From Oscillospiraceae bacterium (GTDB taxonomy: Bacteria > Bacillota > Clostridia > Oscillospirales > Oscillospiraceae): 64,000 nt of DNA. Positions within the stretch are counted from its first letter, which is position 1. Each line of letters opens with the position of its first letter. Shown piece by piece: positions 1 to 64,000 of the stretch. Below the pieces are notes generated by a model that worked only from the letters and a program-made list of their open reading frames with translations, was not told the DNA's origin and made no database searches. The stretch covers positions 1 to 64,000 of the forward strand of contig JAFQBN010000004.1 of assembly GCA_017416685.1 (NCBI GenBank). Direction: 5' to 3'. The translations under genes were made by a program, and so were the position numbers.

Positions 1-40
1 CTGATATTCAGTTTTCAAGGTGCCGTGAGGGGCTTTTCTG

Positions 41-103
41 TGTTGAGAAATTGTCCCTTCACTGGCTAGGACATTTACCGGCGATTTATCAACGGGTTTT
101 TTG
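41..103. repeat. Left copy of a ~60-bp direct repeat flanking the integrase genes
   Basis: A stretch closely matching 1789-1850 in the same orientation. The shared core at 54-81 is identical over 28 bp to 1802-1829; the flanks keep TGTTGAGAAA on one side and ATCAACGG plus a T run on the other. The two copies bracket the xis-int-small-ORF cassette. Probable integrase arm-type binding site, by analogy with the DR2 repeats of Tn916-like elements; this role is inferred. Confidence 0.75.
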
Positions 104-120
104 AGCCTTTTTGAAAAAAA

Positions 121-162
121 GCAAAAAAAATAAGCCGACCCTCTTTTTTGAGAGTCGGCTTA
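121..162 (-). terminator. Terminator of the integrase cassette
   Basis: A 13-bp stem (131-143 with 150-162, one mismatch) is followed on the minus strand by a run of eight T. It lies just past the stop of the last minus-strand gene of the cassette. Confidence 0.8.
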
Positions 163-169
163 TCCGTAG

Positions 170-490
170 CTATGCCTTGTTGAACCCATCTAAGGTTCTC
201 GTTATTAAGTTGATGTTCTCTAAAAGCTCGTCATCAATGGATGCGCCTGCCTCGATGCGTTTAAGCTCCACGAGCACTTCGGCAAGCTGATCTTTTAGGG
301 CTTTGTATACGCGGGGGTTGCCCTGCACCACAATATCACGCCCCAGGCAACGCCGGTAACAGTATTCCTGTTTGCTCAAGCCGGACATGGCTACTGCTTT
401 ATTGATGTGTTCATGTTCCTCGGGAGAGACACGGAAACCAACGGTGATACACCGGAAACGATTGTGCTTATCGACATTTCTTGCAGACAT
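170..490 (-). CDS. Small MobC-like / ribbon-helix-helix type protein of the integrative element
   Basis: A protein of 106 residues. The N-terminal half (FRVSPEEHEHINKAVAMSG) resembles the DNA-binding start of MobC-type mobilisation accessory proteins and other ribbon-helix-helix proteins; the C-terminal half is predicted helical. I chose the ATG at 490 because a GAGGTG ribosome site precedes it by 6 nt; the GTG at 499 lies inside that site. It begins 2 nt after the integrase stop, so it is probably co-transcribed with xis and int, and a terminator follows. It may act in relaxosome assembly or in controlling the element. The family assignment rests on weak similarity, so 'element accessory protein' is the safe reading. 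Confidence 0.55.
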   Translation of the reverse strand: MSARNVDKHNRFRCITVGFRVSPEEHEHINKAVAMSGLSKQEYCYRRCLGRDIVVQGNPRVYKALKDQLAEVLVELKRIEAGASIDDELLENINLITRTLDGFNKA

Positions 491-492
491 AA

Positions 493-1560
493 TTAACACC
501 TCGCCATATTCAACTGGTCAGCCATTGCGTGCTGTGTGGTCGGGAACAGATGTGCGTATCGATAGGTAATATCGATGCTCTCGTGTCCAACGCGGTTTGC
601 GATGGCAACTGCCGAGAAGCCCATATCGATCAAGAGGGAGACATGGCTATGTCTCAAGTCGTGGATTCTGATTTTCTGAACACCGGCCTTTGCGCTGCCT
701 CTGCGCATTTCGTGATGAAGATAGGACTTCGTGATCGGGAACATTCTGGCATCGTCAGCAATCCCATACAGGGAGTCGAGATAATCCTTAATTTCGTCAA
801 CGAGAAAATCGGGCATCTGAATATTGCGGATACTCTTGGGAGTTTTGGGATCTGTAATGATATCCTCGCTGCCGATACGCTGATAGGATTTGGTGATGCG
901 CAGCACCTTTTTTTCAAGGTCGAAATCAGCGGGGGTCAGAGCCAGCAGTTCGCCCAAGCGCAGACCACACCAGTACAGGACCTCGAACGCATAGAAGGAA
1001 ATCGGCTTGTCCATGACTGCCTCGGCAAACTTCAGATATTCGCCTTTTGTCCAGAACAGCATTTCGTGGGTTTTCTCTTTACCCATGTTGCCGACCTTGG
1101 CAGCGGGGTTGCTGTCCAGTTCATAGAACTTTACCGCATGATTGAAGATGGCGCTGAGCTGATTATGGATGGTCTTGAGATAGACGGGGGAATAAAGGTT
1201 TCCGTCCGCGTCACACTCTTTGAGCATCACATTCTGCCACGCGACGATATCCCTTGGCTTGATGTCGCACATTCGCTTTTTCTTGAAGTACGGAAGAATC
1301 TTGCTTTCGATCACGCTGGTCTTCATCTTCCATGTGCTCTTCTTCAGTCGATCTTGGAGATTCTTTTTGTAAAGCTCATAGAAAGCCTCAAAGGTCATTT
1401 CCAAGTTTCCTGCGCTCTGAGTGAGAAAGTCGCGTTCCCAATCAAGGGCTTCTTTCTTTGTAGCGAAGCCTCGCTTGGTTTTGCGGTCCGGTTCACCCTT
1501 CCAGTTTGTGAAACGGAACTGCGCATACCATGTTCCATTCTTGTCTTTGTAAGCACCCAT
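493..1560 (-). CDS. int: Tyrosine recombinase (integrase) of an integrative element
   Basis: Site-specific integrase of 355 residues that would integrate and excise the element. The N-terminal 60 residues form an arm-binding-type domain (GTWYAQFRF..., KKEA..WE), residues ~60-150 a SAM-like core-binding domain, and 170-345 the catalytic domain. The catalytic set is visible: R201 in CGLRLGEL, H300 and R303 in HDLRH, H326 in GHES, and a Tyr followed by AHL at 335. Length is typical of the Tn916/phage-type family. GGAGGT precedes the ATG by 8 nt. It starts 2 nt after the excisionase stop. Its position beside the 3' end of guaA and between repeated sites fits an element terminus; the gene looks intact. 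Confidence 0.95.
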   Translation of the reverse strand: MGAYKDKNGTWYAQFRFTNWKGEPDRKTKRGFATKKEALDWERDFLTQSAGNLEMTFEAFYELYKKNLQDRLKKSTWKMKTSVIESKILPYFKKKRMCDIKPRDIVAWQNVMLKECDADGNLYSPVYLKTIHNQLSAIFNHAVKFYELDSNPAAKVGNMGKEKTHEMLFWTKGEYLKFAEAVMDKPISFYAFEVLYWCGLRLGELLALTPADFDLEKKVLRITKSYQRIGSEDIITDPKTPKSIRNIQMPDFLVDEIKDYLDSLYGIADDARMFPITKSYLHHEMRRGSAKAGVQKIRIHDLRHSHVSLLIDMGFSAVAIANRVGHESIDITYRYAHLFPTTQHAMADQLNMARC

Positions 1561-1561
1561 T

Positions 1562-1765
1562 TTATTTACCTCCTTGAGTGGTATCGGTTCTGAAACCGTA
1601 GATATGCTCTTCGAGGTATCTCCGATTTACCCGGCCAGTCATGACGATATATCCCTGTGCGGCAAGCTCGGCGTTCAGTCTCTTAATGATTCTGTACGCT
1701 TCTGCGCGGGAGACTGCGAGCATCTGGCACACTTCGTCAACTCTAACGAATAAGCTTTCCGCCAT
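1562..1765 (-). CDS. xis: Excisionase-like helix-turn-helix protein
   Basis: A protein of 67 residues with a MerR/excisionase-like winged-helix pattern (VDEVCQMLAVSRAEAYRIIKRL, then RRYLEEHIYG). Small proteins of this kind directly upstream of a tyrosine recombinase usually bias the reaction towards excision. The start is supported by GGAGGA 7 nt upstream. It is the first gene of the three-gene cassette, transcribed away from guaA. The function is inferred from position and fold pattern. Confidence 0.8.
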   Translation of the reverse strand: MAESLFVRVDEVCQMLAVSRAEAYRIIKRLNAELAAQGYIVMTGRVNRRYLEEHIYGFRTDTTQGGK

Positions 1766-1788
1766 ATAAAAATCCTCCTATGAGTGAG

Positions 1789-1850
1789 TGTTGAGAAATA
1801 ATCCCTTCACTGGCTAGGACATTTACCGGAGAAAAATCAACGGTTTTTTG
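1789..1850. repeat. Right copy of the direct repeat flanking the integrase genes
   Basis: Partner of the repeat at 41-103, same orientation, with a 28-bp identical core at 1802-1829. It sits between xis and the presumed chromosome junction, where an integrase or excisionase arm site would be expected. Confidence 0.75.
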
Positions 1851-1927
1851 TGTCCTCATTTGTCCTCACACGAAAATTTTTATTTTTCGCCTGCCTACGA
1901 GACTTGAGAGATAAGGTGCTGAAAAGA

Positions 1928-1974
1928 ATAAAAAAAGCTCTCAAATCTAACCAGAAACAGTTAGATTTGAGAGC
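1928..1974 (-). terminator. Terminator between guaA and the element genes
   Basis: A perfect 15-bp stem (1937-1951 with 1960-1974, 8-nt loop) with a T run following on the minus strand. It would stop guaA transcription from entering the xis-int genes. It lies on the element side of the presumed junction, so it may have arrived with the element. Confidence 0.9.
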
Positions 1975-2090
1975 GATGAGACATCTTGATATTATTCTAG
2001 CAAAAAAGCTAGTGTCCTCAATTTGTCCGCGGGACGACTTTGGAGAGGCGAAAAACCCTTATATATCAAGGCTTTTTCGGATTCCGTGGG

Positions 2091-2102
2091 TCATTCCCAC
2101 TC
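2091..2102 (-). other. Presumed attachment site at the guaA 3' end
   Basis: The last 12 nt of guaA on the minus strand read GAGTGGGAATGA, encoding the conserved final Glu-Trp-Glu and the stop. The guaA 3' end is a documented integration hotspot for integrative elements, and an integrase cassette lies directly beyond it. No second copy is visible in the window, so the other element end should lie left of position 1. Confidence 0.6.
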
Positions 2103-3092
2103 TATGGTTCCGGTGGGCTTGGGGGTCAGGTCGTACAGCACGCGGTTGATGCCCTCCACCTCGGCGGTGATGCGGGCGGTAATGCGGTGCAGAACCTCAT
2201 AGGGGATCTCCTCAATGGTGGCGGTCATGGCGTCCTTGGTGTTGACGGCGCGGATGATGGCGGGCCAGCCCTCGTAACGCATCTCGTTGCGCACACCCAC
2301 GCTCTTCATATCGGGCACGGAGATGAAGTACTGCCACACGGACTCGGCCAGGCCGCACTTGTCAAACTCCTCACGCAGGATGGCATCGGCCTCGCGCAGG
2401 GCGTGCAGGCGGTCGCGGGTGATGGCACCCAGGCAGCGCACACCCAGGCCGGGGCCGGGGAACGGCTGACGGTAGACCATAGCGTGGGGCAGGCCCAGTG
2501 CCTCGCCAACCACACGGACCTCGTCCTTGAACAGGAGCTTCACCGGCTCCACCAGTTCCATCTCCATCTCGTCGGGCAGACCACCCACGTTGTGGTGGGA
2601 CTTGACGGGCTTGCCGCTTTCGGCGGCCTTGATGCTCTCCAGAATGTCGGGGTAAATAGTACCCTGAGCCAGGAAGGAGATGCCGTCCAGCTTGGCGGCC
2701 TCCTCATCAAAGACCTTGATGAACTCACCGCCGATGATTTTGCGCTTGCGCTCGGGGTCGGACACGCCGGCCAGCAGGTTCAGGAATCGGTCGGTCGCAT
2801 CGACGTAGATGAGGTTGGCGTCCATTTCTTGGCCGAAGACCTTGATGACATCCTCGCTTTCGCCCTTGCGCATCAGGCCATGGTTGACGTGGACACAGAC
2901 CAGCTGCTTGCCAATGGCCTTAATGAGCAAAGCGGCCACAACGGAGGAGTCCACACCGCCGGACAGGGCCAAAAGAACCTTCTTATCGCCCACCTGGGCG
3001 CGGACAGCCGCAATCTGCTCGGCGATGAATGCATCAGCAAGCTCGCGGGTAGTAATACGCTGCATGGAGTCGGGACGGACGTTACCAGACAT
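2091..3092 (-). CDS. guaA: GMP synthetase, ATP-pyrophosphatase subunit without glutaminase domain
   Basis: Converts XMP to GMP in purine synthesis. The 333 residues match only the ATP-PPase and dimerisation half of bacterial GuaA (usual length about 510): SGGVDS at 44-49, then the C-terminal dimerisation region with HHNVGGLP and the terminal KPTGTIEWE. No class I glutamine amidotransferase domain is fused, and none is coded in the 245 bp upstream. The start is well defined: GGGAGG before the ATG and a promoter at 3127-3155. The enzyme must use free ammonia or a separate amidotransferase, as in the archaeal GuaAa/GuaAb arrangement. The C-terminus is intact despite the adjacent element. Confidence 0.93.
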   Translation of the reverse strand: MSGNVRPDSMQRITTRELADAFIAEQIAAVRAQVGDKKVLLALSGGVDSSVVAALLIKAIGKQLVCVHVNHGLMRKGESEDVIKVFGQEMDANLIYVDATDRFLNLLAGVSDPERKRKIIGGEFIKVFDEEAAKLDGISFLAQGTIYPDILESIKAAESGKPVKSHHNVGGLPDEMEMELVEPVKLLFKDEVRVVGEALGLPHAMVYRQPFPGPGLGVRCLGAITRDRLHALREADAILREEFDKCGLAESVWQYFISVPDMKSVGVRNEMRYEGWPAIIRAVNTKDAMTATIEEIPYEVLHRITARITAEVEGINRVLYDLTPKPTGTIEWE

Positions 3093-3126
3093 AATAAATG
3101 CCTCCCTGTTTCAAAAATGTAAGATA

Positions 3127-3155
3127 ATTATACAACTGTTGCGCCCTGTGCGCAA
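3127..3155 (-). promoter_or_regulatory. guaA promoter
   Basis: On the minus strand TTGCGC-N17-TATAAT (-35 at 3150-3155, -10 at 3127-3132), about 35 bp upstream of the guaA ATG. No purine riboswitch-like fold was recognised in the short leader. Confidence 0.75.
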
Positions 3156-3273
3156 GAAAAAATTCGACATTCTCTCCCCCGTCACTTCCGTTTTTTTGCA
3201 CAAAATATTCCAAAATCATTTTGACCTGCCGGCGGCAGAATCATACCTTTCACCCACAAGTTTTTTCAGACCA

Positions 3274-3302
3274 TTGACCGGACAGAATGGTTGGTGTAAA
3301 AT
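3274..3302 (+). promoter_or_regulatory. Promoter of the ROK kinase gene
   Basis: TTGACC-N17-TAAAAT, with the -10 ending 35 bp before the ATG at 3338. Confidence 0.65.
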
Positions 3303-3337
3303 AACTTGAAACCTCTTTTGAAAGCGAGGATATACCG

Positions 3338-4291
3338 ATGAACAGCAAACTGGTCTTTGCCGCAGATATTGGCGGCACCACCGTAAAACTGGGACTTTTC
3401 CGTGCCGACGGCACCCTTTTGGACAAGTGGGAGATCCCCACCCGCACCGAGCAGGACGGCAAATTCATCCTGCCCGACGTAGCCGCTTCCATCCGGGAAC
3501 GGATGAGCAGGGACAGCATTACCCCCGGGCAGGTTGCCGGCATCGGCATTGGCATACCCGGTCCGGTGGATGACCGTTATGTGGCCATCCACGGCTGCGA
3601 CAACCTCGGTTGGGGCCGCGTGGAGGTCAAGGGTGACATGAACCGCCTGCTGCCCGAAATTCCCAATGTAGTGGCGGGCAACGATGCCAATGTGGCCGCC
3701 CTGGGCGAGGCTTGGCTGGGCAGCGGCAAGGGCCGGCGCAACTCTGTGCTGTTCACCCTCGGCACCGGCGTGGGCGGCGGCGTGATCGTGGATGGTCACA
3801 TTGTCCCCGGCCGCAACGGCGCCGCCGGCGAGCTGGGCCACATGCTGGTCAATCCCGACGAAACCGTCCCCTGCGGCTGCGGCAAGTGCGGCTGTCTGGA
3901 ACAGTACGCCTCCGCCACCGGCATGGCCCGTCTGGCCCGTGAAGCTCTGGCCGCCTGCAACACCCCCTCCCCTCTGCGCGACTTGGAGCGTGTGACCGCC
4001 AAAGACGTGTGCGACAACGCCCGCAGCGGCGACCCTCTCGCTGCAGAGATCCTCGACCGCTTTGCCGACTATCTGGCCCGGGGCATGAGCTTTGCCAGCT
4101 GCACCGTAGACCCGGAAGTCATCATGGTAGGCGGCGGCGTCAGCCGGGCCGGCGACGTGTTGCTGGACCCCGTGCGCCGCTACTTCCGCAAGTACGCCTA
4201 CCACCCCTGTGTGGACACCCCCATCATTGCCGCAGCGTTAGGCAACGATGCCGGTATCTACGGCTGCGCCGCCATGGTCTTGGGCATCTGA
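3338..4291 (+). CDS. ROK-family sugar kinase (glucokinase-like)
   Basis: Cytoplasmic kinase that phosphorylates glucose or a related hexose with ATP. 317 residues. The N-terminal phosphate motif DIGGTTVKLGLF is at about 10-21. The ROK signature follows (GTGVGGGVIVDG, then GELGHM), then the zinc-binding CGCGKCGCLEQYAS and the adenosine loop MVGGGVS. All key motifs are present and the length is normal. It is monocistronic, with its own promoter and a strong terminator behind it. ROK repressors carry an N-terminal HTH, which is absent here, so an enzyme is the better call. The exact sugar (glucose, mannose or N-acetylmannosamine) cannot be read from sequence. Confidence 0.9.
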   Translation: MNSKLVFAADIGGTTVKLGLFRADGTLLDKWEIPTRTEQDGKFILPDVAASIRERMSRDSITPGQVAGIGIGIPGPVDDRYVAIHGCDNLGWGRVEVKGDMNRLLPEIPNVVAGNDANVAALGEAWLGSGKGRRNSVLFTLGTGVGGGVIVDGHIVPGRNGAAGELGHMLVNPDETVPCGCGKCGCLEQYASATGMARLAREALAACNTPSPLRDLERVTAKDVCDNARSGDPLAAEILDRFADYLARGMSFASCTVDPEVIMVGGGVSRAGDVLLDPVRRYFRKYAYHPCVDTPIIAAALGNDAGIYGCAAMVLGI

Positions 4292-4297
4292 ATCAAG

Positions 4298-4336
4298 CAA
4301 AAACGACCTCTCCCATACGGGTGAGGTCGTTTTTTT
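4298..4336. terminator. Bidirectional terminator between the convergent kinase genes
   Basis: Stem of AAACGACCTC (4301-4310) with GAGGTCGTTT, followed by T on the plus strand and preceded by A. It serves both the ROK kinase and the minus-strand PfkB gene. Confidence 0.9.
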
Positions 4337-4338
4337 GT

Positions 4339-5265
4339 TTAGATTTTCTGTACAGTAGTTTTGCTGTACACAAACTCAATATCAGCCCTTTGGGGCGGCA
4401 ATGTTCCCTCTGTCATGCAGGCGGCAGTGCCAAAGGCCACCGCCAGGCGCAGACATTCGGCAGCATCCGCTCCCTTCCCCGCCGCAGCGAGAAAACCGGC
4501 AACAGAGCTGTCCCCGGCTCCGATGGTGGAGCGCACCTCCACCTGCGGAACCTCCGCGTGGAACACGCCGGCATCACAGGCCAGCACGGCGCCAAGGCCG
4601 CCCATGCTGACCATCACGTTGGCAATGCCCTTTTCGTGCAGCACAACTGCCGCCTTCGCGGCCTGTTCGATGGAGTCAATATTCTCACCGAGATAGGTGG
4701 AGATCTCCTCCTGATTGGGTTTGATGAGCCAGGGTTTGACCTCCAGCAGGTCATCAAGGTCAAAGGACCGGGAATCTACTACAACTTTGGCCCCTTGTTC
4801 CGCGGCCCGCTGCAGGAACGTCTTGACTTCGTTAAGTTCCATTCCCTCCGGCACGCGGCCGGTCATGGTCAGCGCGCTGTCCTTGTTCAGCTTTCCCTCC
4901 AACAGGGCGGTCACCTTGCTCAGCGCATCGCTCTCCACGGCAAAACCGGGAAAGCTGATTCGGGTCTCCTTCCCGTCCGGGGTGTGTATGGTAATGTTTT
5001 CACGGATGCGGCCGGGAACGGAGACCACCTCGGCACGCACGCCGTCGGCGGACAGGCTGCGCAGGAAGCTGTCCGCATTCTCCTCCCCAAGCAGCAGCAC
5101 CGCCGTATTGGCGTACCCGGCATTGACCAGCGCCCGGGAGATATTCACACCCTTGCCGCCGGCCTGGCACAGTTCCATCTGAATCAGATTCTCGTGGTTC
5201 AGCATCACCTCGCCGCTGCAGTGCATATCAAAGGCAGGACTCAGAGTCAGGGTTATAATATTCAT
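4339..5265 (-). CDS. PfkB-family hexose kinase (1-phosphofructokinase / tagatose-6-phosphate kinase type)
   Basis: A 308-residue ribokinase-fold kinase. The start MNIITLTLSPAFD and the AGGKGVNISRAL motif at about 35-46 are typical of the FruK/LacC branch. The C-terminal signature GAGDSSVAGFLAA carries the catalytic Asp. It is the last gene of the nahK-galE-pfkB operon, 3 nt after galE. Beside two sugar-nucleotide enzymes and with no fructose PTS nearby, a kinase for tagatose-6-phosphate or another hexose phosphate is as likely as fructose-1-phosphate. Family call firm; substrate open. Confidence 0.88.
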   Translation of the reverse strand: MNIITLTLSPAFDMHCSGEVMLNHENLIQMELCQAGGKGVNISRALVNAGYANTAVLLLGEENADSFLRSLSADGVRAEVVSVPGRIRENITIHTPDGKETRISFPGFAVESDALSKVTALLEGKLNKDSALTMTGRVPEGMELNEVKTFLQRAAEQGAKVVVDSRSFDLDDLLEVKPWLIKPNQEEISTYLGENIDSIEQAAKAAVVLHEKGIANVMVSMGGLGAVLACDAGVFHAEVPQVEVRSTIGAGDSSVAGFLAAAGKGADAAECLRLAVAFGTAACMTEGTLPPQRADIEFVYSKTTVQKI

Positions 5266-5268
5266 AAC

Positions 5269-6285
5269 TCAGCCTTCGTAGCCGTTGGGATTGCCCTTCT
5301 GCCAGCGCCAGCTGTCGCCGCACATATCCTCCAGCCCCAACTGTGCCTTCCACCCCAGCTGCTCGGCACTCTTGGCGGGGTCGGCGTAGCAGGTGGCAAG
5401 GTCGCCGGGGCGGCGGGGAGCAATGACGTAAGGCACCTTGACACCGCTGGCCTTTTCAAAGGCATGGACCATATCCAGCACACTGTAGCCGTTGCCGGTA
5501 CCCAGATTGAACACCGCCTCGCCCTTATGCTCGGACAGGTAGTCGATGGCAGCCACGTGACCCTTGGCAAGGTCGACCACATGGATATAGTCGCGCACAC
5601 CGGTTCCGTCAGGGGTGGGATAGTCGTTGCCAAAGACATTCAGATGCTCCCGCTTGCCCACGGCCGTTTGGGAGATATAGGGCATCAGGTTGTTGGGAAT
5701 GCCGTTGGGATGCTCGCCAATGGTACCGCTGGCGTGGGCGCCCACGGGGTTGAAGTAGCGCAGCAGGACTACGCTCCAGCGCTCGTCCGCCTTGGCAATG
5801 TCGCGCAAAATCTGCTCGCACATGTACTTGGTCCAGCCGTAGGGATTGGTGCAGTTGCCGGTCCTGCTGTCCTCACGCAGGGGCATCTCATTGTCGCCGG
5901 AGTAGACGGTGGCAGAGGACGAGAACACGATGTTTCGCACATTCCACTTGTCCATGACACGGCACAGGGTCATGGTGGAGTTGAGGTTGTTGTCGTAGTA
6001 CTTCAGGGGGATGGCTACAGACTCGCCCACCGCCTTCAGACCGGCGAAGTGGATGACGCAGTCAATGGCGTGCTTGGAGAAGATGCTGTCCAGCACCGTC
6101 TCGTCCCGGACGTCACCCTCATAGAATACAACGGGTTTTCCAGTGATTTTTTCCACCCGCTTCAGGCTTTCTGGATTGGAGTTGCACAGGTTGTCGATGA
6201 CGATGGGGGTATGACCCTTTTCGATCAGTTCCACACAGGTGTGGCTGCCGATATAGCCGGCGCCGCCGGTAACCAAAACATTCAT
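5269..6285 (-). CDS. galE: UDP-glucose 4-epimerase
   Basis: Interconverts UDP-galactose and UDP-glucose, and possibly the N-acetyl forms, in the cytoplasm. The 338 residues show the extended short-chain dehydrogenase features: NAD-binding GGAGYIG at 7-13, the SSS segment at 123-125 and the catalytic Tyr149-x3-Lys153 in YGWTK. Length matches the family. Its ATG overlaps the stop of the upstream NahK-like kinase (ATGA), so the two are translationally coupled. Paired with that kinase and the divergent nucleotidyltransferase it completes a route from free galactose or GalNAc to UDP-glucose or UDP-GlcNAc. Confidence 0.96.
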   Translation of the reverse strand: MNVLVTGGAGYIGSHTCVELIEKGHTPIVIDNLCNSNPESLKRVEKITGKPVVFYEGDVRDETVLDSIFSKHAIDCVIHFAGLKAVGESVAIPLKYYDNNLNSTMTLCRVMDKWNVRNIVFSSSATVYSGDNEMPLREDSRTGNCTNPYGWTKYMCEQILRDIAKADERWSVVLLRYFNPVGAHASGTIGEHPNGIPNNLMPYISQTAVGKREHLNVFGNDYPTPDGTGVRDYIHVVDLAKGHVAAIDYLSEHKGEAVFNLGTGNGYSVLDMVHAFEKASGVKVPYVIAPRRPGDLATCYADPAKSAEQLGWKAQLGLEDMCGDSWRWQKGNPNGYEG

Positions 6286-7355
6286 TTGCTAAGCTCCTTT
6301 ACGATATCATTCATCTGTTGCCACTTGGCCTCCATATCGGCCACCAGTTTGAACTGGGTGCGGCAGCGGTCCAGGTTCTGTCCCTCATAGTGGGTGGAAA
6401 AATAAACATCGCCGTCCAAATAGTCAGCCAGGAAGCGCACTCCACATTCCAAAGTCATGAGCTTTGCGCCCATGGGCAGCATCTTCCGCTCCAGCTCGGT
6501 CAAGCCGGGACAGGCGGTAAGAAATCCCTCGGTATAGGTGCGGAACAGGTCCAAGCTCATCTCCACTTTAGAAAGATCCGTTTCATCTTCGGCAGCGGTG
6601 GAGGCACCAAATCGGATGGAGTCACCATAGTCGTATACACTCAAACCGGGCATGACGGTATCAAGGTCAATGACACACAGGGCCTTGCGGGTGGCGGCAT
6701 CCAGCATGACGTTGTTCATCTTGGTGTCGTTATGGGTCACACGCAGGGGCAGCTTGCCCTCCGCCAGCAGGTTAACCAGGATTCCGGCCTCTTCCTCCCG
6801 GGCCAGGGCAAATTCAATTTCTTCCTGCACGGACGCGGCGCGGCCCAACTTATCCGCCTCGACAGAACGGTGGAAGGCGCGGTATCGGTCAGGGGTGTCG
6901 TGGAAGTGAGGAATGGTCTCGGTCAGGGTGTGGGCCGGAAAATCCTTCAGCCGCTGCTGGAAGCGGCCAAAGGCCACAGCACTTTCATAAAAGTCGGCAG
7001 GCGTTTCGGGCAGCTGCAGACAGATGGAGTCCTCCACATAGCGGGTCATGCGCCAGAACTCCCGCTGCTCATAGTAGAGATAGGGCTTGCCATCCACGGT
7101 CTTGACCAGCTGCATCACCTCGCGGGGGTCATCCACACGCTCCAGCAGATATTCGGTAACAGCTGCGATGTTGTTCATTAAGCCGTCCATATCCTTGAAA
7201 ACGGTATTGTTCACCTGCTGCAGGATAAACCGTTCTCCCGGCTTGGTGACCACCAGATACGTCTTGTTGATATGCCCATGGCCAAACTTCTCACAGCTGA
7301 CCACTTCGTCAGCCAGCGCAAAGTGCGCCAGAATGGGTGCAAGCAGTTCCTTCAC
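6282..7355 (-). CDS. NahK-like anomeric sugar kinase (APH-fold N-acetylhexosamine/galactose 1-kinase)
   Basis: A protein-kinase-like phosphotransferase of 357 residues resembling bifidobacterial N-acetylhexosamine 1-kinase, which makes GlcNAc-1-P or GalNAc-1-P. The catalytic loop THNDTKMNN carries H208-x-D210 and N215, and the metal-binding DLDTV is near 230-232. It starts at a GTG (7355). It heads the kinase-galE-pfkB operon and is divergent from a sugar-1-phosphate nucleotidyltransferase, which supports anomeric phosphorylation followed by nucleotide activation. The family also contains choline and homoserine kinase relatives, but the context argues for a sugar. Substrate unproven. Confidence 0.8.
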   Translation of the reverse strand: MKELLAPILAHFALADEVVSCEKFGHGHINKTYLVVTKPGERFILQQVNNTVFKDMDGLMNNIAAVTEYLLERVDDPREVMQLVKTVDGKPYLYYEQREFWRMTRYVEDSICLQLPETPADFYESAVAFGRFQQRLKDFPAHTLTETIPHFHDTPDRYRAFHRSVEADKLGRAASVQEEIEFALAREEEAGILVNLLAEGKLPLRVTHNDTKMNNVMLDAATRKALCVIDLDTVMPGLSVYDYGDSIRFGASTAAEDETDLSKVEMSLDLFRTYTEGFLTACPGLTELERKMLPMGAKLMTLECGVRFLADYLDGDVYFSTHYEGQNLDRCRTQFKLVADMEAKWQQMNDIVKELSK

Positions 7356-7480
7356 GGCAAACAGTCCCCTTTCTTTTTCTACCTGTCACATTTTATCATG
7401 CCGCCCTGCAAAAGTGAAGTACAACTTTGGCTCGGAAACGTTCAACTTTAGCTTTTTTCTCTGTTTTTTTCGTTTTTCTC

Positions 7481-7509
7481 TTGCGCAGAACAAGAGAAAG
7501 GAATAGAAT
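7481..7509 (+). promoter_or_regulatory. Promoter of the nucleotidyltransferase gene
   Basis: TTGCGC-N17-TAGAAT, 31 bp upstream of the ATG at 7540, which has AGGAGGT before it. The same -35 hexamer is used at guaA. Confidence 0.7.
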
Positions 7510-7539
7510 AGAGACCAAAGAACACTAGGAGGTATTACT

Positions 7540-8457
7540 ATGAAAGCTCCCACTCTCGTTATTCTGGCCGCCGGCATGGGCAGCCGCTTTGGCGGTATGA
7601 AGCAGATGACCCCTGTGGATCCCCAGGGCAACTTCATTATGGACTATTCCATCTTTGACGCCATTCGTGCCGGCTTTGGCAAGGTGGTGTGTGTCATCAA
7701 GGAAGAAATGCGCGAGGATTTTGAGGCTCTGGTTGGCCAGCGTGTCCGCGCCCATATCGAGCTGGCTTACGCTTATCAAAGTTTGGACCGTATGCTGCCC
7801 GAAGGGTTCTCTGTTCCCGAGGGCCGCGTCAAGCCCTGGGGCACCACCCACGCTGTCATGTGCGCCGCTGACGAGCTGGATGGTCCCTTTGCCATCATCA
7901 ACGCCGACGACTTCTACGGCTACGAGGCATTCAAGGCCTTGGCCGATTTCCTGAAGCAGGAGCACACCGCCACCCAGCACGCCATGGTGGGCTACAACCT
8001 GGAGAACACCGTGACCGAGAACGGCTCTGTTTCCCGCGGTGTGTGCGAAGTGGACAACAACGGCTTCCTCTCCGGTGTGGTAGAGCGCACCACCATCGAA
8101 AAGCGTCCCTATGGCGCCGCCTATACCGAAGATGGCGGCAAAACCTGGACCGACCTGCCTGTCGGCACGGTGGTGTCCATGAATATGTGGGGCTTCCAGC
8201 GCCCTGCATTGGACCTGATGATCGATATGTTCAAGGACTTCCTAGCCGACACGCTGCCCGGAAACCCCATGAAGGCCGAGTACTTCCTGCCCCTGATTTC
8301 CGACCGTATGATCAACACCGGTTCCGGCACCATTCAGGTGCTGAACACCGATGCCAAGTGGTACGGCATGACCTACAAAGAGGATCTGCAGGGCGTGATG
8401 GATGCCATCGCCGCCATGAAGGCGGCCGGCACCTACCCCGACAGCCTGTGGGGCTGA
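7540..8457 (+). CDS. Sugar-1-phosphate nucleotidyltransferase
   Basis: A 305-residue NTP_transferase enzyme expected to form a UDP- or dTDP-sugar from a sugar-1-phosphate. The N-terminal signature LAAGMGSRFGGMKQM is a variant of GxGxRxxPxTK; a metal-binding Asp pair (NADDFYG) is at about 120. It is transcribed divergently from the NahK-like kinase and GalE and has a good promoter and ribosome site. It probably supplies the step done by GalT in the Leloir pathway or LnpC in the bifidobacterial lacto-N-biose pathway, but by direct uridylyl transfer from UTP. That role is inferred from neighbours. Confidence 0.85.
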   Translation: MKAPTLVILAAGMGSRFGGMKQMTPVDPQGNFIMDYSIFDAIRAGFGKVVCVIKEEMREDFEALVGQRVRAHIELAYAYQSLDRMLPEGFSVPEGRVKPWGTTHAVMCAADELDGPFAIINADDFYGYEAFKALADFLKQEHTATQHAMVGYNLENTVTENGSVSRGVCEVDNNGFLSGVVERTTIEKRPYGAAYTEDGGKTWTDLPVGTVVSMNMWGFQRPALDLMIDMFKDFLADTLPGNPMKAEYFLPLISDRMINTGSGTIQVLNTDAKWYGMTYKEDLQGVMDAIAAMKAAGTYPDSLWG

Positions 8458-8468
8458 TCTCCAGCACA

Positions 8469-8504
8469 AAACCCGGTTCGGCAATGCCGAACCGGGTTTC
8501 CTTT
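8469..8504. terminator. Terminator between the nucleotidyltransferase and rnfB
   Basis: A 13-bp perfect stem (8469-8481 with 8487-8499) followed by a T-rich stretch on the plus strand and preceded by A. It can serve both convergent operons. Confidence 0.9.
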
Positions 8505-8508
8505 TTGA

Positions 8509-9309
8509 TTACTCAGCGCCGGGAATTCGAATAACGCCAACAGGGCATTCCTTCACACACAGCTGACAGCCTACGCATCTGTCCTGATCGATAGCCGCAA
8601 GATTGTTCTCCACAGTGATCGCATCCTTGGCACAGACCTTGGTACATTTCATGCAGCCGATACAGCCGGTGGAACAAGCCTTGCGGGTATCCGCGCCCTT
8701 ATCCCTGCTGCTGCACAAAACCACCGGTTTGCGTCGGTGTTCCGGCACAAGCCGGATCACGGCGTTAGGACAAACCTTTGCGCACAGGCCGCAGCCAACA
8801 CATTTGCTTCGGTCGACCTTCGCGATCCCCTGCTCTATCGAGATTGCACCAAAAGGACACGCCGCCGCACAGTCGCCGTAACCAAGGCATCCGAACGCGC
8901 AGGCGCCGTCACCGCCGTACAGCCCTTTTGCCGCAGCACAGCTGTTCAGGCCCTGATAGTCAAACCGCTTCGTGGTATGCTCACAATCACCGGAACAGGC
9001 CACCACTGCTTTCATGCTGTGGATCTGGCCTGCTTCCACGCCCATGATGGCTGCCACAGCCGCCGCGCAGGCTGCTCCGCCGGGGGTACACCTGTCGATG
9101 GGAGTGCCGTCCTCCACAATGGCCCGGGCGTAGTCCGCGCAGCCGGCACAGCCGCAGGCGCCGCAGTTAGCCCCGGCCAGCACCGCGGTGATCTTTTCCA
9201 CCCGTTCATCCACGGGTACATGCATCACCACAGATGCCGCCACCAGAATGACTGCGCCAATGATGCCAATGACCGCAACCACCAAAACGGCAAGCAAAAT
9301 GGGATCCAT
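8509..9309 (-). CDS. rnfB: Rnf complex subunit RnfB, iron-sulfur protein
   Basis: Part of the membrane Rnf complex (ferredoxin:NAD+ oxidoreductase coupled to Na+ or H+ export). 266 residues: an N-terminal membrane anchor (about 5-27), a Fe-S domain with CGACGCAGCADYA, then four-Cys ferredoxin motifs (CGLCAKVCP, CIGCMKCTKVC, CVGCQLCVKECP). RnfB likely receives electrons from reduced ferredoxin. Last gene of rnfCDGEAB, 14 nt after rnfA. Confidence 0.96.
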   Translation of the reverse strand: MDPILLAVLVVAVIGIIGAVILVAASVVMHVPVDERVEKITAVLAGANCGACGCAGCADYARAIVEDGTPIDRCTPGGAACAAAVAAIMGVEAGQIHSMKAVVACSGDCEHTTKRFDYQGLNSCAAAKGLYGGDGACAFGCLGYGDCAAACPFGAISIEQGIAKVDRSKCVGCGLCAKVCPNAVIRLVPEHRRKPVVLCSSRDKGADTRKACSTGCIGCMKCTKVCAKDAITVENNLAAIDQDRCVGCQLCVKECPVGVIRIPGAE

Positions 9310-9323
9310 AACAATACCTCCCG

Positions 9324-9917
9324 TCAGCCGAAGATGGCTTCCACGATGCCGCCAAAACCCATAAAGGACAGGGACACCATGGCCGCAGATACCAAAGTGA
9401 TGGGAAGCCCCTCAAAACACTTGGGCGGCGCAGCCTCCTCCACCCGGCGGCGCACACCGGAGAACAGCACCATCGCCACCAAAAAGCCGACACCGGCACC
9501 AGCAGCACAGACAACACTTTCAATAAAGTTGTAACCCTCGTCCAGATTGAGAATGGTCACACCCAGAATGGTGCAGTTGGTGGTGATCAGGGGCAGATAC
9601 ACGCCAAGGGAACGGTACAGGGTCGGAATGTACTTTTTCAGCACGTTTTCCAACAGCTGCACCAAAATCGCGATGATCAGAATGAACACGATGGTCTGTA
9701 GATACGCAAGACCGTTGGGAGCCAGAATCAACGTATGTACAGGCCAGGTAACAGCCGTGGCCAGCACCATGACAAAGGTGACCGCCAGCGACATGCCTAC
9801 TGCGCTGTCCAGCTTCTTGGACACGCCCAAAAACGGGCAGATGCCCAAAAACTTGGTCAGCACGTAGTTGTCCACCAAAATCATGGTGAAGAAAATGCTT
9901 GCCAGCTTCACCACCAT
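9324..9917 (-). CDS. rnfA: Rnf complex membrane subunit RnfA
   Basis: A 197-residue integral membrane subunit with six predicted helices, homologous to RnfE and NqrE. The opening VDNYVLTKFLGICPFLGVSK is characteristic, as are the TTNCTILG segment and the conserved Cys residues thought to hold a cluster within the membrane. Its ATG overlaps the rnfE stop by 1 nt. Confidence 0.96.
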   Translation of the reverse strand: MVVKLASIFFTMILVDNYVLTKFLGICPFLGVSKKLDSAVGMSLAVTFVMVLATAVTWPVHTLILAPNGLAYLQTIVFILIIAILVQLLENVLKKYIPTLYRSLGVYLPLITTNCTILGVTILNLDEGYNFIESVVCAAGAGVGFLVAMVLFSGVRRRVEEAAPPKCFEGLPITLVSAAMVSLSFMGFGGIVEAIFG

Positions 9918-10588
9918 CAGACGCTGCCCTCCTCCGCTTGTGCAGGCCGCTTATGGGCGGTCAGCCAGGCGGCCCCAGCCATCAGCACGCCGAACACAAA
10001 GAAGCCGCCCGGGGCGCTGGTCATCAGGGTGAACGGATCCACCGAGGCAGGCAGCACACGGATGGCAAATCCCTCCGGCAGGAAAGGCAGCAGACCGTCC
10101 AGTCCGGCCAGCCAGGTGCCTGCACCCAGAATTTCACGGATGCTGCCCATAATGGTCAGAGTCAGAGTAAAACCAATACCCATGCCGATGCCGTCCAGTG
10201 CGGAGTTCAGCACGGTATTCTTGGACGCAAACATCTCGGCACGGCCCAGAATGATGCAGTTGACCACGATCAGCGGCAGGTACACACCCAGCGCCTGATC
10301 CAGAGCGGGAACATATGCCTTGACCAGCATCTGCACCACAGACACGAACCCGGCGATCACCGTAATGTAGCAGGGAATACGCACCTGTTCGGGGATGATC
10401 CTGCGCAGGGCGGAGATCACAATGTTGGAACACAGCAGCACAAAGGTCGCCGCAAGTCCCATACCGATGCCGTTTGCCGCCATGGTAGTTACCGCAAGGG
10501 TGGGACAGGTGCCAAGCACAAGCCGAAGCACGGGGTTTTCATTGAGAATGCCGTTGGTCAGCACACTCAGTTTCTTTTTCTCACTCAT
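9917..10588 (-). CDS. rnfE: Rnf complex membrane subunit RnfE
   Basis: Integral membrane subunit, paralogue of RnfA. The hallmark NPVLRLVLGTCPTLAVT appears near residue 20 and VNCIILGRAE further on. I set the start at the ATG at 10588 (MSEKKKLS) because a GGAAGAG ribosome site lies just upstream; a longer in-frame extension overlaps rnfG and adds an unrelated basic segment. About 223 residues, the usual length. Confidence 0.95.
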   Translation of the reverse strand: MSEKKKLSVLTNGILNENPVLRLVLGTCPTLAVTTMAANGIGMGLAATFVLLCSNIVISALRRIIPEQVRIPCYITVIAGFVSVVQMLVKAYVPALDQALGVYLPLIVVNCIILGRAEMFASKNTVLNSALDGIGMGIGFTLTLTIMGSIREILGAGTWLAGLDGLLPFLPEGFAIRVLPASVDPFTLMTSAPGGFFVFGVLMAGAAWLTAHKRPAQAEEGSV

Positions 10589-10604
10589 GTCAGTTCTCTT
10601 CCTT

Positions 10605-11135
10605 TCAGCGGATGGCATAGTAAGCTTCCACGGCGGCATTGACCGCCTCAAGCACCGCGCGGCTGGACTTGGTCGCACCGGTGACGGCATCCACGTCCTC
10701 GTTCAGCACCAGCTGCCGGGCAGGCAGCCCTTCGTATCGAGCCCAATATACGGCATCGGCTGCAACCTTGCTGCCGATGCCCTTGGTCTCGGCCTGTTCG
10801 GTCACTTTGATGCGCTTAATGGTATCGTCGGCAGTAAATGCCACCATAACGGTCAGATCGCCGCCGTAGCCTTTGGCCTCGGCGGTAACCACAACACCGC
10901 CGCCGTTCAGTGCCACACAGATGTCCTTGACGTTTTCTCCGCCATAGCCCAGCATACGCTTGAAACCGCCCGCTTCGGGCAGCAGTTCAAGCCGCGCCTT
11001 CTCCTGTGCCACGCGGGTCGCCTCTTCGATAACCGGGCCAGTCACATGGTTTGCAGCCGCCAAAGAACCGGCCACCACGATGCAGACCAGTGTCAGCACT
11101 GTCACAGGCTTGAAAATCCTCTCCCACCTGTTCAT
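10605..11135 (-). CDS. rnfG: Rnf complex FMN-binding subunit RnfG
   Basis: A 176-residue subunit with one N-terminal membrane helix (about 10-30) and an FMN-binding domain. The covalent FMN attachment motif is visible near the C-terminus as DAVTGATKSSRAV (S/T-G-A-T, FMN on Thr). It likely carries electrons across the membrane between cluster-bearing subunits. It overlaps rnfD by 4 nt. Confidence 0.96.
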   Translation of the reverse strand: MNRWERIFKPVTVLTLVCIVVAGSLAAANHVTGPVIEEATRVAQEKARLELLPEAGGFKRMLGYGGENVKDICVALNGGGVVVTAEAKGYGGDLTVMVAFTADDTIKRIKVTEQAETKGIGSKVAADAVYWARYEGLPARQLVLNEDVDAVTGATKSSRAVLEAVNAAVEAYYAIR

Positions 11136-12070
11136 TTGCCCGCACCTGCCTTTCGGGTCTTTGCAATACCCAGCCGATCCTGCCGGGTATGCTCCTCGAT
11201 GTATGGCACCAGCAGGTTCATCAGCAGGATGGCGAAGGACACTCCCTCGGGTACCGTGCCAAGGAAACGAATGGCACAGGTGATCACACCAAGGCCGATG
11301 CCAAAGATAAACTTACCTTTGCGGGTGGTGGGCGAGGTAACGTAGTCGGTAGCCATAAAGAACGCACCCAACATCAACCCGCCGCCCAGCAGCTGGCAGA
11401 TGGGGTCCTTCCCCGCCGCAACGGACAGCAGCGCCACCGTACCGAGATAGGTCGCGGGAATCACGGGGCTGATGACCTTGGTCGCAATCAAATAAACACC
11501 ACCGGCCATAATGGTCAGAGCGCAGGTCTCCCCCAGCACACCGCCATGGGTACCCAGCAGCAGGGCCTTGTATGCGCTCCCGGTCAACTCCGCCGACATG
11601 GGAGTTGCAGAGGCCAGCGCGTCTATTCCGCTCTGCGGGAAGGAACACTGGGCCATCCGTCCGGCAAAGCCGATGGCCAGCGCAATGCGCGCCACGATGG
11701 CCGGGTTGGCGAAATTGTAGCCCAACCCGCCAAACAGCTGCTTGACGACGATGATCGCAATGAAAGCGCCCACCACCGCCATCCACCACGGCAGGGTGTC
11801 CGGCAGGTTGAATGCCAGCAGCATACCGGTGACCACGGCAGAAAAATCGTTCACACAGAGGTCTTTCTTCATCAGGCGGCACCATGCGTACTCAAACAGC
11901 ACGCAGGAGGCTACCGTGACCGCCGTCAGCATCAGCACGTGCAGGCCGAAAATGGCGGCAGAGGCTGCAAGGGTGGGCAGCAGTGCAATACATACCCGCT
12001 GCATAATCTTCTGCGTGGTATCTGTCCCGGTAATATGGGGCGCAGCCGTGACGATCAGTTTATTTGCCAT
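11132..12070 (-). CDS. rnfD: Rnf complex membrane subunit RnfD
   Basis: A polytopic membrane subunit of about 312 residues related to NqrB. A motif of the type SxxT holding covalently bound FMN is expected near ATPMSAEL, and GGxGxNFANPA (GGLGYNFANPAI) is clear. I chose the ATG at 12070 (MANKLIVTAAPH), which has GGGGAG upstream; an earlier ATG at 12085 adds five residues. It overlaps the end of rnfC by 11 nt. Confidence 0.94.
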   Translation of the reverse strand: MANKLIVTAAPHITGTDTTQKIMQRVCIALLPTLAASAAIFGLHVLMLTAVTVASCVLFEYAWCRLMKKDLCVNDFSAVVTGMLLAFNLPDTLPWWMAVVGAFIAIIVVKQLFGGLGYNFANPAIVARIALAIGFAGRMAQCSFPQSGIDALASATPMSAELTGSAYKALLLGTHGGVLGETCALTIMAGGVYLIATKVISPVIPATYLGTVALLSVAAGKDPICQLLGGGLMLGAFFMATDYVTSPTTRKGKFIFGIGLGVITCAIRFLGTVPEGVSFAILLMNLLVPYIEEHTRQDRLGIAKTRKAGAGK

Positions 12071-13379
12071 CACTTCTCCCCCCATTCTTCATCAGCAGCT
12101 TGGCCAGAGCGATGTTCTGCGCCAGAGGCCGCTTGGCAGGACAGACAAAGGTACACGTGCCGCAGCTCATGCACAGGTCGGCATTGAGTCGGGCCAGCAT
12201 CGCGGTGTCGCGCTTTTGATATGCGCTCACGATCTCTTTTGAGGAAAGACCCAACGGGCAGGCATTGGCACACCGCCCGCAATGAATGCAGTTGGTGGTT
12301 TTGACCGGCTGCACCGCCTTGCGGGACAGAGCCAGGATCGCGTTATTGTTTTTCAGCACCGGCTGGTCAAGATCCGCCACGCAAATTCCCATCATAGGAC
12401 CGCCGTACAGCACCTTTCCCGGCTCATCCGTCAGGCCGCCGCAGAACTCCAGCAGTTCGCGGATGGGCGTTCCGATCAGTACCTCCACGTTTCCGGGGTG
12501 TCTGACGATATCGCCATCCACCGTCAGCCGCTTGGTCACCAGCGGCATACCGGTCTTAAGGTACTTTCCGATAAAGGCTGCCGAGGTGACGTTCAGCACC
12601 ACCACACCCACGTCGGAGGGCAGACCGGGAAACGGCACTTCCCTGCCGGTGCAGGTTTCGATCAGCACCTTTTCCGCACCCTGCGGGTATGTTTCAGGCA
12701 GCCGCTTTACCTCTACGGACATATCGGCAGCAGCCAGAGCGAGCTTTTTGATCTCTTCAGGCTTGTTTCCTTCAATTCCAATGATGCACCGGGGAATGTC
12801 CAGATACTGCATGACGGCGCGGATGCCGTCCAGAATATCGTCCGTATCCTCCTGCATACAGCGGTTATCGGAGGTTATGTACGGTTCGCACTCGGCCCCG
12901 TTGATGACCAGCGTGTCGATCTCATCCAGGTTCTTAGGGGTCAGCTTGACCGCCGCGGGGAAGCCCGCACCGCCAAGGCCCACAAGTCCGCTGTCACGGA
13001 CAGCCTGTTGAAAGGATGCGAGGTCTGTGACCACAGGAGGCTTGACGTCAGGGGAAACGGTCTGCCTGCCATCGGGGATGATGACCACAGCGGTCTGCTT
13101 TGCCCCGTTGGGTGCCGTGATCACAGTCAGTCCGTCCACTGTGCCGGATACGCCGGAGTGGATGTCCACGGAAACAGGTCCGGATGCCCTGCCGACCACA
13201 GAACCCACATACACCCGGTCACCCTTAGCCACCACAGGCGTGGCAGGCGCGCCGATATGCTGTCCCATGGACAGCACGATTTTAGAAGGAAGCGGCATTT
13301 TTACCGTTTCCAAATATGCCGTATTCTTATTGTGCGGTACTTTCGCACCTGAGGCAGAGCGCTTGAATGGATTTTTCAC
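12060..13379 (-). CDS. rnfC: Rnf complex subunit RnfC, NADH-side flavo-iron-sulfur protein
   Basis: First gene of the operon. Peripheral subunit that holds the NAD(H) site, FMN and two [4Fe-4S] clusters. The opening MPLPSKIVLSMGQHIGAPATPVV and the NuoF-like segment (GLGGAGFPAAVKL, then INGAECEPYI) are typical, followed by CIHCGRCANACP and CMSCGTCTFVCP. I placed the start at the GTG at 13379 because GGGAGGGG precedes it by 7 nt; the longer frame has no such site. About 439 residues. Confidence 0.95.
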   Translation of the reverse strand: MKNPFKRSASGAKVPHNKNTAYLETVKMPLPSKIVLSMGQHIGAPATPVVAKGDRVYVGSVVGRASGPVSVDIHSGVSGTVDGLTVITAPNGAKQTAVVIIPDGRQTVSPDVKPPVVTDLASFQQAVRDSGLVGLGGAGFPAAVKLTPKNLDEIDTLVINGAECEPYITSDNRCMQEDTDDILDGIRAVMQYLDIPRCIIGIEGNKPEEIKKLALAAADMSVEVKRLPETYPQGAEKVLIETCTGREVPFPGLPSDVGVVVLNVTSAAFIGKYLKTGMPLVTKRLTVDGDIVRHPGNVEVLIGTPIRELLEFCGGLTDEPGKVLYGGPMMGICVADLDQPVLKNNNAILALSRKAVQPVKTTNCIHCGRCANACPLGLSSKEIVSAYQKRDTAMLARLNADLCMSCGTCTFVCPAKRPLAQNIALAKLLMKNGGRSDGK

Positions 13380-13417
13380 TCTCTTCGGCCCCTCCCGTCC
13401 TCTGTCATATACCAAAA

Positions 13418-13445
13418 AGTATATGCTTGCACAATGCAAATTCAA
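13418..13445 (-). promoter_or_regulatory. rnf operon promoter with internal palindrome
   Basis: On the minus strand TTGAAT-N16-TATACT (-35 at 13440-13445, -10 at 13418-13423), about 40 bp upstream of the rnfC start. The spacer contains the perfect inverted repeat TTGCA-CAA-TGCAA, a possible operator. Confidence 0.65.
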
Positions 13446-13516
13446 TTACATAACTTGGCTGTTTTCCTGCAAATATTGCTTTCTTACCCAATGCATGTCC
13501 GTAAATGCATTGTTCA

Positions 13517-13547
13517 AAAAGCGGCGCCGGTCGGCGCCGCTTTTTTG
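13517..13547. terminator. Terminator of the small Cys-rich gene
   Basis: An 8-bp GC stem GCGGCGCC-GGTC-GGCGCCGC (13521-13540) flanked by A on the left and T on the right, so it can work in both directions. It directly follows the stop at 13553 of the minus-strand small gene. Confidence 0.85.
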
Positions 13548-13552
13548 GTCAC

Positions 13553-13690
13553 TCAGCAACCGCAGCCGTTGTTGCAGCCGCAGGTATTCCCGCAGCCGCC
13601 GCCGTTACCGCAGCAGCAGAACAGGATGATGATCAGGATAATGATCCACAGGCAGCCGCCACCGCCAAAACCGTTATTGCAGCACCCCAT
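13553..13690 (-). CDS. 45-residue Gly/Cys-rich membrane microprotein
   Basis: A small gene with a clear GGAGGT ribosome site 6 nt before its ATG and a terminator 6 nt after its stop. The product starts MGCCNNGFGGGGCLW, continues with a hydrophobic segment of nine Ile/Leu residues (WIIILIIILF), then CCCGNGGGCGNTCGC and ends NNGCGC: 11 Cys in 45 residues around one membrane-spanning segment. Such Gly/Cys-rich mini-proteins occur in Clostridia and recall YjcZ-type sporulation microproteins and 'chorion class high-cysteine' proteins. A spore-coat or envelope role is a guess; the function is unknown. Confidence 0.75.
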   Translation of the reverse strand: MGCCNNGFGGGGCLWIIILIIILFCCCGNGGGCGNTCGCNNGCGC

Positions 13691-13778
13691 ATGAGTACCT
13701 CCTTGACAAAGATGTTTGAGAAAACGACTTCGCGTTTCTCAATCCATCTTATGTGCAATGGTCGTATGGGTGCTTATA

Positions 13779-14885
13779 TCACAGGTATTTTTCCGCAAAG
13801 GCGGCCACAATACCGGCCACCTCGCCTCTGCCGGGACAGTCATTGGGGCGCAGCTCGCTGATGATCTCTGCCGCTGCCGCCCAGCTCATGGCCTCTTCCC
13901 CCCAGCCGTCGGCACGGAGGATATCGATCCCCTCGTAACCGCTCAGATCGGCACGTTCATTCAGATCAAGTTTGAGATAAGACCTGCCGAAATTGTAAAG
14001 GAACTGCACCACTTCCCGTCGGGTCATGGTATTCAAAGGCCGGAAGGCACCGTCGCCATAACCCGCGCCGATCCCTTGCTGACCTGCCCAGCGCACGTAG
14101 CTTTCATACCACTCTCCCGCCGGAACGTCCGGGAACGTGACCGTGGCCGCAAAGCGTTCCTCGTCCGGGTCACCCGCCAGATGGAACAGCACCGTCATCA
14201 TCATAGCGCGGTCCAGCTTGACCTCCGGCGCAAAGAGCGAGCCGTCACCCGTACCGGCAAACAGCCCCATGCTGTAAGCGCGGTTGACCGCATCCCGATA
14301 CCACTGATGGATGGTGATGTCGGTAAAGGGTGTTGCCGTTTGTCCGCCGGGGGTAACGAAGTACACACCCTCCACAGCCACACGGGCCGCATCGGACTCC
14401 ACCGTGAGCTGCGCCTGTGTTTCTTCCGCTGCCAGATAGCGGTGGCCGGCTGTCAGCACGCATTCGGACGGCACAGTCTGCCCGATCGTCACATCCACCA
14501 CAGTACCGGAGTGGGTCAGCTTCAGGCTGCCCGCCTCCACAATGATGCCGCTTCCACTCTCCAGCACCAGCACATCATACACAGAAAGGGTCCGTCTGGC
14601 GTAGCGGTCGCTGTAGCCGCCGGTCTGCCCCACCCCCGCCTGAGCAAGGTATTCCTCCGCCATGCGGTCCAGAGCGCCTTCCGCCTCCTGATAGACTGCG
14701 TCCAGCGCCGTCTCGGCTTTTTTGTAGCCGGACTCCACCGTTTGGGAGATAAAAAACTGCTGCAGATAACTCAGGGAGATCAGGCTGTCCCCATCGTTAA
14801 GGCCGGCAGCGAGCACCGTCCCGACCAGTAGTGCGGCACACAGCGCGGCGGCAATAATTTTCTTTACTCGTTTACTCATTTTCAT
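13779..14885 (-). CDS. Exported protein with S-layer homology repeats
   Basis: A protein of 368 residues. It has a signal peptide (KRVKKIIAAALCAALLVGTVLA, cut near 26), an N-terminal region of unknown fold (27-190) with a coiled-coil-like stretch about 50-85, and SLH-type repeats from about 195 to the end (FTDITIHQWYRDAVNRAYSMGLFAGTGDG; FPDVPAGEWYESYVRWAGQQGIGAGYGDG; a third weak one). SLH repeats bind secondary cell-wall polymer, so it should sit on the surface. The ATG overlaps the rex stop (ATGA), so it is probably co-transcribed with rex; an alternative start lies 6 nt later. The N-terminal domain was not recognised. Confidence 0.85.
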   Translation of the reverse strand: MKMSKRVKKIIAAALCAALLVGTVLAAGLNDGDSLISLSYLQQFFISQTVESGYKKAETALDAVYQEAEGALDRMAEEYLAQAGVGQTGGYSDRYARRTLSVYDVLVLESGSGIIVEAGSLKLTHSGTVVDVTIGQTVPSECVLTAGHRYLAAEETQAQLTVESDAARVAVEGVYFVTPGGQTATPFTDITIHQWYRDAVNRAYSMGLFAGTGDGSLFAPEVKLDRAMMMTVLFHLAGDPDEERFAATVTFPDVPAGEWYESYVRWAGQQGIGAGYGDGAFRPLNTMTRREVVQFLYNFGRSYLKLDLNERADLSGYEGIDILRADGWGEEAMSWAAAAEIISELRPNDCPGRGEVAGIVAAFAEKYL

Positions 14886-15538
14886 TTGTTTTCCTCATCG
14901 TAGACAGGCTCACCGATCATATAACTCAAAGCCAGCAGGCTGTCGGAAAAATGCACGTTCTCTACGATCACATCGGGGGCGTTTAACTTCAATTCCACGT
15001 TGGCAAAGTTCCAGATGCCTTTCACCCCGCCGTCTGCAAGCTTTTGTGCCATTTCGGCAGCAAAAACACGGGGTACGGTCAGCACGCCCACATCCACCCG
15101 GTAGGTCCGCAGGTATTCCTCCAGTTCGTCCACGTGGTAGATCTGAACGGCACCGATTTTGGTCCCCACAAGGCTGTCATCCACGTCAAACGCAGCCGTG
15201 ACACTGAATCCGTTGTTGCCAAATTTAAAATTCTGTATCAGGGCATGGCCCAGATTGCCAACACCCAGAATAATTGCTGTGTTGCCCCGGTTGATACCCA
15301 AAATCGCTCCGATTTCCTCACGCAGTTTCTCCACGTTATAACCGTACCCCTGCTGCCCGAAGCCGCCGAAGCAGAACAGATCCTGCCGGATCTGAGAGGC
15401 CGTCAGTCCCATATCCTTGGCAAGCGCACCCGAAGAAATGCGAACCACACCGCGCAGACGCAGTTCCGTCAGCTGGCGATAGTATCTGGGCAGGCGTCGA
15501 ATGACGGCATTGGAAACCTTTTCGCCCGTTTTTTTCAC
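14882..15538 (-). CDS. rex: Redox-sensing transcriptional repressor Rex
   Basis: Dimeric repressor that leaves DNA when NADH is high relative to NAD+. 218 residues: N-terminal winged helix (about 5-80, RLPRYYRQLTELRLRGVVRISS, then LTASQIRQDLFCFGGFGQQGYGY) and a Rossmann domain with GVGNLGHAL near 95, ending in the domain-swapped C-terminal helix. It starts at a GTG preceded by GGAGA. A near-consensus Rex site lies just upstream of its -35, suggesting autoregulation, and a perfect site precedes the mdh-fumC-hdr-flx-frd operon. Identity is firm; the targets are inferred from site matches. Confidence 0.97.
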   Translation of the reverse strand: MKKTGEKVSNAVIRRLPRYYRQLTELRLRGVVRISSGALAKDMGLTASQIRQDLFCFGGFGQQGYGYNVEKLREEIGAILGINRGNTAIILGVGNLGHALIQNFKFGNNGFSVTAAFDVDDSLVGTKIGAVQIYHVDELEEYLRTYRVDVGVLTVPRVFAAEMAQKLADGGVKGIWNFANVELKLNAPDVIVENVHFSDSLLALSYMIGEPVYDEENK

Positions 15539-15572
15539 GCTCGCATCTCTCCTTTCTCTTCGGCGTTACTTT

Positions 15573-15640
15573 ATTTTACACCCACCTTTTTCACATGTCA
15601 ATTTTTTTAACAATCTTTTTGATTGTTACTTTTTTCACAA
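15573..15640 (-). promoter_or_regulatory. rex promoter and Rex-like operator
   Basis: On the minus strand TTGACA-N17-TAAAAT (-35 at 15596-15601, -10 at 15573-15578). Upstream at 15623-15640 lies the 18-mer TTGTTACTTTTTTCACAA, two changes from the Rex consensus TTGTTAA-N4-TTAACAA. An extra half-site TTAACAA sits at 15607-15613. Confidence 0.7.
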
Positions 15641-15677
15641 ATTCTTTCTATTTCCTGCGTCAAATTGCGGAACTCAG

Positions 15678-16412
15678 TTACATTAATTTCAAAATCTCAC
15701 GGCGCATCCGGGCTATGATCCGCTTTTCCAGTCTTGATATGTAGGATTGGGATATCCCCAATTCGTCCGCCACCTCCTTTTGGGTCCGCTCCGGTCGTCC
15801 CGCAAGGCCGAAACGGCTGGTGATAATATACCGCTCCCGCACGTCCAGCTTTTCCAGCGCCTGACGAAGCAGCTGCCGGTCAACGTCTGCCTCAATGGGC
15901 CGCATGACCAGATCGCTGTCTGTCCCCAGCACATCGGACAGCAGCAGCTCGTTGCCATCCCAATCCGTATTCAGCGGCTCGTCGATAGACAGCTCCGCCT
16001 TTTGCCCTGCCGTTTTGCGCAGATACATCAATATCTCATTTTCAATGCATTTGCTGGAATAAGTAGCCAGTTTAATGCTCTTTTCCGGGTTGTAGGTATC
16101 CACTGCTTTGATCAGGCCGATGGTCCCAATAGAGATCAGGTCCTCCAGGTTGATTCCTGTGTTGTCAAAGCGGCGGGCAATGTACACCACAAGCCGCAGG
16201 TTGTGTTCGATCAGCTTGTTTTTTGCCGCACGGCTCCCCCGCCCCAGCGCCGCAATAGTCTGCGCCTCTTCCTCCCGTGAAAGGGGCGGCGGCAGGGTGT
16301 AGCTGCCGCCCACGTACATCACTTCATCCGGCTGCCACAGCCACGCAAGCACCTTACCCAGCCACAAGCGAACCTTCCACCATTCCATATCGAACCATCC
16401 TTTCATACCCAT
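15678..16412 (-). CDS. sigE: RNA polymerase sporulation sigma factor sigma-E
   Basis: Mother-cell sigma factor, made as an inactive precursor. 244 residues. A hydrophobic-aromatic pro-sequence (about 1-28) precedes the region 2 core ([37 protein letters not shown]). Region 4 ends with [26 protein letters not shown] placed the start at the ATG whose first base is the last of the spoIIGA stop (TAATG), with GGAGAGG upstream; the much longer frame reads back through spoIIGA. Adjacent spoIIGA encodes its processing protease. Confidence 0.96.
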
Positions 16413-17275
16413 TACACACCCTCTCCGACAAGTCCGCGCCAGCCGCCGCCCGGCGAAACCGCCGTCGGTGACAGGGCCAGGCGGACCCGACCGCAATCTC
16501 TGCCCGCTGCTACCACGCGGTCCGGACACAGTGTCAGCAGCATGCCGCACGCTACCCCCACCGCGCGGTAAGGGATCAATCCCCACCTACCCCGCCAGCG
16601 CCCCGTATTCAATATCGGCAGCAGTCCGGCCGGATCAGAAAGCTCCCGGCGACACAGCCTGCATCCATGCTCCAGCAGCGGAAGCACCACGTCCCAGTCC
16701 ACTACCACTATTCCACGCCCCGAAGCCGGATCGGTCAACCCGTTCCCGGTATCTCGCAATGCTGTAAAGGATATTTGCTTTTCAAATACTCCCACTTCAA
16801 CTGTTACGACTTCTCCACTTGCGACATTTCTCCGCCCGATCCCACGTAAAAAAACAGCGCACACCGCATAACAGCCTGCGGCAGACAGCAGCACGATTTT
16901 CAGATCAACGCCCGCGTGCAGAACACCGTTTGTCAGGTGCAATCCCCGCCCGCCCAGCAGAGCAATTGCGTAGACCCCGCCGCCAAAGGCAAACGACAGG
17001 CCAAAGAAAATGATGATCTGCCGCAGAAGTCGGCGGCTGGCTCCCAGCCCGATCAGTACCATCAGCACCGCAACCGCGATTTTGTACCACCATCCGGTCA
17101 GGAACGCAAATCCCGGCAGAACCGCTGCGGCTGCATACCCTCCACCCAGTAGGGCTGCCAGCAGGATGCGCCAGCGATGCAGCGGCTCCCCCGCCAGGCG
17201 CGCCGCACCCAGAAGCAGCAGATAATTCAAAAGTCCATTTATTATAATCAGGCTGTCAAGATACACCACCGTCAC
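16412..17275 (-). CDS. spoIIGA: Sigma-E processing peptidase SpoIIGA
   Basis: Membrane aspartic protease that removes the sigma-E pro-sequence in response to a forespore signal. About 287 residues. The N-terminal half has five predicted membrane helices ([20 protein letters not shown] onward). The C-terminal domain carries the protease core, with [22 protein letters not shown] holding the D-T-G catalytic motif near residues 164-166. I selected the GTG at 17275, 7 nt after GGGAGGAGG, rather than the longer frame. Operon with sigE. Confidence 0.93.
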
Positions 17276-17307
17276 TGCTGTTCCTCCTCCCAAAGACGTC
17301 ATGTCCC

Positions 17308-17342
17308 ATTGTACCAACCCCACGCAGACAAAAAGGTCGCAA
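17308..17342 (-). promoter_or_regulatory. Candidate spoIIG promoter with over-long spacing
   Basis: On the minus strand TTGCGA (17337-17342) and TACAAT (17308-17313) are 23 bp apart. The B. subtilis spoIIG promoter is known for a similarly overlong 22-bp spacer and activation by Spo0A; a TTTTTGTCTG segment resembling part of a Spo0A box lies in between. Tentative. Confidence 0.4.
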
Positions 17343-17364
17343 CACGCCTGCCCCTTCAAAAAAC

Positions 17365-17402
17365 AAAGCGACCTTACGCCGCAATCGGCGTAAGGTCGTT
17401 TT
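17365..17402. terminator. Terminator of the radical SAM operon
   Basis: Stem CGACCTTACGCCG-CAAT-CGGCGTAAGGTCG (13 bp), followed on the minus strand by a T-rich tract, 14 nt past the radical SAM stop. Confidence 0.9.
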
Positions 17403-17415
17403 GCTTGTCACATAT

Positions 17416-18294
17416 TCAAATTCCGCGGTTCAGGGTCTTTCGCAGGCGGATTTCCCCGGCGATTGCCCTATCAAGCTGATTCAGGAATTTTTCCCGGTCC
17501 TCCGGCAGACCACCCTTAAGCGGCAGGTAGTTGGATGCGTGATTGCTGGTGAAATGCAGCGGGTCCACGTCCAGATGTTCAATCAGCAGACGGCATTCCT
17601 GCAGGATCTGCTCCGGGGTGCAGACCTTGAACCTGCCTGCCAATACGTCCTCACCAAGGGGTGTGCCGGCGGCGGGAGCAAAGGTCATGGCCGACAGATG
17701 ACGGGGACGCATTTCATTGATAAGTCCGGCGGTAGACAGCACGTGTTCCCGCCAGTCCCCCTCCTGCCCTGTCAGGCCCAGAATCACAATTGCCCACAGG
17801 TCGATACCCGCCTGTACCAGATTCTGTCCCGCCTGCAGCATCTGCGCGGCGGTGCAGCCCTTATTTATAGCAGAAAGCACCGCATTGCTGCCGCTTTCCA
17901 CGCCGAGATACGCCCGGGTCAGGCCCGCCTGCCGCAGTTCGGTCAGCTCGGATACGGACTTTGCCAGTGTGCTGTTGGGCCCGGCGTAGGTGGTCACCTT
18001 CTGCAGATTTGGAAAGTTATGATACAGCTTTTCCAGTATCTTCAGAAGCTGATCTGTGCGCATTACGATGGCATCGCCATCCATCAAAAACACCCGTTCC
18101 ACATCAGGGCCGTAGTAATCCAGCGCCATGTCAATGTCCTCCAGAATTTCCTCCAGCGGACGGACACGGAATTTTTTCTCCTTGTACATGGCACAGAACG
18201 TGCATTTGTTGTGGGAACAGCCGATGGTACACTGCAGCAGATAGCTGCGCCACTCTCCCGGCGGGCGGTAAATCAAATCGCTGTCGTATCGCAC
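17416..18294 (-). CDS. Radical SAM protein of unknown function
   Basis: A 292-residue radical SAM enzyme. The cluster Cys residues are in QCTIGCSHNKCTFCAMYK (a CxxxxCxxC variant near 22-38). The rest fits the Elp3/MiaB-like TIM barrel: MDGDAIVM, LGVESGSNAVLSAINKG, ILGLTGQEGDW. No B12-binding, TRAM or other accessory domain is visible. It follows the DUF951 gene by 4 nt and shares its promoter. Clostridial homologues are generally annotated only as 'radical SAM protein'; the substrate is unknown. Confidence 0.88.
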   Translation of the reverse strand: MRYDSDLIYRPPGEWRSYLLQCTIGCSHNKCTFCAMYKEKKFRVRPLEEILEDIDMALDYYGPDVERVFLMDGDAIVMRTDQLLKILEKLYHNFPNLQKVTTYAGPNSTLAKSVSELTELRQAGLTRAYLGVESGSNAVLSAINKGCTAAQMLQAGQNLVQAGIDLWAIVILGLTGQEGDWREHVLSTAGLINEMRPRHLSAMTFAPAAGTPLGEDVLAGRFKVCTPEQILQECRLLIEHLDVDPLHFTSNHASNYLPLKGGLPEDREKFLNQLDRAIAGEIRLRKTLNRGI

Positions 18295-18298
18295 GAAA

Positions 18299-18493
18299 TC
18301 ACTCCTGTGTGCCGTCGGCAGGCAGCCACTTTCTGATGCTCTTCTCCGCCTTGCTTCGGGGCAGCATCAGCTCATGCCCACAACCCTCGCACCGCAGTTT
18401 GAAATCCATGCCCACCCGCAGCACCAGCCATCTGCGGCTGCCGCAGGGATGCTCCTTTTTCAGCTCCAGCGTGTCGCCCACATGAATATCCAT
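18299..18493 (-). CDS. DUF951 small zinc-ribbon-like protein
   Basis: A 64-residue protein of the DUF951 family, common in Firmicutes: MDIHVGDTLELKKEHPCGSRRWLVLRVGMDFKLRCEGCGHELMLPR. The conserved Cys at 17 and CEGCG at 35-39 suggest metal binding or a nucleic-acid-binding SH3-like fold. A perfect promoter (TTGACA-N17-TATAAT) drives it with the radical SAM gene. Function not established. Confidence 0.9.
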   Translation of the reverse strand: MDIHVGDTLELKKEHPCGSRRWLVLRVGMDFKLRCEGCGHELMLPRSKAEKSIRKWLPADGTQE

Positions 18494-18523
18494 ACTTCAT
18501 CCTCCAGACTCTTTATAAAAATT

Positions 18524-18552
18524 ATTATAGTTTGCCCCGCGGTTCCTGTCAA
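18524..18552 (-). promoter_or_regulatory. Strong promoter of the DUF951-radical SAM operon
   Basis: On the minus strand TTGACA-N17-TATAAT, a full consensus match (-35 at 18547-18552, -10 at 18524-18529). Confidence 0.85.
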
Positions 18553-18598
18553 TTATCTGCCTGGTCACATTTTACACAGGTAAGTTTTCCAAAATCTC

Positions 18599-18627
18599 TT
18601 GCAGTTGTTCTTATACAGGTTTATAAT
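18599..18627 (+). promoter_or_regulatory. Promoter of the S41 protease gene
   Basis: TTGCAG-N17-TATAAT, 34 bp before the ATG at 18662, which has AAAGGAG upstream. Confidence 0.75.
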
Positions 18628-18661
18628 TATAAGTTGTGTGGCTACATGAAAGGAGTCAAGT

Positions 18662-20557
18662 ATGAAGCGACTGTTTCACCGCGCAGCTGCCATGATCCTG
18701 GCCCTGTGCGTTACCATTACCCCCGCATACGCCCTGACGGTCGAACAGGCGATTCCTCTGCTGGAATCACGTTACGTGGACAAGCTGCCCGAGGCCGCCT
18801 ATCGGGCCACGACCATGGATGAGCTGATCGAGGCCATCGGCGACCCGTATACCTCCTATCTCTCCGGTGAGGAATATGAAGCATTTCTTGCTACATTCAA
18901 CGACAAGCAGACCGTAGGCATCGGCGTGTCGATCCAGGCCCACGATCGGGGCGTTTTAGTATCTTCCGTATTGGAAGACACCCCTGCCGAGGACGCCGGT
19001 CTTGTAGGCGGTGATGTGATTTTATCTGCAGACGGCATCGCCATCATCAATCTGAACCACGCCTCCTCCCTTTTGGCCGGCGAGGCAGGCAGCAGCGTCA
19101 CCATCGTCGTCCTGCACGCGGACGGCACCGAAGAAGAATTCACTTTGATCCGCCGTCCCTTCACCGTGAACACCACCGCCACGTTCTACATCTCCGAGGA
19201 TGGCAATGCGGGCGTTATTCGCTGCACCGGGTTTGGTGACAAGACCTCCAATCACATCTTCTACGCGGTGCGCGACAACGACGAGCTGGTCGACACCTGG
19301 ATCGTGGATGTCCGCAACAACCCCGGCGGCAACGTTTCCACCTCTGCCGGCAGTGCCGGCGTGTTCGTAGGTGGTGCCACCATGGTCTACTTCCGCGATG
19401 GAGAAGGTAATTACAACTACACCTTTACGCATCCGAATCTGGAACCCAAAACAGAAAAGAACACCATTATCCTGACCAACGAGTTTTCCGCCAGCGGTGC
19501 CGAGCTGTTCACCGCCGCCCTGCGCGACCACACGGCCGGAATTGCCATCGGCCAGCGCACCCACGGCAAAGGCGTGGCGCAGATCATCCTGACCGAAGAT
19601 CAGTACCCGGACCTGTTTGACAACGATGCACTGAAAGTCACAGCGTACCGTTTCTTTTCCCCCGTCGGCACCACTCACGATCAGGGCGGCGTACTGCCCA
19701 CCCTGCTTATTTCTCCTTTGAACACAGCCGCTGTTGCGGTGCTTTTGTCCGAGCCGGCTCCCCAAAACGCCGCCGGTTACCTGAACATTAATCTCGCCGG
19801 GTTTGAGTTCTTTGTCCGATTGGACATCGCCCTCTCCCCCGCGTATCGCTCCGCCTTTGTGGAGCTGCTGGAAGCGCTGCCCCCCTCTGCCCGGTTCTGG
19901 ATGGACAAAGGAAACGGCAGCTTTGGCGAGGTCACTCTGGAAGATGTCGTTTCCCGTACCGGGGTTGAGCAAGAATTTCGGTCACGTTTCTTCTCCGATC
20001 TCACCGCAGATGACCGGAAGGATGCCATCAACACGTTGGCCGCCTACGGTCTTGTGTCCGGCTACGGCGACGGTCTGTTCCGCCCCGGGTCCGACATCTC
20101 CCGGGCCGAGTTCTGTGCCATGGTCGCCAATGCTTTGGGCATCCGCTCCACCGGCAGCACCGAGCAAATTTTCTACGATGTCAGTCCCGATGCGTGGTAC
20201 TACAACTGCGTGATGGCACTGCACGATCAGGGTTACATCAGCGGCTATTCCGACGGCGGCTTCTACCCCAACCAGCGCATCAAAACAGAAGAAATCGTTT
20301 CCATTCTTGCAAAAGCTGCCGCCTGGATGAACATGCATGCCTATGATCTGCACCAGGCCGGCCCCGATACCGACGACCTGACCGCCTACCCGCAGTTCAG
20401 CAAGTGGGCGCGTGAGTCCGCATGGCTGCTGGACTGCATGGACATCGACCTGTCCGATCTTACCCCTACCGAGTACGCTACCCGGGCAGAGGCCGCCAAC
20501 CTGATGTACCGCCTGCTGACGGTCACCAACGTGATCTGGCCCACCCGCCCCGATTAA
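18662..20557 (+). CDS. Exported S41 (C-terminal processing) protease with SLH repeats
   Basis: A surface-anchored serine protease of 631 residues. Signal peptide (about 1-22, ending ITPAYA), an N-terminal helical cap (MDELIEAIGDPYTSYLSGEEYEAFL), a PDZ domain (about 85-165, GIGVSIQAHDRGVLVSSVLEDTPAEDAGL) and the S41 catalytic domain. The Ser-Lys dyad is visible: S in NEFSASGAELF and K in THGKG. From about 450 there are SLH repeats (GLVSGYGDGLFRPGSDISRAEF; GYISGYSDGGFYPNQRIKTEE; a degenerate third). The SLH tail would tether it to the wall. CtpA/CtpB relatives trim exported or sporulation proteins; the target here is unknown. It precedes the CobW genes by 16 nt. Confidence 0.94.
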   Translation: MKRLFHRAAAMILALCVTITPAYALTVEQAIPLLESRYVDKLPEAAYRATTMDELIEAIGDPYTSYLSGEEYEAFLATFNDKQTVGIGVSIQAHDRGVLVSSVLEDTPAEDAGLVGGDVILSADGIAIINLNHASSLLAGEAGSSVTIVVLHADGTEEEFTLIRRPFTVNTTATFYISEDGNAGVIRCTGFGDKTSNHIFYAVRDNDELVDTWIVDVRNNPGGNVSTSAGSAGVFVGGATMVYFRDGEGNYNYTFTHPNLEPKTEKNTIILTNEFSASGAELFTAALRDHTAGIAIGQRTHGKGVAQIILTEDQYPDLFDNDALKVTAYRFFSPVGTTHDQGGVLPTLLISPLNTAAVAVLLSEPAPQNAAGYLNINLAGFEFFVRLDIALSPAYRSAFVELLEALPPSARFWMDKGNGSFGEVTLEDVVSRTGVEQEFRSRFFSDLTADDRKDAINTLAAYGLVSGYGDGLFRPGSDISRAEFCAMVANALGIRSTGSTEQIFYDVSPDAWYYNCVMALHDQGYISGYSDGGFYPNQRIKTEEIVSILAKAAAWMNMHAYDLHQAGPDTDDLTAYPQFSKWARESAWLLDCMDIDLSDLTPTEYATRAEAANLMYRLLTVTNVIWPTRPD

Positions 20558-20573
20558 GAAAGGATGTTGCATT

Positions 20574-21755
20574 ATGACAAAAATTGATATTATCTCCGGC
20601 TTTTTGGGCGCCGGCAAAACCACCCTCATTAAGAAGCTTCTGCAGGAGGCCTTTCAGGGTGAAAAGCTGGTGCTGATCGAAAACGAGTTTGGCGAGATCG
20701 GCATTGACGGCGGCTTTTTGAAGGAGGCCGGCGTTCAAATCACCGAGATGAACTCCGGTTGCATCTGCTGTTCTCTGGTAGGCGATTTCGGCACTGCGCT
20801 GAAAGAGGTGCTTGAAACCTACTCCCCCGACCGCATTATTATCGAACCCTCCGGCGTGGGTAAGCTGTCCGATGTCATCGCCGCTGTGGAGCGGGTCCGT
20901 GACGGCGGCGCCCCCCTTGAACTGAACAGCTTTGTCACCGTGGTTGATGCCCTCAAGTGCAAGATCTATATGAAGAATTTCGGTGAATTTTTCAACGATC
21001 AGGTTTCCCACGCCAGCGCCATCCTGCTCTCCCGCAGCCAAAGCGCCGACGAGGGCAAACTGCACACCGCCGTGGAGCTGCTGCGCGGTCAGAATCCCGA
21101 CGCCGCTATCCTCACCACACCCTGGGACCAGCTGACCGGCAAACAGATTTTGGATGCTATGGCCGGCGGCCACGACCTGGCCGGTGCTCTGCTGGAGGAA
21201 ATTGCCCACCACCATCACCATCACGAACATGACGAGCATTGTGACTGTGGCTGCCACGACCACGATCATCATCACCATGACCATGACCACGAGCATCACC
21301 ACGAGCATCGCCATGAGCATGACGAGCATTGCGATTGCGGCTGTCACGATCACGAGCATCACCATCATGATCATGACCATGAGCATGAGCATGATCATCA
21401 TCATCATCATGACCACGACGAGCATTGCGATTGCGACGCCTGCCACGCCAATCACCATCACCATCATCACGCCGACGAGGTGTTCACCTCCTGGGGCCGT
21501 GAGACTCCCCGCAAGTACAGCCGTGAGGAGCTGCAGGATATTCTGTCCGTTCTGGCCATGAGTGAAGATATGGGTGCGGTCCTGCGTGCCAAGGGTATGG
21601 TCCCCTGCGCCGAATGTGACCACTGGCTGCACTTCGATCTGGTCCCCGGCGAGTTCGAGATCCGCGAGGGCGGCGCCGAGTATACCGGCCGCCTGTGTGT
21701 TATCGGTTCCGGTCTGGACGAAGCCGGTCTGGAAAAACTGTTTTTCCTTGTGTAA
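20574..21755 (+). CDS. CobW/COG0523 GTPase with a His/Cys-rich repeat tract
   Basis: A G3E-family GTPase of 393 residues, probably a metallochaperone or metal-insertase. Walker A GFLGAGKTT is at 9-17 and the family metal motif GCICC at about 62-66. A tract at about 212-301 is almost entirely His, Asp and Glu. It contains two copies of HDEHCDCGCHDH and a third variant HDEHCDCDACHA. The usual CobW C-terminal domain follows. A His-rich loop is common in the family; Cys-containing repeats are less so and suggest zinc, nickel or iron storage. It is followed 12 nt later by a second CobW-type gene. Confidence 0.9.
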   Translation: MTKIDIISGFLGAGKTTLIKKLLQEAFQGEKLVLIENEFGEIGIDGGFLKEAGVQITEMNSGCICCSLVGDFGTALKEVLETYSPDRIIIEPSGVGKLSDVIAAVERVRDGGAPLELNSFVTVVDALKCKIYMKNFGEFFNDQVSHASAILLSRSQSADEGKLHTAVELLRGQNPDAAILTTPWDQLTGKQILDAMAGGHDLAGALLEEIAHHHHHHEHDEHCDCGCHDHDHHHHDHDHEHHHEHRHEHDEHCDCGCHDHEHHHHDHDHEHEHDHHHHHDHDEHCDCDACHANHHHHHHADEVFTSWGRETPRKYSREELQDILSVLAMSEDMGAVLRAKGMVPCAECDHWLHFDLVPGEFEIREGGAEYTGRLCVIGSGLDEAGLEKLFFLV

Positions 21756-21767
21756 GGGGGCAATCGT

Positions 21768-22715
21768 ATGAGTCAGGCACGTATTGCCATTTATCTGGTC
21801 AACGGCTTTTTGGACAGCGGCAAGACCACTCTCCTGCGTGACACCATGAATATGGATTACTTCAACGACGGCCAGCGCACCGTTCTCATCCGCTGTGAGG
21901 ACGGCGAGTGTGAGTATGACGAGGCGTTCCTCTCCGCCCACAACACCGTACTGGTCAGCGTGGACGAGCCGGAGCAGCTCAACGCCGAATTTTTCAGCAA
22001 GCTGCGGGGCCTGTACAAGCCCGAGCGCATCCTCATGGAGTATAACGGCATGTGGCCCATGGAGCATATCCTGTCCGCCAAACTGCCCCGTGATTGGGGC
22101 ATCTTCCAGATCATCTCCGTCATCGACGGCAGCACCTTTGAAATGTATCAGGCCAATATGCAGTCCCTGATCGTGGATGCGGTTTCCAACTCTGATATGA
22201 TCCTTTTTAACCGCTGCCGGGCCGACCAGCCTTTGGCCAACTACAAGCGCTCCATCCGCGCGGTCAACCGTATGGCGGAGATCGTCTTTGAGGACGACAA
22301 GGGGGTGGAGCTTGAGGTGCAGGACATTCTCCCCTACAGTCTGGATTCCGACTCCATTACACTGGAGGATGCTGACTACGGTATCTGGTATCTGGACATT
22401 CAGGAGCATCCCGAGCGCTATGTGAACAAGACCATCACCTATAAGGCCCAGGCCATGACCAGCCCCAAGCTGCCCAAGGGTACTTTCGTCCCCGGCCGCA
22501 ACGCCATGACCTGCTGCGAGGACGATATCCGCTTTTTCGGCTTTTTGTGCAAGTACCCCCAGGTCAAGCAGCTGAAAACCGGTGAATGGATCTGGCTGAC
22601 CGCCGAGATCCGCTGGGAAAACGCCCCGGTCTATGAGGACATGGGCGTGGTGCTGTACGCCAAGAGTGTGGAGTCCGCCCTTCGCCCGGAGGACCCCCTG
22701 ATTTACTTCCGCTAA
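21768..22715 (+). CDS. CobW-like GTPase fused to a DUF1980/TIGR03943-like domain
   Basis: A 315-residue protein. The N-terminal half is a G3E GTPase (Walker A GFLDSGKTT at 13-21), but the GCxCC metal motif is replaced by RCEDGECEYDE. The C-terminal 110 residues (VNKTITYKAQAMTSPKLPKGTFVPGRNAMTCCEDDIRFFGF) resemble the OB-like domain of DUF1980 (YcgQ), a family that pairs with a permease and COG0523 proteins in Bacillus. This suggests metal homeostasis at the cell boundary, perhaps with the upstream GTPase. The C-terminal assignment rests on the F-x-x-G-R-x-x-x-x-C-C-x-x-D pattern. Confidence 0.75.
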   Translation: MSQARIAIYLVNGFLDSGKTTLLRDTMNMDYFNDGQRTVLIRCEDGECEYDEAFLSAHNTVLVSVDEPEQLNAEFFSKLRGLYKPERILMEYNGMWPMEHILSAKLPRDWGIFQIISVIDGSTFEMYQANMQSLIVDAVSNSDMILFNRCRADQPLANYKRSIRAVNRMAEIVFEDDKGVELEVQDILPYSLDSDSITLEDADYGIWYLDIQEHPERYVNKTITYKAQAMTSPKLPKGTFVPGRNAMTCCEDDIRFFGFLCKYPQVKQLKTGEWIWLTAEIRWENAPVYEDMGVVLYAKSVESALRPEDPLIYFR

Positions 22716-22732
22716 GCTAAGGAGTGCTTTCG

Positions 22733-23335
22733 ATGAACACTTACACCATTAAGAAAATTTCCGGCCAACCCGATTGGAACACCGTCCCCGCCCTGTCCAT
22801 GGACGAATGCTATGCAGGGAAAGAATTCGGCATCACCGCCGGGGCGCAGATCGCCTACGATGATCAGCAGCTTTGGGTCCACCTGTTCAGCAATGAGACC
22901 AATCTGCGCATCGAGGAGGACGGGCCTCTGGCCAGCAGCTGGCTGGACAGCTGTCTGGAGTTCTTCTTCGCCCCCACACCCGGCAACCCCCACTACATCA
23001 ACATTGAGATGACCGCAAAGCCTGCCCTGCTTATGGCCTATGGCCCCAACCGCTACGACCGTATGCGGCTGATTCCCTCTCAGGAGACCCGGAGTCTCGA
23101 TCCCGTGGTCAACATTCGCGAGGACGGCTGGGAGCTGTTCTATCAGATTCCCTACTCCCTGCTGCGTATTTTGGTGCCTGACTTTGCCCCCTTCAGCGGG
23201 CAGGAGATGCGCGCCAACTGCTACAAGTGCGGCGACGAAACCGAACACTATCACCTGCTGGCCTGGAACCCGGTCAATCTCAAGCCCACCGGCTACCATA
23301 CGCCTCAGGATTTCGGCATGATGATTTTTGAATAA
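22733..23335 (+). CDS. CBM9-like carbohydrate-binding-fold protein
   Basis: A 200-residue protein with no signal peptide. It resembles the family 9 carbohydrate-binding-like fold of Firmicutes: FGITAGAQIAYDDQQLWVHLFSNETNLR, then SSWLDSCLEFFFAPTPGNPHYINIEM, then GWELFYQIPYSLL. I chose the ATG at 22733 with AAGGAG 8 nt upstream. It closes the group of the two CobW genes (gap 17 nt). Cytoplasmic CBM9-like proteins of this type have no assigned role. Confidence 0.75.
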   Translation: MNTYTIKKISGQPDWNTVPALSMDECYAGKEFGITAGAQIAYDDQQLWVHLFSNETNLRIEEDGPLASSWLDSCLEFFFAPTPGNPHYINIEMTAKPALLMAYGPNRYDRMRLIPSQETRSLDPVVNIREDGWELFYQIPYSLLRILVPDFAPFSGQEMRANCYKCGDETEHYHLLAWNPVNLKPTGYHTPQDFGMMIFE

Positions 23336-23375
23336 AAAAACTCTGCGTGCATTTAGCACGCAGAGTTTTTTATTG
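23334..23375. terminator. Bidirectional terminator between the CBM9-like gene and lysR
   Basis: Stem AAACTCTGCGTGC with GCACGCAGAGTTT, flanked by A and T runs. Confidence 0.9.
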
Positions 23376-24242
23376 TTCGCGAAGGCGTTGGGTCAATTGC
23401 TGACCAAACCGCCAAATAATGGGATCGATCCATCGGTCCCGCACACTGCACAGATACAGGGTCTGTCTGCGGTCCTGCAACGGAACACAGATCACATTGC
23501 GCTGGGGCTTTGCGTACTCGTCCGGCACCAATGCCACCCCCATACCCGCCGCCACCAGAGACATGGCTGTGGATGCGGTGTTCACCGTACACACGGCATA
23601 CTGGGCCTGCTGTGTGCCGGCCGCCCACTGCTCAAAGCTGTGGCTCATGTCATAATTAAAGGTGATCTGCGGGTCCTGGGCGATGGCCTGATACTCCACG
23701 GCATCCGAGTCGGCCAATGGGTGGGACAGGGGCATTGCCACGTACAGTTCCCGCTGATACAACCTGCGGAAATAAAGGCTGCGGTCCGTATCCTGCTCAT
23801 CTACGATCGCCATATCCAATCTATCCTGCCGCACCATATTGATCATTTCCTGATAGGAACTCTCCACCAACTGAAAGCGCACCCGGCGATTCTGGCGGGC
23901 ATACTCCGCAATCTCCTGCGCAATTTTCGGCGTCATGGAGCCGGTCACAAAGCCAAGGCGAATGACCACCGGGGCATTTTCTTTGCCGGCCATAATGGTC
24001 TGGGCTGCAGCGTTAAGTTGGTCCAGCGCCTCGTCTACTTTCTTTTGATAATAGCGCCCCTCTTCGGTCAGGCGAATATTGCGCCCCACCTTTTCAAACA
24101 GCTGCACCCCACCCAGTTCCTTCTCAAGATTACGGATCGCGCTGCTCAGGGACGGCTGCGAAATACCCAACTGCTCCGCCGCAAGGGTATAATGCTCCAC
24201 TTGCGCCAATACAGAAAAATACCGCAGATAATTATAGTTCAA
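23370..24242 (-). CDS. LysR-family transcriptional regulator
   Basis: A 290-residue regulator. The N-terminal winged helix (1-60) reads FSVLAQVEHYTLAAEQLGISQPSLSSAIRNLEKELG; residues 90-290 form the periplasmic-binding-protein-like effector domain of the CynR/CcpC type. It is divergent from hydCBA with 239 bp between, so it may control the hydrogenase, itself, or both. A T-N11-A type box (ATAG-N7-CTAT at 24267-24281) lies 25 bp upstream of its ATG. The effector is unknown. Confidence 0.9.
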   Translation of the reverse strand: MNYNYLRYFSVLAQVEHYTLAAEQLGISQPSLSSAIRNLEKELGGVQLFEKVGRNIRLTEEGRYYQKKVDEALDQLNAAAQTIMAGKENAPVVIRLGFVTGSMTPKIAQEIAEYARQNRRVRFQLVESSYQEMINMVRQDRLDMAIVDEQDTDRSLYFRRLYQRELYVAMPLSHPLADSDAVEYQAIAQDPQITFNYDMSHSFEQWAAGTQQAQYAVCTVNTASTAMSLVAAGMGVALVPDEYAKPQRNVICVPLQDRRQTLYLCSVRDRWIDPIIWRFGQQLTQRLREQ

Positions 24243-24266
24243 TTTTGTCTCCTCCCCCGAGAATTC

Positions 24267-24281
24267 ATAGTTTTAATCTAT
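24267..24281. promoter_or_regulatory. Candidate LysR-type operator
   Basis: ATAG-TTTTAAT-CTAT, a perfect inverted repeat with the T-N11-A spacing typical of LysR-type regulators, lying between lysR and the hyd promoter. Confidence 0.5.
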
Positions 24282-24302
24282 AAATAAAATATCACAACCT
24301 AC

Positions 24303-24331
24303 TTGGTTTTTGCAAGCTGAAAGTATATAAT
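24303..24331 (+). promoter_or_regulatory. hydCBA promoter
   Basis: TTGGTT-N17-TATAAT (-10 at 24326-24331). Transcription would start near 24338, leaving a leader of about 144 nt before the hydC ATG. Confidence 0.7.
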
Positions 24332-24339
24332 TTTGTCTG

Positions 24340-24432
24340 ACTGTGAGGAAATATGTTTTCTTTGCACAGTTAGCGATAGGAAACTCTTTCCCTATCGTTT
24401 CCCATTTGGTATTCTCTCCCCTTCGGGAGGGG
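24340..24432 (+). promoter_or_regulatory. Structured leader of the hydrogenase mRNA
   Basis: Three consecutive inverted repeats between the promoter and hydC: ACTGTG...CACAGT (24340-24370), CGATAGGAAA...TTTCCCTATCG (24374-24397) and CTCCC-CTTC-GGGAG (24416-24429). None is followed by a T run, so they are not simple terminators. No known riboswitch consensus was recognised. Confidence 0.45.
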
Positions 24433-24481
24433 CGCCAAAAGCATCGTTGAAAAACTATAAATTAAAAACAGGAGGTAAATT

Positions 24482-24970
24482 ATGGCTCATATCAACGAAG
24501 CTGGCGTCAAAAAGATTTGCGAGATCTGCGACAGATACGCAAACGACAAGACGCCTCTGATGATGATCCTGAGCGACATCCAGAATGAATACGGATACAT
24601 TCCTCTGGAAGTCCAGCAGATTGTATCCGAGAAGACCGGCATCTCCGTGGCAGAGATCTACGGCGTTGTCACCTTCTACTCTTTCTTCTCTCTGGAACCC
24701 AAGGGCAAGTACGTCATCGGCTGCTGCCTGGGTACCGCCTGCTACGTCAAGGGTGCGCAGCAGATCATCGACAAGTTCTCCGAGATCATCGGCATCAAGC
24801 CCGGTGAGACCTCTGCTGACGGTCTGTTCACCCTGGATGCTCTGCGCTGCATCGGCGCCTGCGGCATCGCTCCCGCCGTCACCATCAACGGCAAGGTGTA
24901 CCCCAAGGTCACCGTTGACGCTGTGCCCGGCATCGTGGAAGAATATCGCGCTATGGGAGGTGCCAACTAA
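24482..24970 (+). CDS. hydC: Electron-bifurcating [FeFe]-hydrogenase subunit HydC (NuoE-like)
   Basis: Thioredoxin-like [2Fe-2S] subunit of the trimeric hydrogenase. 162 residues, similar to the NuoE 24-kDa subunit: VAEIYGVVTFYSFFSLEPKGKYVIGCCLGTACYVKGA and DALRCIGACGIAP give the four cluster Cys. The stop overlaps the hydB start (TAATG). A consensus AGGAGGT precedes the ATG. Confidence 0.95.
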   Translation: MAHINEAGVKKICEICDRYANDKTPLMMILSDIQNEYGYIPLEVQQIVSEKTGISVAEIYGVVTFYSFFSLEPKGKYVIGCCLGTACYVKGAQQIIDKFSEIIGIKPGETSADGLFTLDALRCIGACGIAPAVTINGKVYPKVTVDAVPGIVEEYRAMGGAN

Positions 24971-26850
24971 TGAAGAATTTTGCTGAACTCGACGCTAAGA
25001 TCTGCAGCTGTACCGAGTCTCTGACCGCCAAGCTGGACGGTTCCAACGGCAAGCGTGCCATCCTGCTGTGTGGTGGTACCGGTTGTATCTCCTCCAACTC
25101 TCTGGAGATCAAGGAGAAGTTCGAGAAGCTGGTCGCCGACAACAACATGGGTGACAAGGTCACCGTCAACGTGGTCGGCTGCTTCGGCTTCTGCTCTCAG
25201 GGCCCCTTCGTTAAGATCTTCCCCGAGGATACTCTGTACCGTCTGGTCACCCTGGACGATGTTGACGAGATCTTCGAGAAGGACATCAAGGGCGGCGAGA
25301 TTATCGAGCGCCTGCTGTACGTCGACCCCAACACCAAGGAGAAGGTCGCCAAGCAGGATGACATCACCTTCTACAAGAAGCAGAAGCGCGTCGCTCTGCA
25401 CGGCGGCGGTGTCATCAATCCCGAGGACATCAACGAGGCTATGGGCTACGGCGCTTTCCAGGGCATCAAGCGCGCCCTGACCATGACCCCTCAGGAGGTC
25501 ATTGACGAGGTTCTGGCTGCCGGCCTGCGCGGCCGCGGCGGTGCCGGCTTCCCCACCGGCCGTAAGTGGTCCTTCGCTTATGCCAATCAGGCCGACCAGA
25601 AGTACGTTGTCTGTAACGGTGACGAGGGTGACCCCGGCGCCTTCATGGACCGCTCCATTCTGGAGGGCAACCCCTACGCCGTCATCGAGGGTATGATGAT
25701 CGCCGGTTACGCCATTGGCGCTACCGAGGGTTACTTCTACGTACGTGCCGAGTACCCCATCGCCGTCAACCGTCTGCGCAACGCTATCAAGCAGATGAAT
25801 GAGATCGGCATTCTGGGTGAAAATATCATGGGCAGCGGCTTCAGTTTCCAGGCTCACATCCGTCTGGGCGCCGGCGCCTTCGTCTGTGGTGAGGAGACCG
25901 CTCTGCTCAACTCCATCGAGGGTCAGCGCGGTATGCCTCGTCCCCGTCCTCCCTTCCCCGCTGTGAAGGGTCTGTGGGGCAAGCCCACCGTCGTGAACAA
26001 CGTCGAGACTCTGGCCTGCGTGCCCTACATCCTGCGTGAGGGTGCTGCCGAGTTCGCCAGCTGCGGTACCGAGAAGTCCAAGGGCACCAAGGTGTTCGCT
26101 CTGGGCGGCAAGGTCAACAACGTCGGTCTGGTGGAGATCCCCATGGGTACCACCCTGCGCGAGCTGATCTACGACATCGGCGGCGGCATTCCCGACGGCA
26201 AGGCCTTTAAGGCCATTCAGACCGGCGGTCCTTCCGGCGGCTGCCTGACCGCTGCCAACCTGGACGAGCCCATCGACTTTGACAACCTGGTTGCCAAGGG
26301 TTCCATGATGGGTTCCGGCGGCGCCATCGTCATGGACGAGGACAACTGCATGGTCGACGTGGCTAAGTTCTACATGGAGTTTATCTGTGACGAATCCTGC
26401 GGCAAGTGCTCTCCCTGCCGTGTGGGTACCAAGCGTATGCTGGAGATCCTGACCCGCATCACCGAGGGCAACGGCACCATGCAGGATCTGGAGGAGCTGG
26501 AGGAGCTGGGCAACACCGTTAAGGCCAACTCCCTGTGCGCTCTGGGTCAGACTGCTGCCAACCCCATCATCTCCACTCTGACTCACTTCCGTGACGAGTA
26601 TCTGGCTCACATCCAGGATAAGCAGTGCCCTGCCAAGGTTTGCAAGAACCTGATGCAGTACACCATTATCCAGGACAAGTGCTTCGGCTGCGGCATGTGT
26701 ACCAAGGCCTGCCCCGCCGACGCCATCTACAAGACCGATTACACCGCTCCCGGCAAGAAGCTGCCTTCTTACCAGATCGATCCGGCCAAGTGCGTGAAGT
26801 GCGGCGCCTGTATCGCTACCTGTAAGTTCAAGGCTATCATCAAGGAGTAA
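24970..26850 (+). CDS. hydB: Electron-bifurcating [FeFe]-hydrogenase subunit HydB (NuoF-like)
   Basis: A 626-residue flavoprotein that binds FMN and NAD(H) and is the bifurcating centre in HydABC complexes. In order: an N-terminal thioredoxin-like [2Fe-2S] domain (about 20-110); the NuoF core with GRGGAGFPTGRKW for FMN, GDEGDPGAFMDR and ESCGKCSPCRVGT for a [4Fe-4S] cluster; and two C-terminal ferredoxin motifs (CFGCGMCTKACP and CVKCGACIATC). The extra N- and C-terminal domains separate HydB from plain NuoF. Confidence 0.95.
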   Translation: MKNFAELDAKICSCTESLTAKLDGSNGKRAILLCGGTGCISSNSLEIKEKFEKLVADNNMGDKVTVNVVGCFGFCSQGPFVKIFPEDTLYRLVTLDDVDEIFEKDIKGGEIIERLLYVDPNTKEKVAKQDDITFYKKQKRVALHGGGVINPEDINEAMGYGAFQGIKRALTMTPQEVIDEVLAAGLRGRGGAGFPTGRKWSFAYANQADQKYVVCNGDEGDPGAFMDRSILEGNPYAVIEGMMIAGYAIGATEGYFYVRAEYPIAVNRLRNAIKQMNEIGILGENIMGSGFSFQAHIRLGAGAFVCGEETALLNSIEGQRGMPRPRPPFPAVKGLWGKPTVVNNVETLACVPYILREGAAEFASCGTEKSKGTKVFALGGKVNNVGLVEIPMGTTLRELIYDIGGGIPDGKAFKAIQTGGPSGGCLTAANLDEPIDFDNLVAKGSMMGSGGAIVMDEDNCMVDVAKFYMEFICDESCGKCSPCRVGTKRMLEILTRITEGNGTMQDLEELEELGNTVKANSLCALGQTAANPIISTLTHFRDEYLAHIQDKQCPAKVCKNLMQYTIIQDKCFGCGMCTKACPADAIYKTDYTAPGKKLPSYQIDPAKCVKCGACIATCKFKAIIKE

Positions 26851-26865
26851 TAGGAGGACGATCAA

Positions 26866-28638
26866 ATGGCTAAAGTTAACATTAAGATTGAGGGCGTCTC
26901 CTATCAGGTCGAGGAAGGCTTGACCATTCTGGAGGCCGCCAAGCAGTGCGGCTACGAGATTCCCTCCCTGTGTGCATTCAACCACGGCGAGTGCTCCAAC
27001 GGCTCCTGCCGTGTGTGCCTGGTCGAGGTCGTAGGCGCCCGCGGCCTGGTTGCCTCCTGCGTCTACCCCGTCAACGAGGGCATGGAGATCATCATCTCCT
27101 CCCCCAAGGCCACCGAGGCCCGCCGCGCTTCTGTTGAGCTGCTGCTGTCCAACCACAGCCAGCACTGCCAGCAGTGCGACAAGAACGGCAAGTGCGAGCT
27201 GCTGTACGTCGCTTCCGCTACCGGCGCCCGCGAGGGTCGCTTCGCCGGTTCCAAGACCCCCACTACCTATGACGAGCTGACCCCCACCATCGTGCGCGAC
27301 ACCTCCAAGTGTATCCTGTGCGGCCGCTGCGTGGCCCGCTGCAAGAACGCGCATGGCAAGGACATGGGCATCCTCGGCTTCGAGAACCGTGGCTTCAACA
27401 CCATCGTGGCTCCCGCTGAGAACCGTTCCTTCATCAACTCCCCCTGTATCATGTGCGGTCAGTGTATCAACGTCTGCCCCACCGGCGCTCTGATGGAGAA
27501 GTCCGAGATCGCCAAGGTGGACGCCGCCATGAAGGCCGGCAAGTATGTCATCGTGCAGACCGCTCCTGCCGTCCGCGCCGCTCTGGGCGAGGAGTTCGGC
27601 ATGAAGATCGGCACTCCCGTTACCGGCAAGATGGTCGCTGCTCTGCGCCGTCTGGGCTTCAAGAAGGTGTTTGACACCAACTTCGCTGCCGACCTGACCA
27701 TCATGGAGGAGGGTACCGAGCTGCTCAGCCGTCTGACCAACGGCGGCGTGCTGCCCATGATCACCTCCTGCTCCCCCGGCTGGGTCAACTATGCCGAGTA
27801 CAACTTCGGTGACCTGCTGCCCCACCTGTCCTCCTGCAAGTCTCCCCACGAGATGTTCGGCGCCATCCTGAAGACCTACTATGCCGAGAAGATCGGTGTC
27901 AAGCCCGAGGATATGTACGTTGTGTCCATCATGCCCTGCTCCTGCAAGAAGTTCGAGAAGGAGCGCGATCAGCTGAAGACCAACGGCATGCCCGATGTGG
28001 ACGCCGTTCTGACCACCCGCGAGCTGGGTCGCCTGATCCGCCGCGCCGGCATCAACTTCCCCAAGCTGCCCGACGAGGATTTCGACACCGATATCGTCCA
28101 CGATTACAGCGGTGCCGGCGTTATCTTCGGCGTGACCGGCGGCGTTATGGAGGCTGCTCTGCGCACCGTCTACTTCAAGCTGACCGGCAAGGAGTATGAG
28201 AAGATCAACTTCACCGAGGTCCGCGGTCTGGAGGGCGTGCGCGAGGCTACCATCGACATCAACGGCACTGCCGTCAACGTCGCTGTTGCCAACGGCATGA
28301 AGGGTGCCAAGATCCTGTTGGACGACATCCGCGCCGGCAAGAGCAAGTATCACTTCATCGAGATCATGGGCTGCCCCGGCGGCTGCATCAATGGCGGCGG
28401 CCAGCCCTACGTCCGTGACGTGTTCCTGCCCAACGAGGACGACGACATCATGGACACCTATATCCAGAAGCGCGCCAACGCTCTGTACAGCGAGGACGAG
28501 CGTCAGGTCATCCGTCAGTCTCACAACAACCCCCAGATCAAGGCCCTGTATGACGAGTTCCTGGGCGAGCCCAACTCTCACAAGGCTCACGAGCTGCTGC
28601 ATACCACCTATGCCGCTCGCGAGGGTTTCAACGACTAA
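26866..28638 (+). CDS. hydA: [FeFe]-hydrogenase catalytic subunit HydA
   Basis: Reduces protons to H2 or oxidises H2 in the bifurcating complex. 590 residues: N-terminal [2Fe-2S] domain (CAFNHGECSNGSCRVC), a His-ligated cluster region (HCQQCDKNGKCEL), two [4Fe-4S] motifs (CILCGRCVARC and CIMCGQCINVC), then the H-cluster domain. The three H-cluster signatures are intact: TSCSPGW, MPCSCKKFEKE and MGCPGGCINGGGQP. Together these give a group A trimeric enzyme that couples H2 to ferredoxin plus NAD(P)H. The second signature has Cys where Ala or Ser is more usual. Confidence 0.96.
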   Translation: MAKVNIKIEGVSYQVEEGLTILEAAKQCGYEIPSLCAFNHGECSNGSCRVCLVEVVGARGLVASCVYPVNEGMEIIISSPKATEARRASVELLLSNHSQHCQQCDKNGKCELLYVASATGAREGRFAGSKTPTTYDELTPTIVRDTSKCILCGRCVARCKNAHGKDMGILGFENRGFNTIVAPAENRSFINSPCIMCGQCINVCPTGALMEKSEIAKVDAAMKAGKYVIVQTAPAVRAALGEEFGMKIGTPVTGKMVAALRRLGFKKVFDTNFAADLTIMEEGTELLSRLTNGGVLPMITSCSPGWVNYAEYNFGDLLPHLSSCKSPHEMFGAILKTYYAEKIGVKPEDMYVVSIMPCSCKKFEKERDQLKTNGMPDVDAVLTTRELGRLIRRAGINFPKLPDEDFDTDIVHDYSGAGVIFGVTGGVMEAALRTVYFKLTGKEYEKINFTEVRGLEGVREATIDINGTAVNVAVANGMKGAKILLDDIRAGKSKYHFIEIMGCPGGCINGGGQPYVRDVFLPNEDDDIMDTYIQKRANALYSEDERQVIRQSHNNPQIKALYDEFLGEPNSHKAHELLHTTYAAREGFND

Positions 28639-28658
28639 TCCATTCTTTGGTATAAGTC

Positions 28659-28692
28659 AAAGGGTGGCGTACCATTTGGTACGCCACCCTTT
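28659..28692 (+). terminator. hydCBA terminator
   Basis: A 15-bp perfect stem (28659-28673 with 28678-28692) followed by T residues, 20 bp after hydA. Confidence 0.92.
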
Positions 28693-28702
28693 TTATGTAA
28701 TG

Positions 28703-28734
28703 AAAAAGCGTTCGGCTTATGCCGAACGCTTTTT
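28703..28734. terminator. Terminator of the mdh-frd operon
   Basis: AAAAAGCGTTCGGC-TTAT-GCCGAACGCTTTTT, a 14-bp stem with A/T flanks that works on both strands and lies 15 bp beyond the frdA stop. Confidence 0.92.
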
Positions 28735-28748
28735 CGTTATAGCAATGC

Positions 28749-30356
28749 TCAGGCGCGCTTGCCGCGATTGGTGTAGTCGGGCAGCAGCTTGGGAGAAACG
28801 ACCTCGGTCTCGATGCCGGCGGCGGCGATCTCCTTCTCGAACTTCTCGATATGCTCCAGAGTCAGCTTACCAACCTTGGTTCCCTTGGCCTTGGCAGCCG
28901 CATTCTGACCGGCACTGCGGCCAAAGACGATGATGTCCAGCAGAGAGTTGCCCATCAGGCGGTTCTTACCGTGGATACCGCCAACAGCCTCGCCGGCCAC
29001 AAACAGGTTGTTGATGTTGGTGGTCATGCAGTCCTCGGTGATGTCCAGACCGCCGTTCTGGTAGTGCAGGGTGGGATAGACCAGAATAGGTTCCTTGCGG
29101 ATATCAATGCCATACTTATCAAACATTCTCCACATGGCGGGAATTCGCTTCATAATGGTACCCTCGCCGCCGATCTTCTCGATCATGGGAGTGTCCAGCC
29201 AAACGCCCTTTCCGTTTCCGGTGTCCACGCCGTTGTCACGCTCGCTGCACTCGCGGATGATGGAGGCGGCAGACACATCGCGGGTCTCCAGAGGATGCAT
29301 GAACACTTCGCCATTCACGTTGACCAGCTTGGCACCCAGCGAGCGAACTTTTTCAGTAACCAGCGCGCCAAAGATCTGCTCGGGGAACGCAACGCCGGTG
29401 GGATGGTACTGCAGAGTCTCGGCATACAGGAGTTTTGCTCCGGCCCGGTAACCCAGCACCAGACCGTCGGCGGTGGCGCCGTAGTGGTTGGAGGTGGGGA
29501 ACCCCTGATAGTGCATACGGCCTGCGCCGCCGGTTGCGATAACCACGGTCTTGGCCTTGGCCACCATCAGCTCGCGGGTCTCCATGTTCATCAGGACGGC
29601 GCCGGCAGCGTTGCCGTTCTCGTCCAAAATCAGCTCGATAGCCGCGGTGAAGTCGATGACGGGGATGTTGCGGTTGAGGACCTCATCACGCAGGGTGCGC
29701 ATAATTTCGGCACCGGAGTAGTCCTTGGCCGCGTGCATACGCTTGCGGGAGGTGCCGCCGCCGTGGGTGGTGATCATGGTGCCGTCGGCATCCTTGTCAA
29801 ATTCCACACCCAGCTCGCTCAGCCACTTGATGGCAATGGGGGCATCGCACACCAGCTTGCTCAGCAGCTCGCGCTTGGCAGCAAAGTGGCCGCCGCCGAA
29901 GGCATCCACAAAGTGGATGGCGGGAGAGTCGTTGGGCTTATCAGCGGCCTGAATACCGCCCTCGGCCATCATGGTGTTGGCGTCGCCGATGCGCAGCTTG
30001 GTGACGATCATAACGTCGGCACCGGCCTCGTGAGCCTCGATAGCCGCGGAAGATCCGGCACCGCCGCCGCCGATGACCAGCACGTCGGTCTCGTAGTCGG
30101 GATGCTCCAGATCCACGCTGTCAGCAGTGATGCGGCTGTGAGCCTGCAGGATGGCAGCCAGCTCGTGCGGGACTTTGTCGCCCTTGTTGGGGCCGATCTT
30201 CAGCACATCAAACTGATCCTGCTTGTAGTCAGGATGGAAGGCGGCCAGCAGATCTTCCTTCTGCTTGGCGGTCATGCGGGCAGGCTCCAGGGCGATGTTC
30301 TTCTCCCGCGCCTGCTCGACCAGCTTCAAAGACTTCTGAAAATTCTCGGAATACAT
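28749..30356 (-). CDS. frdA: Soluble fumarate reductase, flavoprotein subunit
   Basis: Reduces fumarate to succinate in the cytoplasm using FAD. 535 residues. FAD dinucleotide motif VLVIGGGGAGSSAAIEA is at about 92-108. Substrate-site elements are present: YHPTG, ALVTEKVRSLGAKLVN with ETRDVSAA (catalytic Arg) and YPTLHYQNGGL (substrate His). The C-terminal VAGEAVGGIHGKNRLMGNSLLDIIVFGRSAG is the family signature. An 80-residue N-terminal extension precedes the FAD domain. No signal peptide and no membrane-anchor gene follow, so electrons must come from soluble partners. Last gene of the eleven-gene operon, 15 nt after frdB. Confidence 0.9.
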   Translation of the reverse strand: MYSENFQKSLKLVEQAREKNIALEPARMTAKQKEDLLAAFHPDYKQDQFDVLKIGPNKGDKVPHELAAILQAHSRITADSVDLEHPDYETDVLVIGGGGAGSSAAIEAHEAGADVMIVTKLRIGDANTMMAEGGIQAADKPNDSPAIHFVDAFGGGHFAAKRELLSKLVCDAPIAIKWLSELGVEFDKDADGTMITTHGGGTSRKRMHAAKDYSGAEIMRTLRDEVLNRNIPVIDFTAAIELILDENGNAAGAVLMNMETRELMVAKAKTVVIATGGAGRMHYQGFPTSNHYGATADGLVLGYRAGAKLLYAETLQYHPTGVAFPEQIFGALVTEKVRSLGAKLVNVNGEVFMHPLETRDVSAASIIRECSERDNGVDTGNGKGVWLDTPMIEKIGGEGTIMKRIPAMWRMFDKYGIDIRKEPILVYPTLHYQNGGLDITEDCMTTNINNLFVAGEAVGGIHGKNRLMGNSLLDIIVFGRSAGQNAAAKAKGTKVGKLTLEHIEKFEKEIAAAGIETEVVSPKLLPDYTNRGKRA

Positions 30357-30371
30357 AGCGCGCTCCCCTCC

Positions 30372-31046
30372 TTACTTCTCGATCTCGCGGTTGTTGTACA
30401 GCTCTTTCATCTCATCGATGGGTTTCTGCATGAGAGCCTCGATCAGTTCCTTGAAATCACCGTTCTTAATCTCTTTCACACGGTCCTCCAAATGGCCGCA
30501 TCCGGGCGCCAGATACTTGCCGTTGATGCGGCGGGCCAGCATGGCCACCTGAGGATGAGAGATGCCGGCGGGGCAGCGGGAGGAACACACGCCGCACATC
30601 ACGCAGTCAAAGGACTCCTCAGCGCACTTTTCAAAGTCGCCGCGCTGAGCGTAAGCGATGTACTGCATAACGTTCAGTCCCTGAGTGCAGGCCTTGGTGC
30701 AGGCATTGCAGCCGATACAGGCGTAGATCTCGGGGTACAGCTGCATCATGACAGCCTCGGTGGTGGAAACCTTCTCGATGTCGTAGACCTGCTTGACCAG
30801 AGGGAAGAACGGCAGCGTGGCAATATACATGTTGTCCTCCACCTTGGTCTGGCAGGCAAGGCACGCGTGCAGCTCACGGTCGCCCTTGATGCGGTAGATG
30901 GTGGCGCAGGCGCCGCAGAAGCCGTTACGGCAGCCGCAGCCGCGGACCAGCTGGTAGCCTGCGTACTCCATGGCGGTCATAATGGTAAGATTTTCGGGTA
31001 CCTCGTACTTCTTACCAAACAGAAAAATATTTACTGTCTTTTCCAT
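30372..31046 (-). CDS. frdB: Fumarate reductase iron-sulfur subunit
   Basis: Electron-transfer partner of the flavoprotein. 224 residues. The N-terminal plant-type [2Fe-2S] domain has CGCRNGFCGACA then CLAC. The C-terminal domain has CIGCNACTKACTQ and CVMCGVCSSRCP, giving two clusters. It differs from classical FrdB, where the 3Fe-4S cluster contacts quinone and a membrane anchor; no such anchor is coded here. The 12-nt gap to the Flx-like reductase gene suggests FrdB docks to the Flx/Hdr module. Confidence 0.88.
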   Translation of the reverse strand: MEKTVNIFLFGKKYEVPENLTIMTAMEYAGYQLVRGCGCRNGFCGACATIYRIKGDRELHACLACQTKVEDNMYIATLPFFPLVKQVYDIEKVSTTEAVMMQLYPEIYACIGCNACTKACTQGLNVMQYIAYAQRGDFEKCAEESFDCVMCGVCSSRCPAGISHPQVAMLARRINGKYLAPGCGHLEDRVKEIKNGDFKELIEALMQKPIDEMKELYNNREIEK

Positions 31047-31058
31047 ACCTATTCTCCT

Positions 31059-31886
31059 TTAATACTCGGCAGGCAGCTCGTCCAGCTCATCACAGCGGAA
31101 CACAGGGCCGTCCTTGCAGACATATTTGGCGCCCACGTTGCATCTGCCGCATTTACCCACGCCGCACTTCATGCGCAGTTCCAAGGTGGTGTAAACGTTG
31201 GTCTTTTCAAAGCCAATGCTGCACAGGCCTTCCAGCGTAAACTTGATCATGATGGGCGGGCCGCACAGGACCGCCACCTTGTTGGTGTCGAAGCCCAGCT
31301 CCTTGACATAGTTGGGAACGAAACCCACATGGCCGTCCCACCCCTCCTGAGGATTATCAATGGTCAGGTGGACATTGACGCCGCTGTCGGTGGACCACTC
31401 TTCGATGATCTCCTTGTAGTCCAGCAGATCATCCTTACTGCGGGAACCGTAGACGATGTCGATCTTACCGTAGCGGTCGCGGTAGTGGCGGCAGTAGTTG
31501 ATGACGGAGCGCAGCGGAGCCAGCCCCACGCCGCCGGCGATAAACAGCAGATCACGGCCGGCGAACACGTCGTCCACAGGGAAGGGCTTTCCGTAGGGGC
31601 CGCGGATGGTGATCTGCTGGCCGGGTTCGGCCTGATGCAGCCAATCGGTCACGCAGCCGCACTTTTTAATGGAGAATTCCATGTACTCGGTGTTGGTGGG
31701 AGACGAGGTAATGGAGAACATGGCCTCGCCCACACCGGGGATGGAGAGCATGGCACACTGACCGGGTCTGTGGTCAAAGGCCTTTTTCCCATCGGGCGTC
31801 ACGACCCGGAAGGTCTTGATATCCGGAGTATCAATGCGCACGTCGGTAATAACACCGAGCTGGGGAATCAGGGTTTCGTTTTTCAC
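31059..31886 (-). CDS. FlxA-like FAD/NAD(P)-binding oxidoreductase subunit
   Basis: A ferredoxin-reductase-fold subunit of 275 residues, like FlxA of FlxABCD and the gamma subunit of sulfhydrogenases. It should oxidise NAD(P)H. The FAD domain contains RPGQCAMLSIPG and MFSITSSP (the RxYS-type FAD motif degenerate here as MFSITSS). The NAD domain has LLFIAGGVGLAPLRS, then VLCGPPIMIKFT. The C-terminal CGVGKCGRCNVG binds a [2Fe-2S] cluster. I chose the GTG at 31886, with GGAGGGG 7 nt upstream; it overlaps the previous stop (GTGA). Specificity for NADH or NADPH cannot be read reliably. Confidence 0.87.
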   Translation of the reverse strand: MKNETLIPQLGVITDVRIDTPDIKTFRVVTPDGKKAFDHRPGQCAMLSIPGVGEAMFSITSSPTNTEYMEFSIKKCGCVTDWLHQAEPGQQITIRGPYGKPFPVDDVFAGRDLLFIAGGVGLAPLRSVINYCRHYRDRYGKIDIVYGSRSKDDLLDYKEIIEEWSTDSGVNVHLTIDNPQEGWDGHVGFVPNYVKELGFDTNKVAVLCGPPIMIKFTLEGLCSIGFEKTNVYTTLELRMKCGVGKCGRCNVGAKYVCKDGPVFRCDELDELPAEY

Positions 31887-32908
31887 TTGGTCTCCCCTCC
31901 GATCTTCTTCATGACCTTCACGATGTTCATCGAAATGGGACACTTGGCCAGACAGCGGCCGCAGCCGACACAGCTGAACAATCCGTCGTTGTTCTCGGGG
32001 TAGTAAACCAGCTTGTGCATAAAGCGCTGGCGGAAGCGTTCCTTTTGGGTCAGGCGGTTGTTGCCGTGAGCCATACGGGTGAACTCGGAATACATGCAGG
32101 AGTCCCAGCAGCGGTAACGGATCACGCCGTTGCCGGTGTTGAAATCCTTAATGTCATAGCACTGACAGGTGGGACACACAAAGGTGCAGGTACCGCAGCC
32201 AAGGCAGGACTGGGACAGCTCATCCCACTCGGGCCGGTTAAACAGCTCGTCGGTCTTGCCGCCGCCGAAGCCGTCGGTGGTGACGTTCTTCAGGGGCAGC
32301 TTATCCATGATCTTGCCGATCTGCTCCTTCTGGGCCTTTACCACGGCATCGTCGCTGTCCTCGGTCAGGGCGGCGATCTTGCTCAGCAGCTGCTCACCTT
32401 TTTCGGTGTTGGCCCGGAAGAAGATCTCCGTCTCGGTCTTCCATGCGGTGATGTCACCGGCAGGCTCGGCGGGATCAATGCCGAAAGTCTTGCAGAAACA
32501 GGTCTCGGAGGGTCGGGTACATGCCAGAGACACGATCACGCCGTGGGCGCGGCGATTTGCGTAGAAACTGTCCACAGGCTCGCTCAGGAACACGCGGTCC
32601 AGAATGTCGAAGCTCTTCACGTCGCAGGCACGGACACCGAAAACAACGAAGTCCTCGCCCTCGGTGCGGGTGTCGATGATCTCGATATTCTTTCCTTCGG
32701 TCTTGAAGCGCATCAGATCCTCGGTCTGGGGGAAGAAGAAATCCTTGGGGCTGCGCACGGTATTCAGGGCGCCGCTCCAGACAGTCCCCTCCTCCCACTT
32801 CTTGTAGGCAGCACTGCCATCAGTCTGGTCCACAGGCAGATACAGTGCGGCGTTCTTTGCGATCTGCGCAAATACAAGATCGATCTTATCAAGAGAACAC
32901 TTACGCAT
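31883..32908 (-). CDS. FlxB-like iron-sulfur subunit (4Fe-4S dicluster)
   Basis: A 341-residue protein of the family that includes the sulfhydrogenase beta subunit and FlxB/FlxC. The N-terminal ~220 residues carry the family segment VVFGVRACDVKSFDILDRVF and SLACTRPSETCFC. The C-terminal ferredoxin-like part has CLGCGTCTFVCPTCQC and CVGCGRCLAKCP. It likely wires the NAD(P)H-oxidising subunit to HdrA/MvhD. The ATG at 32908 has GGAGGG before it. It overlaps the FlxA-like gene by 4 nt and the preceding gene by 8 nt. Confidence 0.85.
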   Translation of the reverse strand: MRKCSLDKIDLVFAQIAKNAALYLPVDQTDGSAAYKKWEEGTVWSGALNTVRSPKDFFFPQTEDLMRFKTEGKNIEIIDTRTEGEDFVVFGVRACDVKSFDILDRVFLSEPVDSFYANRRAHGVIVSLACTRPSETCFCKTFGIDPAEPAGDITAWKTETEIFFRANTEKGEQLLSKIAALTEDSDDAVVKAQKEQIGKIMDKLPLKNVTTDGFGGGKTDELFNRPEWDELSQSCLGCGTCTFVCPTCQCYDIKDFNTGNGVIRYRCWDSCMYSEFTRMAHGNNRLTQKERFRQRFMHKLVYYPENNDGLFSCVGCGRCLAKCPISMNIVKVMKKIGGETK

Positions 32909-33899
32909 TGTTATCCCTCCTGTCAAAAACCTCACCGGGTTCCAGATCCTCGGTGGTGTAGTTCACCAGCGGGGCGCGGGAGCCAACCTCGGCTCCGGCC
33001 TGATAGTCACCGTAGAACTCATTGATATCCTTGATGAACTTGCGGTTGAGCAGGTGCAGGGGGATGTTCTGGGGACATACGCGGGAACACTCACCGCAGT
33101 CGGTGCAGCGGCCGGCCACGTGGAACGCGCGGATGATGTGGAACAGCTTCTCCTCAAAGCTGTTGGCGGGAGACTTGTTCTCCACACCGGAGTTGGGGTT
33201 GTCAAACACGCACTTCTCGCAGGTGCAGGCGGGGCAGGCATCGCGGCAGGCGTTGCAGCGGATGCAGCGGGACAGCTCGTTCTGCCAGAAGGCAAACCGC
33301 TCGTCGGGACTCATCGCCTCCAGTCGTGCCACCTCGTCAAAGCGGGCGGAGTCGATCACATCGCCCTCCTCCCCCATCAGCTCGTCATAGGCCACGTGTT
33401 TTTTGCTCTTGCAGTTGATGCAGCGCTCGGCCAGCACGTCGGCAGCGGCAACGCTCACGGGAGCGTCGGCGTACAGGGTGGTGACTTTCATATCTTCGCC
33501 GGTGGTGTCGATGGAAGAAATACCGTCACCGCAGACGGCCTTCACCTTGGCGATGTCAGCCATCCCTTCACAGGGGATACCCACGGCGTACACCTTCTCC
33601 CGGTCGAAGCGATGTTCAGTCAGCAGCTGGTTAAAGCTGTATGTATCGCAGGGCTTCAGAAACACCAGGATCTTACCCTCGCACTTACCGGCCCGGGCGA
33701 CCAGATATTTGGAAACATTTGCGCCGCAGAAATCATTGAACACGAAGCCGGCGTTCAATTCCTCAACACAGTTGAACATCTTTGGGGTCACGTCGTAGTC
33801 AAACTCACCGGCCGCCCAGCCCAGTACGCAGCTGACCGTGCCGTTGGAGAGAAGCTCAGATGCTTTGTTCAGCAGCTGTTCACGGGTTACTTTTTGCAT
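32901..33899 (-). CDS. FlxC-like iron-sulfur subunit, paralogue of its downstream neighbour
   Basis: 332 residues with the same architecture as the next gene: a ~170-residue N-terminal domain with VFLKPCDTYSFNQLL, where the neighbour has FGVRACDVKSFDIL, then CINCK and two four-Cys motifs (CIRCNACRDACPAC and CTDCGECSRVCP). The pair corresponds to FlxB and FlxC of the known FlxABCD module, both expected to be electron conduits. Which is B and which is C is arbitrary here. It overlaps mvhD by 13 nt. Confidence 0.83.
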   Translation of the reverse strand: MQKVTREQLLNKASELLSNGTVSCVLGWAAGEFDYDVTPKMFNCVEELNAGFVFNDFCGANVSKYLVARAGKCEGKILVFLKPCDTYSFNQLLTEHRFDREKVYAVGIPCEGMADIAKVKAVCGDGISSIDTTGEDMKVTTLYADAPVSVAAADVLAERCINCKSKKHVAYDELMGEEGDVIDSARFDEVARLEAMSPDERFAFWQNELSRCIRCNACRDACPACTCEKCVFDNPNSGVENKSPANSFEEKLFHIIRAFHVAGRCTDCGECSRVCPQNIPLHLLNRKFIKDINEFYGDYQAGAEVGSRAPLVNYTTEDLEPGEVFDRRDNNA

Positions 33900-34321
33900 C
33901 TCAGATCCTCCAATCTCTTGTTCTCGCCGAGGGCGGCTACAGTCTGGACAAAGTCATTCATAGTGGCTGCAAACTTGGCGCCTTCGGCAGCAGATACCCA
34001 CTCCACGCGGGTGCGTTCCTTCTCGATGCCCAGATAGTCCAGCATGGAGAACAGCGCGGCCATACGGCGGCGGGTATAGTAATTGCCGGAGGTGTAGTGG
34101 CAGTCGCCGGGATGGCAGCCGCAGATGATCACGCCGTCAGCACCGCGCTGGAAGGCCCGCAGGATAAACATGGGGTTCACACGGCAGGAACAGGGCACGC
34201 GAATGATCTTCACTTCGGCGGGATAGGCCAGGCGGTTGTTGCCGGCCAGGTCCGCACCTGCGTAGGAACACCAGTTGCAGCAAAATGCAACGATCAAAGG
34301 CTTATACTCATTTACTTGCAT
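33887..34321 (-). CDS. mvhD: MvhD/FlxD-type [2Fe-2S] connector subunit
   Basis: A 144-residue subunit that links electron-input subunits to HdrA in methanogens and in FlxABCD-HdrABC complexes. The family pattern is intact: AFCCNWCSYAGADLAG, IIRVPCSCRVNPMFILRAFQRGADGVIICGCHPGDCHY. It overlaps both hdrA (10 nt) and the FlxC-like gene (13 nt), a sign of tight coupling. Without a hydrogenase in the operon, NAD(P)H through the Flx-like subunits is the likely donor. Confidence 0.93.
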   Translation of the reverse strand: MQVNEYKPLIVAFCCNWCSYAGADLAGNNRLAYPAEVKIIRVPCSCRVNPMFILRAFQRGADGVIICGCHPGDCHYTSGNYYTRRRMAALFSMLDYLGIEKERTRVEWVSAAEGAKFAATMNDFVQTVAALGENKRLEDLRCKK

Positions 34322-36306
34322 ATCGCGTCAACCTCCGCCATGATCTGGGAATTGGCAAAGCCCTTCAGGTCCATCGCGCCGGACGGGCAGGCAACGGTGC
34401 AGGCACCGCAGCCCTGGCACACAGCGGGATTGACCACCGCCACGCGCCGCACCTTGGTGGTGCGGTCAGGCATGCGGAATTCCTTCTCTTCGTAGCTGAT
34501 GGCACCGTAGGGGCAGACGTTTGCGCAGGAAGAGCAGCCGTTGCACATCAGCTCGTTGGAACCGGCCACGCAGGGGTTGCCGGTCAGCTTATCTTTGGCA
34601 AGCAGACCGATGACCTTGGAGGCCGCGGCACCGGCCTGAGACACGGTCTCGGGAATGTCCTTGGGACCCTGACAGGCACCGGACAGGAATACGCCGGCAG
34701 TGGGACTTTCCACGGGCCGCAGCTTGGGATGGGCCTCGGTAAAGAAATCGTTGGTGTCCATACTGGCAGTCAGCATAGTGGCCAGAGGACGGGCGGACTG
34801 ATCAGGCTCGATGGCTGCAGCCAGAACCACCAGATCCGCATCAATGTGCAGCTGCTTGTTGGCGATCAGGTCAGAGGCCTGGACCTTCAGCTTGTCGCCC
34901 TCAGGGGTGACCTTGCCCACCATGCCCTTGATGTACTTCACGCCGTACTCTTCCACCGCGCGGCGGTAGAACTCATCGAAGTTCTTGCCGGGGGTGCGCA
35001 CATCGATGTAGAACACGTACACCTCGGTATCGGGGTACTTGTCGCGGGTCAGCATGGCGTGCTTGGCGGTATACATGCAGCAGATCTTGGAGCAGTACTC
35101 CTTGCCCTTCTCGGCACAGGCGTCGCAGCGGGATCCCACGCACTGCACAAAGACAATGGTGTGGGGATGCTTGCCGTCGGAAGGACGCAGCAGCTTACCG
35201 GCAGAGGGACCGGCAGCGTTGGTCAGACGTTCAAACTCCAGAGAGGTGATAACGTCCTTGGACTGGCTGTACGCAAATTCATCGAACTTGTCCATACTGA
35301 TGGGATTGAAGCCGGTTGCCACCACGATGGCGCCGTACTTCTCCTGAATGAACTCGTCCTTCTGGGTGTAATCGATGGCGCCAGCAGCACAGACCTTGGC
35401 GCACACGCCGCACTTGCCGTTCTTGAGCATATTGCACGCATTGGGGTCAATGGTAGCAACCTTGGGAACAGCCTGGGCGAAGGGGATGTAGATGGCACTG
35501 CGGTTGTCCATGCCCAGATTGAATTCGTTGGGAACTTTCTTCATGGGACACTTTTCAAGACACGCGCCGCAGCCCGTACACACGTCTTCCTTGACGTAGC
35601 GGGCCTTCTTCTTGATGGTCACGTCGAAATTGCCCACAAAGCCGCTGACCTCGGTCACTTCGCTGTAAGAGAAGATGCGGATATTCTCGTTCTGCGCCAC
35701 GTCCACCATCTTGGGGGTCAGGATACAGGCTGCGCAGTCCAACGTCGGGAAAGTTTTGTCCAGTTGGGCCATCTTGCCGCCGATGGTGGGCTTTTTCTCC
35801 ACAATATCCACGGGGAAACCGGCGTCGGCAATGTCCAAAGCGGTCTGAATGCCCGCGATGCCGCCGCCGATAACCAGCGCCCGCTTGGTAACGGGAGACT
35901 CACCGGGAGTCAGGGGGGTATTCAGGTTGACCTTGGCAACGGCAGCCTTGCCCAAAATAACGGCTTTCTCGGTGCCGGTCATCATGTCTTTATGTACCCA
36001 GGAACACTGCTCGCGGATATTGGCGATCTCAACCATGTAGGGATTCAGGCCGGCAGCCGCCGCGGTCTTGCGGAAGGTGGCCTCGTGCATACGGGGAGAG
36101 CAGGAACACACCACAATGCCGGTCAGGTTATGCTCCTTCACAGCCTCCTTGATCATGTCCTGTCCCGCCTGAGAGCACATGTACTGATAGTCGGTGGAGA
36201 AGACCACGCCGGGTTCATTCTTCAATGCTTCCGCGACCGCCTTAACATCCACCGTACCGGCGATGTTGCTGCCGCACCAGCATACAAAGACACCTATTCT
36301 CTGCAT
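34312..36306 (-). CDS. hdrA: HdrA, flavin-based electron-bifurcating subunit
   Basis: Central FAD subunit of heterodisulfide-reductase-type complexes and the probable bifurcation site. 664 residues: N-terminal HdrA domain (VCWCGSNIAG at 9-17, VCSCSPRMHE), FAD motif VIGGGIAGIQTA at about 145, inserted ferredoxin motifs (CTGCGACLEKCP; CGVCAKVC) and C-terminal ferredoxin domain (CNGCSSCANVCP; CQGCGACTVACP). The first Cys pair reads C-W-C where C-H-C is common. It has no fused thioredoxin reductase or HdrA2-type duplication. Confidence 0.94.
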   Translation of the reverse strand: MQRIGVFVCWCGSNIAGTVDVKAVAEALKNEPGVVFSTDYQYMCSQAGQDMIKEAVKEHNLTGIVVCSCSPRMHEATFRKTAAAAGLNPYMVEIANIREQCSWVHKDMMTGTEKAVILGKAAVAKVNLNTPLTPGESPVTKRALVIGGGIAGIQTALDIADAGFPVDIVEKKPTIGGKMAQLDKTFPTLDCAACILTPKMVDVAQNENIRIFSYSEVTEVSGFVGNFDVTIKKKARYVKEDVCTGCGACLEKCPMKKVPNEFNLGMDNRSAIYIPFAQAVPKVATIDPNACNMLKNGKCGVCAKVCAAGAIDYTQKDEFIQEKYGAIVVATGFNPISMDKFDEFAYSQSKDVITSLEFERLTNAAGPSAGKLLRPSDGKHPHTIVFVQCVGSRCDACAEKGKEYCSKICCMYTAKHAMLTRDKYPDTEVYVFYIDVRTPGKNFDEFYRRAVEEYGVKYIKGMVGKVTPEGDKLKVQASDLIANKQLHIDADLVVLAAAIEPDQSARPLATMLTASMDTNDFFTEAHPKLRPVESPTAGVFLSGACQGPKDIPETVSQAGAAASKVIGLLAKDKLTGNPCVAGSNELMCNGCSSCANVCPYGAISYEEKEFRMPDRTTKVRRVAVVNPAVCQGCGACTVACPSGAMDLKGFANSQIMAEVDAICK

Positions 36307-36321
36307 TTGTCCTCTCCTCCT

Positions 36322-36711
36322 TTACTTGGTGTATTTGCGGAACGCGCTGACCAGCAGCTGCTGGGGCGTATCCTCGTCGATCATGGCGGGCACGTCGTTG
36401 GCCGTCATGTGGTTGGCACCCTGCTGACGGATAACAGCCAGCCGCACAGCCTCCACCAGCTTGGCGGGCTGAACGCTGCGGGGGCAGCGGTCGATACAGG
36501 CAAAGCAGGACAGACACTTGTACAGGCTTTTGGAGTTCAGCAGCGGCTCGATGTCCCCATTCTCCACCATGTTGACAAACTGGTGGGGATGGTACTCCAT
36601 CTCGTCATAGGCGGGACAGGTGGCGGAACACTTGCCGCAGCGCATGCACTTGCGCGGATTGACCCCGCTGATGCGGACGATCTCTTCCTGAAGATACTTG
36701 TTAGTTTCCAT
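36322..36711 (-). CDS. hdrC: HdrC iron-sulfur subunit
   Basis: A 129-residue ferredoxin-like subunit with CMRCGKCSATCP and CLSCFACIDRCP, the HdrC pattern. It bridges HdrA and HdrB. The soluble form, with no membrane cytochrome (HdrE) nearby. It overlaps hdrB by 11 nt. Confidence 0.94.
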   Translation of the reverse strand: METNKYLQEEIVRISGVNPRKCMRCGKCSATCPAYDEMEYHPHQFVNMVENGDIEPLLNSKSLYKCLSCFACIDRCPRSVQPAKLVEAVRLAVIRQQGANHMTANDVPAMIDEDTPQQLLVSAFRKYTK

Positions 36712-37495
36712 TTGTATCCTCCTTTACGCCCAGCGCCTCGGCCAGCAGCTCGGTGAAGTAGACCACGGGAATGTCCGCGCCGTTCTTCACCAGATTGTAC
36801 TTGCACAGAGGACAGGCCGTAATGATCATCTCAGCACCGGCGGCCTTGGCGTTACGGATGATGGCTTCGCTGTTCTTCCTTGCGGTGTCGGGACACTCCA
36901 CGGAAATATAGCCGCCGCAGCACTCGTTTCGCTTGGCGTAGACGATCGCTTCCGCGCCCAACGCCCGGATAAAATCCTCCATAATGGTGGGGTTTTCCGG
37001 ATCATCCATGTGCATTACGGTGTTGGGCCGCAGCAGCAGGCAGCCGTAGTAGGCGGCGATCTTCTTGCCCGCAAGGCTGTTGACAACAGCCTGCTTGACC
37101 TTGTCAAAGCCCACGATATCGCGCAGCATCTCCAAATAGTGATAGACCTCAGTCTCGCCGCAGTAGGGACCATCGGCACCCATATAGCGGTTGACCTTAT
37201 CGGCGAAGGCTGCGTTGGTCTGCATAGCGTGGTTGGTCTGCTTGATCACGTTATGACAGGCAGAGCAGACCGTCACCAGCGGCTGCCCCTTCTCCCCCGC
37301 ATCCTTCAGCGCACGCACAGAGGACAGCTTGGTGGCAACCTCGTCATTGGCGGTGGTGAACACGCCGCCGCAGCACTGCCAGTTTTCAATTTCTTCCAGC
37401 GCAACACCCAGAACTTCTGCCGCCCTGCGGGCGTACAGATCAAGGTCTCTGGCCTTGTTCTTCAGGGTGCAGCCCGGGAAATAACTAACCTTCAT
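36701..37495 (-). CDS. hdrB: HdrB, CCG-domain catalytic subunit
   Basis: In methanogens HdrB reduces the CoM-S-S-CoB disulfide at two non-cubane [4Fe-4S] clusters. Both CCG motifs are complete here: C9-C41-C42-C77-C80 and C153-C193-C194-C229-C232, with the usual spacings. 264 residues. The start is the ATG at 37495 (GGAGGT upstream); a TTG one codon earlier is less likely. Since CoM and CoB are absent from clostridia, the natural acceptor is unknown. In this operon a small thiol or disulfide, a DsrC-like protein, or direct transfer to FrdB are the options. Confidence 0.93.
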   Translation of the reverse strand: MKVSYFPGCTLKNKARDLDLYARRAAEVLGVALEEIENWQCCGGVFTTANDEVATKLSSVRALKDAGEKGQPLVTVCSACHNVIKQTNHAMQTNAAFADKVNRYMGADGPYCGETEVYHYLEMLRDIVGFDKVKQAVVNSLAGKKIAAYYGCLLLRPNTVMHMDDPENPTIMEDFIRALGAEAIVYAKRNECCGGYISVECPDTARKNSEAIIRNAKAAGAEMIITACPLCKYNLVKNGADIPVVYFTELLAEALGVKEDTNGN

Positions 37496-37510
37496 CAAAT
37501 TACCTCCGAT

Positions 37511-38887
<1,377 letters not shown>

Positions 38888-38921
38888 ACTCGATAACATC
38901 CTTTCTTCCATCTTCTTAAAT

Positions 38922-39863
38922 TCACATTTCAATGCTGTTGATAATTGCCTTCAGACACTCCGCACTCTTGTGCAGCGCCTTGACTTCCTCATCATTGAGG
39001 GGCAGCAGGATCTTGCCGTTGCTGCCCTTTTTGCCCACGATGGTCAGCAGGCTCAGACAAACGTCCTCGATCCCGTACTCTCCGTGGAGCATGGTGGAAA
39101 CGGTCAGGGTGGTGTCAATGCCGCTGAGCAGGCACTTGCACAGATGGCACACCGCCATGGTCACCGCGTAGAAGGTAGCACCCTTGCGCTGGATCACGGT
39201 AGCACCGGACTTGCGCACATAATTCTCTACCTCTTCAAAGTCAATGTCGGGATAATCCCCGCCGTTGTGAATGGCGTTCTTATAATCGCGGACAGGAACA
39301 TTGGAAATGTGCGCAATGGACCACGGCACAAACGAGGTATCGCCATGCTCGCCCAGCACATAGGCGTGGACGTTTTTCTCATTGATGTCATAGTATTCGG
39401 CAACGCGGGCGCGCAGACGCGCGGTATCCAGAATAGTTCCGGAGCCGATGATATGTTCTTCGGGAATACCGGAGATCTTATGGAACACATAAGTAAGCAC
39501 GTCCACCGGGTTGCTCACGATAATGTAGATCGCATTGGGCGCATATCTGACGATTTCTTTGGCAACCACCTTGAGCATGTTCACGTTGGTCTGGGCCAGA
39601 TCCAGACGGGATTGTCCGGGTTTTCTCGCCACGCCGGAGGTAATGATCACGATATTGGAGTCGACCGCATCGGCATATTCACCGGCATAGATGGATGCCG
39701 GATGGCTGAAGGGAACGCCCTGCTTGATGTCCATCGCCTCGCCACGGGCCTTCTCATCATTGATGTCGATCATCACGATCTCGGACGCGATGCCCATGAC
39801 CACCAGGCTGTACGCAATGGTGGACCCCACACTTCCGGCACCTACAACGGTAATTTTGTTCAT
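38922..39863 (-). CDS. mdh: LDH-fold malate dehydrogenase (predicted)
   Basis: NAD-dependent 2-hydroxyacid dehydrogenase of 313 residues. NAD motif VVGAGSVGSTIA is at 6-17. Catalytic residues are present: R86 (109 in LDH numbering), D146 (168), R149 (171) and H173 (195) in GEHGDTSF. The specificity loop reads SGVARKPGQSRLDL, so the position that is Gln102 in lactate dehydrogenases is Arg80 here; Gln102 to Arg is the change known to turn LDH into malate dehydrogenase. It is the first gene of the operon, with fumarase and fumarate reductase downstream. LDH remains the alternative, since residue 246 keeps the LDH-like Thr (RKGATFY). Confidence 0.8.
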   Translation of the reverse strand: MNKITVVGAGSVGSTIAYSLVVMGIASEIVMIDINDEKARGEAMDIKQGVPFSHPASIYAGEYADAVDSNIVIITSGVARKPGQSRLDLAQTNVNMLKVVAKEIVRYAPNAIYIIVSNPVDVLTYVFHKISGIPEEHIIGSGTILDTARLRARVAEYYDINEKNVHAYVLGEHGDTSFVPWSIAHISNVPVRDYKNAIHNGGDYPDIDFEEVENYVRKSGATVIQRKGATFYAVTMAVCHLCKCLLSGIDTTLTVSTMLHGEYGIEDVCLSLLTIVGKKGSNGKILLPLNDEEVKALHKSAECLKAIINSIEM

Positions 39864-40013
39864 ACTGTCTTCTCCTTTTCTACTTTCCATTTATTCCTGC
39901 GAAGAGACCGCTATACCATTCATACAGTCCGCACAATCAGTATGTCACTCCACACCGACCGGCCCGCCCGCAAAAACGGCCGCCCTCTTCATGGTCCACG
40001 CAATTTCTTATTC

Positions 40014-40031
40014 TTGTTAAATATTTAACAA
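40014..40031. promoter_or_regulatory. Perfect Rex operator upstream of the mdh-fumC-hdr-flx-frd operon
   Basis: TTGTTAAATATTTAACAA matches the Rex consensus TTGTTAA-N4-TTAACAA at every specified position; with its flanks it forms a 20-bp perfect palindrome (40013-40032). It lies 151 bp upstream of the mdh ATG, and rex is in the same window. Confidence 0.88.
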
Positions 40032-40230
40032 GTTTGGGTTTAATTTTAACGCACAAATTGTGCGTTTACACCACTTGGTATCCAATTAAACCACTTCGCC
40101 CTATTCCCTCACATTACATCCTGTTTATTCTATCATTTTTCGCCATTAAAAGCAATAGCAATTCCGGGTTTTTTGCTTTTATTTTTTTGGTACACCCGCA
40201 TCCTCTTCCCCCGAGCCGCACCCACGAAAA

Positions 40231-40260
40231 CAGAGGCAGAGAGAAATCTCTCTGCCTCTG
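40231..40260 (-). terminator. nfnAB terminator
   Basis: A 14-bp perfect stem CAGAGGCAGAGAGA with a 2-nt centre, followed by TTTT on the minus strand, 15 bp after the nfnB stop. Confidence 0.85.
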
Positions 40261-40274
40261 CGGCTTTTGCGTGT

Positions 40275-41690
40275 TTACTTGCTCAGATATTCGTCAATTG
40301 CCTTGGCCGCGGTTTTACCGGCTCCCATGGCGGAAATAACAGTGGCCGCTCCGGTGACGGCATCGCCGCCGGCATAGACGCCGCTGCGGGATGTCAGTCC
40401 ATCCTCATTGACTACGATACCGCCTCTGCGGTTGACCTCAAGCCCCTCGGTAGTAGACTTGATCAGGGGGTTGGGAGATGTGCCGATGGACATGACCACG
40501 GTATCCACGTCCAGTTCAAACTCACTGCCGGGGATCTCCACGGGACGTCTTCTGCCTTTCTCGTCGGGTTCGCCCAGCTCCATACGGATGCACTTCATAC
40601 CGGTCACGAAACCGTTCTTGGGATCCCTGGGATCTTCAGGATTGTGGTAACCGAGGATCTCAGTGGGGTTGCACAGGAGCTTAAACTCGATTCCCTCTTC
40701 CTCGGCGTGTTCTACTTCCTCACGGCGGGCGGGCAGCTCCTCCATGGAGCGGCGGTACACGATGTACACAGTCTCGGCACCCAGACGCAGAGCGGTGCGG
40801 GCAGCATCCATAGCCACATTGCCGCCGCCCACGACAGCCACCTTGCCACCCTTCATAATGGGGGTATCGGGGTTATCCAGATAGGCCTTCATCAGGTTGC
40901 TGCGGGTCAGGAACTCGTTGGCGGAGTAGACGCCGCTCAGCGCCTCGCCGGGGATGCCCATAAAGTTGGGCAGACCGGCGCCGGAACCTACAAACACAGC
41001 CTCGTAACCCATGTCGAACATCTCGTCGATGGTCAGGGTCTTGCCGATGACCACATTGGTCTCGATCTTGACGCCCAGCTTGGTCAGGGTGTCGACCTCC
41101 TTGGCTACGATAGCCTTGGGCAGACGGAACTCGGGGATTCCGTAGACCAGAACGCCGCCGGCAGTATGCAGCGCCTCGTACACAGTGACCTCGTAGCCCT
41201 TCTTGGCCAGATCGCCGGCGCAGGTCAGACCGGAGGGACCGGAACCCACGATGGCCACACGGTGACCGTTGCTCTCGGGGCGGACAGGCTCATCCTTGCA
41301 GTAGGTATTGTGCCAGTCGGCCACAAAGCGCTCCAGCCGGCCGATGCCGACAGACTCGCCCTTCACGCCGCGGATGCACTTGGCCTCGCACTGGGTCTCC
41401 TGAGGGCAGACACGGCCGCAGACAGCAGGCAGAGAGGAGGACTTGCTGATGACCTGATAGGCCCCCTCAAAGTCGCCCTCCCGGATCTTTGCAATAAACT
41501 CAGGGATGTGTACCTTAACGGGGCAGCCGTCCACACAGGGCATATTCTTGCAGTTCAGGCAGCGCAGCGCCTCGTCAATGGCCGCTTCCTCGCTGTAGCC
41601 CAGAGCCACTTCATCAAAATTATGGGCACGGACCTTGGGGTCCTGCGTGGGCATGACGTTGCGCTGGGGAGACATATTTGCCGTTGCCAT
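40275..41690 (-). CDS. nfnB: NfnB, large subunit of NADH-dependent ferredoxin:NADP+ oxidoreductase
   Basis: Bifurcating transhydrogenase subunit of 471 residues, similar to the glutamate synthase small chain. N-terminal cluster Cys lie in CLNCKNMPCVDGCPV and AVCGRVCPQETQCEAKC. FAD is bound at VAIVGSGPSGLTCA and NADP(H) at VAVVGGGNVAMDAARTA. The C-terminal GGDAVTGAATVISAMGAGK is the family ending. The start at 41690 has AAGGAGG upstream and follows nfnA by 1 nt. A stand-alone GltD is the alternative, but the NfnA gene just upstream and absence of gltB favour Nfn. Confidence 0.92.
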   Translation of the reverse strand: MATANMSPQRNVMPTQDPKVRAHNFDEVALGYSEEAAIDEALRCLNCKNMPCVDGCPVKVHIPEFIAKIREGDFEGAYQVISKSSSLPAVCGRVCPQETQCEAKCIRGVKGESVGIGRLERFVADWHNTYCKDEPVRPESNGHRVAIVGSGPSGLTCAGDLAKKGYEVTVYEALHTAGGVLVYGIPEFRLPKAIVAKEVDTLTKLGVKIETNVVIGKTLTIDEMFDMGYEAVFVGSGAGLPNFMGIPGEALSGVYSANEFLTRSNLMKAYLDNPDTPIMKGGKVAVVGGGNVAMDAARTALRLGAETVYIVYRRSMEELPARREEVEHAEEEGIEFKLLCNPTEILGYHNPEDPRDPKNGFVTGMKCIRMELGEPDEKGRRRPVEIPGSEFELDVDTVVMSIGTSPNPLIKSTTEGLEVNRRGGIVVNEDGLTSRSGVYAGGDAVTGAATVISAMGAGKTAAKAIDEYLSK

Positions 41691-41691
41691 T

Positions 41692-42546
41692 TCAGTGCGC
41701 CTCCTTCTTGAACAGGTTGCAGGTTTCCTCGTGAGCGTGGCGCTCGAAGGGGAAATACATTCTGCCGCGGGACATAGCCTCGTCGAAGTCCACCTCATAG
41801 CCGTTGAAGTCGGGGCCATCCACGCAGGCAAACTTGGTCACCTTCTCACCGTTCACGTTCAGGGTCAGGCGGCAGCCGCCGCACATGCCGGTACCGTCGA
41901 TCATAATGGGGTTCATGGACACGGTAACAGGGACCGCAAAAGGCTTGGCTGCGGCGACAACGAATTTCATCATGATCAGCGGACCGATGGTGATGATCAT
42001 GTCGAACTTTTCACCGTTTTCCAGCATTTGCTTCAGGGGTACGGTGACGTTGCCGTGTTCGCCGTAAGAGCCATCATCACTCATAACGCGCAGGGTATCG
42101 GAACAGGCCTTAAACTCATCCTCCAGAATGACCAGATCCTTGTTTCGGAAACCGATGATACTGGTGACCTCAGCGCCCATCTCGTGCAGCGCCTCGGCAA
42201 TGGGCATGGCAATGGCACAGCCAACGCCGCCGCCAACGATACAGACCTTCTTCAGGCCGTCCAGATGGGTGGCGGTACCCAGAGGACCCACGAAGTCCTG
42301 CAGACAGTCGCCCGCCATCTTGTGGGACAGCTTCTCGGTGGTGGAACCAACGATCTGGAAAATGATCTTCACCGTACCCGCCTGCTTATCCACACCGGCG
42401 ATGGTCAAGGGGATGCGCTCGCCCATCTCGTCCACCCGCAGAATGATAAACTGACCGGGCTTGGCCTTGTTCGCAACGAGAGGCGCTTCCACCTGAAGCT
42501 GAACAACAGTCGGGTTCAGTGCTTTTCTGTCAACAATTCTATACAT
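41692..42546 (-). CDS. nfnA: NfnA, small FAD/NAD-binding subunit of the bifurcating transhydrogenase
   Basis: A 284-residue ferredoxin-reductase-like subunit. The FAD segment is ERIPLTIAGVD (PL-S/T type), the NAD segment KVCIVGGGVGCAIAMPIAEAL, and the C-terminal [2Fe-2S] Cys are in MCGGCRLTLNVNGEKVTKFACVDGP. It starts with MYRIVDRKALNP, typical of NfnA and PyrK-like proteins. Promoter candidate at 42639-42667 on the minus strand. Confidence 0.92.
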   Translation of the reverse strand: MYRIVDRKALNPTVVQLQVEAPLVANKAKPGQFIILRVDEMGERIPLTIAGVDKQAGTVKIIFQIVGSTTEKLSHKMAGDCLQDFVGPLGTATHLDGLKKVCIVGGGVGCAIAMPIAEALHEMGAEVTSIIGFRNKDLVILEDEFKACSDTLRVMSDDGSYGEHGNVTVPLKQMLENGEKFDMIITIGPLIMMKFVVAAAKPFAVPVTVSMNPIMIDGTGMCGGCRLTLNVNGEKVTKFACVDGPDFNGYEVDFDEAMSRGRMYFPFERHAHEETCNLFKKEAH

Positions 42547-42638
42547 AATATGCCTCCATTCACATTTTGGCACCAACTTATGCGCCGCAGCACGCAAAGG
42601 TACATAATGATCTTACCATTCCTCTGCACTGATTTTGA

Positions 42639-42667
42639 ATGATAGCATTTTTCGTCAATAAATTCAA
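42639..42667 (-). promoter_or_regulatory. Candidate nfnAB promoter
   Basis: On the minus strand TTGAAT-N17-TATCAT, about 93 bp upstream of the nfnA ATG. Confidence 0.5.
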
Positions 42668-42765
42668 CCCATTTTCTAAGGAAAATAGCAATTTATTCTT
42701 ACTCCGGCAAAATTATAAAGTAAAAGAGCGGCATCCCTTAATCGTCTGCCGCCCTCTGAACAAGC

Positions 42766-43482
42766 TTATTTCATTTCCATCCGCTCCCGCAGATGGTCTA
42801 CTGCTCTGCGTTCCAACCGGGAAACCTGCACCTGTGACACGCCTACCACACGGGCGACGCTGCTTTGGGTCAGGCCTTTGTAATAGCGCAGCAGCAGCAC
42901 CTTTCGTTCCTGCTCCGGCAGCTGTTCCATGGCCCGGTGCAGCACCATGCGCTCCACCAGCCGTTCCTCCATGCCGTCGTCGCCCAGCATGCTCTCAAGT
43001 GTCAATCCGTCCCCTGTCTCCATCTGCAGGGAGGCTACCGGCTCTACCGCCGTTTCCGCCGCGGCGATCTCCTCCGGCTCAAGGCCGGTCTGTTCCGAAA
43101 GCTCCGACAGGGTGGGTTCCCGCCCTAAACTGCTTTGCAGCCTGCTGCGCGCCGCCCGGATGGCCATGGCCCGTTCCTTCACCCCGCGACTGACTTTGAC
43201 CGCACCGTCATCCCGCAGAAAGCGGCGGATCTCCCCCGCGATCTTCGGCACGGCGTAGGTGGAAAACTGGGTACCAAAGGCCGTGTCATACCCGCGCACA
43301 GCTTTAAGAAAACCAAGGCAGGCCAGCTGATACAGGTCATCCGGGTCAACGCCCCTGCCGTAGTAGCGGCGCACGATAGACCACAGCAGCCCCGCATTCT
43401 CCTGCAGCACCTGCTCACAGGCCCGATTGTCTCCCTCTTTTGCCGCTCGCAGCAGCTCCGGGGCAGAGGTCGTGCCGCTCAT
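42766..43482 (-). CDS. sigF: RNA polymerase sporulation sigma factor sigma-F
   Basis: First forespore-specific sigma factor. 238 residues: region 2 (NAGLLWSIVRRYYGRGVDPDDLYQLACLGFLKAVRGYD), region 3 (EPTLSELSEQTGLEPEEIAAA) and region 4 (LTQSSVARVVGVSQVQVSRLERRAVDHLR). Its start overlaps the spoIIAB stop by 4 nt, the classical spoIIA order that separates it from the paralogue sigma-G. Confidence 0.96.
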   Translation of the reverse strand: MSGTTSAPELLRAAKEGDNRACEQVLQENAGLLWSIVRRYYGRGVDPDDLYQLACLGFLKAVRGYDTAFGTQFSTYAVPKIAGEIRRFLRDDGAVKVSRGVKERAMAIRAARSRLQSSLGREPTLSELSEQTGLEPEEIAAAETAVEPVASLQMETGDGLTLESMLGDDGMEERLVERMVLHRAMEQLPEQERKVLLLRYYKGLTQSSVARVVGVSQVQVSRLERRAVDHLRERMEMK

Positions 43483-43925
43483 CTGCCCCCCGCCCGGCGG
43501 CAGATCCGCTTTTTCATGGTCACCGTAGTACCCTTGCCGGGCATTGACCGCACCCGCAGATTGTCCATAAAGCTCTCCATAATGGTAAATCCCATGCCGG
43601 CCCGTTCCTCGCCGCCGGTACTGAACATGGGTGTCCGGGCCTGCTCCACGTCGGCAATGCCAACGCCCCAGTCACGAATGACCATCTCCAGCACGTTGTC
43701 CTCGTAAAGCTTCAGCTTCATGGACACCTTTCCGATGGTGTCCGGGTAGGCGTGGACGATGGCGTTGGTCACCGCCTCGCTGACCGCGGTTTTGATGTCA
43801 TTGACCTCGTCCAGCGTGGGATCAAGCTGGGCGGCAAAGCACGCCGCCACCGTCCGGGCAAACCCCTCGTTTGCCGAGCGGCTGGGAAAGTCGATATTGA
43901 CCTGATTGCTCGCTTTCGTGCGCAT
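43479..43925 (-). CDS. spoIIAB: Anti-sigma-F factor and serine kinase SpoIIAB
   Basis: GHKL-type ATPase that holds sigma-F inactive and phosphorylates SpoIIAA. 148 residues. N box EAVTNAIVHAYP, then the ATP-binding DWGVGIADVEQARTPMFSTGGEERAGMGFTIMESFMD. Start at the ATG at 43925, with GAGGAGG upstream; the longer frame runs into spoIIAA. Confidence 0.96.
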   Translation of the reverse strand: MRTKASNQVNIDFPSRSANEGFARTVAACFAAQLDPTLDEVNDIKTAVSEAVTNAIVHAYPDTIGKVSMKLKLYEDNVLEMVIRDWGVGIADVEQARTPMFSTGGEERAGMGFTIMESFMDNLRVRSMPGKGTTVTMKKRICRRAGGR

Positions 43926-43944
43926 TATGTATCTTCCTCCTCTC

Positions 43945-44250
43945 TTACTCAAAGTGAATGATGCGGTGCAGCCCCGCGGCCCGGAACACCCGGTCTGCCT
44001 GCACCGGCACGTTGATCACCGTCATGCTGCCCTCCAGCTGCGCCATGCGCCGATGGGCCCGCAGCAGCACCGCAATGCCGGAGCTGTCCGTAAAGGTGAC
44101 TCCACCCATGTCCACCGTCAGCCGTCTGGGCAGCTCAAGGTCAATGCGGCTGTCCATGCGGGCCATGACCTGCTTCGCTCCGTGGTGGTCCAGTTCGCCG
44201 CTCAGGGTCACGGTCATCTCCCGCTCCCGACACATACAATCCACCGCCAT
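43945..44250 (-). CDS. spoIIAA: Anti-anti-sigma factor SpoIIAA
   Basis: STAS-domain protein of 101 residues that releases sigma-F from SpoIIAB when dephosphorylated. The phosphorylation segment FTDSSGIAVLL contains the target Ser (57, second of the pair). First gene of the spoIIA operon; AGGAGGG lies upstream. A TATAAT-like -10 is at 44284-44289 on the minus strand, but no matching -35; sigma-H control is usual in the family and was not resolved. Confidence 0.95.
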   Translation of the reverse strand: MAVDCMCREREMTVTLSGELDHHGAKQVMARMDSRIDLELPRRLTVDMGGVTFTDSSGIAVLLRAHRRMAQLEGSMTVINVPVQADRVFRAAGLHRIIHFE

Positions 44251-44340
44251 AGCCTGTCCCTCCTTACCAAAGTGTACAGCTGGATTATAGTCCCTCTCCC
44301 CTGTCGTTTTCCGTTGTAATTGCGTGTAAAAGAAAAATAC

Positions 44341-44368
44341 TTGCCTATGTCGGATTTTGCTGTATAAT
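44341..44368 (+). promoter_or_regulatory. Promoter of the GNAT gene
   Basis: TTGCCT-N16-TATAAT, 30 bp before the ATG at 44398, with GGAGG upstream of the start. Confidence 0.75.
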
Positions 44369-44397
44369 AGAGTATCTCATCTTTCGGAGGCTCCGTT

Positions 44398-44880
44398 ATG
44401 ATTCGTCTTGCTTCCCTTACCGATCTGCCGGCTGTGCTGCAGGTTTACGCCCACGCCCGCACCTTCATGGCCGAACACGGCAACCCCACCCAATGGGGTA
44501 GCAGCTATCCTCCCACAGATGTTTTGGAGGAGGACATCCGCCTTGGACGGCTGTATGTCGACGAACATGACAATGCGGTATGCGGCGTGTTTATGTTCGA
44601 CATCGGGGAGGATTCCACCTACGGCTACATCGAGAACGGCGCCTGGCTGGACAGTTCCCCCTACGGTGTCATCCACCGAATTGCAAGCAACGGCACCGTC
44701 CCCGGCGCGCTTGGCCGCTGTCTGGACTTCTGCCGCAGCAAAATCTGTCACCTGCGCATCGACACCCATGCAGACAACCATCCCATGCAGCATCTGCTGG
44801 ACAAGATGGGCTTCACCCGCTGCGGTATCGTGTATATGGAGGACGGCAGTCCCCGCATCGCCTACGAGCGGATGGAATAA
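44398..44880 (+). CDS. GNAT-family N-acetyltransferase
   Basis: A 160-residue acetyl-CoA-dependent transferase of unknown substrate. The fold is visible as MIRLASLTDLPAVLQVYAHARTFMAEHGNPTQWG at the N-terminus and the C-terminal LRIDTHADNHPMQHLLDKMGFTRCGIVYMED, typical of clostridial GNAT proteins that end with a YxRxE-like tail. Single gene with its own promoter and terminator. Confidence 0.88.
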   Translation: MIRLASLTDLPAVLQVYAHARTFMAEHGNPTQWGSSYPPTDVLEEDIRLGRLYVDEHDNAVCGVFMFDIGEDSTYGYIENGAWLDSSPYGVIHRIASNGTVPGALGRCLDFCRSKICHLRIDTHADNHPMQHLLDKMGFTRCGIVYMEDGSPRIAYERME

Positions 44881-44883
44881 AAA

Positions 44884-44913
44884 AGCACCTCACCGATTTG
44901 GTGAGGTGCTTTT
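44884..44913. terminator. Terminator between GNAT and the nucleoside phosphorylase
   Basis: AGCACCTCACC with GGTGAGGTGCT, an 11-bp stem with A and T flanks, usable in both directions. Confidence 0.9.
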
Positions 44914-44924
44914 CGCGTTTAACA

Positions 44925-45689
44925 TCATTTCTTCTCCTGCCCGATGAGCAGTTTCAACGCCTCTACCGCCACTTCGATGGCGGAGGAGGTATCGTGGCTC
45001 TCGTCCTGATCCAAACCGGCCAGTTCCCGCTCCTGATTCCACACCACGTGGAACACAGAGCCGCAGCGCACACCCAGAGAGGCCGCCACGGTGAACAGGG
45101 CCGCCGACTCCATCTCGGAGGCCAGAACGCCCAAGCGTTTCCACGCTTCCCACTTCTGCTCCAGCTCATAGGATACAGGCATACGAGCGGGCGAATGCTG
45201 CCCGTAGAAGGAGTCCTTACACTGCACCACACCGGCATGCCACGGTCTGCCGGAGGCTTGCGCCGCCCGGGTCAGGGCGGACAGCACCTGCCAGTCCGGA
45301 ACAGCGGGGAACTCGATGGGGGCGTACTCCCGGCTGGTCCCCTCCATACGCACGGCGCCGGTAGCCACAACCACATCATTGCTACGCACGTCCAGCTTGA
45401 TGCCGCCGCAGGTACCCACACGGATAAAGGTATCCGCGCCGATGGCGGCCAGCTCTTCCATGGCGATGGCGGCGGAAGGGCCGCCGATTCCCGTGGACAC
45501 CACGCTGACCTTCTCCCCCAGCAGGGTGCCGGTATAGGTCACGTACTCCCGGTTGGTCATCACGTGGACGGGGCTATCAAACCACTTGGCGATTTTTTCG
45601 CACCGGCCCGGGTCGCCGGGCAGAATACAATAGCGTCCCACGTCGCCGGGGGCGCATTGGATATGGTACTGAAGGCTTCGTTCCTGCAT
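44925..45689 (-). CDS. udp: Nucleoside phosphorylase (uridine phosphorylase-like)
   Basis: Cleaves a nucleoside with phosphate to base and ribose-1-phosphate. 254 residues of the PNP/UDP family I fold. [17 protein letters not shown] holds the phosphate site; [12 protein letters not shown] and [27 protein letters not shown] hold the ribose and base region, with MES contacting ribose. GGxxxxxIxxEELxxxGA is typical of uridine phosphorylases. The ATG at 45689 is preferred over a 47-residue extension. Divergent from trkA. Confidence 0.88.
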
Positions 45690-45816
45690 GGAAAGCACCT
45701 CACTTACAAATGATGTCTTATTATACCCCACCCCGCTCCCGCTGTCCAGTATATTGCTTTTTTCGGACAGGGCGAGTATAATAAGCGTGATCCCCGCCAA
45801 AGAAAGGGTGTTTGGT

Positions 45817-47196
45817 TTGAACATTATCATCGTCGGCGCCGGTAAAGTGGGCTACACGCTTGCCGAGCAGCTGTCCCGTGAAGATCACAACCTGACCATC
45901 ATCGACCCCTCGGATGAGGCATCTCACCGCGCCTCTGACACGCTGGACGTTATCTGTATCCGGGGCAACGGCGTCACCGTCCCTGTTCTGGAGGAGGCCG
46001 GTGCGGCACAGGCCGATCTGCTCATCGCCGTCACCGATTTGGATGAAGTGAATATGGTCTGCTGCCTGACCGCAAAGAAGATAGGGGCCAAATACACCAT
46101 CGCCCGCATCCGAAACCCGGAGTATTTTGAAAATCTGGGCCACTTCAAGCGCGATATGGGCATCGGCATGGTCATCAACCCCGAACGGGCCACCGCCCGC
46201 GAGATCGCCCGTCTGCTGCGCTTCCCCTCCGCCGCCAACATCGAAAGCTTCTGCCGGGGGCGTGTGGAGCTGATGGGTTTCCGGGTGCAGGAGGGCGACT
46301 TCCTTGTAGGCAAGCCTCTGCACGCTCAGGCGGACAAGCTGAAAAAGCTGTCCATGCTGCTGTGCGCGGCAGAACGCGGCGACGACCTCATCATCCCCAA
46401 CGGCTCTTTCGTCCCTCAGGCCGACGATACCCTGTACGCCATCGGTCAGCCCGCCGCTCTGGACCAGTTTTTCCACACCCTGGGCCGTTATACCCACAAG
46501 GCAAAAAGTGTCTTTGTGGTGGGCGGCGGCCGCATCTCCGTGTATCTTGCCAAGCTGCTGGAAAAGATGCACGTCAAACTCAAGCTTGTGGAACAGGACG
46601 AGGAGCGCTGCCGCACCCTCAGCGAGCTGCTGCCCGGGGCCATGGTCATCTGCGGCGACGGCACCGATCAGGAGGTGCTGGATTCCGAGTCTCTGACCGC
46701 CAGCGATGCTTTCGTGGCCCTGACCGATCGGGACGAAGACAACCTGATCATCTCCCTCTACGCCGCCCAGCAGGGCATGGGCAAGGTCATTGCCAAGTGC
46801 AACCGGCAGAATTATGCCTCCATTGCCCGCTCCTGCGGACTTGACAGCGTCATCTCCCCCAAACAGATCACCGCCACCCAGATCCTGCACCTGGTCCGCG
46901 GCATGGAAAACTCTCAGGGCAGCGTGATGCACGCTCTGTACCGCATCGCCAACGACAAGGCCGAGGCCCTGGAGTTCACCGTCAGCAAAAACACAGAAAA
47001 TCTGGGCGTGGCACTGAAGGATTTGAAACTTAAGGACGGGGTCCTGATTGCCGTTATCGTGCGCAGCGATCAGGTCATCATCCCCGAAGGTTCCAGTTAT
47101 TTTCAGGAGGGCGACAGCATCATTATCGTTACCCGGGATCATACTATCCTGGATCTGAACGACATTTTTGATGCACCCGGTCCTGTGGGAGGCTGA
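45817..47196 (+). CDS. trkA: Trk potassium uptake regulatory protein TrkA
   Basis: Cytoplasmic NAD(H)- and nucleotide-binding gating subunit of the Trk K+ transporter. 459 residues made of two RCK halves, each with a Rossmann N-domain ([17 protein letters not shown] at the start; [18 protein letters not shown] at about 230) and a RCK_C domain ([36 protein letters not shown]). The start is a TTG at 45817, 8 nt after AAAGGG; upstream residues in the open frame do not match the family. trkH follows 1 nt later. Confidence 0.95.
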
Positions 47197-47197
47197 A

Positions 47198-48634
47198 ATG
47201 AACTTTAAGCTTGTTTTCAACATCACCGGCCGCGTGCTGATGATTTTGGCCGCAACCATGCTCCCCTCCCTTGCCGTGGCGCTGTATTACGGTGAATCGG
47301 GCGCGCCATTTCTTTACGCTATGCTCATCCTGCTGGCGATCGGCTTTCCGCTGAGCCGATTGCCCTATGAGAAGAAAATGTTTGCACGTGAGGGTTTCTT
47401 TACTGTGGGTCTGATCTGGCTGCTGATGGGGTTGTTTGGGTCATTGCCCTTTTACTTCAGCGGCTGCTTCCACTCCATCGTGGACTGCCTGTTTGAGTGC
47501 TATTCCGGTTTTACCACCACCGGTGCCACCATACTCACCGACATTGAAGCGCTGCCCCGGGGCATCCTGTTCTGGCGCGCCTTCACCCATTTCCTCGGCG
47601 GTATGGGCGTGCTGGTGCTGACCACGGCGCTGCTTCCCTTCATGGGCCTGCGCTCCCACTTCCTGATTCAGGCAGAGTCCCCCGGCCCGGTCTTTTCCAA
47701 GCTCCTGCCCCGTCAGGCACAGACCTCCAAGATTCTCTATGGGATCTATGTCGCTTTGACCGCTATGGAAACCCTTCTGCTGCGTTTGGTAGGCTTGCCA
47801 TGGTATGACAGCTTGATCCATGCCTTTTCCTCTGCCGGCACCGGCGGCTTTTCCAACCGCAACGCCAGCCTGGGCGCTTACGGCAATCCTGCCGCTGAAA
47901 TGATCGTTGCGGTGTTCGTGCTGCTGTTCTCGGTCAACTTCGCCATGTACTTTCTGCTGCTGTGCGGTCGGGCAAAGGACATGCTGAAAAGCGATGAACT
48001 GCGTTTTTTCTTTGCACTCACCGCCATCGCCACTATACTGGTTTCCATTAACATTTTCCCCATCTATCAGTCCGTGTGGCAATGCTTCCGCTACGGCTTT
48101 TTCCAGGTGACCTCCATCATTTCCACCACCGGACTGGCCACCGCAGATTACATGACCTGGCCCGTTTTTTCGCAGGTCATTATGATGCTGCTGCTTCTGT
48201 GCGGTGCCTGTGCCGGCTCCACCGGCGGCGGCATCAAATGCGCCCGGGTACTGCTGAGTCTGAAGGGCATCGTCCGGGAGATCCGCCAGATCGTCCATCC
48301 CCGCTCCGTCTCTGTCATCAAGCTGGACAACAAGGTGGTTCCGGAAAATACCCTGAACAGCATCGCACTTTTTACCGTCAGCTATTTTCTTATTTCCTTT
48401 CTGGCTGCGCTGGTGGTCTCATTGGACAATTTCTCTTTCGCCACCAGCCTATCTGCCGCCCTGACCTGCATGAGCAACGTGGGTCCCGGTTTGGATGTTA
48501 TCGGTCCCTCCGGCAACTTCGCTGCGTTCTCCAATCTGAGCAAAACCGTCCTGTCCGCCTGCATGGTCATCGGCCGGCTGGAGATCTTCCCCATCCTGGT
48601 GCTGCTCAGCCGCCGCGCCTGGCGCCGCACCTGA
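47198..48634 (+). CDS. trkH: Trk potassium uptake membrane subunit TrkH
   Basis: K+-translocating subunit of 478 residues with about ten membrane helices and four pore loops: YSGFTTTGATIL, FSSAGTGGFSNRN, IISTTGLATADY and TCMSNVGPGLDV, the last ones holding the selectivity glycines. GGAGG precedes the ATG at 47198. Operon with trkA, ended by a terminator. Confidence 0.96.
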   Translation: MNFKLVFNITGRVLMILAATMLPSLAVALYYGESGAPFLYAMLILLAIGFPLSRLPYEKKMFAREGFFTVGLIWLLMGLFGSLPFYFSGCFHSIVDCLFECYSGFTTTGATILTDIEALPRGILFWRAFTHFLGGMGVLVLTTALLPFMGLRSHFLIQAESPGPVFSKLLPRQAQTSKILYGIYVALTAMETLLLRLVGLPWYDSLIHAFSSAGTGGFSNRNASLGAYGNPAAEMIVAVFVLLFSVNFAMYFLLLCGRAKDMLKSDELRFFFALTAIATILVSINIFPIYQSVWQCFRYGFFQVTSIISTTGLATADYMTWPVFSQVIMMLLLLCGACAGSTGGGIKCARVLLSLKGIVREIRQIVHPRSVSVIKLDNKVVPENTLNSIALFTVSYFLISFLAALVVSLDNFSFATSLSAALTCMSNVGPGLDVIGPSGNFAAFSNLSKTVLSACMVIGRLEIFPILVLLSRRAWRRT

Positions 48635-48640
48635 CAAAAA

Positions 48641-48680
48641 GCAACCGCCCTGTGTCACAACACAGGGCGGTTTTCTTTTT
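48641..48680 (+). terminator. trkAH terminator
   Basis: AACCGCCCTGTG with CACAGGGCGGTT (12-bp stem) followed by a T-rich stretch on the plus strand. Confidence 0.9.
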
Positions 48681-49126
48681 CACGAAACAACGGGAGGCGC
48701 GTTCTTTTCCTGGTCCTTCTGCACCTTGTCCAAAAACTCCACAAGGGGCTGCTCCAATGTTAGGCTGGCGCCAAAGGCATTGACCACCAACCCCTCCGCC
48801 GCCTTGTCCTGCAGGATCATGCGGGCGTAGTCGGCAAAGGTCAGCACCAAGGTTTTCTGGTTCTCATCGGGGAAACCCAGCTTCAGCTGTTCCAGATCGG
48901 TAAACGCCGGCAAAAATGCACGGCCATCCTCAGTAGCCAGCAGTTGGAACTGGATCTGTGTTTCCTCCCCCGGCTGCTGCATCACAATGACCGGTGCCAG
49001 CAGGTTGGCGATCAGCAGCAGATTCAGGGTGACCATCTGCTCTTCCCGGCCGTTCTGTCCGGCATGCATAGCCTCCATAGCCTGACGCAGGTCAGGGTTA
49101 CTCACAGGCTGAATTTTATCGCTCAT
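48680..49126 (-). CDS. SseB-family protein
   Basis: A 148-residue protein resembling the SseB N-terminal domain (named for enhanced serine sensitivity): LLIANLLAPVIVMQQPGEETQIQFQLLATEDGRAFLPAFTDLEQLKLGF. No catalytic residues are recognisable. It follows the amidohydrolase gene by 12 nt and may be co-transcribed. Biochemical role unknown. Confidence 0.75.
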   Translation of the reverse strand: MSDKIQPVSNPDLRQAMEAMHAGQNGREEQMVTLNLLLIANLLAPVIVMQQPGEETQIQFQLLATEDGRAFLPAFTDLEQLKLGFPDENQKTLVLTFADYARMILQDKAAEGLVVNAFGASLTLEQPLVEFLDKVQKDQEKNAPPVVS

Positions 49127-49138
49127 TTCTTCTCCTCC

Positions 49139-49981
49139 TTACAAAAGCCCCAGCAGCTGTGCGGCATTTCTGCCGAGAATCCTCTCTTTTTCGGTTTCCG
49201 TCAGGGGCAGGGCATTGAAATCAGCCAGATGTTCCGTCTGTCCACCCCACGGACTATCTGTACCAAAAAGTACCCGATGGCTTCCGAAGCTGCGCACGAT
49301 GGCACAAAAGCGCTCCGGGTCCAGCAGTTTCTGTTGGGTATCGGTATAATATCCGTCTCCAAGGCTATTAAGCCTGCCGAGGGAAAAAGACGTATCGATA
49401 CAGACGTCTGTATCCGCAAGGAAATCCAACGCCTCGTCCCAGCAGCGCCAGCCGCCCATGTGGGCCGCCACCAGCTTGACCGGTCCGACGGCCTTCACCG
49501 CGCGGCGGATCATAGACGGCACGCAGTTTTCCCTGTCAGGAAAGCCAATGTCCTCTCCCGCGTGGGTGACCACGATCAGTCCAAGCTGCGCACACTTATC
49601 CAAAATGCGCAAATACCGTTTATCGTCAATATCCACCCCCTGGTAAACCGGGTGGAGCTTGACCCCCTTTAGGCCAAGGTCAGCAATGCGTTTCAGTTCC
49701 TGCTCCCAGTCCTCCAGATCCGGGTGGATACAGCCAAAATACAAAATGTTTCCCCGCCCATTCAAAGCAGCAGACACATCGTTCACCTTAGTCACCTGAC
49801 GCGCACTTGTGGCCACAGGCAACACAACAGACAGGTCGATCCCCGCCCTATCCATGGACGTCAGCAGGTCCTTTTGCGTACCGTCTACACAGGCCCGTAT
49901 GTGGGCCGCCCCTTCCAGCTTTTTGATGGTGGCGGGGGCTATTTTTTCCGGGAATGTATGGGTATGAAAATCAATAATCAA
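49139..49981 (-). CDS. Amidohydrolase-family (TIM-barrel) metalloenzyme
   Basis: A 280-residue PF04909-type enzyme related to decarboxylases and lactonases such as ACMSD. Metal and catalytic residues: HTH in DFHTHTFPEK, His in VVTHAGED, His in VAAHMGGW, and the terminal Asp in LFGTDSPWGG. The start is a TTG at 49981, 8 nt after AAGGAG; the GTG used by a longer frame lies inside that ribosome site. It is near the symporter and the creatininase-like cluster, but a shared pathway is not proven. Confidence 0.82.
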   Translation of the reverse strand: MIIDFHTHTFPEKIAPATIKKLEGAAHIRACVDGTQKDLLTSMDRAGIDLSVVLPVATSARQVTKVNDVSAALNGRGNILYFGCIHPDLEDWEQELKRIADLGLKGVKLHPVYQGVDIDDKRYLRILDKCAQLGLIVVTHAGEDIGFPDRENCVPSMIRRAVKAVGPVKLVAAHMGGWRCWDEALDFLADTDVCIDTSFSLGRLNSLGDGYYTDTQQKLLDPERFCAIVRSFGSHRVLFGTDSPWGGQTEHLADFNALPLTETEKERILGRNAAQLLGLL

Positions 49982-50007
49982 CGCAAGCACTCCTTGTGCA
50001 GAGGAAA

Positions 50008-50040
50008 ACTGTGGTACGCTCCTGACAGCATACCACAGTT
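50008..50040 (-). terminator. Symporter gene terminator
   Basis: CTGTGGTA with TACCACAG around a 13-nt loop, T-rich afterwards on the minus strand; it lies between the symporter stop and the amidohydrolase gene. Confidence 0.7.
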
Positions 50041-50058
50041 TTCACATTTTGAAAAGTA

Positions 50059-51606
50059 TTACTTGTGGTCACCCAAAGCGCGGCTCTTGGAAACCAGCAC
50101 CTTTTCCTCATAGCAGGAGAAGGCATCCTCCACCAGCGCCTTGTCCGGCTTGGGGGTGAACATGCTGACTACAGGGACAATGACCAGACCGGCGATCATA
50201 CAGAAGGCGCCGGCATTGATGGGAGACTGCAGCAGAACAGGGAAACTGCTCTTCCACAGGATGTTGGCCAGCATGAACACGGTGGAGAACACAAAGCTGA
50301 CCCAACAGGCGGCCTTGGTGGTCTTTTTCATGTACAGACCGCACAGGAACGGGGCAAGGAACGCACCGGCCAAAGCACCCCAGCTCACACCCATCAGTTG
50401 GGCGATAAAGGTCACGCTGGACTTATGCTGCACGATGGCAAGGACAGCAGAGACGGCGATAAACACCACGATCAGCACCCGCATAACGCTCAGCTGCTGC
50501 TTTTCTTTCATATCCTTGACCACGTGACCCTTGATAAGGTCAAGGGTCAGGGTGGAGCTGGACGTCAGCACCAGCGAGGACAGCGTGGACATGGATGCGG
50601 ACAGCACCAACACGATGACCACAGCGATCAGCACGTCGGGCAGGCCGGACAGCATGGTGGGGATCACACTGTCAAATCCGTTGGCAGCGATGTTGATCTC
50701 ATCGGAGAACAGTCGGCCAAAGCCGCCCAGGAAGTAACAGCCACCGGCCACCACCAGCGCAAACACCGTGGATACTACCGTACCGGTCTTGATGGATTTC
50801 TCGCTCTTGATCGCGTAGAACTTCTGCACCATTTGGGGCAGACCCCAGGTACCCAAAGAGGTTAGGATGACCACACCCAGCAGATTGATGGGATCAGGGC
50901 CAAAGAAGGATGCGAACACGCCGGGAGCGGAGGACACGGCAGGGTCATTGACCTGAGCAAGACCTTCCAGTGCGGCCATAAAACCGCCCTTGCTGCCCAA
51001 CACTGCGGCGATGACCGCCACGATACCCACCAGCATGATGATGCCCTGAATAAAGTCATTGATGGCGGTAGCCATGTAACCGCCGGCAATGACGTACACG
51101 CCGGTGAGGATCGCCATCACGACCACGCACCAGGCGTAGTCAAAGCCAGGGAACGCCATCTCAAACAGGCGGGACAAACCGTTGTACAGACTGGCAGTGT
51201 ACGGAACAAGGAAAATGAACACGATGACGGCGGCAGCGATTTTCAGCGATTTGGAGTCAAAGCGCTTGCCGAAGAACTCCGGCATGGTGGCGGTATCCAG
51301 ATGCTGGGTCATAACGCGGGTGCGCCGACCCAGTACCACCCATGCAAGCAGTGAACCGAGAATGGCATTGCCGATGCCCGCCCAAGTGGCCGCAACGCCG
51401 TACTTCCAGCCAAACTGACCGGCGTAGCCCACAAAGACCACGGCAGAAAAGTAAGACGTGCCGTAGGCAAAAGCGGTCAGCCACGGACCGACCGAACGCC
51501 CACCCAGCACAAAGCCGTTGACATCGGTGGCGTTTTTGCGGCAGTAGAGACCAACGGCTATCATCACCGCAAAAAACACCAACAGCATTCCCAACTTGAT
51601 CACCAT
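50059..51606 (-). CDS. Sodium:solute symporter (SSS family)
   Basis: A membrane transporter of 515 residues with about 13 helices. The opening GLYCRKNATDVNGFVLGGRSVGPWLTAFAYGTSYFSAVVFVGYAG and GYMATAINDFIQGIIMLVG are typical of PutP-like Na+/solute carriers. The substrate cannot be told from sequence; the adjoining creatininase, M24 and ureidoglycolate-lyase genes hint at a guanidino, ureido or amino-acid-type compound. Its promoter (51655-51683) is spanned by a 16-bp inverted repeat, suggesting tight control. Confidence 0.9.
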   Translation of the reverse strand: MVIKLGMLLVFFAVMIAVGLYCRKNATDVNGFVLGGRSVGPWLTAFAYGTSYFSAVVFVGYAGQFGWKYGVAATWAGIGNAILGSLLAWVVLGRRTRVMTQHLDTATMPEFFGKRFDSKSLKIAAAVIVFIFLVPYTASLYNGLSRLFEMAFPGFDYAWCVVVMAILTGVYVIAGGYMATAINDFIQGIIMLVGIVAVIAAVLGSKGGFMAALEGLAQVNDPAVSSAPGVFASFFGPDPINLLGVVILTSLGTWGLPQMVQKFYAIKSEKSIKTGTVVSTVFALVVAGGCYFLGGFGRLFSDEINIAANGFDSVIPTMLSGLPDVLIAVVIVLVLSASMSTLSSLVLTSSSTLTLDLIKGHVVKDMKEKQQLSVMRVLIVVFIAVSAVLAIVQHKSSVTFIAQLMGVSWGALAGAFLAPFLCGLYMKKTTKAACWVSFVFSTVFMLANILWKSSFPVLLQSPINAGAFCMIAGLVIVPVVSMFTPKPDKALVEDAFSCYEEKVLVSKSRALGDHK

Positions 51607-51632
51607 TTGAAACAGACCTTTCTTTCGCGACG

Positions 51633-51679
51633 CTTTATCGCTTTTATGTGTTGAAGTTTAACGCATAAAAGCGATAAAG
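51633..51679. promoter_or_regulatory. Symporter promoter embedded in a 16-bp inverted repeat
   Basis: Minus-strand promoter TTGACT-N17-TAAACT (-35 at 51678-51683, -10 at 51655-51660). CTTTATCGCTTTTATG (51633-51648) and its exact reverse complement (51664-51679) are separated by 15 bp. One arm covers the -35/-10 spacer and the other the start of the transcript. No T run follows, so this looks like a paired operator or a leader hairpin. Confidence 0.7.
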
Positions 51680-51773
51680 TCAATAGGTTTTTGAAAAAAA
51701 TTTTTCTTTTGTTTTTCTGCCTGTTCTCCCCCGCCCTCTTCCCTGTTTCTTTCGTCTTTTTCGCACAAAAAAG

Positions 51774-51804
51774 CACCCCGCTCCGGTTGGAACGGGGTGC
51801 TTTC
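51774..51804. terminator. Terminator downstream of the ureidoglycolate-lyase-like gene
   Basis: AGCACCCCG with CGGGGTGCT, flanked by A and T, 11 bp beyond the stop at 51815 of the minus-strand gene. Confidence 0.85.
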
Positions 51805-51814
51805 CATGATTCGA

Positions 51815-52285
51815 TCACAGCTCAAAGCCCATCTCTTCGGGCAGTTCGGCAAAGACGGCATCGTCGCCGCCGGTGCCGTGGCGGAAGATAACCGCGCAGG
51901 TGGCATCGCCGCCCACAGGGAACGGGGCGTAGTGCCAGGCACCCGCAGCCCAGGAGATGCCCTTGCCCACGGGAACATAGAATGTCTGCACCCGGTCGGC
52001 AGTGACCTCACCGGCAGGGATACCGGCCACGATCAGGCCACCGGTCAGGGGCAGAACGGTCTCGGTCGTTCTGTCGTGAGCCTCAAACTTCTTGAAGGCA
52101 TACTCGCGCTGGATGGCGGTCAGCAGGTTGACGGACACGGTCTCGGCCCCGTCCACCTGAGCCAGCTTCTCGTACCAGTTGTACATACCGGCCTCGCCGC
52201 CGGGGGTGTGACCCTCGGTTTGAATAACCTGACCAAAGGGAGCAAAATTCTCCTCTGTCAGCATCTGCACCTTGATTTTCTTCAT
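51815..52285 (-). CDS. Ureidoglycolate lyase family protein
   Basis: A 156-residue cupin-like protein of the AllA/PF04115 family; AllA splits ureidoglycolate into glyoxylate and urea. Visible segments: FAPFGQVIQTEG, FEAHDRTTETVLPLTGG, AGIPAGEVTADRVQTFYVPVGKGISWAAGAWHYAPFPVGG. The start at 52285 has GGAGAG before it. In this cluster the real substrate may be a related ureido compound, as no allantoin genes are nearby. It follows the creatininase gene by 93 bp. Confidence 0.8.
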   Translation of the reverse strand: MKKIKVQMLTEENFAPFGQVIQTEGHTPGGEAGMYNWYEKLAQVDGAETVSVNLLTAIQREYAFKKFEAHDRTTETVLPLTGGLIVAGIPAGEVTADRVQTFYVPVGKGISWAAGAWHYAPFPVGGDATCAVIFRHGTGGDDAVFAELPEEMGFEL

Positions 52286-52378
52286 GATGATCTCTCCTTC
52301 TTCCCAAAGACCAAAGTCTCTTCCTGCATTCATTTTAATGGGCAATCTTCATGCCTGTCAAGAAGAATTTGGACTTCG

Positions 52379-53116
52379 TTATACAATGGCCTCCCGCAGC
52401 CATTCCAGGGTGCAGCTGACCATGTGCTTACCCGTCTCAACGCTTGCCTCCACCGCGTCCTTGGCAAACCACTCGGTGTTGCGCTCGCAGCGGGACAAAT
52501 CGACGTTTTGGGGCCAGGTGCCCATCATCAGGCTGGTCTCCCACTTGCCGGCGTGGTCAAAGCCGCCGCACTTCTTCTGTGCCTCGGCACCGATGAGGGG
52601 GATAACCTTGACGTAGGCAAAGGGGTCGTCGCTGCCGCCCAAGTCCTCATAGTAGCTGGCGTAGTTGTCGCTGCCCCACCAGCCCTTGCCCATGGTGTCC
52701 TCCATGTACTCCATGGCCACCTTCTTGGCGGCCTTGTGGCAGGCGATGGTCATAGGCATCAGGCCTGCGCCCTCGGTCTGGTGGTGAGGCACCAGATAGA
52801 TATTCCTGATACCGCCGTAGACCATAGATTTGACGATGGAATAGATGTAGTCGGCATAGACGTCCTCATCCACATGGATGTGGCCGGGACGGGGACCGCA
52901 CACAGCATAAGAGGCTACGCCGTACCAAATGGGCGGGCAGACCACAATTTCCTTTTCCTTTTCCAGCTCACGCAGGCAGCCGGTGATGACCATGGTGTCG
53001 GTCCCGCAGGAGGCGTGGTGGGCGTGGTACTCGATGGTACCGATGGGGATAATGAAGGGAACTTTGCGCTCGGCAGCGTCCTTGATCTCATCATAGAGCA
53101 TATCAACAAGCTGCAT
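52379..53116 (-). CDS. Creatininase-family amidohydrolase
   Basis: A 245-residue member of the creatininase family (creatinine amidohydrolase, formamide hydrolases and MftE relatives). The metal motif IPIGTIEYHAHHASCGTD gives the expected Glu, His and Asp; a later IYLVPHHQTEGAG supplies His and Glu. GxExHGxH of typical members is present as E-Y-H-A-H-H. It lies between a creatinase-like M24 protein and an AllA-like protein. Creatinine itself is possible but not shown. Confidence 0.82.
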   Translation of the reverse strand: MQLVDMLYDEIKDAAERKVPFIIPIGTIEYHAHHASCGTDTMVITGCLRELEKEKEIVVCPPIWYGVASYAVCGPRPGHIHVDEDVYADYIYSIVKSMVYGGIRNIYLVPHHQTEGAGLMPMTIACHKAAKKVAMEYMEDTMGKGWWGSDNYASYYEDLGGSDDPFAYVKVIPLIGAEAQKKCGGFDHAGKWETSLMMGTWPQNVDLSRCERNTEWFAKDAVEASVETGKHMVSCTLEWLREAIV

Positions 53117-53137
53117 AGTATCGCTCCTTTACAGATG

Positions 53138-53170
53138 CCCGCAAAGCGCCGTTTCCGGCGCCTTGCGGGC
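53138..53170 (-). repeat. Long intergenic hairpin within the creatininase-M24 gap
   Basis: GCCCGCAA-nGCGCC with GGCGC-nTTGCGGGC, about 13 paired bases with one mismatch around a short loop. It lies between the M24 stop and the creatininase start and has no T run, so it may shape mRNA stability rather than end transcription. Confidence 0.65.
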
Positions 53171-53181
53171 GGTTTGGTTTC

Positions 53182-54354
53182 TTAGAAGTACAGTTCGGGG
53201 CACAGCTCGGGAATCTCGGGGCTGAGGATCTCATAGCCGCCTTCCTTGACCGCAATACCCTTCTCCCAGCGCACGCCGAAGGTGTCGCCGGAGATGTAGG
53301 TGTCAACCTGGAAGGTCATGTTGGGCTTGAGGAAGTAGTCGGAGCTGGTCTCGCACCAGGGGGCCTCAACCTCGATGATGCCGGTGCCGTGGAGAGGACC
53401 GTAGACATAGTTCTTCTCAAAGCCGTTGTCCACAAACTTCTTGTAGAAGTTCTTGGCGATGTCGGCGGCAAAGACGCCGGCCTTCACCTGCTGCTCGGAC
53501 CAGCGGTGCATATCGCGGCAGAACTGCACGATCTCGCGGCGGCGGCCGTCCAGCTTACCCAGGCAGATGGGGTAGCCGATGGCAGCGGAGTAGCCGTCGA
53601 TCTTGGCGGACAGGTTCAGCTGCACGATGTCGTTCTTCTGGAACTCACGGTAGGAAGAACGGGAGATGGCGTGACGGGTGGAAGCCTCGGAGAAGACGTA
53701 CATGGGCAGGCCCTCGTACTCGGCGCCGTTCTCGTAGACCACGCGCTGGGCGACGCCCACCATCTGCAGCTCGGTCATGCCGGGCTTGATTTCCTTCATG
53801 ACCTGCTGGGTAGCCAGGTCGGCAATGCGGTAGCCCTCACGCAGGCAGGCCAGCTCGTTTTCGGACTTGATGGAACGCAGCTCCACCATCACCTTGCCGG
53901 CATCCACGATCTCAGCCTCGGGGAAGGCGTCGCGGATGGCGTTGAAGATGGTGACGGAAGTGTCCAGGTAAGAAGCCACACCGATGCGGATCTTCTTGCC
54001 GGTGACGCCGATGCCCTTGAACACGTCGTGGAAGGTGTCGGGCTTCAGCTCGGGGTAAGCGGGGTCAGCGCCCTCGCGGTAGGCCAGCAGGACGTAAATC
54101 TTGTCCAGCTTGTTGCGGTCAGCGCCGAAGATGGCGGACTCAGGACCGACCATCAGGGCAGCCTCGCCGGCGGCGGAGATGGCCACGCCGGAACGCTCGA
54201 ACAGGGGCCAGAATCCGGAGAAGTAACGGGGGTTGGCGTAGTCAGCCTCGTTGCCGTTGACGATCAGAACGTCCAGATTCTCGCGCTGCAGGATGGCGGC
54301 ACAGCGCTCCACGCGCTGCTTATACTCGTAATCGGGAATACAAATGCGACCCAT
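53182..54354 (-). CDS. M24/creatinase-fold protein with degenerate metal site
   Basis: A pita-bread-fold protein of 390 residues: creatinase N-terminal domain (about 1-160), then the M24 domain. Metallopeptidases of this fold use two Asp, one His and two Glu. Here the first Asp is N247 (IVQLNLSAK), the second is A258 (GYSAAIGY), the first Glu is D351 (FQVDTYI); H322 and E364 remain. Loss of both Asp is what metal-free creatinase shows, whose sequence also has LN...GY.TA here, and H228 lies in the region of its catalytic His. A creatinase-like amidinohydrolase is thus more likely than an aminopeptidase. Substrate unproven. Confidence 0.75.
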   Translation of the reverse strand: MGRICIPDYEYKQRVERCAAILQRENLDVLIVNGNEADYANPRYFSGFWPLFERSGVAISAAGEAALMVGPESAIFGADRNKLDKIYVLLAYREGADPAYPELKPDTFHDVFKGIGVTGKKIRIGVASYLDTSVTIFNAIRDAFPEAEIVDAGKVMVELRSIKSENELACLREGYRIADLATQQVMKEIKPGMTELQMVGVAQRVVYENGAEYEGLPMYVFSEASTRHAISRSSYREFQKNDIVQLNLSAKIDGYSAAIGYPICLGKLDGRRREIVQFCRDMHRWSEQQVKAGVFAADIAKNFYKKFVDNGFEKNYVYGPLHGTGIIEVEAPWCETSSDYFLKPNMTFQVDTYISGDTFGVRWEKGIAVKEGGYEILSPEIPELCPELYF

Positions 54355-54389
54355 AATGATTTCCTCCTTATGTATGTTAGGGGTTTTAC

Positions 54390-54746
54390 TTACTCACAGT
54401 AGCCGGGGGTGGTGTAGAACGCCACGGTGCGGGGCTCGGCACGGCCGTACTGAGCCACAACAGGCACGCTGCTTTCCAGCATGATGGCGTACTGCTGCTC
54501 AAAGGCGGCGGTGAACTTGCCGAAGTCCTCCTCGCGGTTGGTGCGCAGGCAGCGCACACGTCTGGCATCCACCTGGGTGTTGAAGCTGACCGGCTCGCGG
54601 TCAGGATAGAGCAGGGTGATCTTGATGTCTGCCCGGTTGTCCGTCACGTTGGTGATGATGATGGACTCGTGACCGGGAATGATGTTCACACCCTCGGGGG
54701 GCAGCTCCGCATCCGGGAAGATCCAAACCTTCTTACCATAGTCCAT
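54390..54746 (-). CDS. Sensory rhodopsin transducer (ASRT)-family protein
   Basis: A 118-residue beta-sandwich protein like the Anabaena sensory rhodopsin transducer: KKVWIFPDAELPP, HESIIITNVTDNRADIKITLLYPDREPVSF, DARRVRCLRTN, VPVVAQYGRAE. No rhodopsin is possible here. In other bacteria relatives occur next to sugar and carboxylate catabolism genes and may bind small ligands. First gene of the set M24-creatininase-AllA-like, divergent from an AraC regulator. The ATG at 54746 has GGGAGGT. Confidence 0.8.
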   Translation of the reverse strand: MDYGKKVWIFPDAELPPEGVNIIPGHESIIITNVTDNRADIKITLLYPDREPVSFNTQVDARRVRCLRTNREEDFGKFTAAFEQQYAIMLESSVPVVAQYGRAEPRTVAFYTTPGYCE

Positions 54747-54826
54747 AATGTAACCTCCCTTCTCGTTGGTTTGTTTTGTGAAAGTCCATTCCACCAATTT
54801 CTTTTCTGCTGATTATAATATAACTC

Positions 54827-54856
54827 TTGTCTTACATCGATTTCTTGTGCTATACT
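54827..54856 (+). promoter_or_regulatory. Promoter of the first AraC regulator
   Basis: TTGTCT-N18-TATACT, 40 bp before the ATG at 54897, which has GGAGGG. The divergent minus-strand promoter of the ASRT-like gene probably uses the TATAAT-like sequence near 54813-54820. Confidence 0.55.
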
Positions 54857-54896
54857 GGCAATTAATAGGACAATATTCACTTTTGGAGGGTTTCCC

Positions 54897-55742
54897 ATGG
54901 AATTTATGGGTTATCGCGAGCATAAGCAGCACGGCTCCGAAGGCTTCCCTTTGGAATTATACCGCGTGGACGAGAGCCATCCCAGCTATGTTATGGCCTG
55001 TCACTGGCATCGGGAGTGTGAGCTGATCTGTGTCCATCAGGGCCATCTGCGCATCTTTTTGGACACCCGGGAATATCTGCTGAGTCCCGGTGACGTGTGC
55101 TACGTGGCCCAGGGCGTGCTGCACAGCGCCCAGCCGGAGGATTGCGTGTATGACTGTTTGGACTTTGACCCCTCTGCCCTGCTGGCCCAGACCCGTCCGG
55201 CCCGACATCTGCTGCGACGGCTGGAAAACGAGGAAACTATGATCTCCCCCATCGTCACCTCCCCCGTCATCTGCACCTGTATGGACGAGCTGCTGGATGC
55301 CGTCCGCGGTCAGGCCGACGGCTGGCAGCTGGTGGCCCTGTCCTCCCTGTTTCGTTTCTACGGTGCGGTGGTACAGCAGGGGCTGTACGAGCCTGCCGTT
55401 TCCACCGGCGCGGGCGCCCACCGCCTTGCCCATTTGAAGTCCGCCATGGCCTATATCCACCAGAATTATCAGCAGCACATCACGCTGGATGAGCTGTCCC
55501 GCATTTCCGGCCTGTCTCCCAAGTACTTCTGCCGCTACTTCCGCTCCATGGTACACCGCACCCCCATGGACTACCTCAATTACTGCCGGGTGCAGAACGC
55601 CTGCGTGCTGCTGGAGCAGACCCAGCAGTCGATCACTCAGGTGGCCTACGCCTGCGGCTTCAATGACAGCAGCTACTTCACCCGCTGCTTCAAGTCCCAC
55701 ACCGGGGTGACCCCACTCAGCTGGAGAAAAGGCCATACATAA
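54897..55742 (+). CDS. AraC-family transcriptional regulator (cupin sensor)
   Basis: 281 residues. An N-terminal cupin-type ligand domain (HWHRECELICVHQGHLRIFLDTREYLLSPGDVCYVAQGVLHSA) and C-terminal double HTH (ITLDELSRISGLSPKYFCRYFRSMVHRTPMDYLNYCRVQNACVLLEQ, then ITQVAYACGFNDSSYFTRCFKSHTGVTP). Divergent from the ASRT-M24-creatininase-AllA-like set, which it most likely controls. Confidence 0.92.
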   Translation: MEFMGYREHKQHGSEGFPLELYRVDESHPSYVMACHWHRECELICVHQGHLRIFLDTREYLLSPGDVCYVAQGVLHSAQPEDCVYDCLDFDPSALLAQTRPARHLLRRLENEETMISPIVTSPVICTCMDELLDAVRGQADGWQLVALSSLFRFYGAVVQQGLYEPAVSTGAGAHRLAHLKSAMAYIHQNYQQHITLDELSRISGLSPKYFCRYFRSMVHRTPMDYLNYCRVQNACVLLEQTQQSITQVAYACGFNDSSYFTRCFKSHTGVTPLSWRKGHT

Positions 55743-55744
55743 GA

Positions 55745-55778
55745 AAAACCGACACGCTACGGCGTGTCGGTTTTTTGA
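55745..55778. terminator. Bidirectional terminator between araC and the aminotransferase
   Basis: AACCGACACGC with GCGTGTCGGTT (11-bp stem) followed by T6 on the plus strand. Confidence 0.9.
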
Positions 55779-56960
55779 TTATTTATAGCTGTCGGCCAGC
55801 GCCTTGAATTTAGGCAGGGCCCGGCGGATCATGTCGGTCTGCACACAGTAGGCGATGCGGAAATGACCGGGAGCGCCGAAGCCGGAACCCGGCACCAGCA
55901 GCAGGTCAAACTGCTTGGCCCGCTCACTGAAGGCCAGATCGTCCGGCTCCAGACTGCGGGGGAACAGATAGAAGGCGCCGCCCGGCTGGGCCACGTGGTA
56001 ACCCATCTCACGCAGAGAGTCCACCAGCAGCTTGCAGTTTTCCTCATAGACCTTCAGGTCGGCGGTCATGTCGCAGCACAGGCTGGTCACCTGCTGAAAG
56101 AGGCTGGGGGCGTTCACATAGCCAAGAGAGCGGCCCGCACCGGCCACAGCCGCGTAAACCTCGCCGGCATCAGTCACCTTGCCGGGAACATAGACGTAGC
56201 CAAGACGCTCGCCGGGCAGGGACAGGGACTTGGAGAAGGAATAGCACACGATGGTGTCCCTGTAGATGTGGGGCAGCCAGGCCACCTCCACCCCGGCAAA
56301 GGCGATCTCGCGGTAAGGCTCGTCGGAAATGAGGTAAATGGCATGGCCGTATTCAGCACTCTTGGCGGTCAGAATTTCGGCCAATCGCTCCAATGTCTGA
56401 CGAGAGTAGACCACACCAGAGGGGTTGTTGGGACTGTTGACCACCACGCCCTTGGTGTTGGGGGTAATTGCCTTCTCAAAGGCCTCGAAGTCGATCTGGA
56501 ACTGCTCGATTTCAGGAGGGATCAGCACCATTTTGGCGCCGGCACCCTCGATGAACACCTTGTACTCCGGGAAATAAGGGGCAAAGACGATGAACTCGTC
56601 ACCGGGGCAGGCAAGACCGTTGAACACGCAGCACAGAGAGGCCGCGGCGCCCACCGTAACGTAAAGCTGATCTGCCGTACATTCCGCATCAAATCTTCGG
56701 TTCAGGCTGTCGGCAAAGCGGGCGCGAACGGCGGCGTCGCCCTGAGCGCTGGTGTAGCAGTGGATGATGTCGGGATTTTCCTGCAGAATACGGATGGCGG
56801 TTTCATTCACCGCGTCGGGGGCAGGGACACTGGGATTGCCCAAAGAAAAATCGTACACATTCTCCGCGCCTACCACGGCGGCGCGCTGCTTGCCGTATTC
56901 AAACAGTTCGCGGATCACGGACCGGGCAGTACCCAGACCCAGCATTCTTTCATTGACCAT
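55779..56960 (-). CDS. Class I/II PLP-dependent aminotransferase
   Basis: A 393-residue fold type I aminotransferase of the aspartate/aromatic group. FSLGNPSVPAPDAV near the start, NSPNNPSGVVYS for PLP binding, SDEPYREIAF and YSFSKSLSLPGERLGYV, where the PLP Lys is in SFSKS. The C-terminal Arg for the substrate carboxylate is in GHFRIAYC. Neighbouring genes do not define the substrate. Confidence 0.92.
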   Translation of the reverse strand: MVNERMLGLGTARSVIRELFEYGKQRAAVVGAENVYDFSLGNPSVPAPDAVNETAIRILQENPDIIHCYTSAQGDAAVRARFADSLNRRFDAECTADQLYVTVGAAASLCCVFNGLACPGDEFIVFAPYFPEYKVFIEGAGAKMVLIPPEIEQFQIDFEAFEKAITPNTKGVVVNSPNNPSGVVYSRQTLERLAEILTAKSAEYGHAIYLISDEPYREIAFAGVEVAWLPHIYRDTIVCYSFSKSLSLPGERLGYVYVPGKVTDAGEVYAAVAGAGRSLGYVNAPSLFQQVTSLCCDMTADLKVYEENCKLLVDSLREMGYHVAQPGGAFYLFPRSLEPDDLAFSERAKQFDLLLVPGSGFGAPGHFRIAYCVQTDMIRRALPKFKALADSYK

Positions 56961-57027
56961 AGTTTAGTTCCTCCTGCGGGCGGCCCCGCCAAAATTCCTG
57001 TCTATCATAGCACATCGTTCAGTAAAA

Positions 57028-57060
57028 AGAAAGACCCCACCTGCAAGGGTGGGGTCTTTC
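57028..57060 (-). terminator. Terminator of the AMP-binding ligase gene
   Basis: AAGACCCCACC with GGGTGGGGTCTT (11-bp stem around TGCAA), followed by T on the minus strand. Confidence 0.9.
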
Positions 57061-57063
57061 AAA

Positions 57064-58713
57064 TTAAGCGTTATTCTGCGCCTCCACCAGGCGCACGCCG
57101 CAGTACTGTTCACGCAGCTTGGGCTTTTCGATCTTGCCGGTGGCGTTACGGGGTACAGGGGCAAAGATGATCTTTTTGGGCCGTTTGTACCGGGGCAGAT
57201 CCACGCAGAACTGCTCGATTTCTTCCTCCGTGCAGGTCTGCCCCTCCTTGACCTGAATGATGGCGGTCGCGATTTCGCCCAGACGCGAATCGGGCAGACC
57301 GATCACGGCCACATCGTGGATCTTGGGCATGGCGGCCAGGAACGCCTCGATCTGCACGGGGTACAGATTCTCGCCGCCGGAGATGATAACGTCCTTCTTG
57401 CGGTCCACCAGGAAGATGAAGCCGTCCTCGTCCACCCGGGCCATGTCGCCGGTATGGAGCCAGCCGTCCTTAATGACCTCATCGGTAGCCTCTTTGTTCT
57501 TGTAGTAGCAGAGCATCACGCCGGGGCCGGACACCGCCAGCTCGCCCACCTCGCCGTCAGCTACAGGCTGGCCGTTCTCGTCCACGATCTTAGTCTGCCA
57601 CAGGTAGCCGGGTTTGCCGATGGCACCCACCTTGTCCACGTTCTCCACACCCAGATGGACACAACCGGGACCGATAGACTCGGACAGGCCGTAGTTGGTG
57701 TCATACTGATGATTGGGGAAATACTTCAGCCATCGGCGGATCAAAGACGGCGGCACAGGCTGGGCGCCGATGTGCATCAGCCGCCACTGGGACAGCTGGT
57801 AGTCCTCGATCTTCAGCTCGCCACGGTCCAGGGCCGCCAAAATGTCCTGCGCCCAAGGCACCAGCAGCCACACGATGGTACACTTCTCGTCGCTGGCGGC
57901 ACGCAGGATCCACTCGGGCTTCACGCCCCGCAGCAGCACCGCCTTGCTGCCGGACAGCAGCGAACCGAACCAATGCATTTTTGCACCGGTATGATACAGG
58001 GGCGGGATGCACAGGAACACGTCATCTTCCTGCTGTCCGTGGTGATTCTGCTCGGTCAGGCAGGAGCTGTACAGCGCCCGATGATTATGCAGAATGGCTT
58101 TGGGGAAGCCGGTGGTGCCGGAGGAGAAATAGATGGCGGCGTGATCTTCCTCTTCCAAAGCCACAGGGGGCGCACTGGAAGAACAGAAGCCCATCAGCCG
58201 CATGCCGTCCTCGGCATAGGCAGGGGTATCATTGCCCACAAAGAAGTAGGTATGCACGCCGGGCAGATCGTCCACCACCGCGTCCATACGCTGGATGAAC
58301 TCAGGACCGAACACCAGTACCTCGGCATCGGCAAGTTCCAGACAGTACTTGATCTCATCGCTGGAATAGCGGAAGTTCATGGGGACAACGATGCATCCGG
58401 CCTTCAGGATGCCGAAATAGATGGGCAGCCACTCCAGACAGTTCATCAGCAGGATGGCCACCTTGGCTCCCCGCTTGATGCCCCGGCTGAGCAGCAGGTT
58501 TGCAAACCGGTTTGCCCGGCGGTCAAAATCCTTCCACGTCAGCTCCCGGCGGTAGGGTGCGTCGGGATTGGCCCCCTGGATCAGATTGAACTCCTGCCAG
58601 TTGACCGCCTTCATCATTGCATTGTCCCGCTCTTCCGAGGGGTTGATCTCCACCAGCGCAACCTTATCGCCTCTGAGCCGGCTGTTGCGTTCCAGCAAAT
58701 CTGTGATTACCAT
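57064..58713 (-). CDS. AMP-forming acyl-CoA synthetase / ligase
   Basis: A 549-residue ANL-superfamily enzyme that activates a carboxylate to an acyl-CoA through an acyl-adenylate. Motifs: IYFSSGTTGFPKAILHNH (P-loop-like), YGLSES, YKNKEATDEVIKDGWLHTGDMARVDEDGF and the catalytic-Lys region KRPKKIIFAPVPRNATGKIEK. Start at 58713, with GGAAG upstream. Likely substrates are medium-chain or aromatic acids (the region resembles CaiC and FadD types); not resolvable. Divergent neighbours: the second AraC regulator lies just upstream on the same strand. Confidence 0.9.
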   Translation of the reverse strand: MVITDLLERNSRLRGDKVALVEINPSEERDNAMMKAVNWQEFNLIQGANPDAPYRRELTWKDFDRRANRFANLLLSRGIKRGAKVAILLMNCLEWLPIYFGILKAGCIVVPMNFRYSSDEIKYCLELADAEVLVFGPEFIQRMDAVVDDLPGVHTYFFVGNDTPAYAEDGMRLMGFCSSSAPPVALEEEDHAAIYFSSGTTGFPKAILHNHRALYSSCLTEQNHHGQQEDDVFLCIPPLYHTGAKMHWFGSLLSGSKAVLLRGVKPEWILRAASDEKCTIVWLLVPWAQDILAALDRGELKIEDYQLSQWRLMHIGAQPVPPSLIRRWLKYFPNHQYDTNYGLSESIGPGCVHLGVENVDKVGAIGKPGYLWQTKIVDENGQPVADGEVGELAVSGPGVMLCYYKNKEATDEVIKDGWLHTGDMARVDEDGFIFLVDRKKDVIISGGENLYPVQIEAFLAAMPKIHDVAVIGLPDSRLGEIATAIIQVKEGQTCTEEEIEQFCVDLPRYKRPKKIIFAPVPRNATGKIEKPKLREQYCGVRLVEAQNNA

Positions 58714-58831
58714 GGAAAACTTCCTTTCAAAACGCGACACTTTTACACTTCAACGCGTTAATGTCTAAAACTATCGTGTATCATAACCCATTTCTTCCGC
58801 TTTGTCAACTGTTTCCCGCGCTTTTTCTCAT

Positions 58832-59656
58832 TTATTGCAAGGGATTTTCCTTGCCCTTCCCTGCATTAGAACTTGTGGCAACCTGCTTTTTATATTGGCT
58901 GGGCGACACACCCATAACCCGCTCAAAATTACGGTTGAAGGAACGGATGGAACTAAACCCAGCGGCGAAGGCTACCTCGGTCACACTCTGCCCCTTGTCC
59001 AGCCGCCGGCAGGCACTTTCCACCCGCAGGCCGTTGATGAATTCGGGGAAACTCAGGTTCAACCGCTCGGTAAACACATGGGAAATGTAGTACTTACTCA
59101 GGTGCAGCTGCTCTGCCAGCATATCAAGAGTCAGGGGGGTTTTATAGTTTTCCAGACAGTACAGCAGGATTTTTCGCACACTGTCCTGAGTGTTCTTGCG
59201 CTCTACAAGCTTCATTTGCCCCAACAGCTCGGCCAGCAACCCCTGCATATAGCTTTGGGCCGCAACCCGCTGCAGTTTTTCCGCCGACTGGGCCGCCTTG
59301 CAGATCACCAGCAGGCGGTGATAAATATCCTCCGGCAATTGGTCCGCGCGCAGAATGGGGTTTTCCGGCACCTTGTTGGTGAAGATGTCCAGCAGGTCGG
59401 GGAACAGCTCCGGAGCCACAATCAGCAGCACGCCGGAAATGGGGGTCGGGTCATAGTAATGCACCTGGTTGGGAAAGGATAAATACAACTCACCGGAGCG
59501 CAACATCTGTGTACAGCCGTCCGCCGTGGCCTGTATCGCTCCATCCACCATGTATATCAACTCAATATGTGGGTGAATATGGGGAATTGGCGTTGCCTCG
59601 GTAAAGTTGGGTTCCACCAAAAACGGCACGGTGCGCTTTTCAAACTGGAAATACAT
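58832..59656 (-). CDS. AraC-family transcriptional regulator
   Basis: 274 residues. N-terminal cupin arm (PIPHIHPHIELIYMVDGAIQATADGC, then LYLSFPNQVHYYDP) and C-terminal HTH pair (LTLDMLAEQLHLSKYYISHVFTERLNLSFPEFINGLRVESACRRL, then VTEVAFAAGFSSIRSFNRNFERVMGVSPSQYKK). I chose the ATG at 59656 with GGAGG upstream. A promoter TTTACT-N17-TATAAT lies at 59696-59724 on the minus strand. It may control the downstream acyl-CoA ligase. Confidence 0.92.
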   Translation of the reverse strand: MYFQFEKRTVPFLVEPNFTEATPIPHIHPHIELIYMVDGAIQATADGCTQMLRSGELYLSFPNQVHYYDPTPISGVLLIVAPELFPDLLDIFTNKVPENPILRADQLPEDIYHRLLVICKAAQSAEKLQRVAAQSYMQGLLAELLGQMKLVERKNTQDSVRKILLYCLENYKTPLTLDMLAEQLHLSKYYISHVFTERLNLSFPEFINGLRVESACRRLDKGQSVTEVAFAAGFSSIRSFNRNFERVMGVSPSQYKKQVATSSNAGKGKENPLQ

Positions 59657-59734
59657 AAGCTCGCCTCCAACAGCAATAAGTGGCTGATTTCTTGCATTAT
59701 ACATCCAACAACGGCAAAAGTAAACCAATAAAAT

Positions 59735-59762
59735 GCACTGCACCAATTGGTGCAGTGCGTTT
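59735..59762. terminator. Hairpin between the AraC and LacI genes
   Basis: GCACTGCACCA-ATT-GGTGCAGTGC (about 11 bp) with flanking T on the plus side; probably the terminator of the minus-strand LacI gene. Confidence 0.65.
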
Positions 59763-59765
59763 GTT

Positions 59766-60773
59766 TTATTCGCTCTGTGTACTCTTTCTCACCACCAGCG
59801 TGGTGGGCAGCACCTGCTGCATGGGGAAATCGGACGTGTCGCCGGAAATGCGCTTCATCAGCAGCTCCACCAGTGCCTGTCCGAAAGCCGCCTTACCGGC
59901 GCCGATGGTGGTCAGAGGCTTGGACAGGGACAGCCGGGACTGGATATCGTCAAAACCGACGATCTTCACGGCGTCGGGTTCCACTCCCATCTCATCCAGC
60001 ACCCAGACCGCCTTCATGGCAAACAGGTCGCTGTAGGCAAAGATACCGTCAAAGGGTTCTTGCTCATAGGCACTTCGCAGCGCGGAAGGCACGCCGCCCA
60101 GAGGACTTTCCACCGTCAGCATACGGCTTTTGGCTCCGGGTACCTCAGTCATGGCCCGGGCAAACCCCTTTGCGCGGTTCTCCGCACTGGAGTTGTGAGG
60201 GGCATTGATCATCAGCAGGTTGCGGCAGCCGCACTCCAGCAGATGCTTGCCCGCCAGATAGCCGCCGTTCTCGTCATCGTACAGCACCGCATCGGCCGCC
60301 CGGTCGGTAAAGTAACGTCCGATCAGTACGCAGGGTTTGCCGTAGGCCTGCAGCAGACGAACCGCCTGCGCTCCGTTTTGTGAGGGAGCCAGCAGCACGC
60401 CGTCCACGTTCTGGGACAGGGCCGTGCGAATGGCGCGGTCCTCCTTCTCCGGGTCCTCCTCGGTGTTAAAGACGATGACCGTGTAGTTGTGCCGGGCGGC
60501 CTGCTGCTCGATCTCCTTGCACAAAATCCCGAAGAACGGGTTGGAGATATCGCCCACGATCAGCGCCAGCACACTGGAATAGCCGCTGCGCAGGGCGCTG
60601 GCCATATTATTGGCCACATAGCCCAACCGCTTGGCCGCATCCCGGATCATCCGCTTGGTCTGCACAGACAGGTCGTCGGCATCCCGCAGAGCTTTGGAAA
60701 CCGTATTAACGGAAAAGCCCGTTTCACGGGCAATTTCTTTCATGGTCACGCGCTGTGTTCCTTTGTTCGGCAT
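59766..60773 (-). CDS. LacI-family transcriptional regulator
   Basis: 335 residues. N-terminal HTH (VTMKEIARETGFSVNTVSKALRDADDLSVQTKRMIRDAAKRLGYVANNMASALRSG) with the hinge helix, then the periplasmic-binding-like sensor domain (LALIVGDISNPFFGILCKEIEQQA). Divergent from the isomerase-aldolase operon and expected to bind the palindrome at 60886-60905. Its own promoter is TTGCAT-N17-TAGAAT on the minus strand at 60797-60825. Confidence 0.94.
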   Translation of the reverse strand: MPNKGTQRVTMKEIARETGFSVNTVSKALRDADDLSVQTKRMIRDAAKRLGYVANNMASALRSGYSSVLALIVGDISNPFFGILCKEIEQQAARHNYTVIVFNTEEDPEKEDRAIRTALSQNVDGVLLAPSQNGAQAVRLLQAYGKPCVLIGRYFTDRAADAVLYDDENGGYLAGKHLLECGCRNLLMINAPHNSSAENRAKGFARAMTEVPGAKSRMLTVESPLGGVPSALRSAYEQEPFDGIFAYSDLFAMKAVWVLDEMGVEPDAVKIVGFDDIQSRLSLSKPLTTIGAGKAAFGQALVELLMKRISGDTSDFPMQQVLPTTLVVRKSTQSE

Positions 60774-60854
60774 GGCTACGCCTCCAATCTTTTCCTATTC
60801 TACTCAATTCCCCAAAAAAATGCAAGTCCTCCCCTACCAAACCTCTGATAATTC

Positions 60855-60905
60855 TTGACATTCCCCCTCCCGTTTGCTATATTATCGTTATCGTTAACGA
60901 TAACG
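60855..60905 (+). promoter_or_regulatory. Isomerase-aldolase promoter with LacI-type operator
   Basis: TTGACA-N17-TATATT (-35 at 60855-60860, -10 at 60878-60883). A 20-bp perfect palindrome CGTTATCGTTAACGATAACG lies at 60886-60905, right after the -10, with extra ATTATCGTT and AACGATAAT half-sites around it. Centre TAACG.CGTTA-like symmetry is typical of LacI operators. The divergent lacI gene makes this the likely target. Confidence 0.85.
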
Positions 60906-60935
60906 AGAACGATAATACTTCAGGAGGTAATTTTT

Positions 60936-62327
60936 ATGAAGCTGGCCCTGCTTGTTGCCAACCGTGGTTTCTTCCCCAGCACCGTTATTTCTTCCGCCCG
61001 AGAGGAGATGACCGCCGCCTTTAAGCGCGCGGGCGTGGACCCCCTCTACCCCAATCTGTCCGCCACCCGTCACGGCGCGGTGGAGACCACTGCCGAGGGC
61101 ATGGTCTTTGCCGATTTTCTGGAGGCCCATCGCGGCGATTACGATGGTCTGGTCATCTGCCTGCCCAACTTCGGCGACGAAAACGGCATTAAGGCCGCCA
61201 TCGCCCGCTGTGATGTACCCATCCTGCTGCAGGCCTATCCCGACCAGCTGGACGAGATGGACTTTGAGCATCGCCGGGACGCTTTCTGCGGCAAGCTGGC
61301 CCTGTGCAGCGTGCTGGCCCAGATGAAGAAGAAGTTCACCACCTTCCTGCCCTTCACCGTCCACCCCTCTACCGCCGAGTTTGACGATCAGCTGAAGAAG
61401 TTCGTGGGCATCTGCAGCATCGTCAAAAAGATGCGTCAGATGCGCCTTGGCGCTGTGGGCGCCCGCACCACCGCCTTCAAGAGCGTGCGTTTTGACGAGA
61501 TGGCTCTGGAGTCTCACGGCATTGACGTGGAAAGCTACGATATGTCCAACGTGTTCGTGGCCATCAAGGAGCTGGCTGACAACGACGAGGCCGTGCAGAA
61601 CCGCCTTGCCGACCTGCACCGTGTGTGCGACTACTCCGGCGCACCTGAAGGCCGCGATGTGACCCTGGCCAAGTTCGCCGTGGTCATCGACAACATGGTC
61701 CGCGACAACAAGCTGGACGCTCTGGCCATCCGCTGCTGGAGCGAGCTACAGCAGCAGCTGGGTATCACCCCCTGCGCCGCTATGGGTCTTTTGAATCAGG
61801 AGGGTATCCCCACCGTGTGCGAGACCGACTCCACCAACGCCCTGGCTATGGCCGGTCTGTCCCTGGCCTCCGGCTGTGCCGCCGGCTGCCTGGACTGGAA
61901 CAACAACTACGGCGAGGATCCCAACCGCTGCATTCTGTTCCACTGCGGTCCCTTCCCCATGGATCTGATGGAGGGTCCCGGCCATGTGGAGCAGCACAAG
62001 ATGCTGTCCAAGTCCTACGGCGACAACTGCAGCTGGGGTCTGAATGTGGGCAAGATCAAGCCCGGCGTCGTCACCTACTGCGGCTTCCGCACCGAAAACG
62101 GCGAAGTGCAGTTCTACGTCGGCACCGGTGAGGTCGTGGACGCCCCCGTGGCTAAGGAGTTCTTCGGCACCTACGCCGTGCTGGAGACCGAGGACCTGCA
62201 GCGCAAGTTGCAGAGCCTGTGCACTGCCGGTTTCCGCCACCATGTGGCCATCACCCGCGGCGACGTGGCCGAGGCCGTGGCCGAAGCCTTTACCAAATAT
62301 CTGGGCTATCGCCGTATTGAACTGTAA
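60936..62327 (+). CDS. L-fucose/L-arabinose isomerase-like protein
   Basis: A 463-residue protein of the FucI/AraA fold family. The start is the ATG at 60936 (MKLALLVANRGFFPS), with AGGAGG before it. The N-terminal domain has the Rossmann-like subdomain (VICLPNFGDENGIKAAI, then PILLQAYPDQ). The C-terminal part contains CETDSTNALAMAGLSLASG and HCGPFPMDL, where Glu, Asp and His can bind Mn2+. Sugar specificity is unknown. First gene of the LacI-controlled operon. Confidence 0.82.
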   Translation: MKLALLVANRGFFPSTVISSAREEMTAAFKRAGVDPLYPNLSATRHGAVETTAEGMVFADFLEAHRGDYDGLVICLPNFGDENGIKAAIARCDVPILLQAYPDQLDEMDFEHRRDAFCGKLALCSVLAQMKKKFTTFLPFTVHPSTAEFDDQLKKFVGICSIVKKMRQMRLGAVGARTTAFKSVRFDEMALESHGIDVESYDMSNVFVAIKELADNDEAVQNRLADLHRVCDYSGAPEGRDVTLAKFAVVIDNMVRDNKLDALAIRCWSELQQQLGITPCAAMGLLNQEGIPTVCETDSTNALAMAGLSLASGCAAGCLDWNNNYGEDPNRCILFHCGPFPMDLMEGPGHVEQHKMLSKSYGDNCSWGLNVGKIKPGVVTYCGFRTENGEVQFYVGTGEVVDAPVAKEFFGTYAVLETEDLQRKLQSLCTAGFRHHVAITRGDVAEAVAEAFTKYLGYRRIEL

Positions 62328-62362
62328 AGCCAACACTGATATAATAGAAGGAGCGTATAAAA

Positions 62363-63328
62363 ATGCCTGTTATCACCAACCGTGCCAAGTCCCTTGAAAT
62401 CGCTGAGAAGGCCGCCGTAAACGGCACCAGCATTGCCATCTTCGGCACCGCCAGCCACTGGAACACCGAGGCCATCCTGATGGCTGCCCAGCGCATCGCT
62501 GAGAAGTACGAGCTGGAGTACGTCCCCGTGGTGGTGTCCTCCACCTTTACTTACGACCACATGGCTCAGTGCAAGCGCATGCTGCACTGCGGCGACCCCA
62601 AGCTGGGCCTGATCTCCAACATGGCCCACCTGCACGCCCTGTGCGACGATAAGCACTCCCCCTACCGCAACGTCGTCGTCCTGCCCCATCTGGACCACGC
62701 CGACCCCATCAAGGACCGCTGGGCCCTGACCGTGGGCAGCCAGTACTTCTCCAGCGTCATGTTCGATGCCCAGCGTTTCCCCTACGAGGAAAACCTGAAG
62801 ATGACCAAGGATTACGTGGACGCCTACGGCAAGGATGTGCTGGTGGAAGGTATCATGGAGATGCTGAACGTGGAGGGTAGCTCCCGCGCCGCTCAGGCCG
62901 ACAACTACTGCGACCGCGCCAAGGAGTTCGTTGACTACACCGGTATCGACTTCATGGTGGCCGACCTGGGCACCGAGCAGCAGGCCGCCACCACCGGCGC
63001 CGGCACCTACTACGGCGACCGCGCCCGCAAGCTGACCGAGGTGCTGGGCAAGAAGATGTTGGTTCTGCACGGCACCTCCTGCCTGACCAACGAGCAGATC
63101 CGCGGCCTGTCCGATGACGGCGTGCTGCGCGTGAATATGTGGACCCGTATCGCCCGCGAGGCCGGCCAGTTCGCCGCCAAGAACGCCATCGCCCGTCTGG
63201 ACCAGATGGAGGCCGGCGTGTTCGACGCTGCCGACTCCTACCGCTATATCCAGGACTGCACCGAGTATGCCACCGACATGATGGTGGAGCTGATGGAGTC
63301 CTTCGGCTACGGCAACTGGAAGTGCTGA
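62363..63328 (+). CDS. Class II fructose-bisphosphate aldolase-like protein
   Basis: A 321-residue TIM-barrel protein of the ketose-bisphosphate aldolase family. VVLPHLDHADPIKDRWAL gives the catalytic Asp and first zinc His; VMFDAQRFPYEENLKMTKDYVDAYG and MLVLHGTSCLTNEQIRGLSDDGVLRVNMWT are conserved. The usual second zinc His in the GTxHGxY segment is absent: the line reads LGTEQQAATTGAGTYYGD. The activity may therefore differ from classical aldolases. Co-transcribed 35 nt after the isomerase. Confidence 0.8.
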   Translation: MPVITNRAKSLEIAEKAAVNGTSIAIFGTASHWNTEAILMAAQRIAEKYELEYVPVVVSSTFTYDHMAQCKRMLHCGDPKLGLISNMAHLHALCDDKHSPYRNVVVLPHLDHADPIKDRWALTVGSQYFSSVMFDAQRFPYEENLKMTKDYVDAYGKDVLVEGIMEMLNVEGSSRAAQADNYCDRAKEFVDYTGIDFMVADLGTEQQAATTGAGTYYGDRARKLTEVLGKKMLVLHGTSCLTNEQIRGLSDDGVLRVNMWTRIAREAGQFAAKNAIARLDQMEAGVFDAADSYRYIQDCTEYATDMMVELMESFGYGNWKC

Positions 63329-63410
63329 TTTTACGGGCGGCACGGCGAAATGTCGTGCCGCCCATATATACGCCCGCGGCAAATTTCAAACATAAAGGAA
63401 GTTGACTGTT

Positions 63411-64000
63411 ATGGAAAAAACCAAAGTTGTGTTCACCGGCATCAAGCAGGTGGAACTGCAGACTGAGGAGATCCCCGCCCTCGGGGACGGCGATCTTCTG
63501 CTGGAAAACGAAGTCTCCCTCATCAGCACGGGTACCGAGCTGACCTGTCTGGAGGCCAACGTGGACCCCGACTCCATGTGGGCCACCAAATCCATCAAGT
63601 ACCCCATGCTGCCCGGCTACTCCATGGTGGGCAAGGTGGTGGCCGCCGGCAAGGACGTCCCTGCCGGCTACATTGGCAAGCGCATCATGTACGCCAAGGG
63701 TCACGCCACCCATCACGTGCTGCCCGCCGCCTGCGATGACATCAATTTCTACAACTTTGTACCCGACTCGGTCAGCTCCGTGGACGCCACCTTTGCCACC
63801 ATCGGCTGTATCGTCATGGCCAGCATCCGCGTGGCCAAAATCCGCCCCGGTGAGGTTTGCGTGGTCTACGGCGCCGGTCTGATCGGTCAGTTCGCCGCCC
63901 GCCTTGCCAAGGCCGCCGGTGCCACCCGCGTCATTGTCACCGACGTGTCCGATCTGCGTTTGGACCTGCTGCCCCGTGATCCCTGCTTTATCCCCGTCAA
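63411..64000 (+). CDS. MDR-family dehydrogenase (partial, runs off the window)
   Basis: First 196 codons of a medium-chain dehydrogenase/reductase. GroES-like domain opens MEKTKVVFTGIKQVELQTEEIPALG, with LISTGTELTCLEAN in place of the zinc-site CGTDxH and LPGYSMVGKVVAAG. The coenzyme domain begins VVYGAGLIGQFAARLAKAAGATRVIVTDVSD. The canonical catalytic zinc ligands are not evident, so it may be a zinc-independent or atypical polyol/sugar dehydrogenase. Third gene of the LacI-controlled operon, 82 nt after the aldolase. The C-terminus lies beyond 64000. Confidence 0.8.
   Translation, partial: MEKTKVVFTGIKQVELQTEEIPALGDGDLLLENEVSLISTGTELTCLEANVDPDSMWATKSIKYPMLPGYSMVGKVVAAGKDVPAGYIGKRIMYAKGHATHHVLPAACDDINFYNFVPDSVSSVDATFATIGCIVMASIRVAKIRPGEVCVVYGAGLIGQFAARLAKAAGATRVIVTDVSDLRLDLLPRDPCFIPV

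Follow-up and report, generated by a model that had tools for sequence, protein, structure and literature searches.

A candidate operon for fumarate-linked electron bifurcation by Flx-Hdr proteins in an Oscillospiraceae bacterium

Introduction

Does an operon in which a dehydrogenase and a fumarase gene precede a full FlxABCD-HdrABC set and the genes of a soluble fumarate reductase encode one enzyme system, in which NADH is oxidized by ferredoxin and fumarate together? The question is raised by a locus in the 64,000-nucleotide stretch of DNA analysed here, called the window below. Gene content, motifs, conservation and co-occurrence were read directly from the sequences of the window, its assembly and related genomes.

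Organization of the operon

Eleven genes lie on the minus strand between positions 28749 and 39863 in the order mdh-fumC-hdrBCA-flxDCBA-frdBA, as seen in the list of open reading frames, and the family matches found in profile searches fit the assigned names. With the likely starts used for spacing (39863 for mdh, 38887 for fumC, 37495 for hdrB and 31886 for flxA), neighbouring genes overlap by 4-35 nt or are separated by gaps of 12-34 nt, the largest being the 34 nt from mdh to fumC, which bears out the first-pass annotation of a one-orientation, eleven-gene operon with gaps of at most 34 nt. Two strong hairpins with T runs behind them (28660..28738), likely transcript ends, separate frdA from hydA, a hydrogenase gene convergent to it; they were recognized by eye and are absent from the list of an automated pattern scan.

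The first gene, mdh (38922..39863; a longer reading frame starts at 39890), encodes an NAD-dependent dehydrogenase of the LDH/MDH family, probably a malate dehydrogenase. Its earlier description as mdh-like needs a qualification with regard to the curated cut-offs: the product exceeds that of L-lactate dehydrogenase (TIGR01771, 337 versus 304 bits) and stays below those of malate dehydrogenase (PRK06223, 278 versus 283 bits; TIGR01763, 215 versus 352). Residue 89 (numbered from the 39890 start), which we take to be the substrate-specificity position and to be Gln in lactate dehydrogenases, is Arg in 85/85 aligned copies, and because of this Arg malate appears a likelier substrate than lactate. 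His182, Arg158 and Asp42 are each found in all 85 copies as well. The second gene, fumC (37511..38887), encodes a class II fumarate hydratase (TIGR00979, 722 bits versus a cut-off of 665).

Subunits of the putative complex

All seven FlxABCD-HdrABC subunits are present in the cluster. HdrB (36701..37495) is a subunit of the heterodisulfide reductase type with two CCG (non-cubane cluster) motifs, matched by PF02754 in two stretches; its best NCBIfam models are SdhE and HdrB, both below cut-off, and HdrB chains from the PDB were also matched. HdrC (36322..36711) has two [4Fe-4S] motifs and a TIGR03290 match below cut-off. HdrA (34312..36306), the FAD subunit and candidate bifurcation site, is of the all-cysteine form (phmmer E-value 1.3e-205 to HdrA of 5odc), and FlxD (33887..34321) is an MvhD-like electron-entry subunit (PF02662, 2.6e-55). 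The two Fe-S subunits FlxC (32901..33899) and FlxB (31883..32935) match formate dehydrogenase beta chains (partially, e.g. 8rvu_E) and the sulfhydrogenase beta chain 9nez_B (3.6e-47), respectively. FlxA (31059..31886; PF00970, PF00175 and PF10418) is an FAD/NAD(P)-binding, probably NADH-oxidizing subunit with a [2Fe-2S] site.

Conservation was calculated for the window and class-level loci, with phylum loci left out and gaps set aside. On this basis the ten candidate ligand cysteines of HdrB and eight cysteines of HdrC are 100% conserved in alignments of 113 rows, Cys194 of HdrA in 117 rows, the FlxC cysteine motifs at 160-163, 212-230 and 265-275 in 129 rows, and Cys260, Cys265, Cys268 and Cys276 of FlxA (numbered from a start at 31943) in 136 rows. 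The predicted cofactor-ligand cysteines of HdrA, HdrB, HdrC and FlxA are thus kept among relatives. HdrB retains both of its cluster sites for disulfide reduction; a subunit that only relays electrons has no obvious need of them, and this counts against direct transfer of electrons through HdrB.

The flavoprotein FrdA (28749..30356; PF00890) has an 87-residue N-terminal extension and apparently lacks most of the C-terminal domain, its residues 88-492 aligning to residues 4-417 of E. coli FrdA, which has 602. The catalytic residues His318, Glu335, Arg338, Arg359, His431 and Arg466 are invariant in 132/132 aligned sequences; as mapped through the alignment to E. coli FrdA, they include the predicted substrate-binding His and Arg residues and the predicted shuttle Arg. 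The position of the covalent-FAD histidine is occupied by Asn127, also in 132/132. A reading of FrdA as L-aspartate oxidase is not favoured, given its TIGR00551 score (270 bits versus a cut-off of 453) and the operon context; a distant NadB/TfrA-like protein is encoded on another contig of the assembly. As the first-pass annotation had stated, Frd has no membrane anchor gene in the operon, whose list of reading frames holds no further gene.

FrdB (30372..31046; PF13510/PF00111 and PF13183) is a short iron-sulfur subunit of 224 residues with one [2Fe-2S] motif and two CxxCxxCxxxC motifs, the cysteines of which are 98-100% conserved in 141 rows. It matches the RnfC and TfrB profiles partially, and a Pfam search found no CCG domain (PF02754) in it. 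FrdB and HdrB are both matched by the NCBIfam model of TfrB, a protein in which two partners of this kind are naturally fused, and this is in line with a joint enzyme.

The match of TfrB to FrdB and HdrB alike, together with the retention of both CCG cluster sites in 100% of the 113 HdrB rows, would also suit a relay through thiols, in which Flx-Hdr bifurcates electrons from NADH to ferredoxin and a low-molecular-weight or protein disulfide, while FrdBA with HdrB reoxidizes the thiols as in the methanogen thiol:fumarate reductase, fumarate being only an indirect acceptor. However, FrdB is devoid of the CCG domain, hence FrdBA alone would have no known thiol-oxidizing site. A search of the assembly found no HdrB besides that of this operon, and DsrC, which the first-pass annotation had reported absent, gave no match to PF04358 anywhere in this 98.9% complete assembly (a control search did find E. 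coli). We regard the thiol relay as improbable. These two negative results, like the failure to find a second FrdA of this type in the assembly, also favour a joint enzyme.

Conservation and co-occurrence in related genomes

A nine-gene core was found in the same order and on the same strand in 62/62 and 45/46 relatives with long enough contigs (the two sets overlap, some contigs being in both), which excludes a chance origin of the operon. Among 200 genomes of the family, all 18 with a FlxC match below 1e-60 carry FrdB nearby on the same strand; in a 19th FrdB-bearing genome the contig starts inside frdB, and in another seven genomes, which lack FrdB, the FlxC matches are weaker and mostly partial. 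FrdB was also present in all 13 phylum genomes with the top FlxC scores (at least 393 bits) and, for the closest FlxC type, in 30/30 genomes of the family and phylum sets, with the genome of the window counted once and with a FlxC profile built partly from genomes that it afterwards scored highest. When FlxC of any type was considered in 398 phylum genomes, near-full-length copies (judged by eye; one spans only 2-305 of 327) were found, among the matches listed, in 32/39 genomes with FrdB versus 41/359 others (Fisher 2e-20, kinship ignored). Flx-Hdr without FrdB is thus common (the 41 of 359, among the matches listed), an observation that counts against a joint enzyme.

The association does not depend on a single gene arrangement. 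The order frdBA-hdrBCA-flxDCBA occurs in five genomes, and 17 loci have frdBA and no hdr nearby (upstream stretches are short in L165, L177 and L197). Twelve HdrB-positive genomes have such separate frdBA genes; in all seven examined, HdrB is encoded in a separate hdrBCA-flx cluster. Other neighbours were seen too: frdBA adjoins a gene for a cytochrome b561-like protein in L197, with a protein of the same cluster at that place in L198 and L200, and in a group with double HdrA the genes that come after frdBA cluster with 2-oxoacid oxidoreductase and with succinyl-CoA ligase. The first-pass annotation had tied its reading to an association of frd and hdr genes in relatives; this was found within the class, but four distant genomes (G954, G656, G874 and G653) have FrdBA, while searches detected neither HdrB (at 1e-15) nor FlxC (at 1e-40) in them. 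A further genome, G715, has no detected HdrB and yet a high-scoring FlxC, and was therefore left out of the genomes lacking the complex. Because of the four distant genomes, FrdBA is, as judged from gene content, modular and not obligatorily tied to Hdr.

Phylogeny of HdrB

Two trees (71 and 55 rows) were built from hand-picked subsets of the class-level loci, leaving out L193 and L196, the stretches of which contain no hdrB. In the 55-row tree, a single group (34 rows, support 100/99) unites HdrB of window-type clusters with HdrB of rearranged and of unlinked ones, and six HdrB of Flx-Hdr clusters in FrdB-negative genomes stand apart from it. Eight of an initial 20 such FrdB-negative clusters served for comparison, and two of them, L258 and L259, yielded no HdrB. 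None of the eight has frd, fumC or mdh nearby. HdrA and FlxD of window-type clusters carry cysteine where the FrdB-negative clusters read an in-frame TGA (FlxD in 8/8, HdrA in 6/8). Some frd-linked HdrB (L186, the double-HdrA group and an hdrCB group) fall outside the 34-row group, on the FrdB-negative side.

These data raise the possibility of a distinct Flx-Hdr lineage dedicated to fumarate, in which HdrB passes electrons directly to a plug-in FrdBA. Such an enzyme would be a soluble fumarate reductase that needs no quinone and yields reduced ferredoxin. It would be widespread in gut Clostridia and would probably have moved between families, while in other parts of the phylum related FrdBA modules would have different Hdr or donor modules as partners. 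Since some frd-linked HdrB lie outside the group, we hold this extended proposal tentatively, at slightly less than an even chance.

Shared regulation alone may account for the linkage of frd, flx and hdr. The genes would then be kept together for fermentative redox balance, with Flx-Hdr using another acceptor and soluble FrdBA being fed by reduced ferredoxin or another carrier. Such co-transcription with no joint enzyme fits FrdBA in the four distant genomes and its location beside the cytochrome b561-like gene in others. It is at odds with the single group formed by window-type HdrB, frd-linked or unlinked, with the two gene orders in which the partners occur together, and with FrdB in all 30 genomes of the closest FlxC type, and we consider it unlikely. 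At the level of comparative genomics, the gene order, the unlinked co-occurrence, the HdrB clade and the absence of DsrC give good support to the view that the fumarate reductase and Flx-Hdr complexes of the present type are functionally connected.

Genome context

The Rnf complex announced for the window by the first-pass annotation was found, with genes for RnfB-like (8509-9309), Rnf-Nqr (9917-10690), RnfD-type (11132-12085) and RnfC (12060-13445) proteins, all on the minus strand. A PEPCK gene, interrupted by a contig end, is present in the assembly and could feed a succinate route.

The operon is absent from all three same-genus genomes sampled. NfnB, encoded next to it, matches five of six other-family genomes at 77-82% (the sixth at 68%), G114 of the same family at 82% and the same genus at 60-63%, whereas gyrB, on another contig, matches the same genus at 79-81% versus 57-65% for other families. 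Mis-binning of the contig is disfavoured by tetranucleotide patterns: of six 10-kb window pieces, five agree with the remaining assembly at 0.95-0.97, and the first, at 0.81, still lies inside the spread of the other contigs, whose lowest value is 0.67. A search for viral contigs gave no matches. To mis-binning, which seems less likely, we prefer the interpretation that the contig is native and that the operon was probably acquired horizontally.

Proposed mechanism

The operon probably encodes a soluble succinate-forming branch, in which FlxABCD-HdrABC-FrdAB bifurcates electrons from NADH to ferredoxin and fumarate. We infer the physical complex, electron path, HdrB-to-FrdB transfer, coupling and direction as follows. 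Malate dehydrogenase and fumarase would supply fumarate, and the complex would oxidize two NADH, with ferredoxin receiving one electron pair and fumarate the second. Electrons would pass from NADH to FlxA (FAD, [2Fe-2S]), FlxB/FlxC, FlxD and the FAD of HdrA, the presumed split point, from which the low-potential electrons would leave via the ferredoxin-like domain of HdrA and the high-potential ones would reach fumarate through HdrC, HdrB, FrdB and FrdA. The net reaction would be 2 NADH + fumarate + 2 Fd(ox) -> 2 NAD+ + succinate + 2 Fd(red), and the reduced ferredoxin could feed the Rnf complex or the [FeFe] hydrogenase of the window.

With potentials of -320 mV for NADH, -420 mV for ferredoxin and +33 mV for fumarate, hand arithmetic gives approximately -49 kJ/mol for this reaction, or -33 kJ/mol with ferredoxin at -500 mV. 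These values favour fumarate reduction and, together with the PEPCK gene, speak against operation in reverse as an electron-confurcating succinate oxidase. Hdr complexes are reversible in principle, and the genes resembling 2-oxoacid oxidoreductase and succinyl-CoA ligase behind frdBA in the double-HdrA group would suit that direction; we nevertheless judge it very improbable here.

If the bifurcating scheme is true, the oxidation of NADH by fumarate would pay for reduced ferredoxin, which could then drive ion pumping by Rnf or the formation of H2. Many Clostridia of gut and rumen would conserve energy as they form succinate, with neither quinones nor a membrane-bound fumarate reductase, and estimates of ATP yield and of how succinate competes with hydrogen in the rumen would have to be revised.

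Comparison with known systems

Quinol:fumarate reductase differs from the enzyme predicted here, whose operon has no anchor gene and whose FrdA has no covalent-FAD histidine. TfrAB and the 8-methylmenaquinol:fumarate reductase with SdhE share a related flavoprotein and an HdrB-like partner; the cut-offs of neither are reached here (FrdA scores 342 bits versus 718 for TfrA), and FrdB has no fused CCG domain. FlxABCD-HdrABC of Desulfovibrio vulgaris (Ramos 2015, as cited in the available parts of PMC7282089 and PMC10920352) has the same seven subunits; its acceptor is thought to be DsrC, a partner not found here. In tubeworm symbionts and Thioflavicoccus, tfrAB is interspersed with flxABCD-hdrABC and korABCD, and a complex was suggested (PMC6315080, available part). 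That arrangement is alike in placing fumarate reductase beside Flx-Hdr and, compared by description, unlike in being named a thiol:fumarate reductase and in belonging to a reverse TCA cluster of Gammaproteobacteria.

The closest precedent by gene order, as opposed to sequence identity, is the 'succinate operon' of Pseudoclostridium thermosuccinogenes, for which a link between fumarate reduction and ferredoxin reduction was proposed (PMC7282089, available part, citing Koendjbiharie and van Kranenburg 2019, Preprints 10.20944/preprints201912.0288). Its tags CDQ83_RS03320-RS03365 comprise, in the order of their numbers, fumarate hydratase, seven Flx-Hdr loci and two fumarate reductase genes, and the fumarase, Flx-Hdr and Frd genes of our operon follow this type of order. 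There, by contrast, a possible succinate transporter follows, and the figure legend shows no malate dehydrogenase gene. That operon was upregulated approximately 4-fold under CO2 limitation, not significantly for every subunit (same source). The idea of a fumarate-linked bifurcating operon is thus in print and not new; it is plausible, and the present data add weight to it. Our literature search found no enzymatic test of fumarate-linked Flx-Hdr bifurcation. The strict conservation described here and the CRISPRi tool that exists for P. thermosuccinogenes (PMC9044749, available part) make the proposal directly testable.

Gene content and conservation of the operon

Gene calls and domain matches bore out the eleven-gene, one-strand operon proposed in the first-pass annotation: mdh-fumC-hdrBCA-flxDCBA-frdBA runs from 39863 to 28749 on the minus strand, with neighbouring genes overlapping or at most 34 nt apart and with purine-rich ribosome-binding sites before most of the eleven. 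The matches identified an LDH/MDH-family dehydrogenase, a class II fumarase, HdrB, HdrC, HdrA, an MvhD-like FlxD, FlxC, FlxB, FlxA and a two-subunit fumarate reductase (FrdBA). The dehydrogenase (38922-39863) is LDH-like by profile, has the malate-type arginine at the specificity position, and is possibly a malate dehydrogenase descended from LDH. HdrA of the solved complex 5odc is a near relative of the window HdrA (1.3e-205), and the window HdrB matches HdrB chains in several solved Hdr complexes.

A comparison of gene order across relatives, suggested with the first-pass annotation, found the order of the nine-gene core hdrBCA-flxDCBA-frdBA kept. Scanning genomes of named species yielded at least 572 relatives; among the best 80, the core was complete, ordered and on one strand in all 62 relatives with enough flanking DNA. 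The class sample gave 54 positives among 391 genomes, including the window's own assembly (36 of 223 genera); 60 loci were fetched, 53 of them from the class sample and 7 from the 18 remaining family positives, and the core was complete in 45 of the 46 eligible, a set that shares some contigs with the 62. The sole exception, L154, is rearranged to frdBA-hdrBCA-flxDCBA. The flanking genes are more loosely attached: where upstream DNA sufficed, fumC lay near the core in 58/63 named relatives and 22/42 class-level loci, and mdh in 52/63 and 31/42, respectively. In the family sample, FrdB was found in 19/200 genomes (12/106 genera). FlxC at E below 1e-60 occurred in 18 genomes, all FrdB-positive with both genes close together on the same strand; the contig of the 19th FrdB genome starts inside frdB. 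Weaker FlxC matches without FrdB occurred in seven further genomes.

The fumarate reductase

Residues 88-492 of the window FrdA align with positions 4-417 of E. coli FrdA (602 residues); the protein thus retains the FAD and capping parts and apparently lacks most of the C-terminal domain. No listed family match covers any of the 87-residue N-terminal extension, which contains positions invariant among relatives. Six catalytic residues are identical in 132/132 sequences; the covalent-FAD histidine is replaced by Asn in 132/132, and the FAD is therefore probably not covalently bound. FrdB carries motifs for one [2Fe-2S] cluster and two CxxCxxCxxxC motifs, with cysteines 98-100% conserved in 141 rows; by domain matches it has no CCG domain.

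Architectures across the phylum

FrdB was found in 39/398 phylum genomes including the window's own, and the other 38 loci were fetched. Four (L169, L172, L175 and L178), together with L162 from the class sample, have the order frdBA-hdrBCA-flxDCBA, and L186 has hdrCBA-flxDCBA-frdBA. Eleven loci, some truncated (L183-L185, L187, L188, L190, L191 and L193-L196), are of a double-HdrA type, with hdrC-hdrB-hdrA, a large second HdrA-like protein, flxD, a FlxC-like gene and frdBA. The second HdrA-like protein is about 1050-1490 aa where complete, and the one scanned (L188) has extra Fe-S domains; genes clustering with 2-oxoacid oxidoreductase adjoin this group, and in many loci also succinyl-CoA ligase. 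Five loci are hdrCB-frdBA, and 17 have frdBA with no hdr in the examined stretch. Some neighbours in these 17 cluster with fumarase, malic enzyme or 2-oxoacid oxidoreductase; others encode a 1144-aa protein without annotation or one resembling cytochrome b561. The cytochrome b561-like gene adjoins the same kind of FrdBA in L197, where it was recognised by a Pfam match, and in L198 and L200, whose proteins fall into the same sequence cluster; this arrangement suggests a membrane-fed version. On the FrdA tree, architecture labels change 7 times for 71 rows vs 34 in shuffles.

A search for HdrB covered the 17 genomes whose frdBA has no hdr nearby, four genomes of the hdrCB-frdBA type and the window's own. 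HdrB was present in 12 of the 17; seven of these were fetched, and all seven have it within an hdrBCA-flx cluster at another place in the genome, truncated at a contig end in one case. Neither HdrB (1e-15) nor FlxC (1e-40) was detected in FrdBA-bearing G954, G656, G874 and G653, so the FrdBA module, judged from gene content, can exist without Hdr; the fifth HdrB-negative genome, G715, has a high-scoring FlxC. Among the matches listed for the phylum, near-full-length FlxC of any type occurred in 32/39 FrdB genomes vs 41/359 others, kinship being ignored. The top 13 genomes by FlxC score are all FrdB-positive, with the reservation that some of them went into building the profile.

A possible distinct Flx-Hdr lineage

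Flx-Hdr clusters from eight FrdB-negative genomes (L252-L259) served for comparison; no frd, fumC or mdh was found in the examined stretch of any. Window-type HdrA has Cys194 in 100% of 117 rows and FlxD has Cys69 in 100% of 129 rows, whereas the FrdB-negative clusters have an in-frame TGA at the FlxD site in 8/8 and at the HdrA site in 6/8, suggesting that these two are selenoproteins, with TGA a probable selenocysteine codon. Both frames are uninterrupted in rearranged and unlinked clusters. In the HdrB tree, 34 rows form one group (support 100/99), 22 of them from window-type clusters, 5 from rearranged and 7 from unlinked ones; this group is separate from six HdrB of FrdB-negative clusters. 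The frd-linked HdrB of L186, nine double-HdrA rows and five hdrCB rows side with the FrdB-negative clusters, which counts against a simple story. Our reading is that one Flx-Hdr lineage may be dedicated to FrdBA, and that elsewhere FrdBA is paired with other Hdr types.

Genomic context and origin

The window's assembly (1.86 Mb, 38 contigs, completeness 98.9%, contamination 3.08%) was searched throughout for DsrC, and none was found; the first-pass annotation had noted none in the window, and the Rnf genes it placed there are present. Neither a second HdrB (1e-15) nor a second FrdA of the same kind was found in the assembly; a contig 12 hit is instead a distant NadB/TfrA-like protein. A PEPCK gene is truncated at a contig end. 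The window also encodes an NADH-dependent group A6 [FeFe] hydrogenase and an NfnAB-like pair, whose genes flank the operon (24970-28638 and 40275-42597); neither was detected in the stretches examined around the best 80 of at least 572 named relatives.

The operon was likely moved by horizontal transfer, because the window FrdB shares 94% identity with that of G248, a genome of a different family, vs only 57% for gyrB, and three same-genus genomes are missing the operon. Tetranucleotide fit of positions 1-10000 to the rest of the assembly is 0.81 vs 0.95-0.97 for other window pieces, a value inside the range of other contigs. A tandem repeat at 21206-21435, His-codon-rich on the strand shown, lies inside a long frame (20523-22409, minus) with no NCBIfam match at 1e-20.

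Proposed mechanism and known systems

Most likely, electrons would bifurcate at HdrA, the high-potential branch passing through HdrC, HdrB, FrdB and FrdA to fumarate as the final acceptor. A direct HdrB-FrdB contact is favoured, because FrdB has no thiol-oxidising domain while the profile of TfrB, from methanogen thiol:fumarate reductase, matches both FrdB and HdrB. A thiol relay between Flx-Hdr and FrdBA is a less likely alternative, with which the retention of the ten cysteines of the two HdrB CCG motifs in 100% of 113 rows would agree; simple co-regulation of the two gene sets is a third option. A 2018 review (PMC5861303) cautions against taking the mere presence of the genes as proof of bifurcation; the table rows seen there hold no fumarate-linked Hdr system, and the open-licence literature available yielded no enzymatic test of fumarate-linked Flx-Hdr bifurcation. 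For this operon such bifurcation, as the first-pass annotation had proposed, is plausible and strengthened by conservation, co-occurrence and the HdrB tree; it is not new, others having proposed it, and its kind is still unproven. The HdrB grouping, the Cys/TGA contrast and the modular use of FrdBA were not encountered in the available text of PMC7282089, PMC6315080 and PMC5861303. According to PMC6315080, flxABCD-hdrABC may form a complex with tfrAB and korABCD. PMC7282089, as far as its text was available, describes a P. thermosuccinogenes operon whose expression rises about 4-fold when CO2 is limiting and, citing a 2019 preprint, assumes that fumarate reduction is linked to ferredoxin reduction; that operon and the one in the window are alike in gene content and, by locus tag, in gene order.
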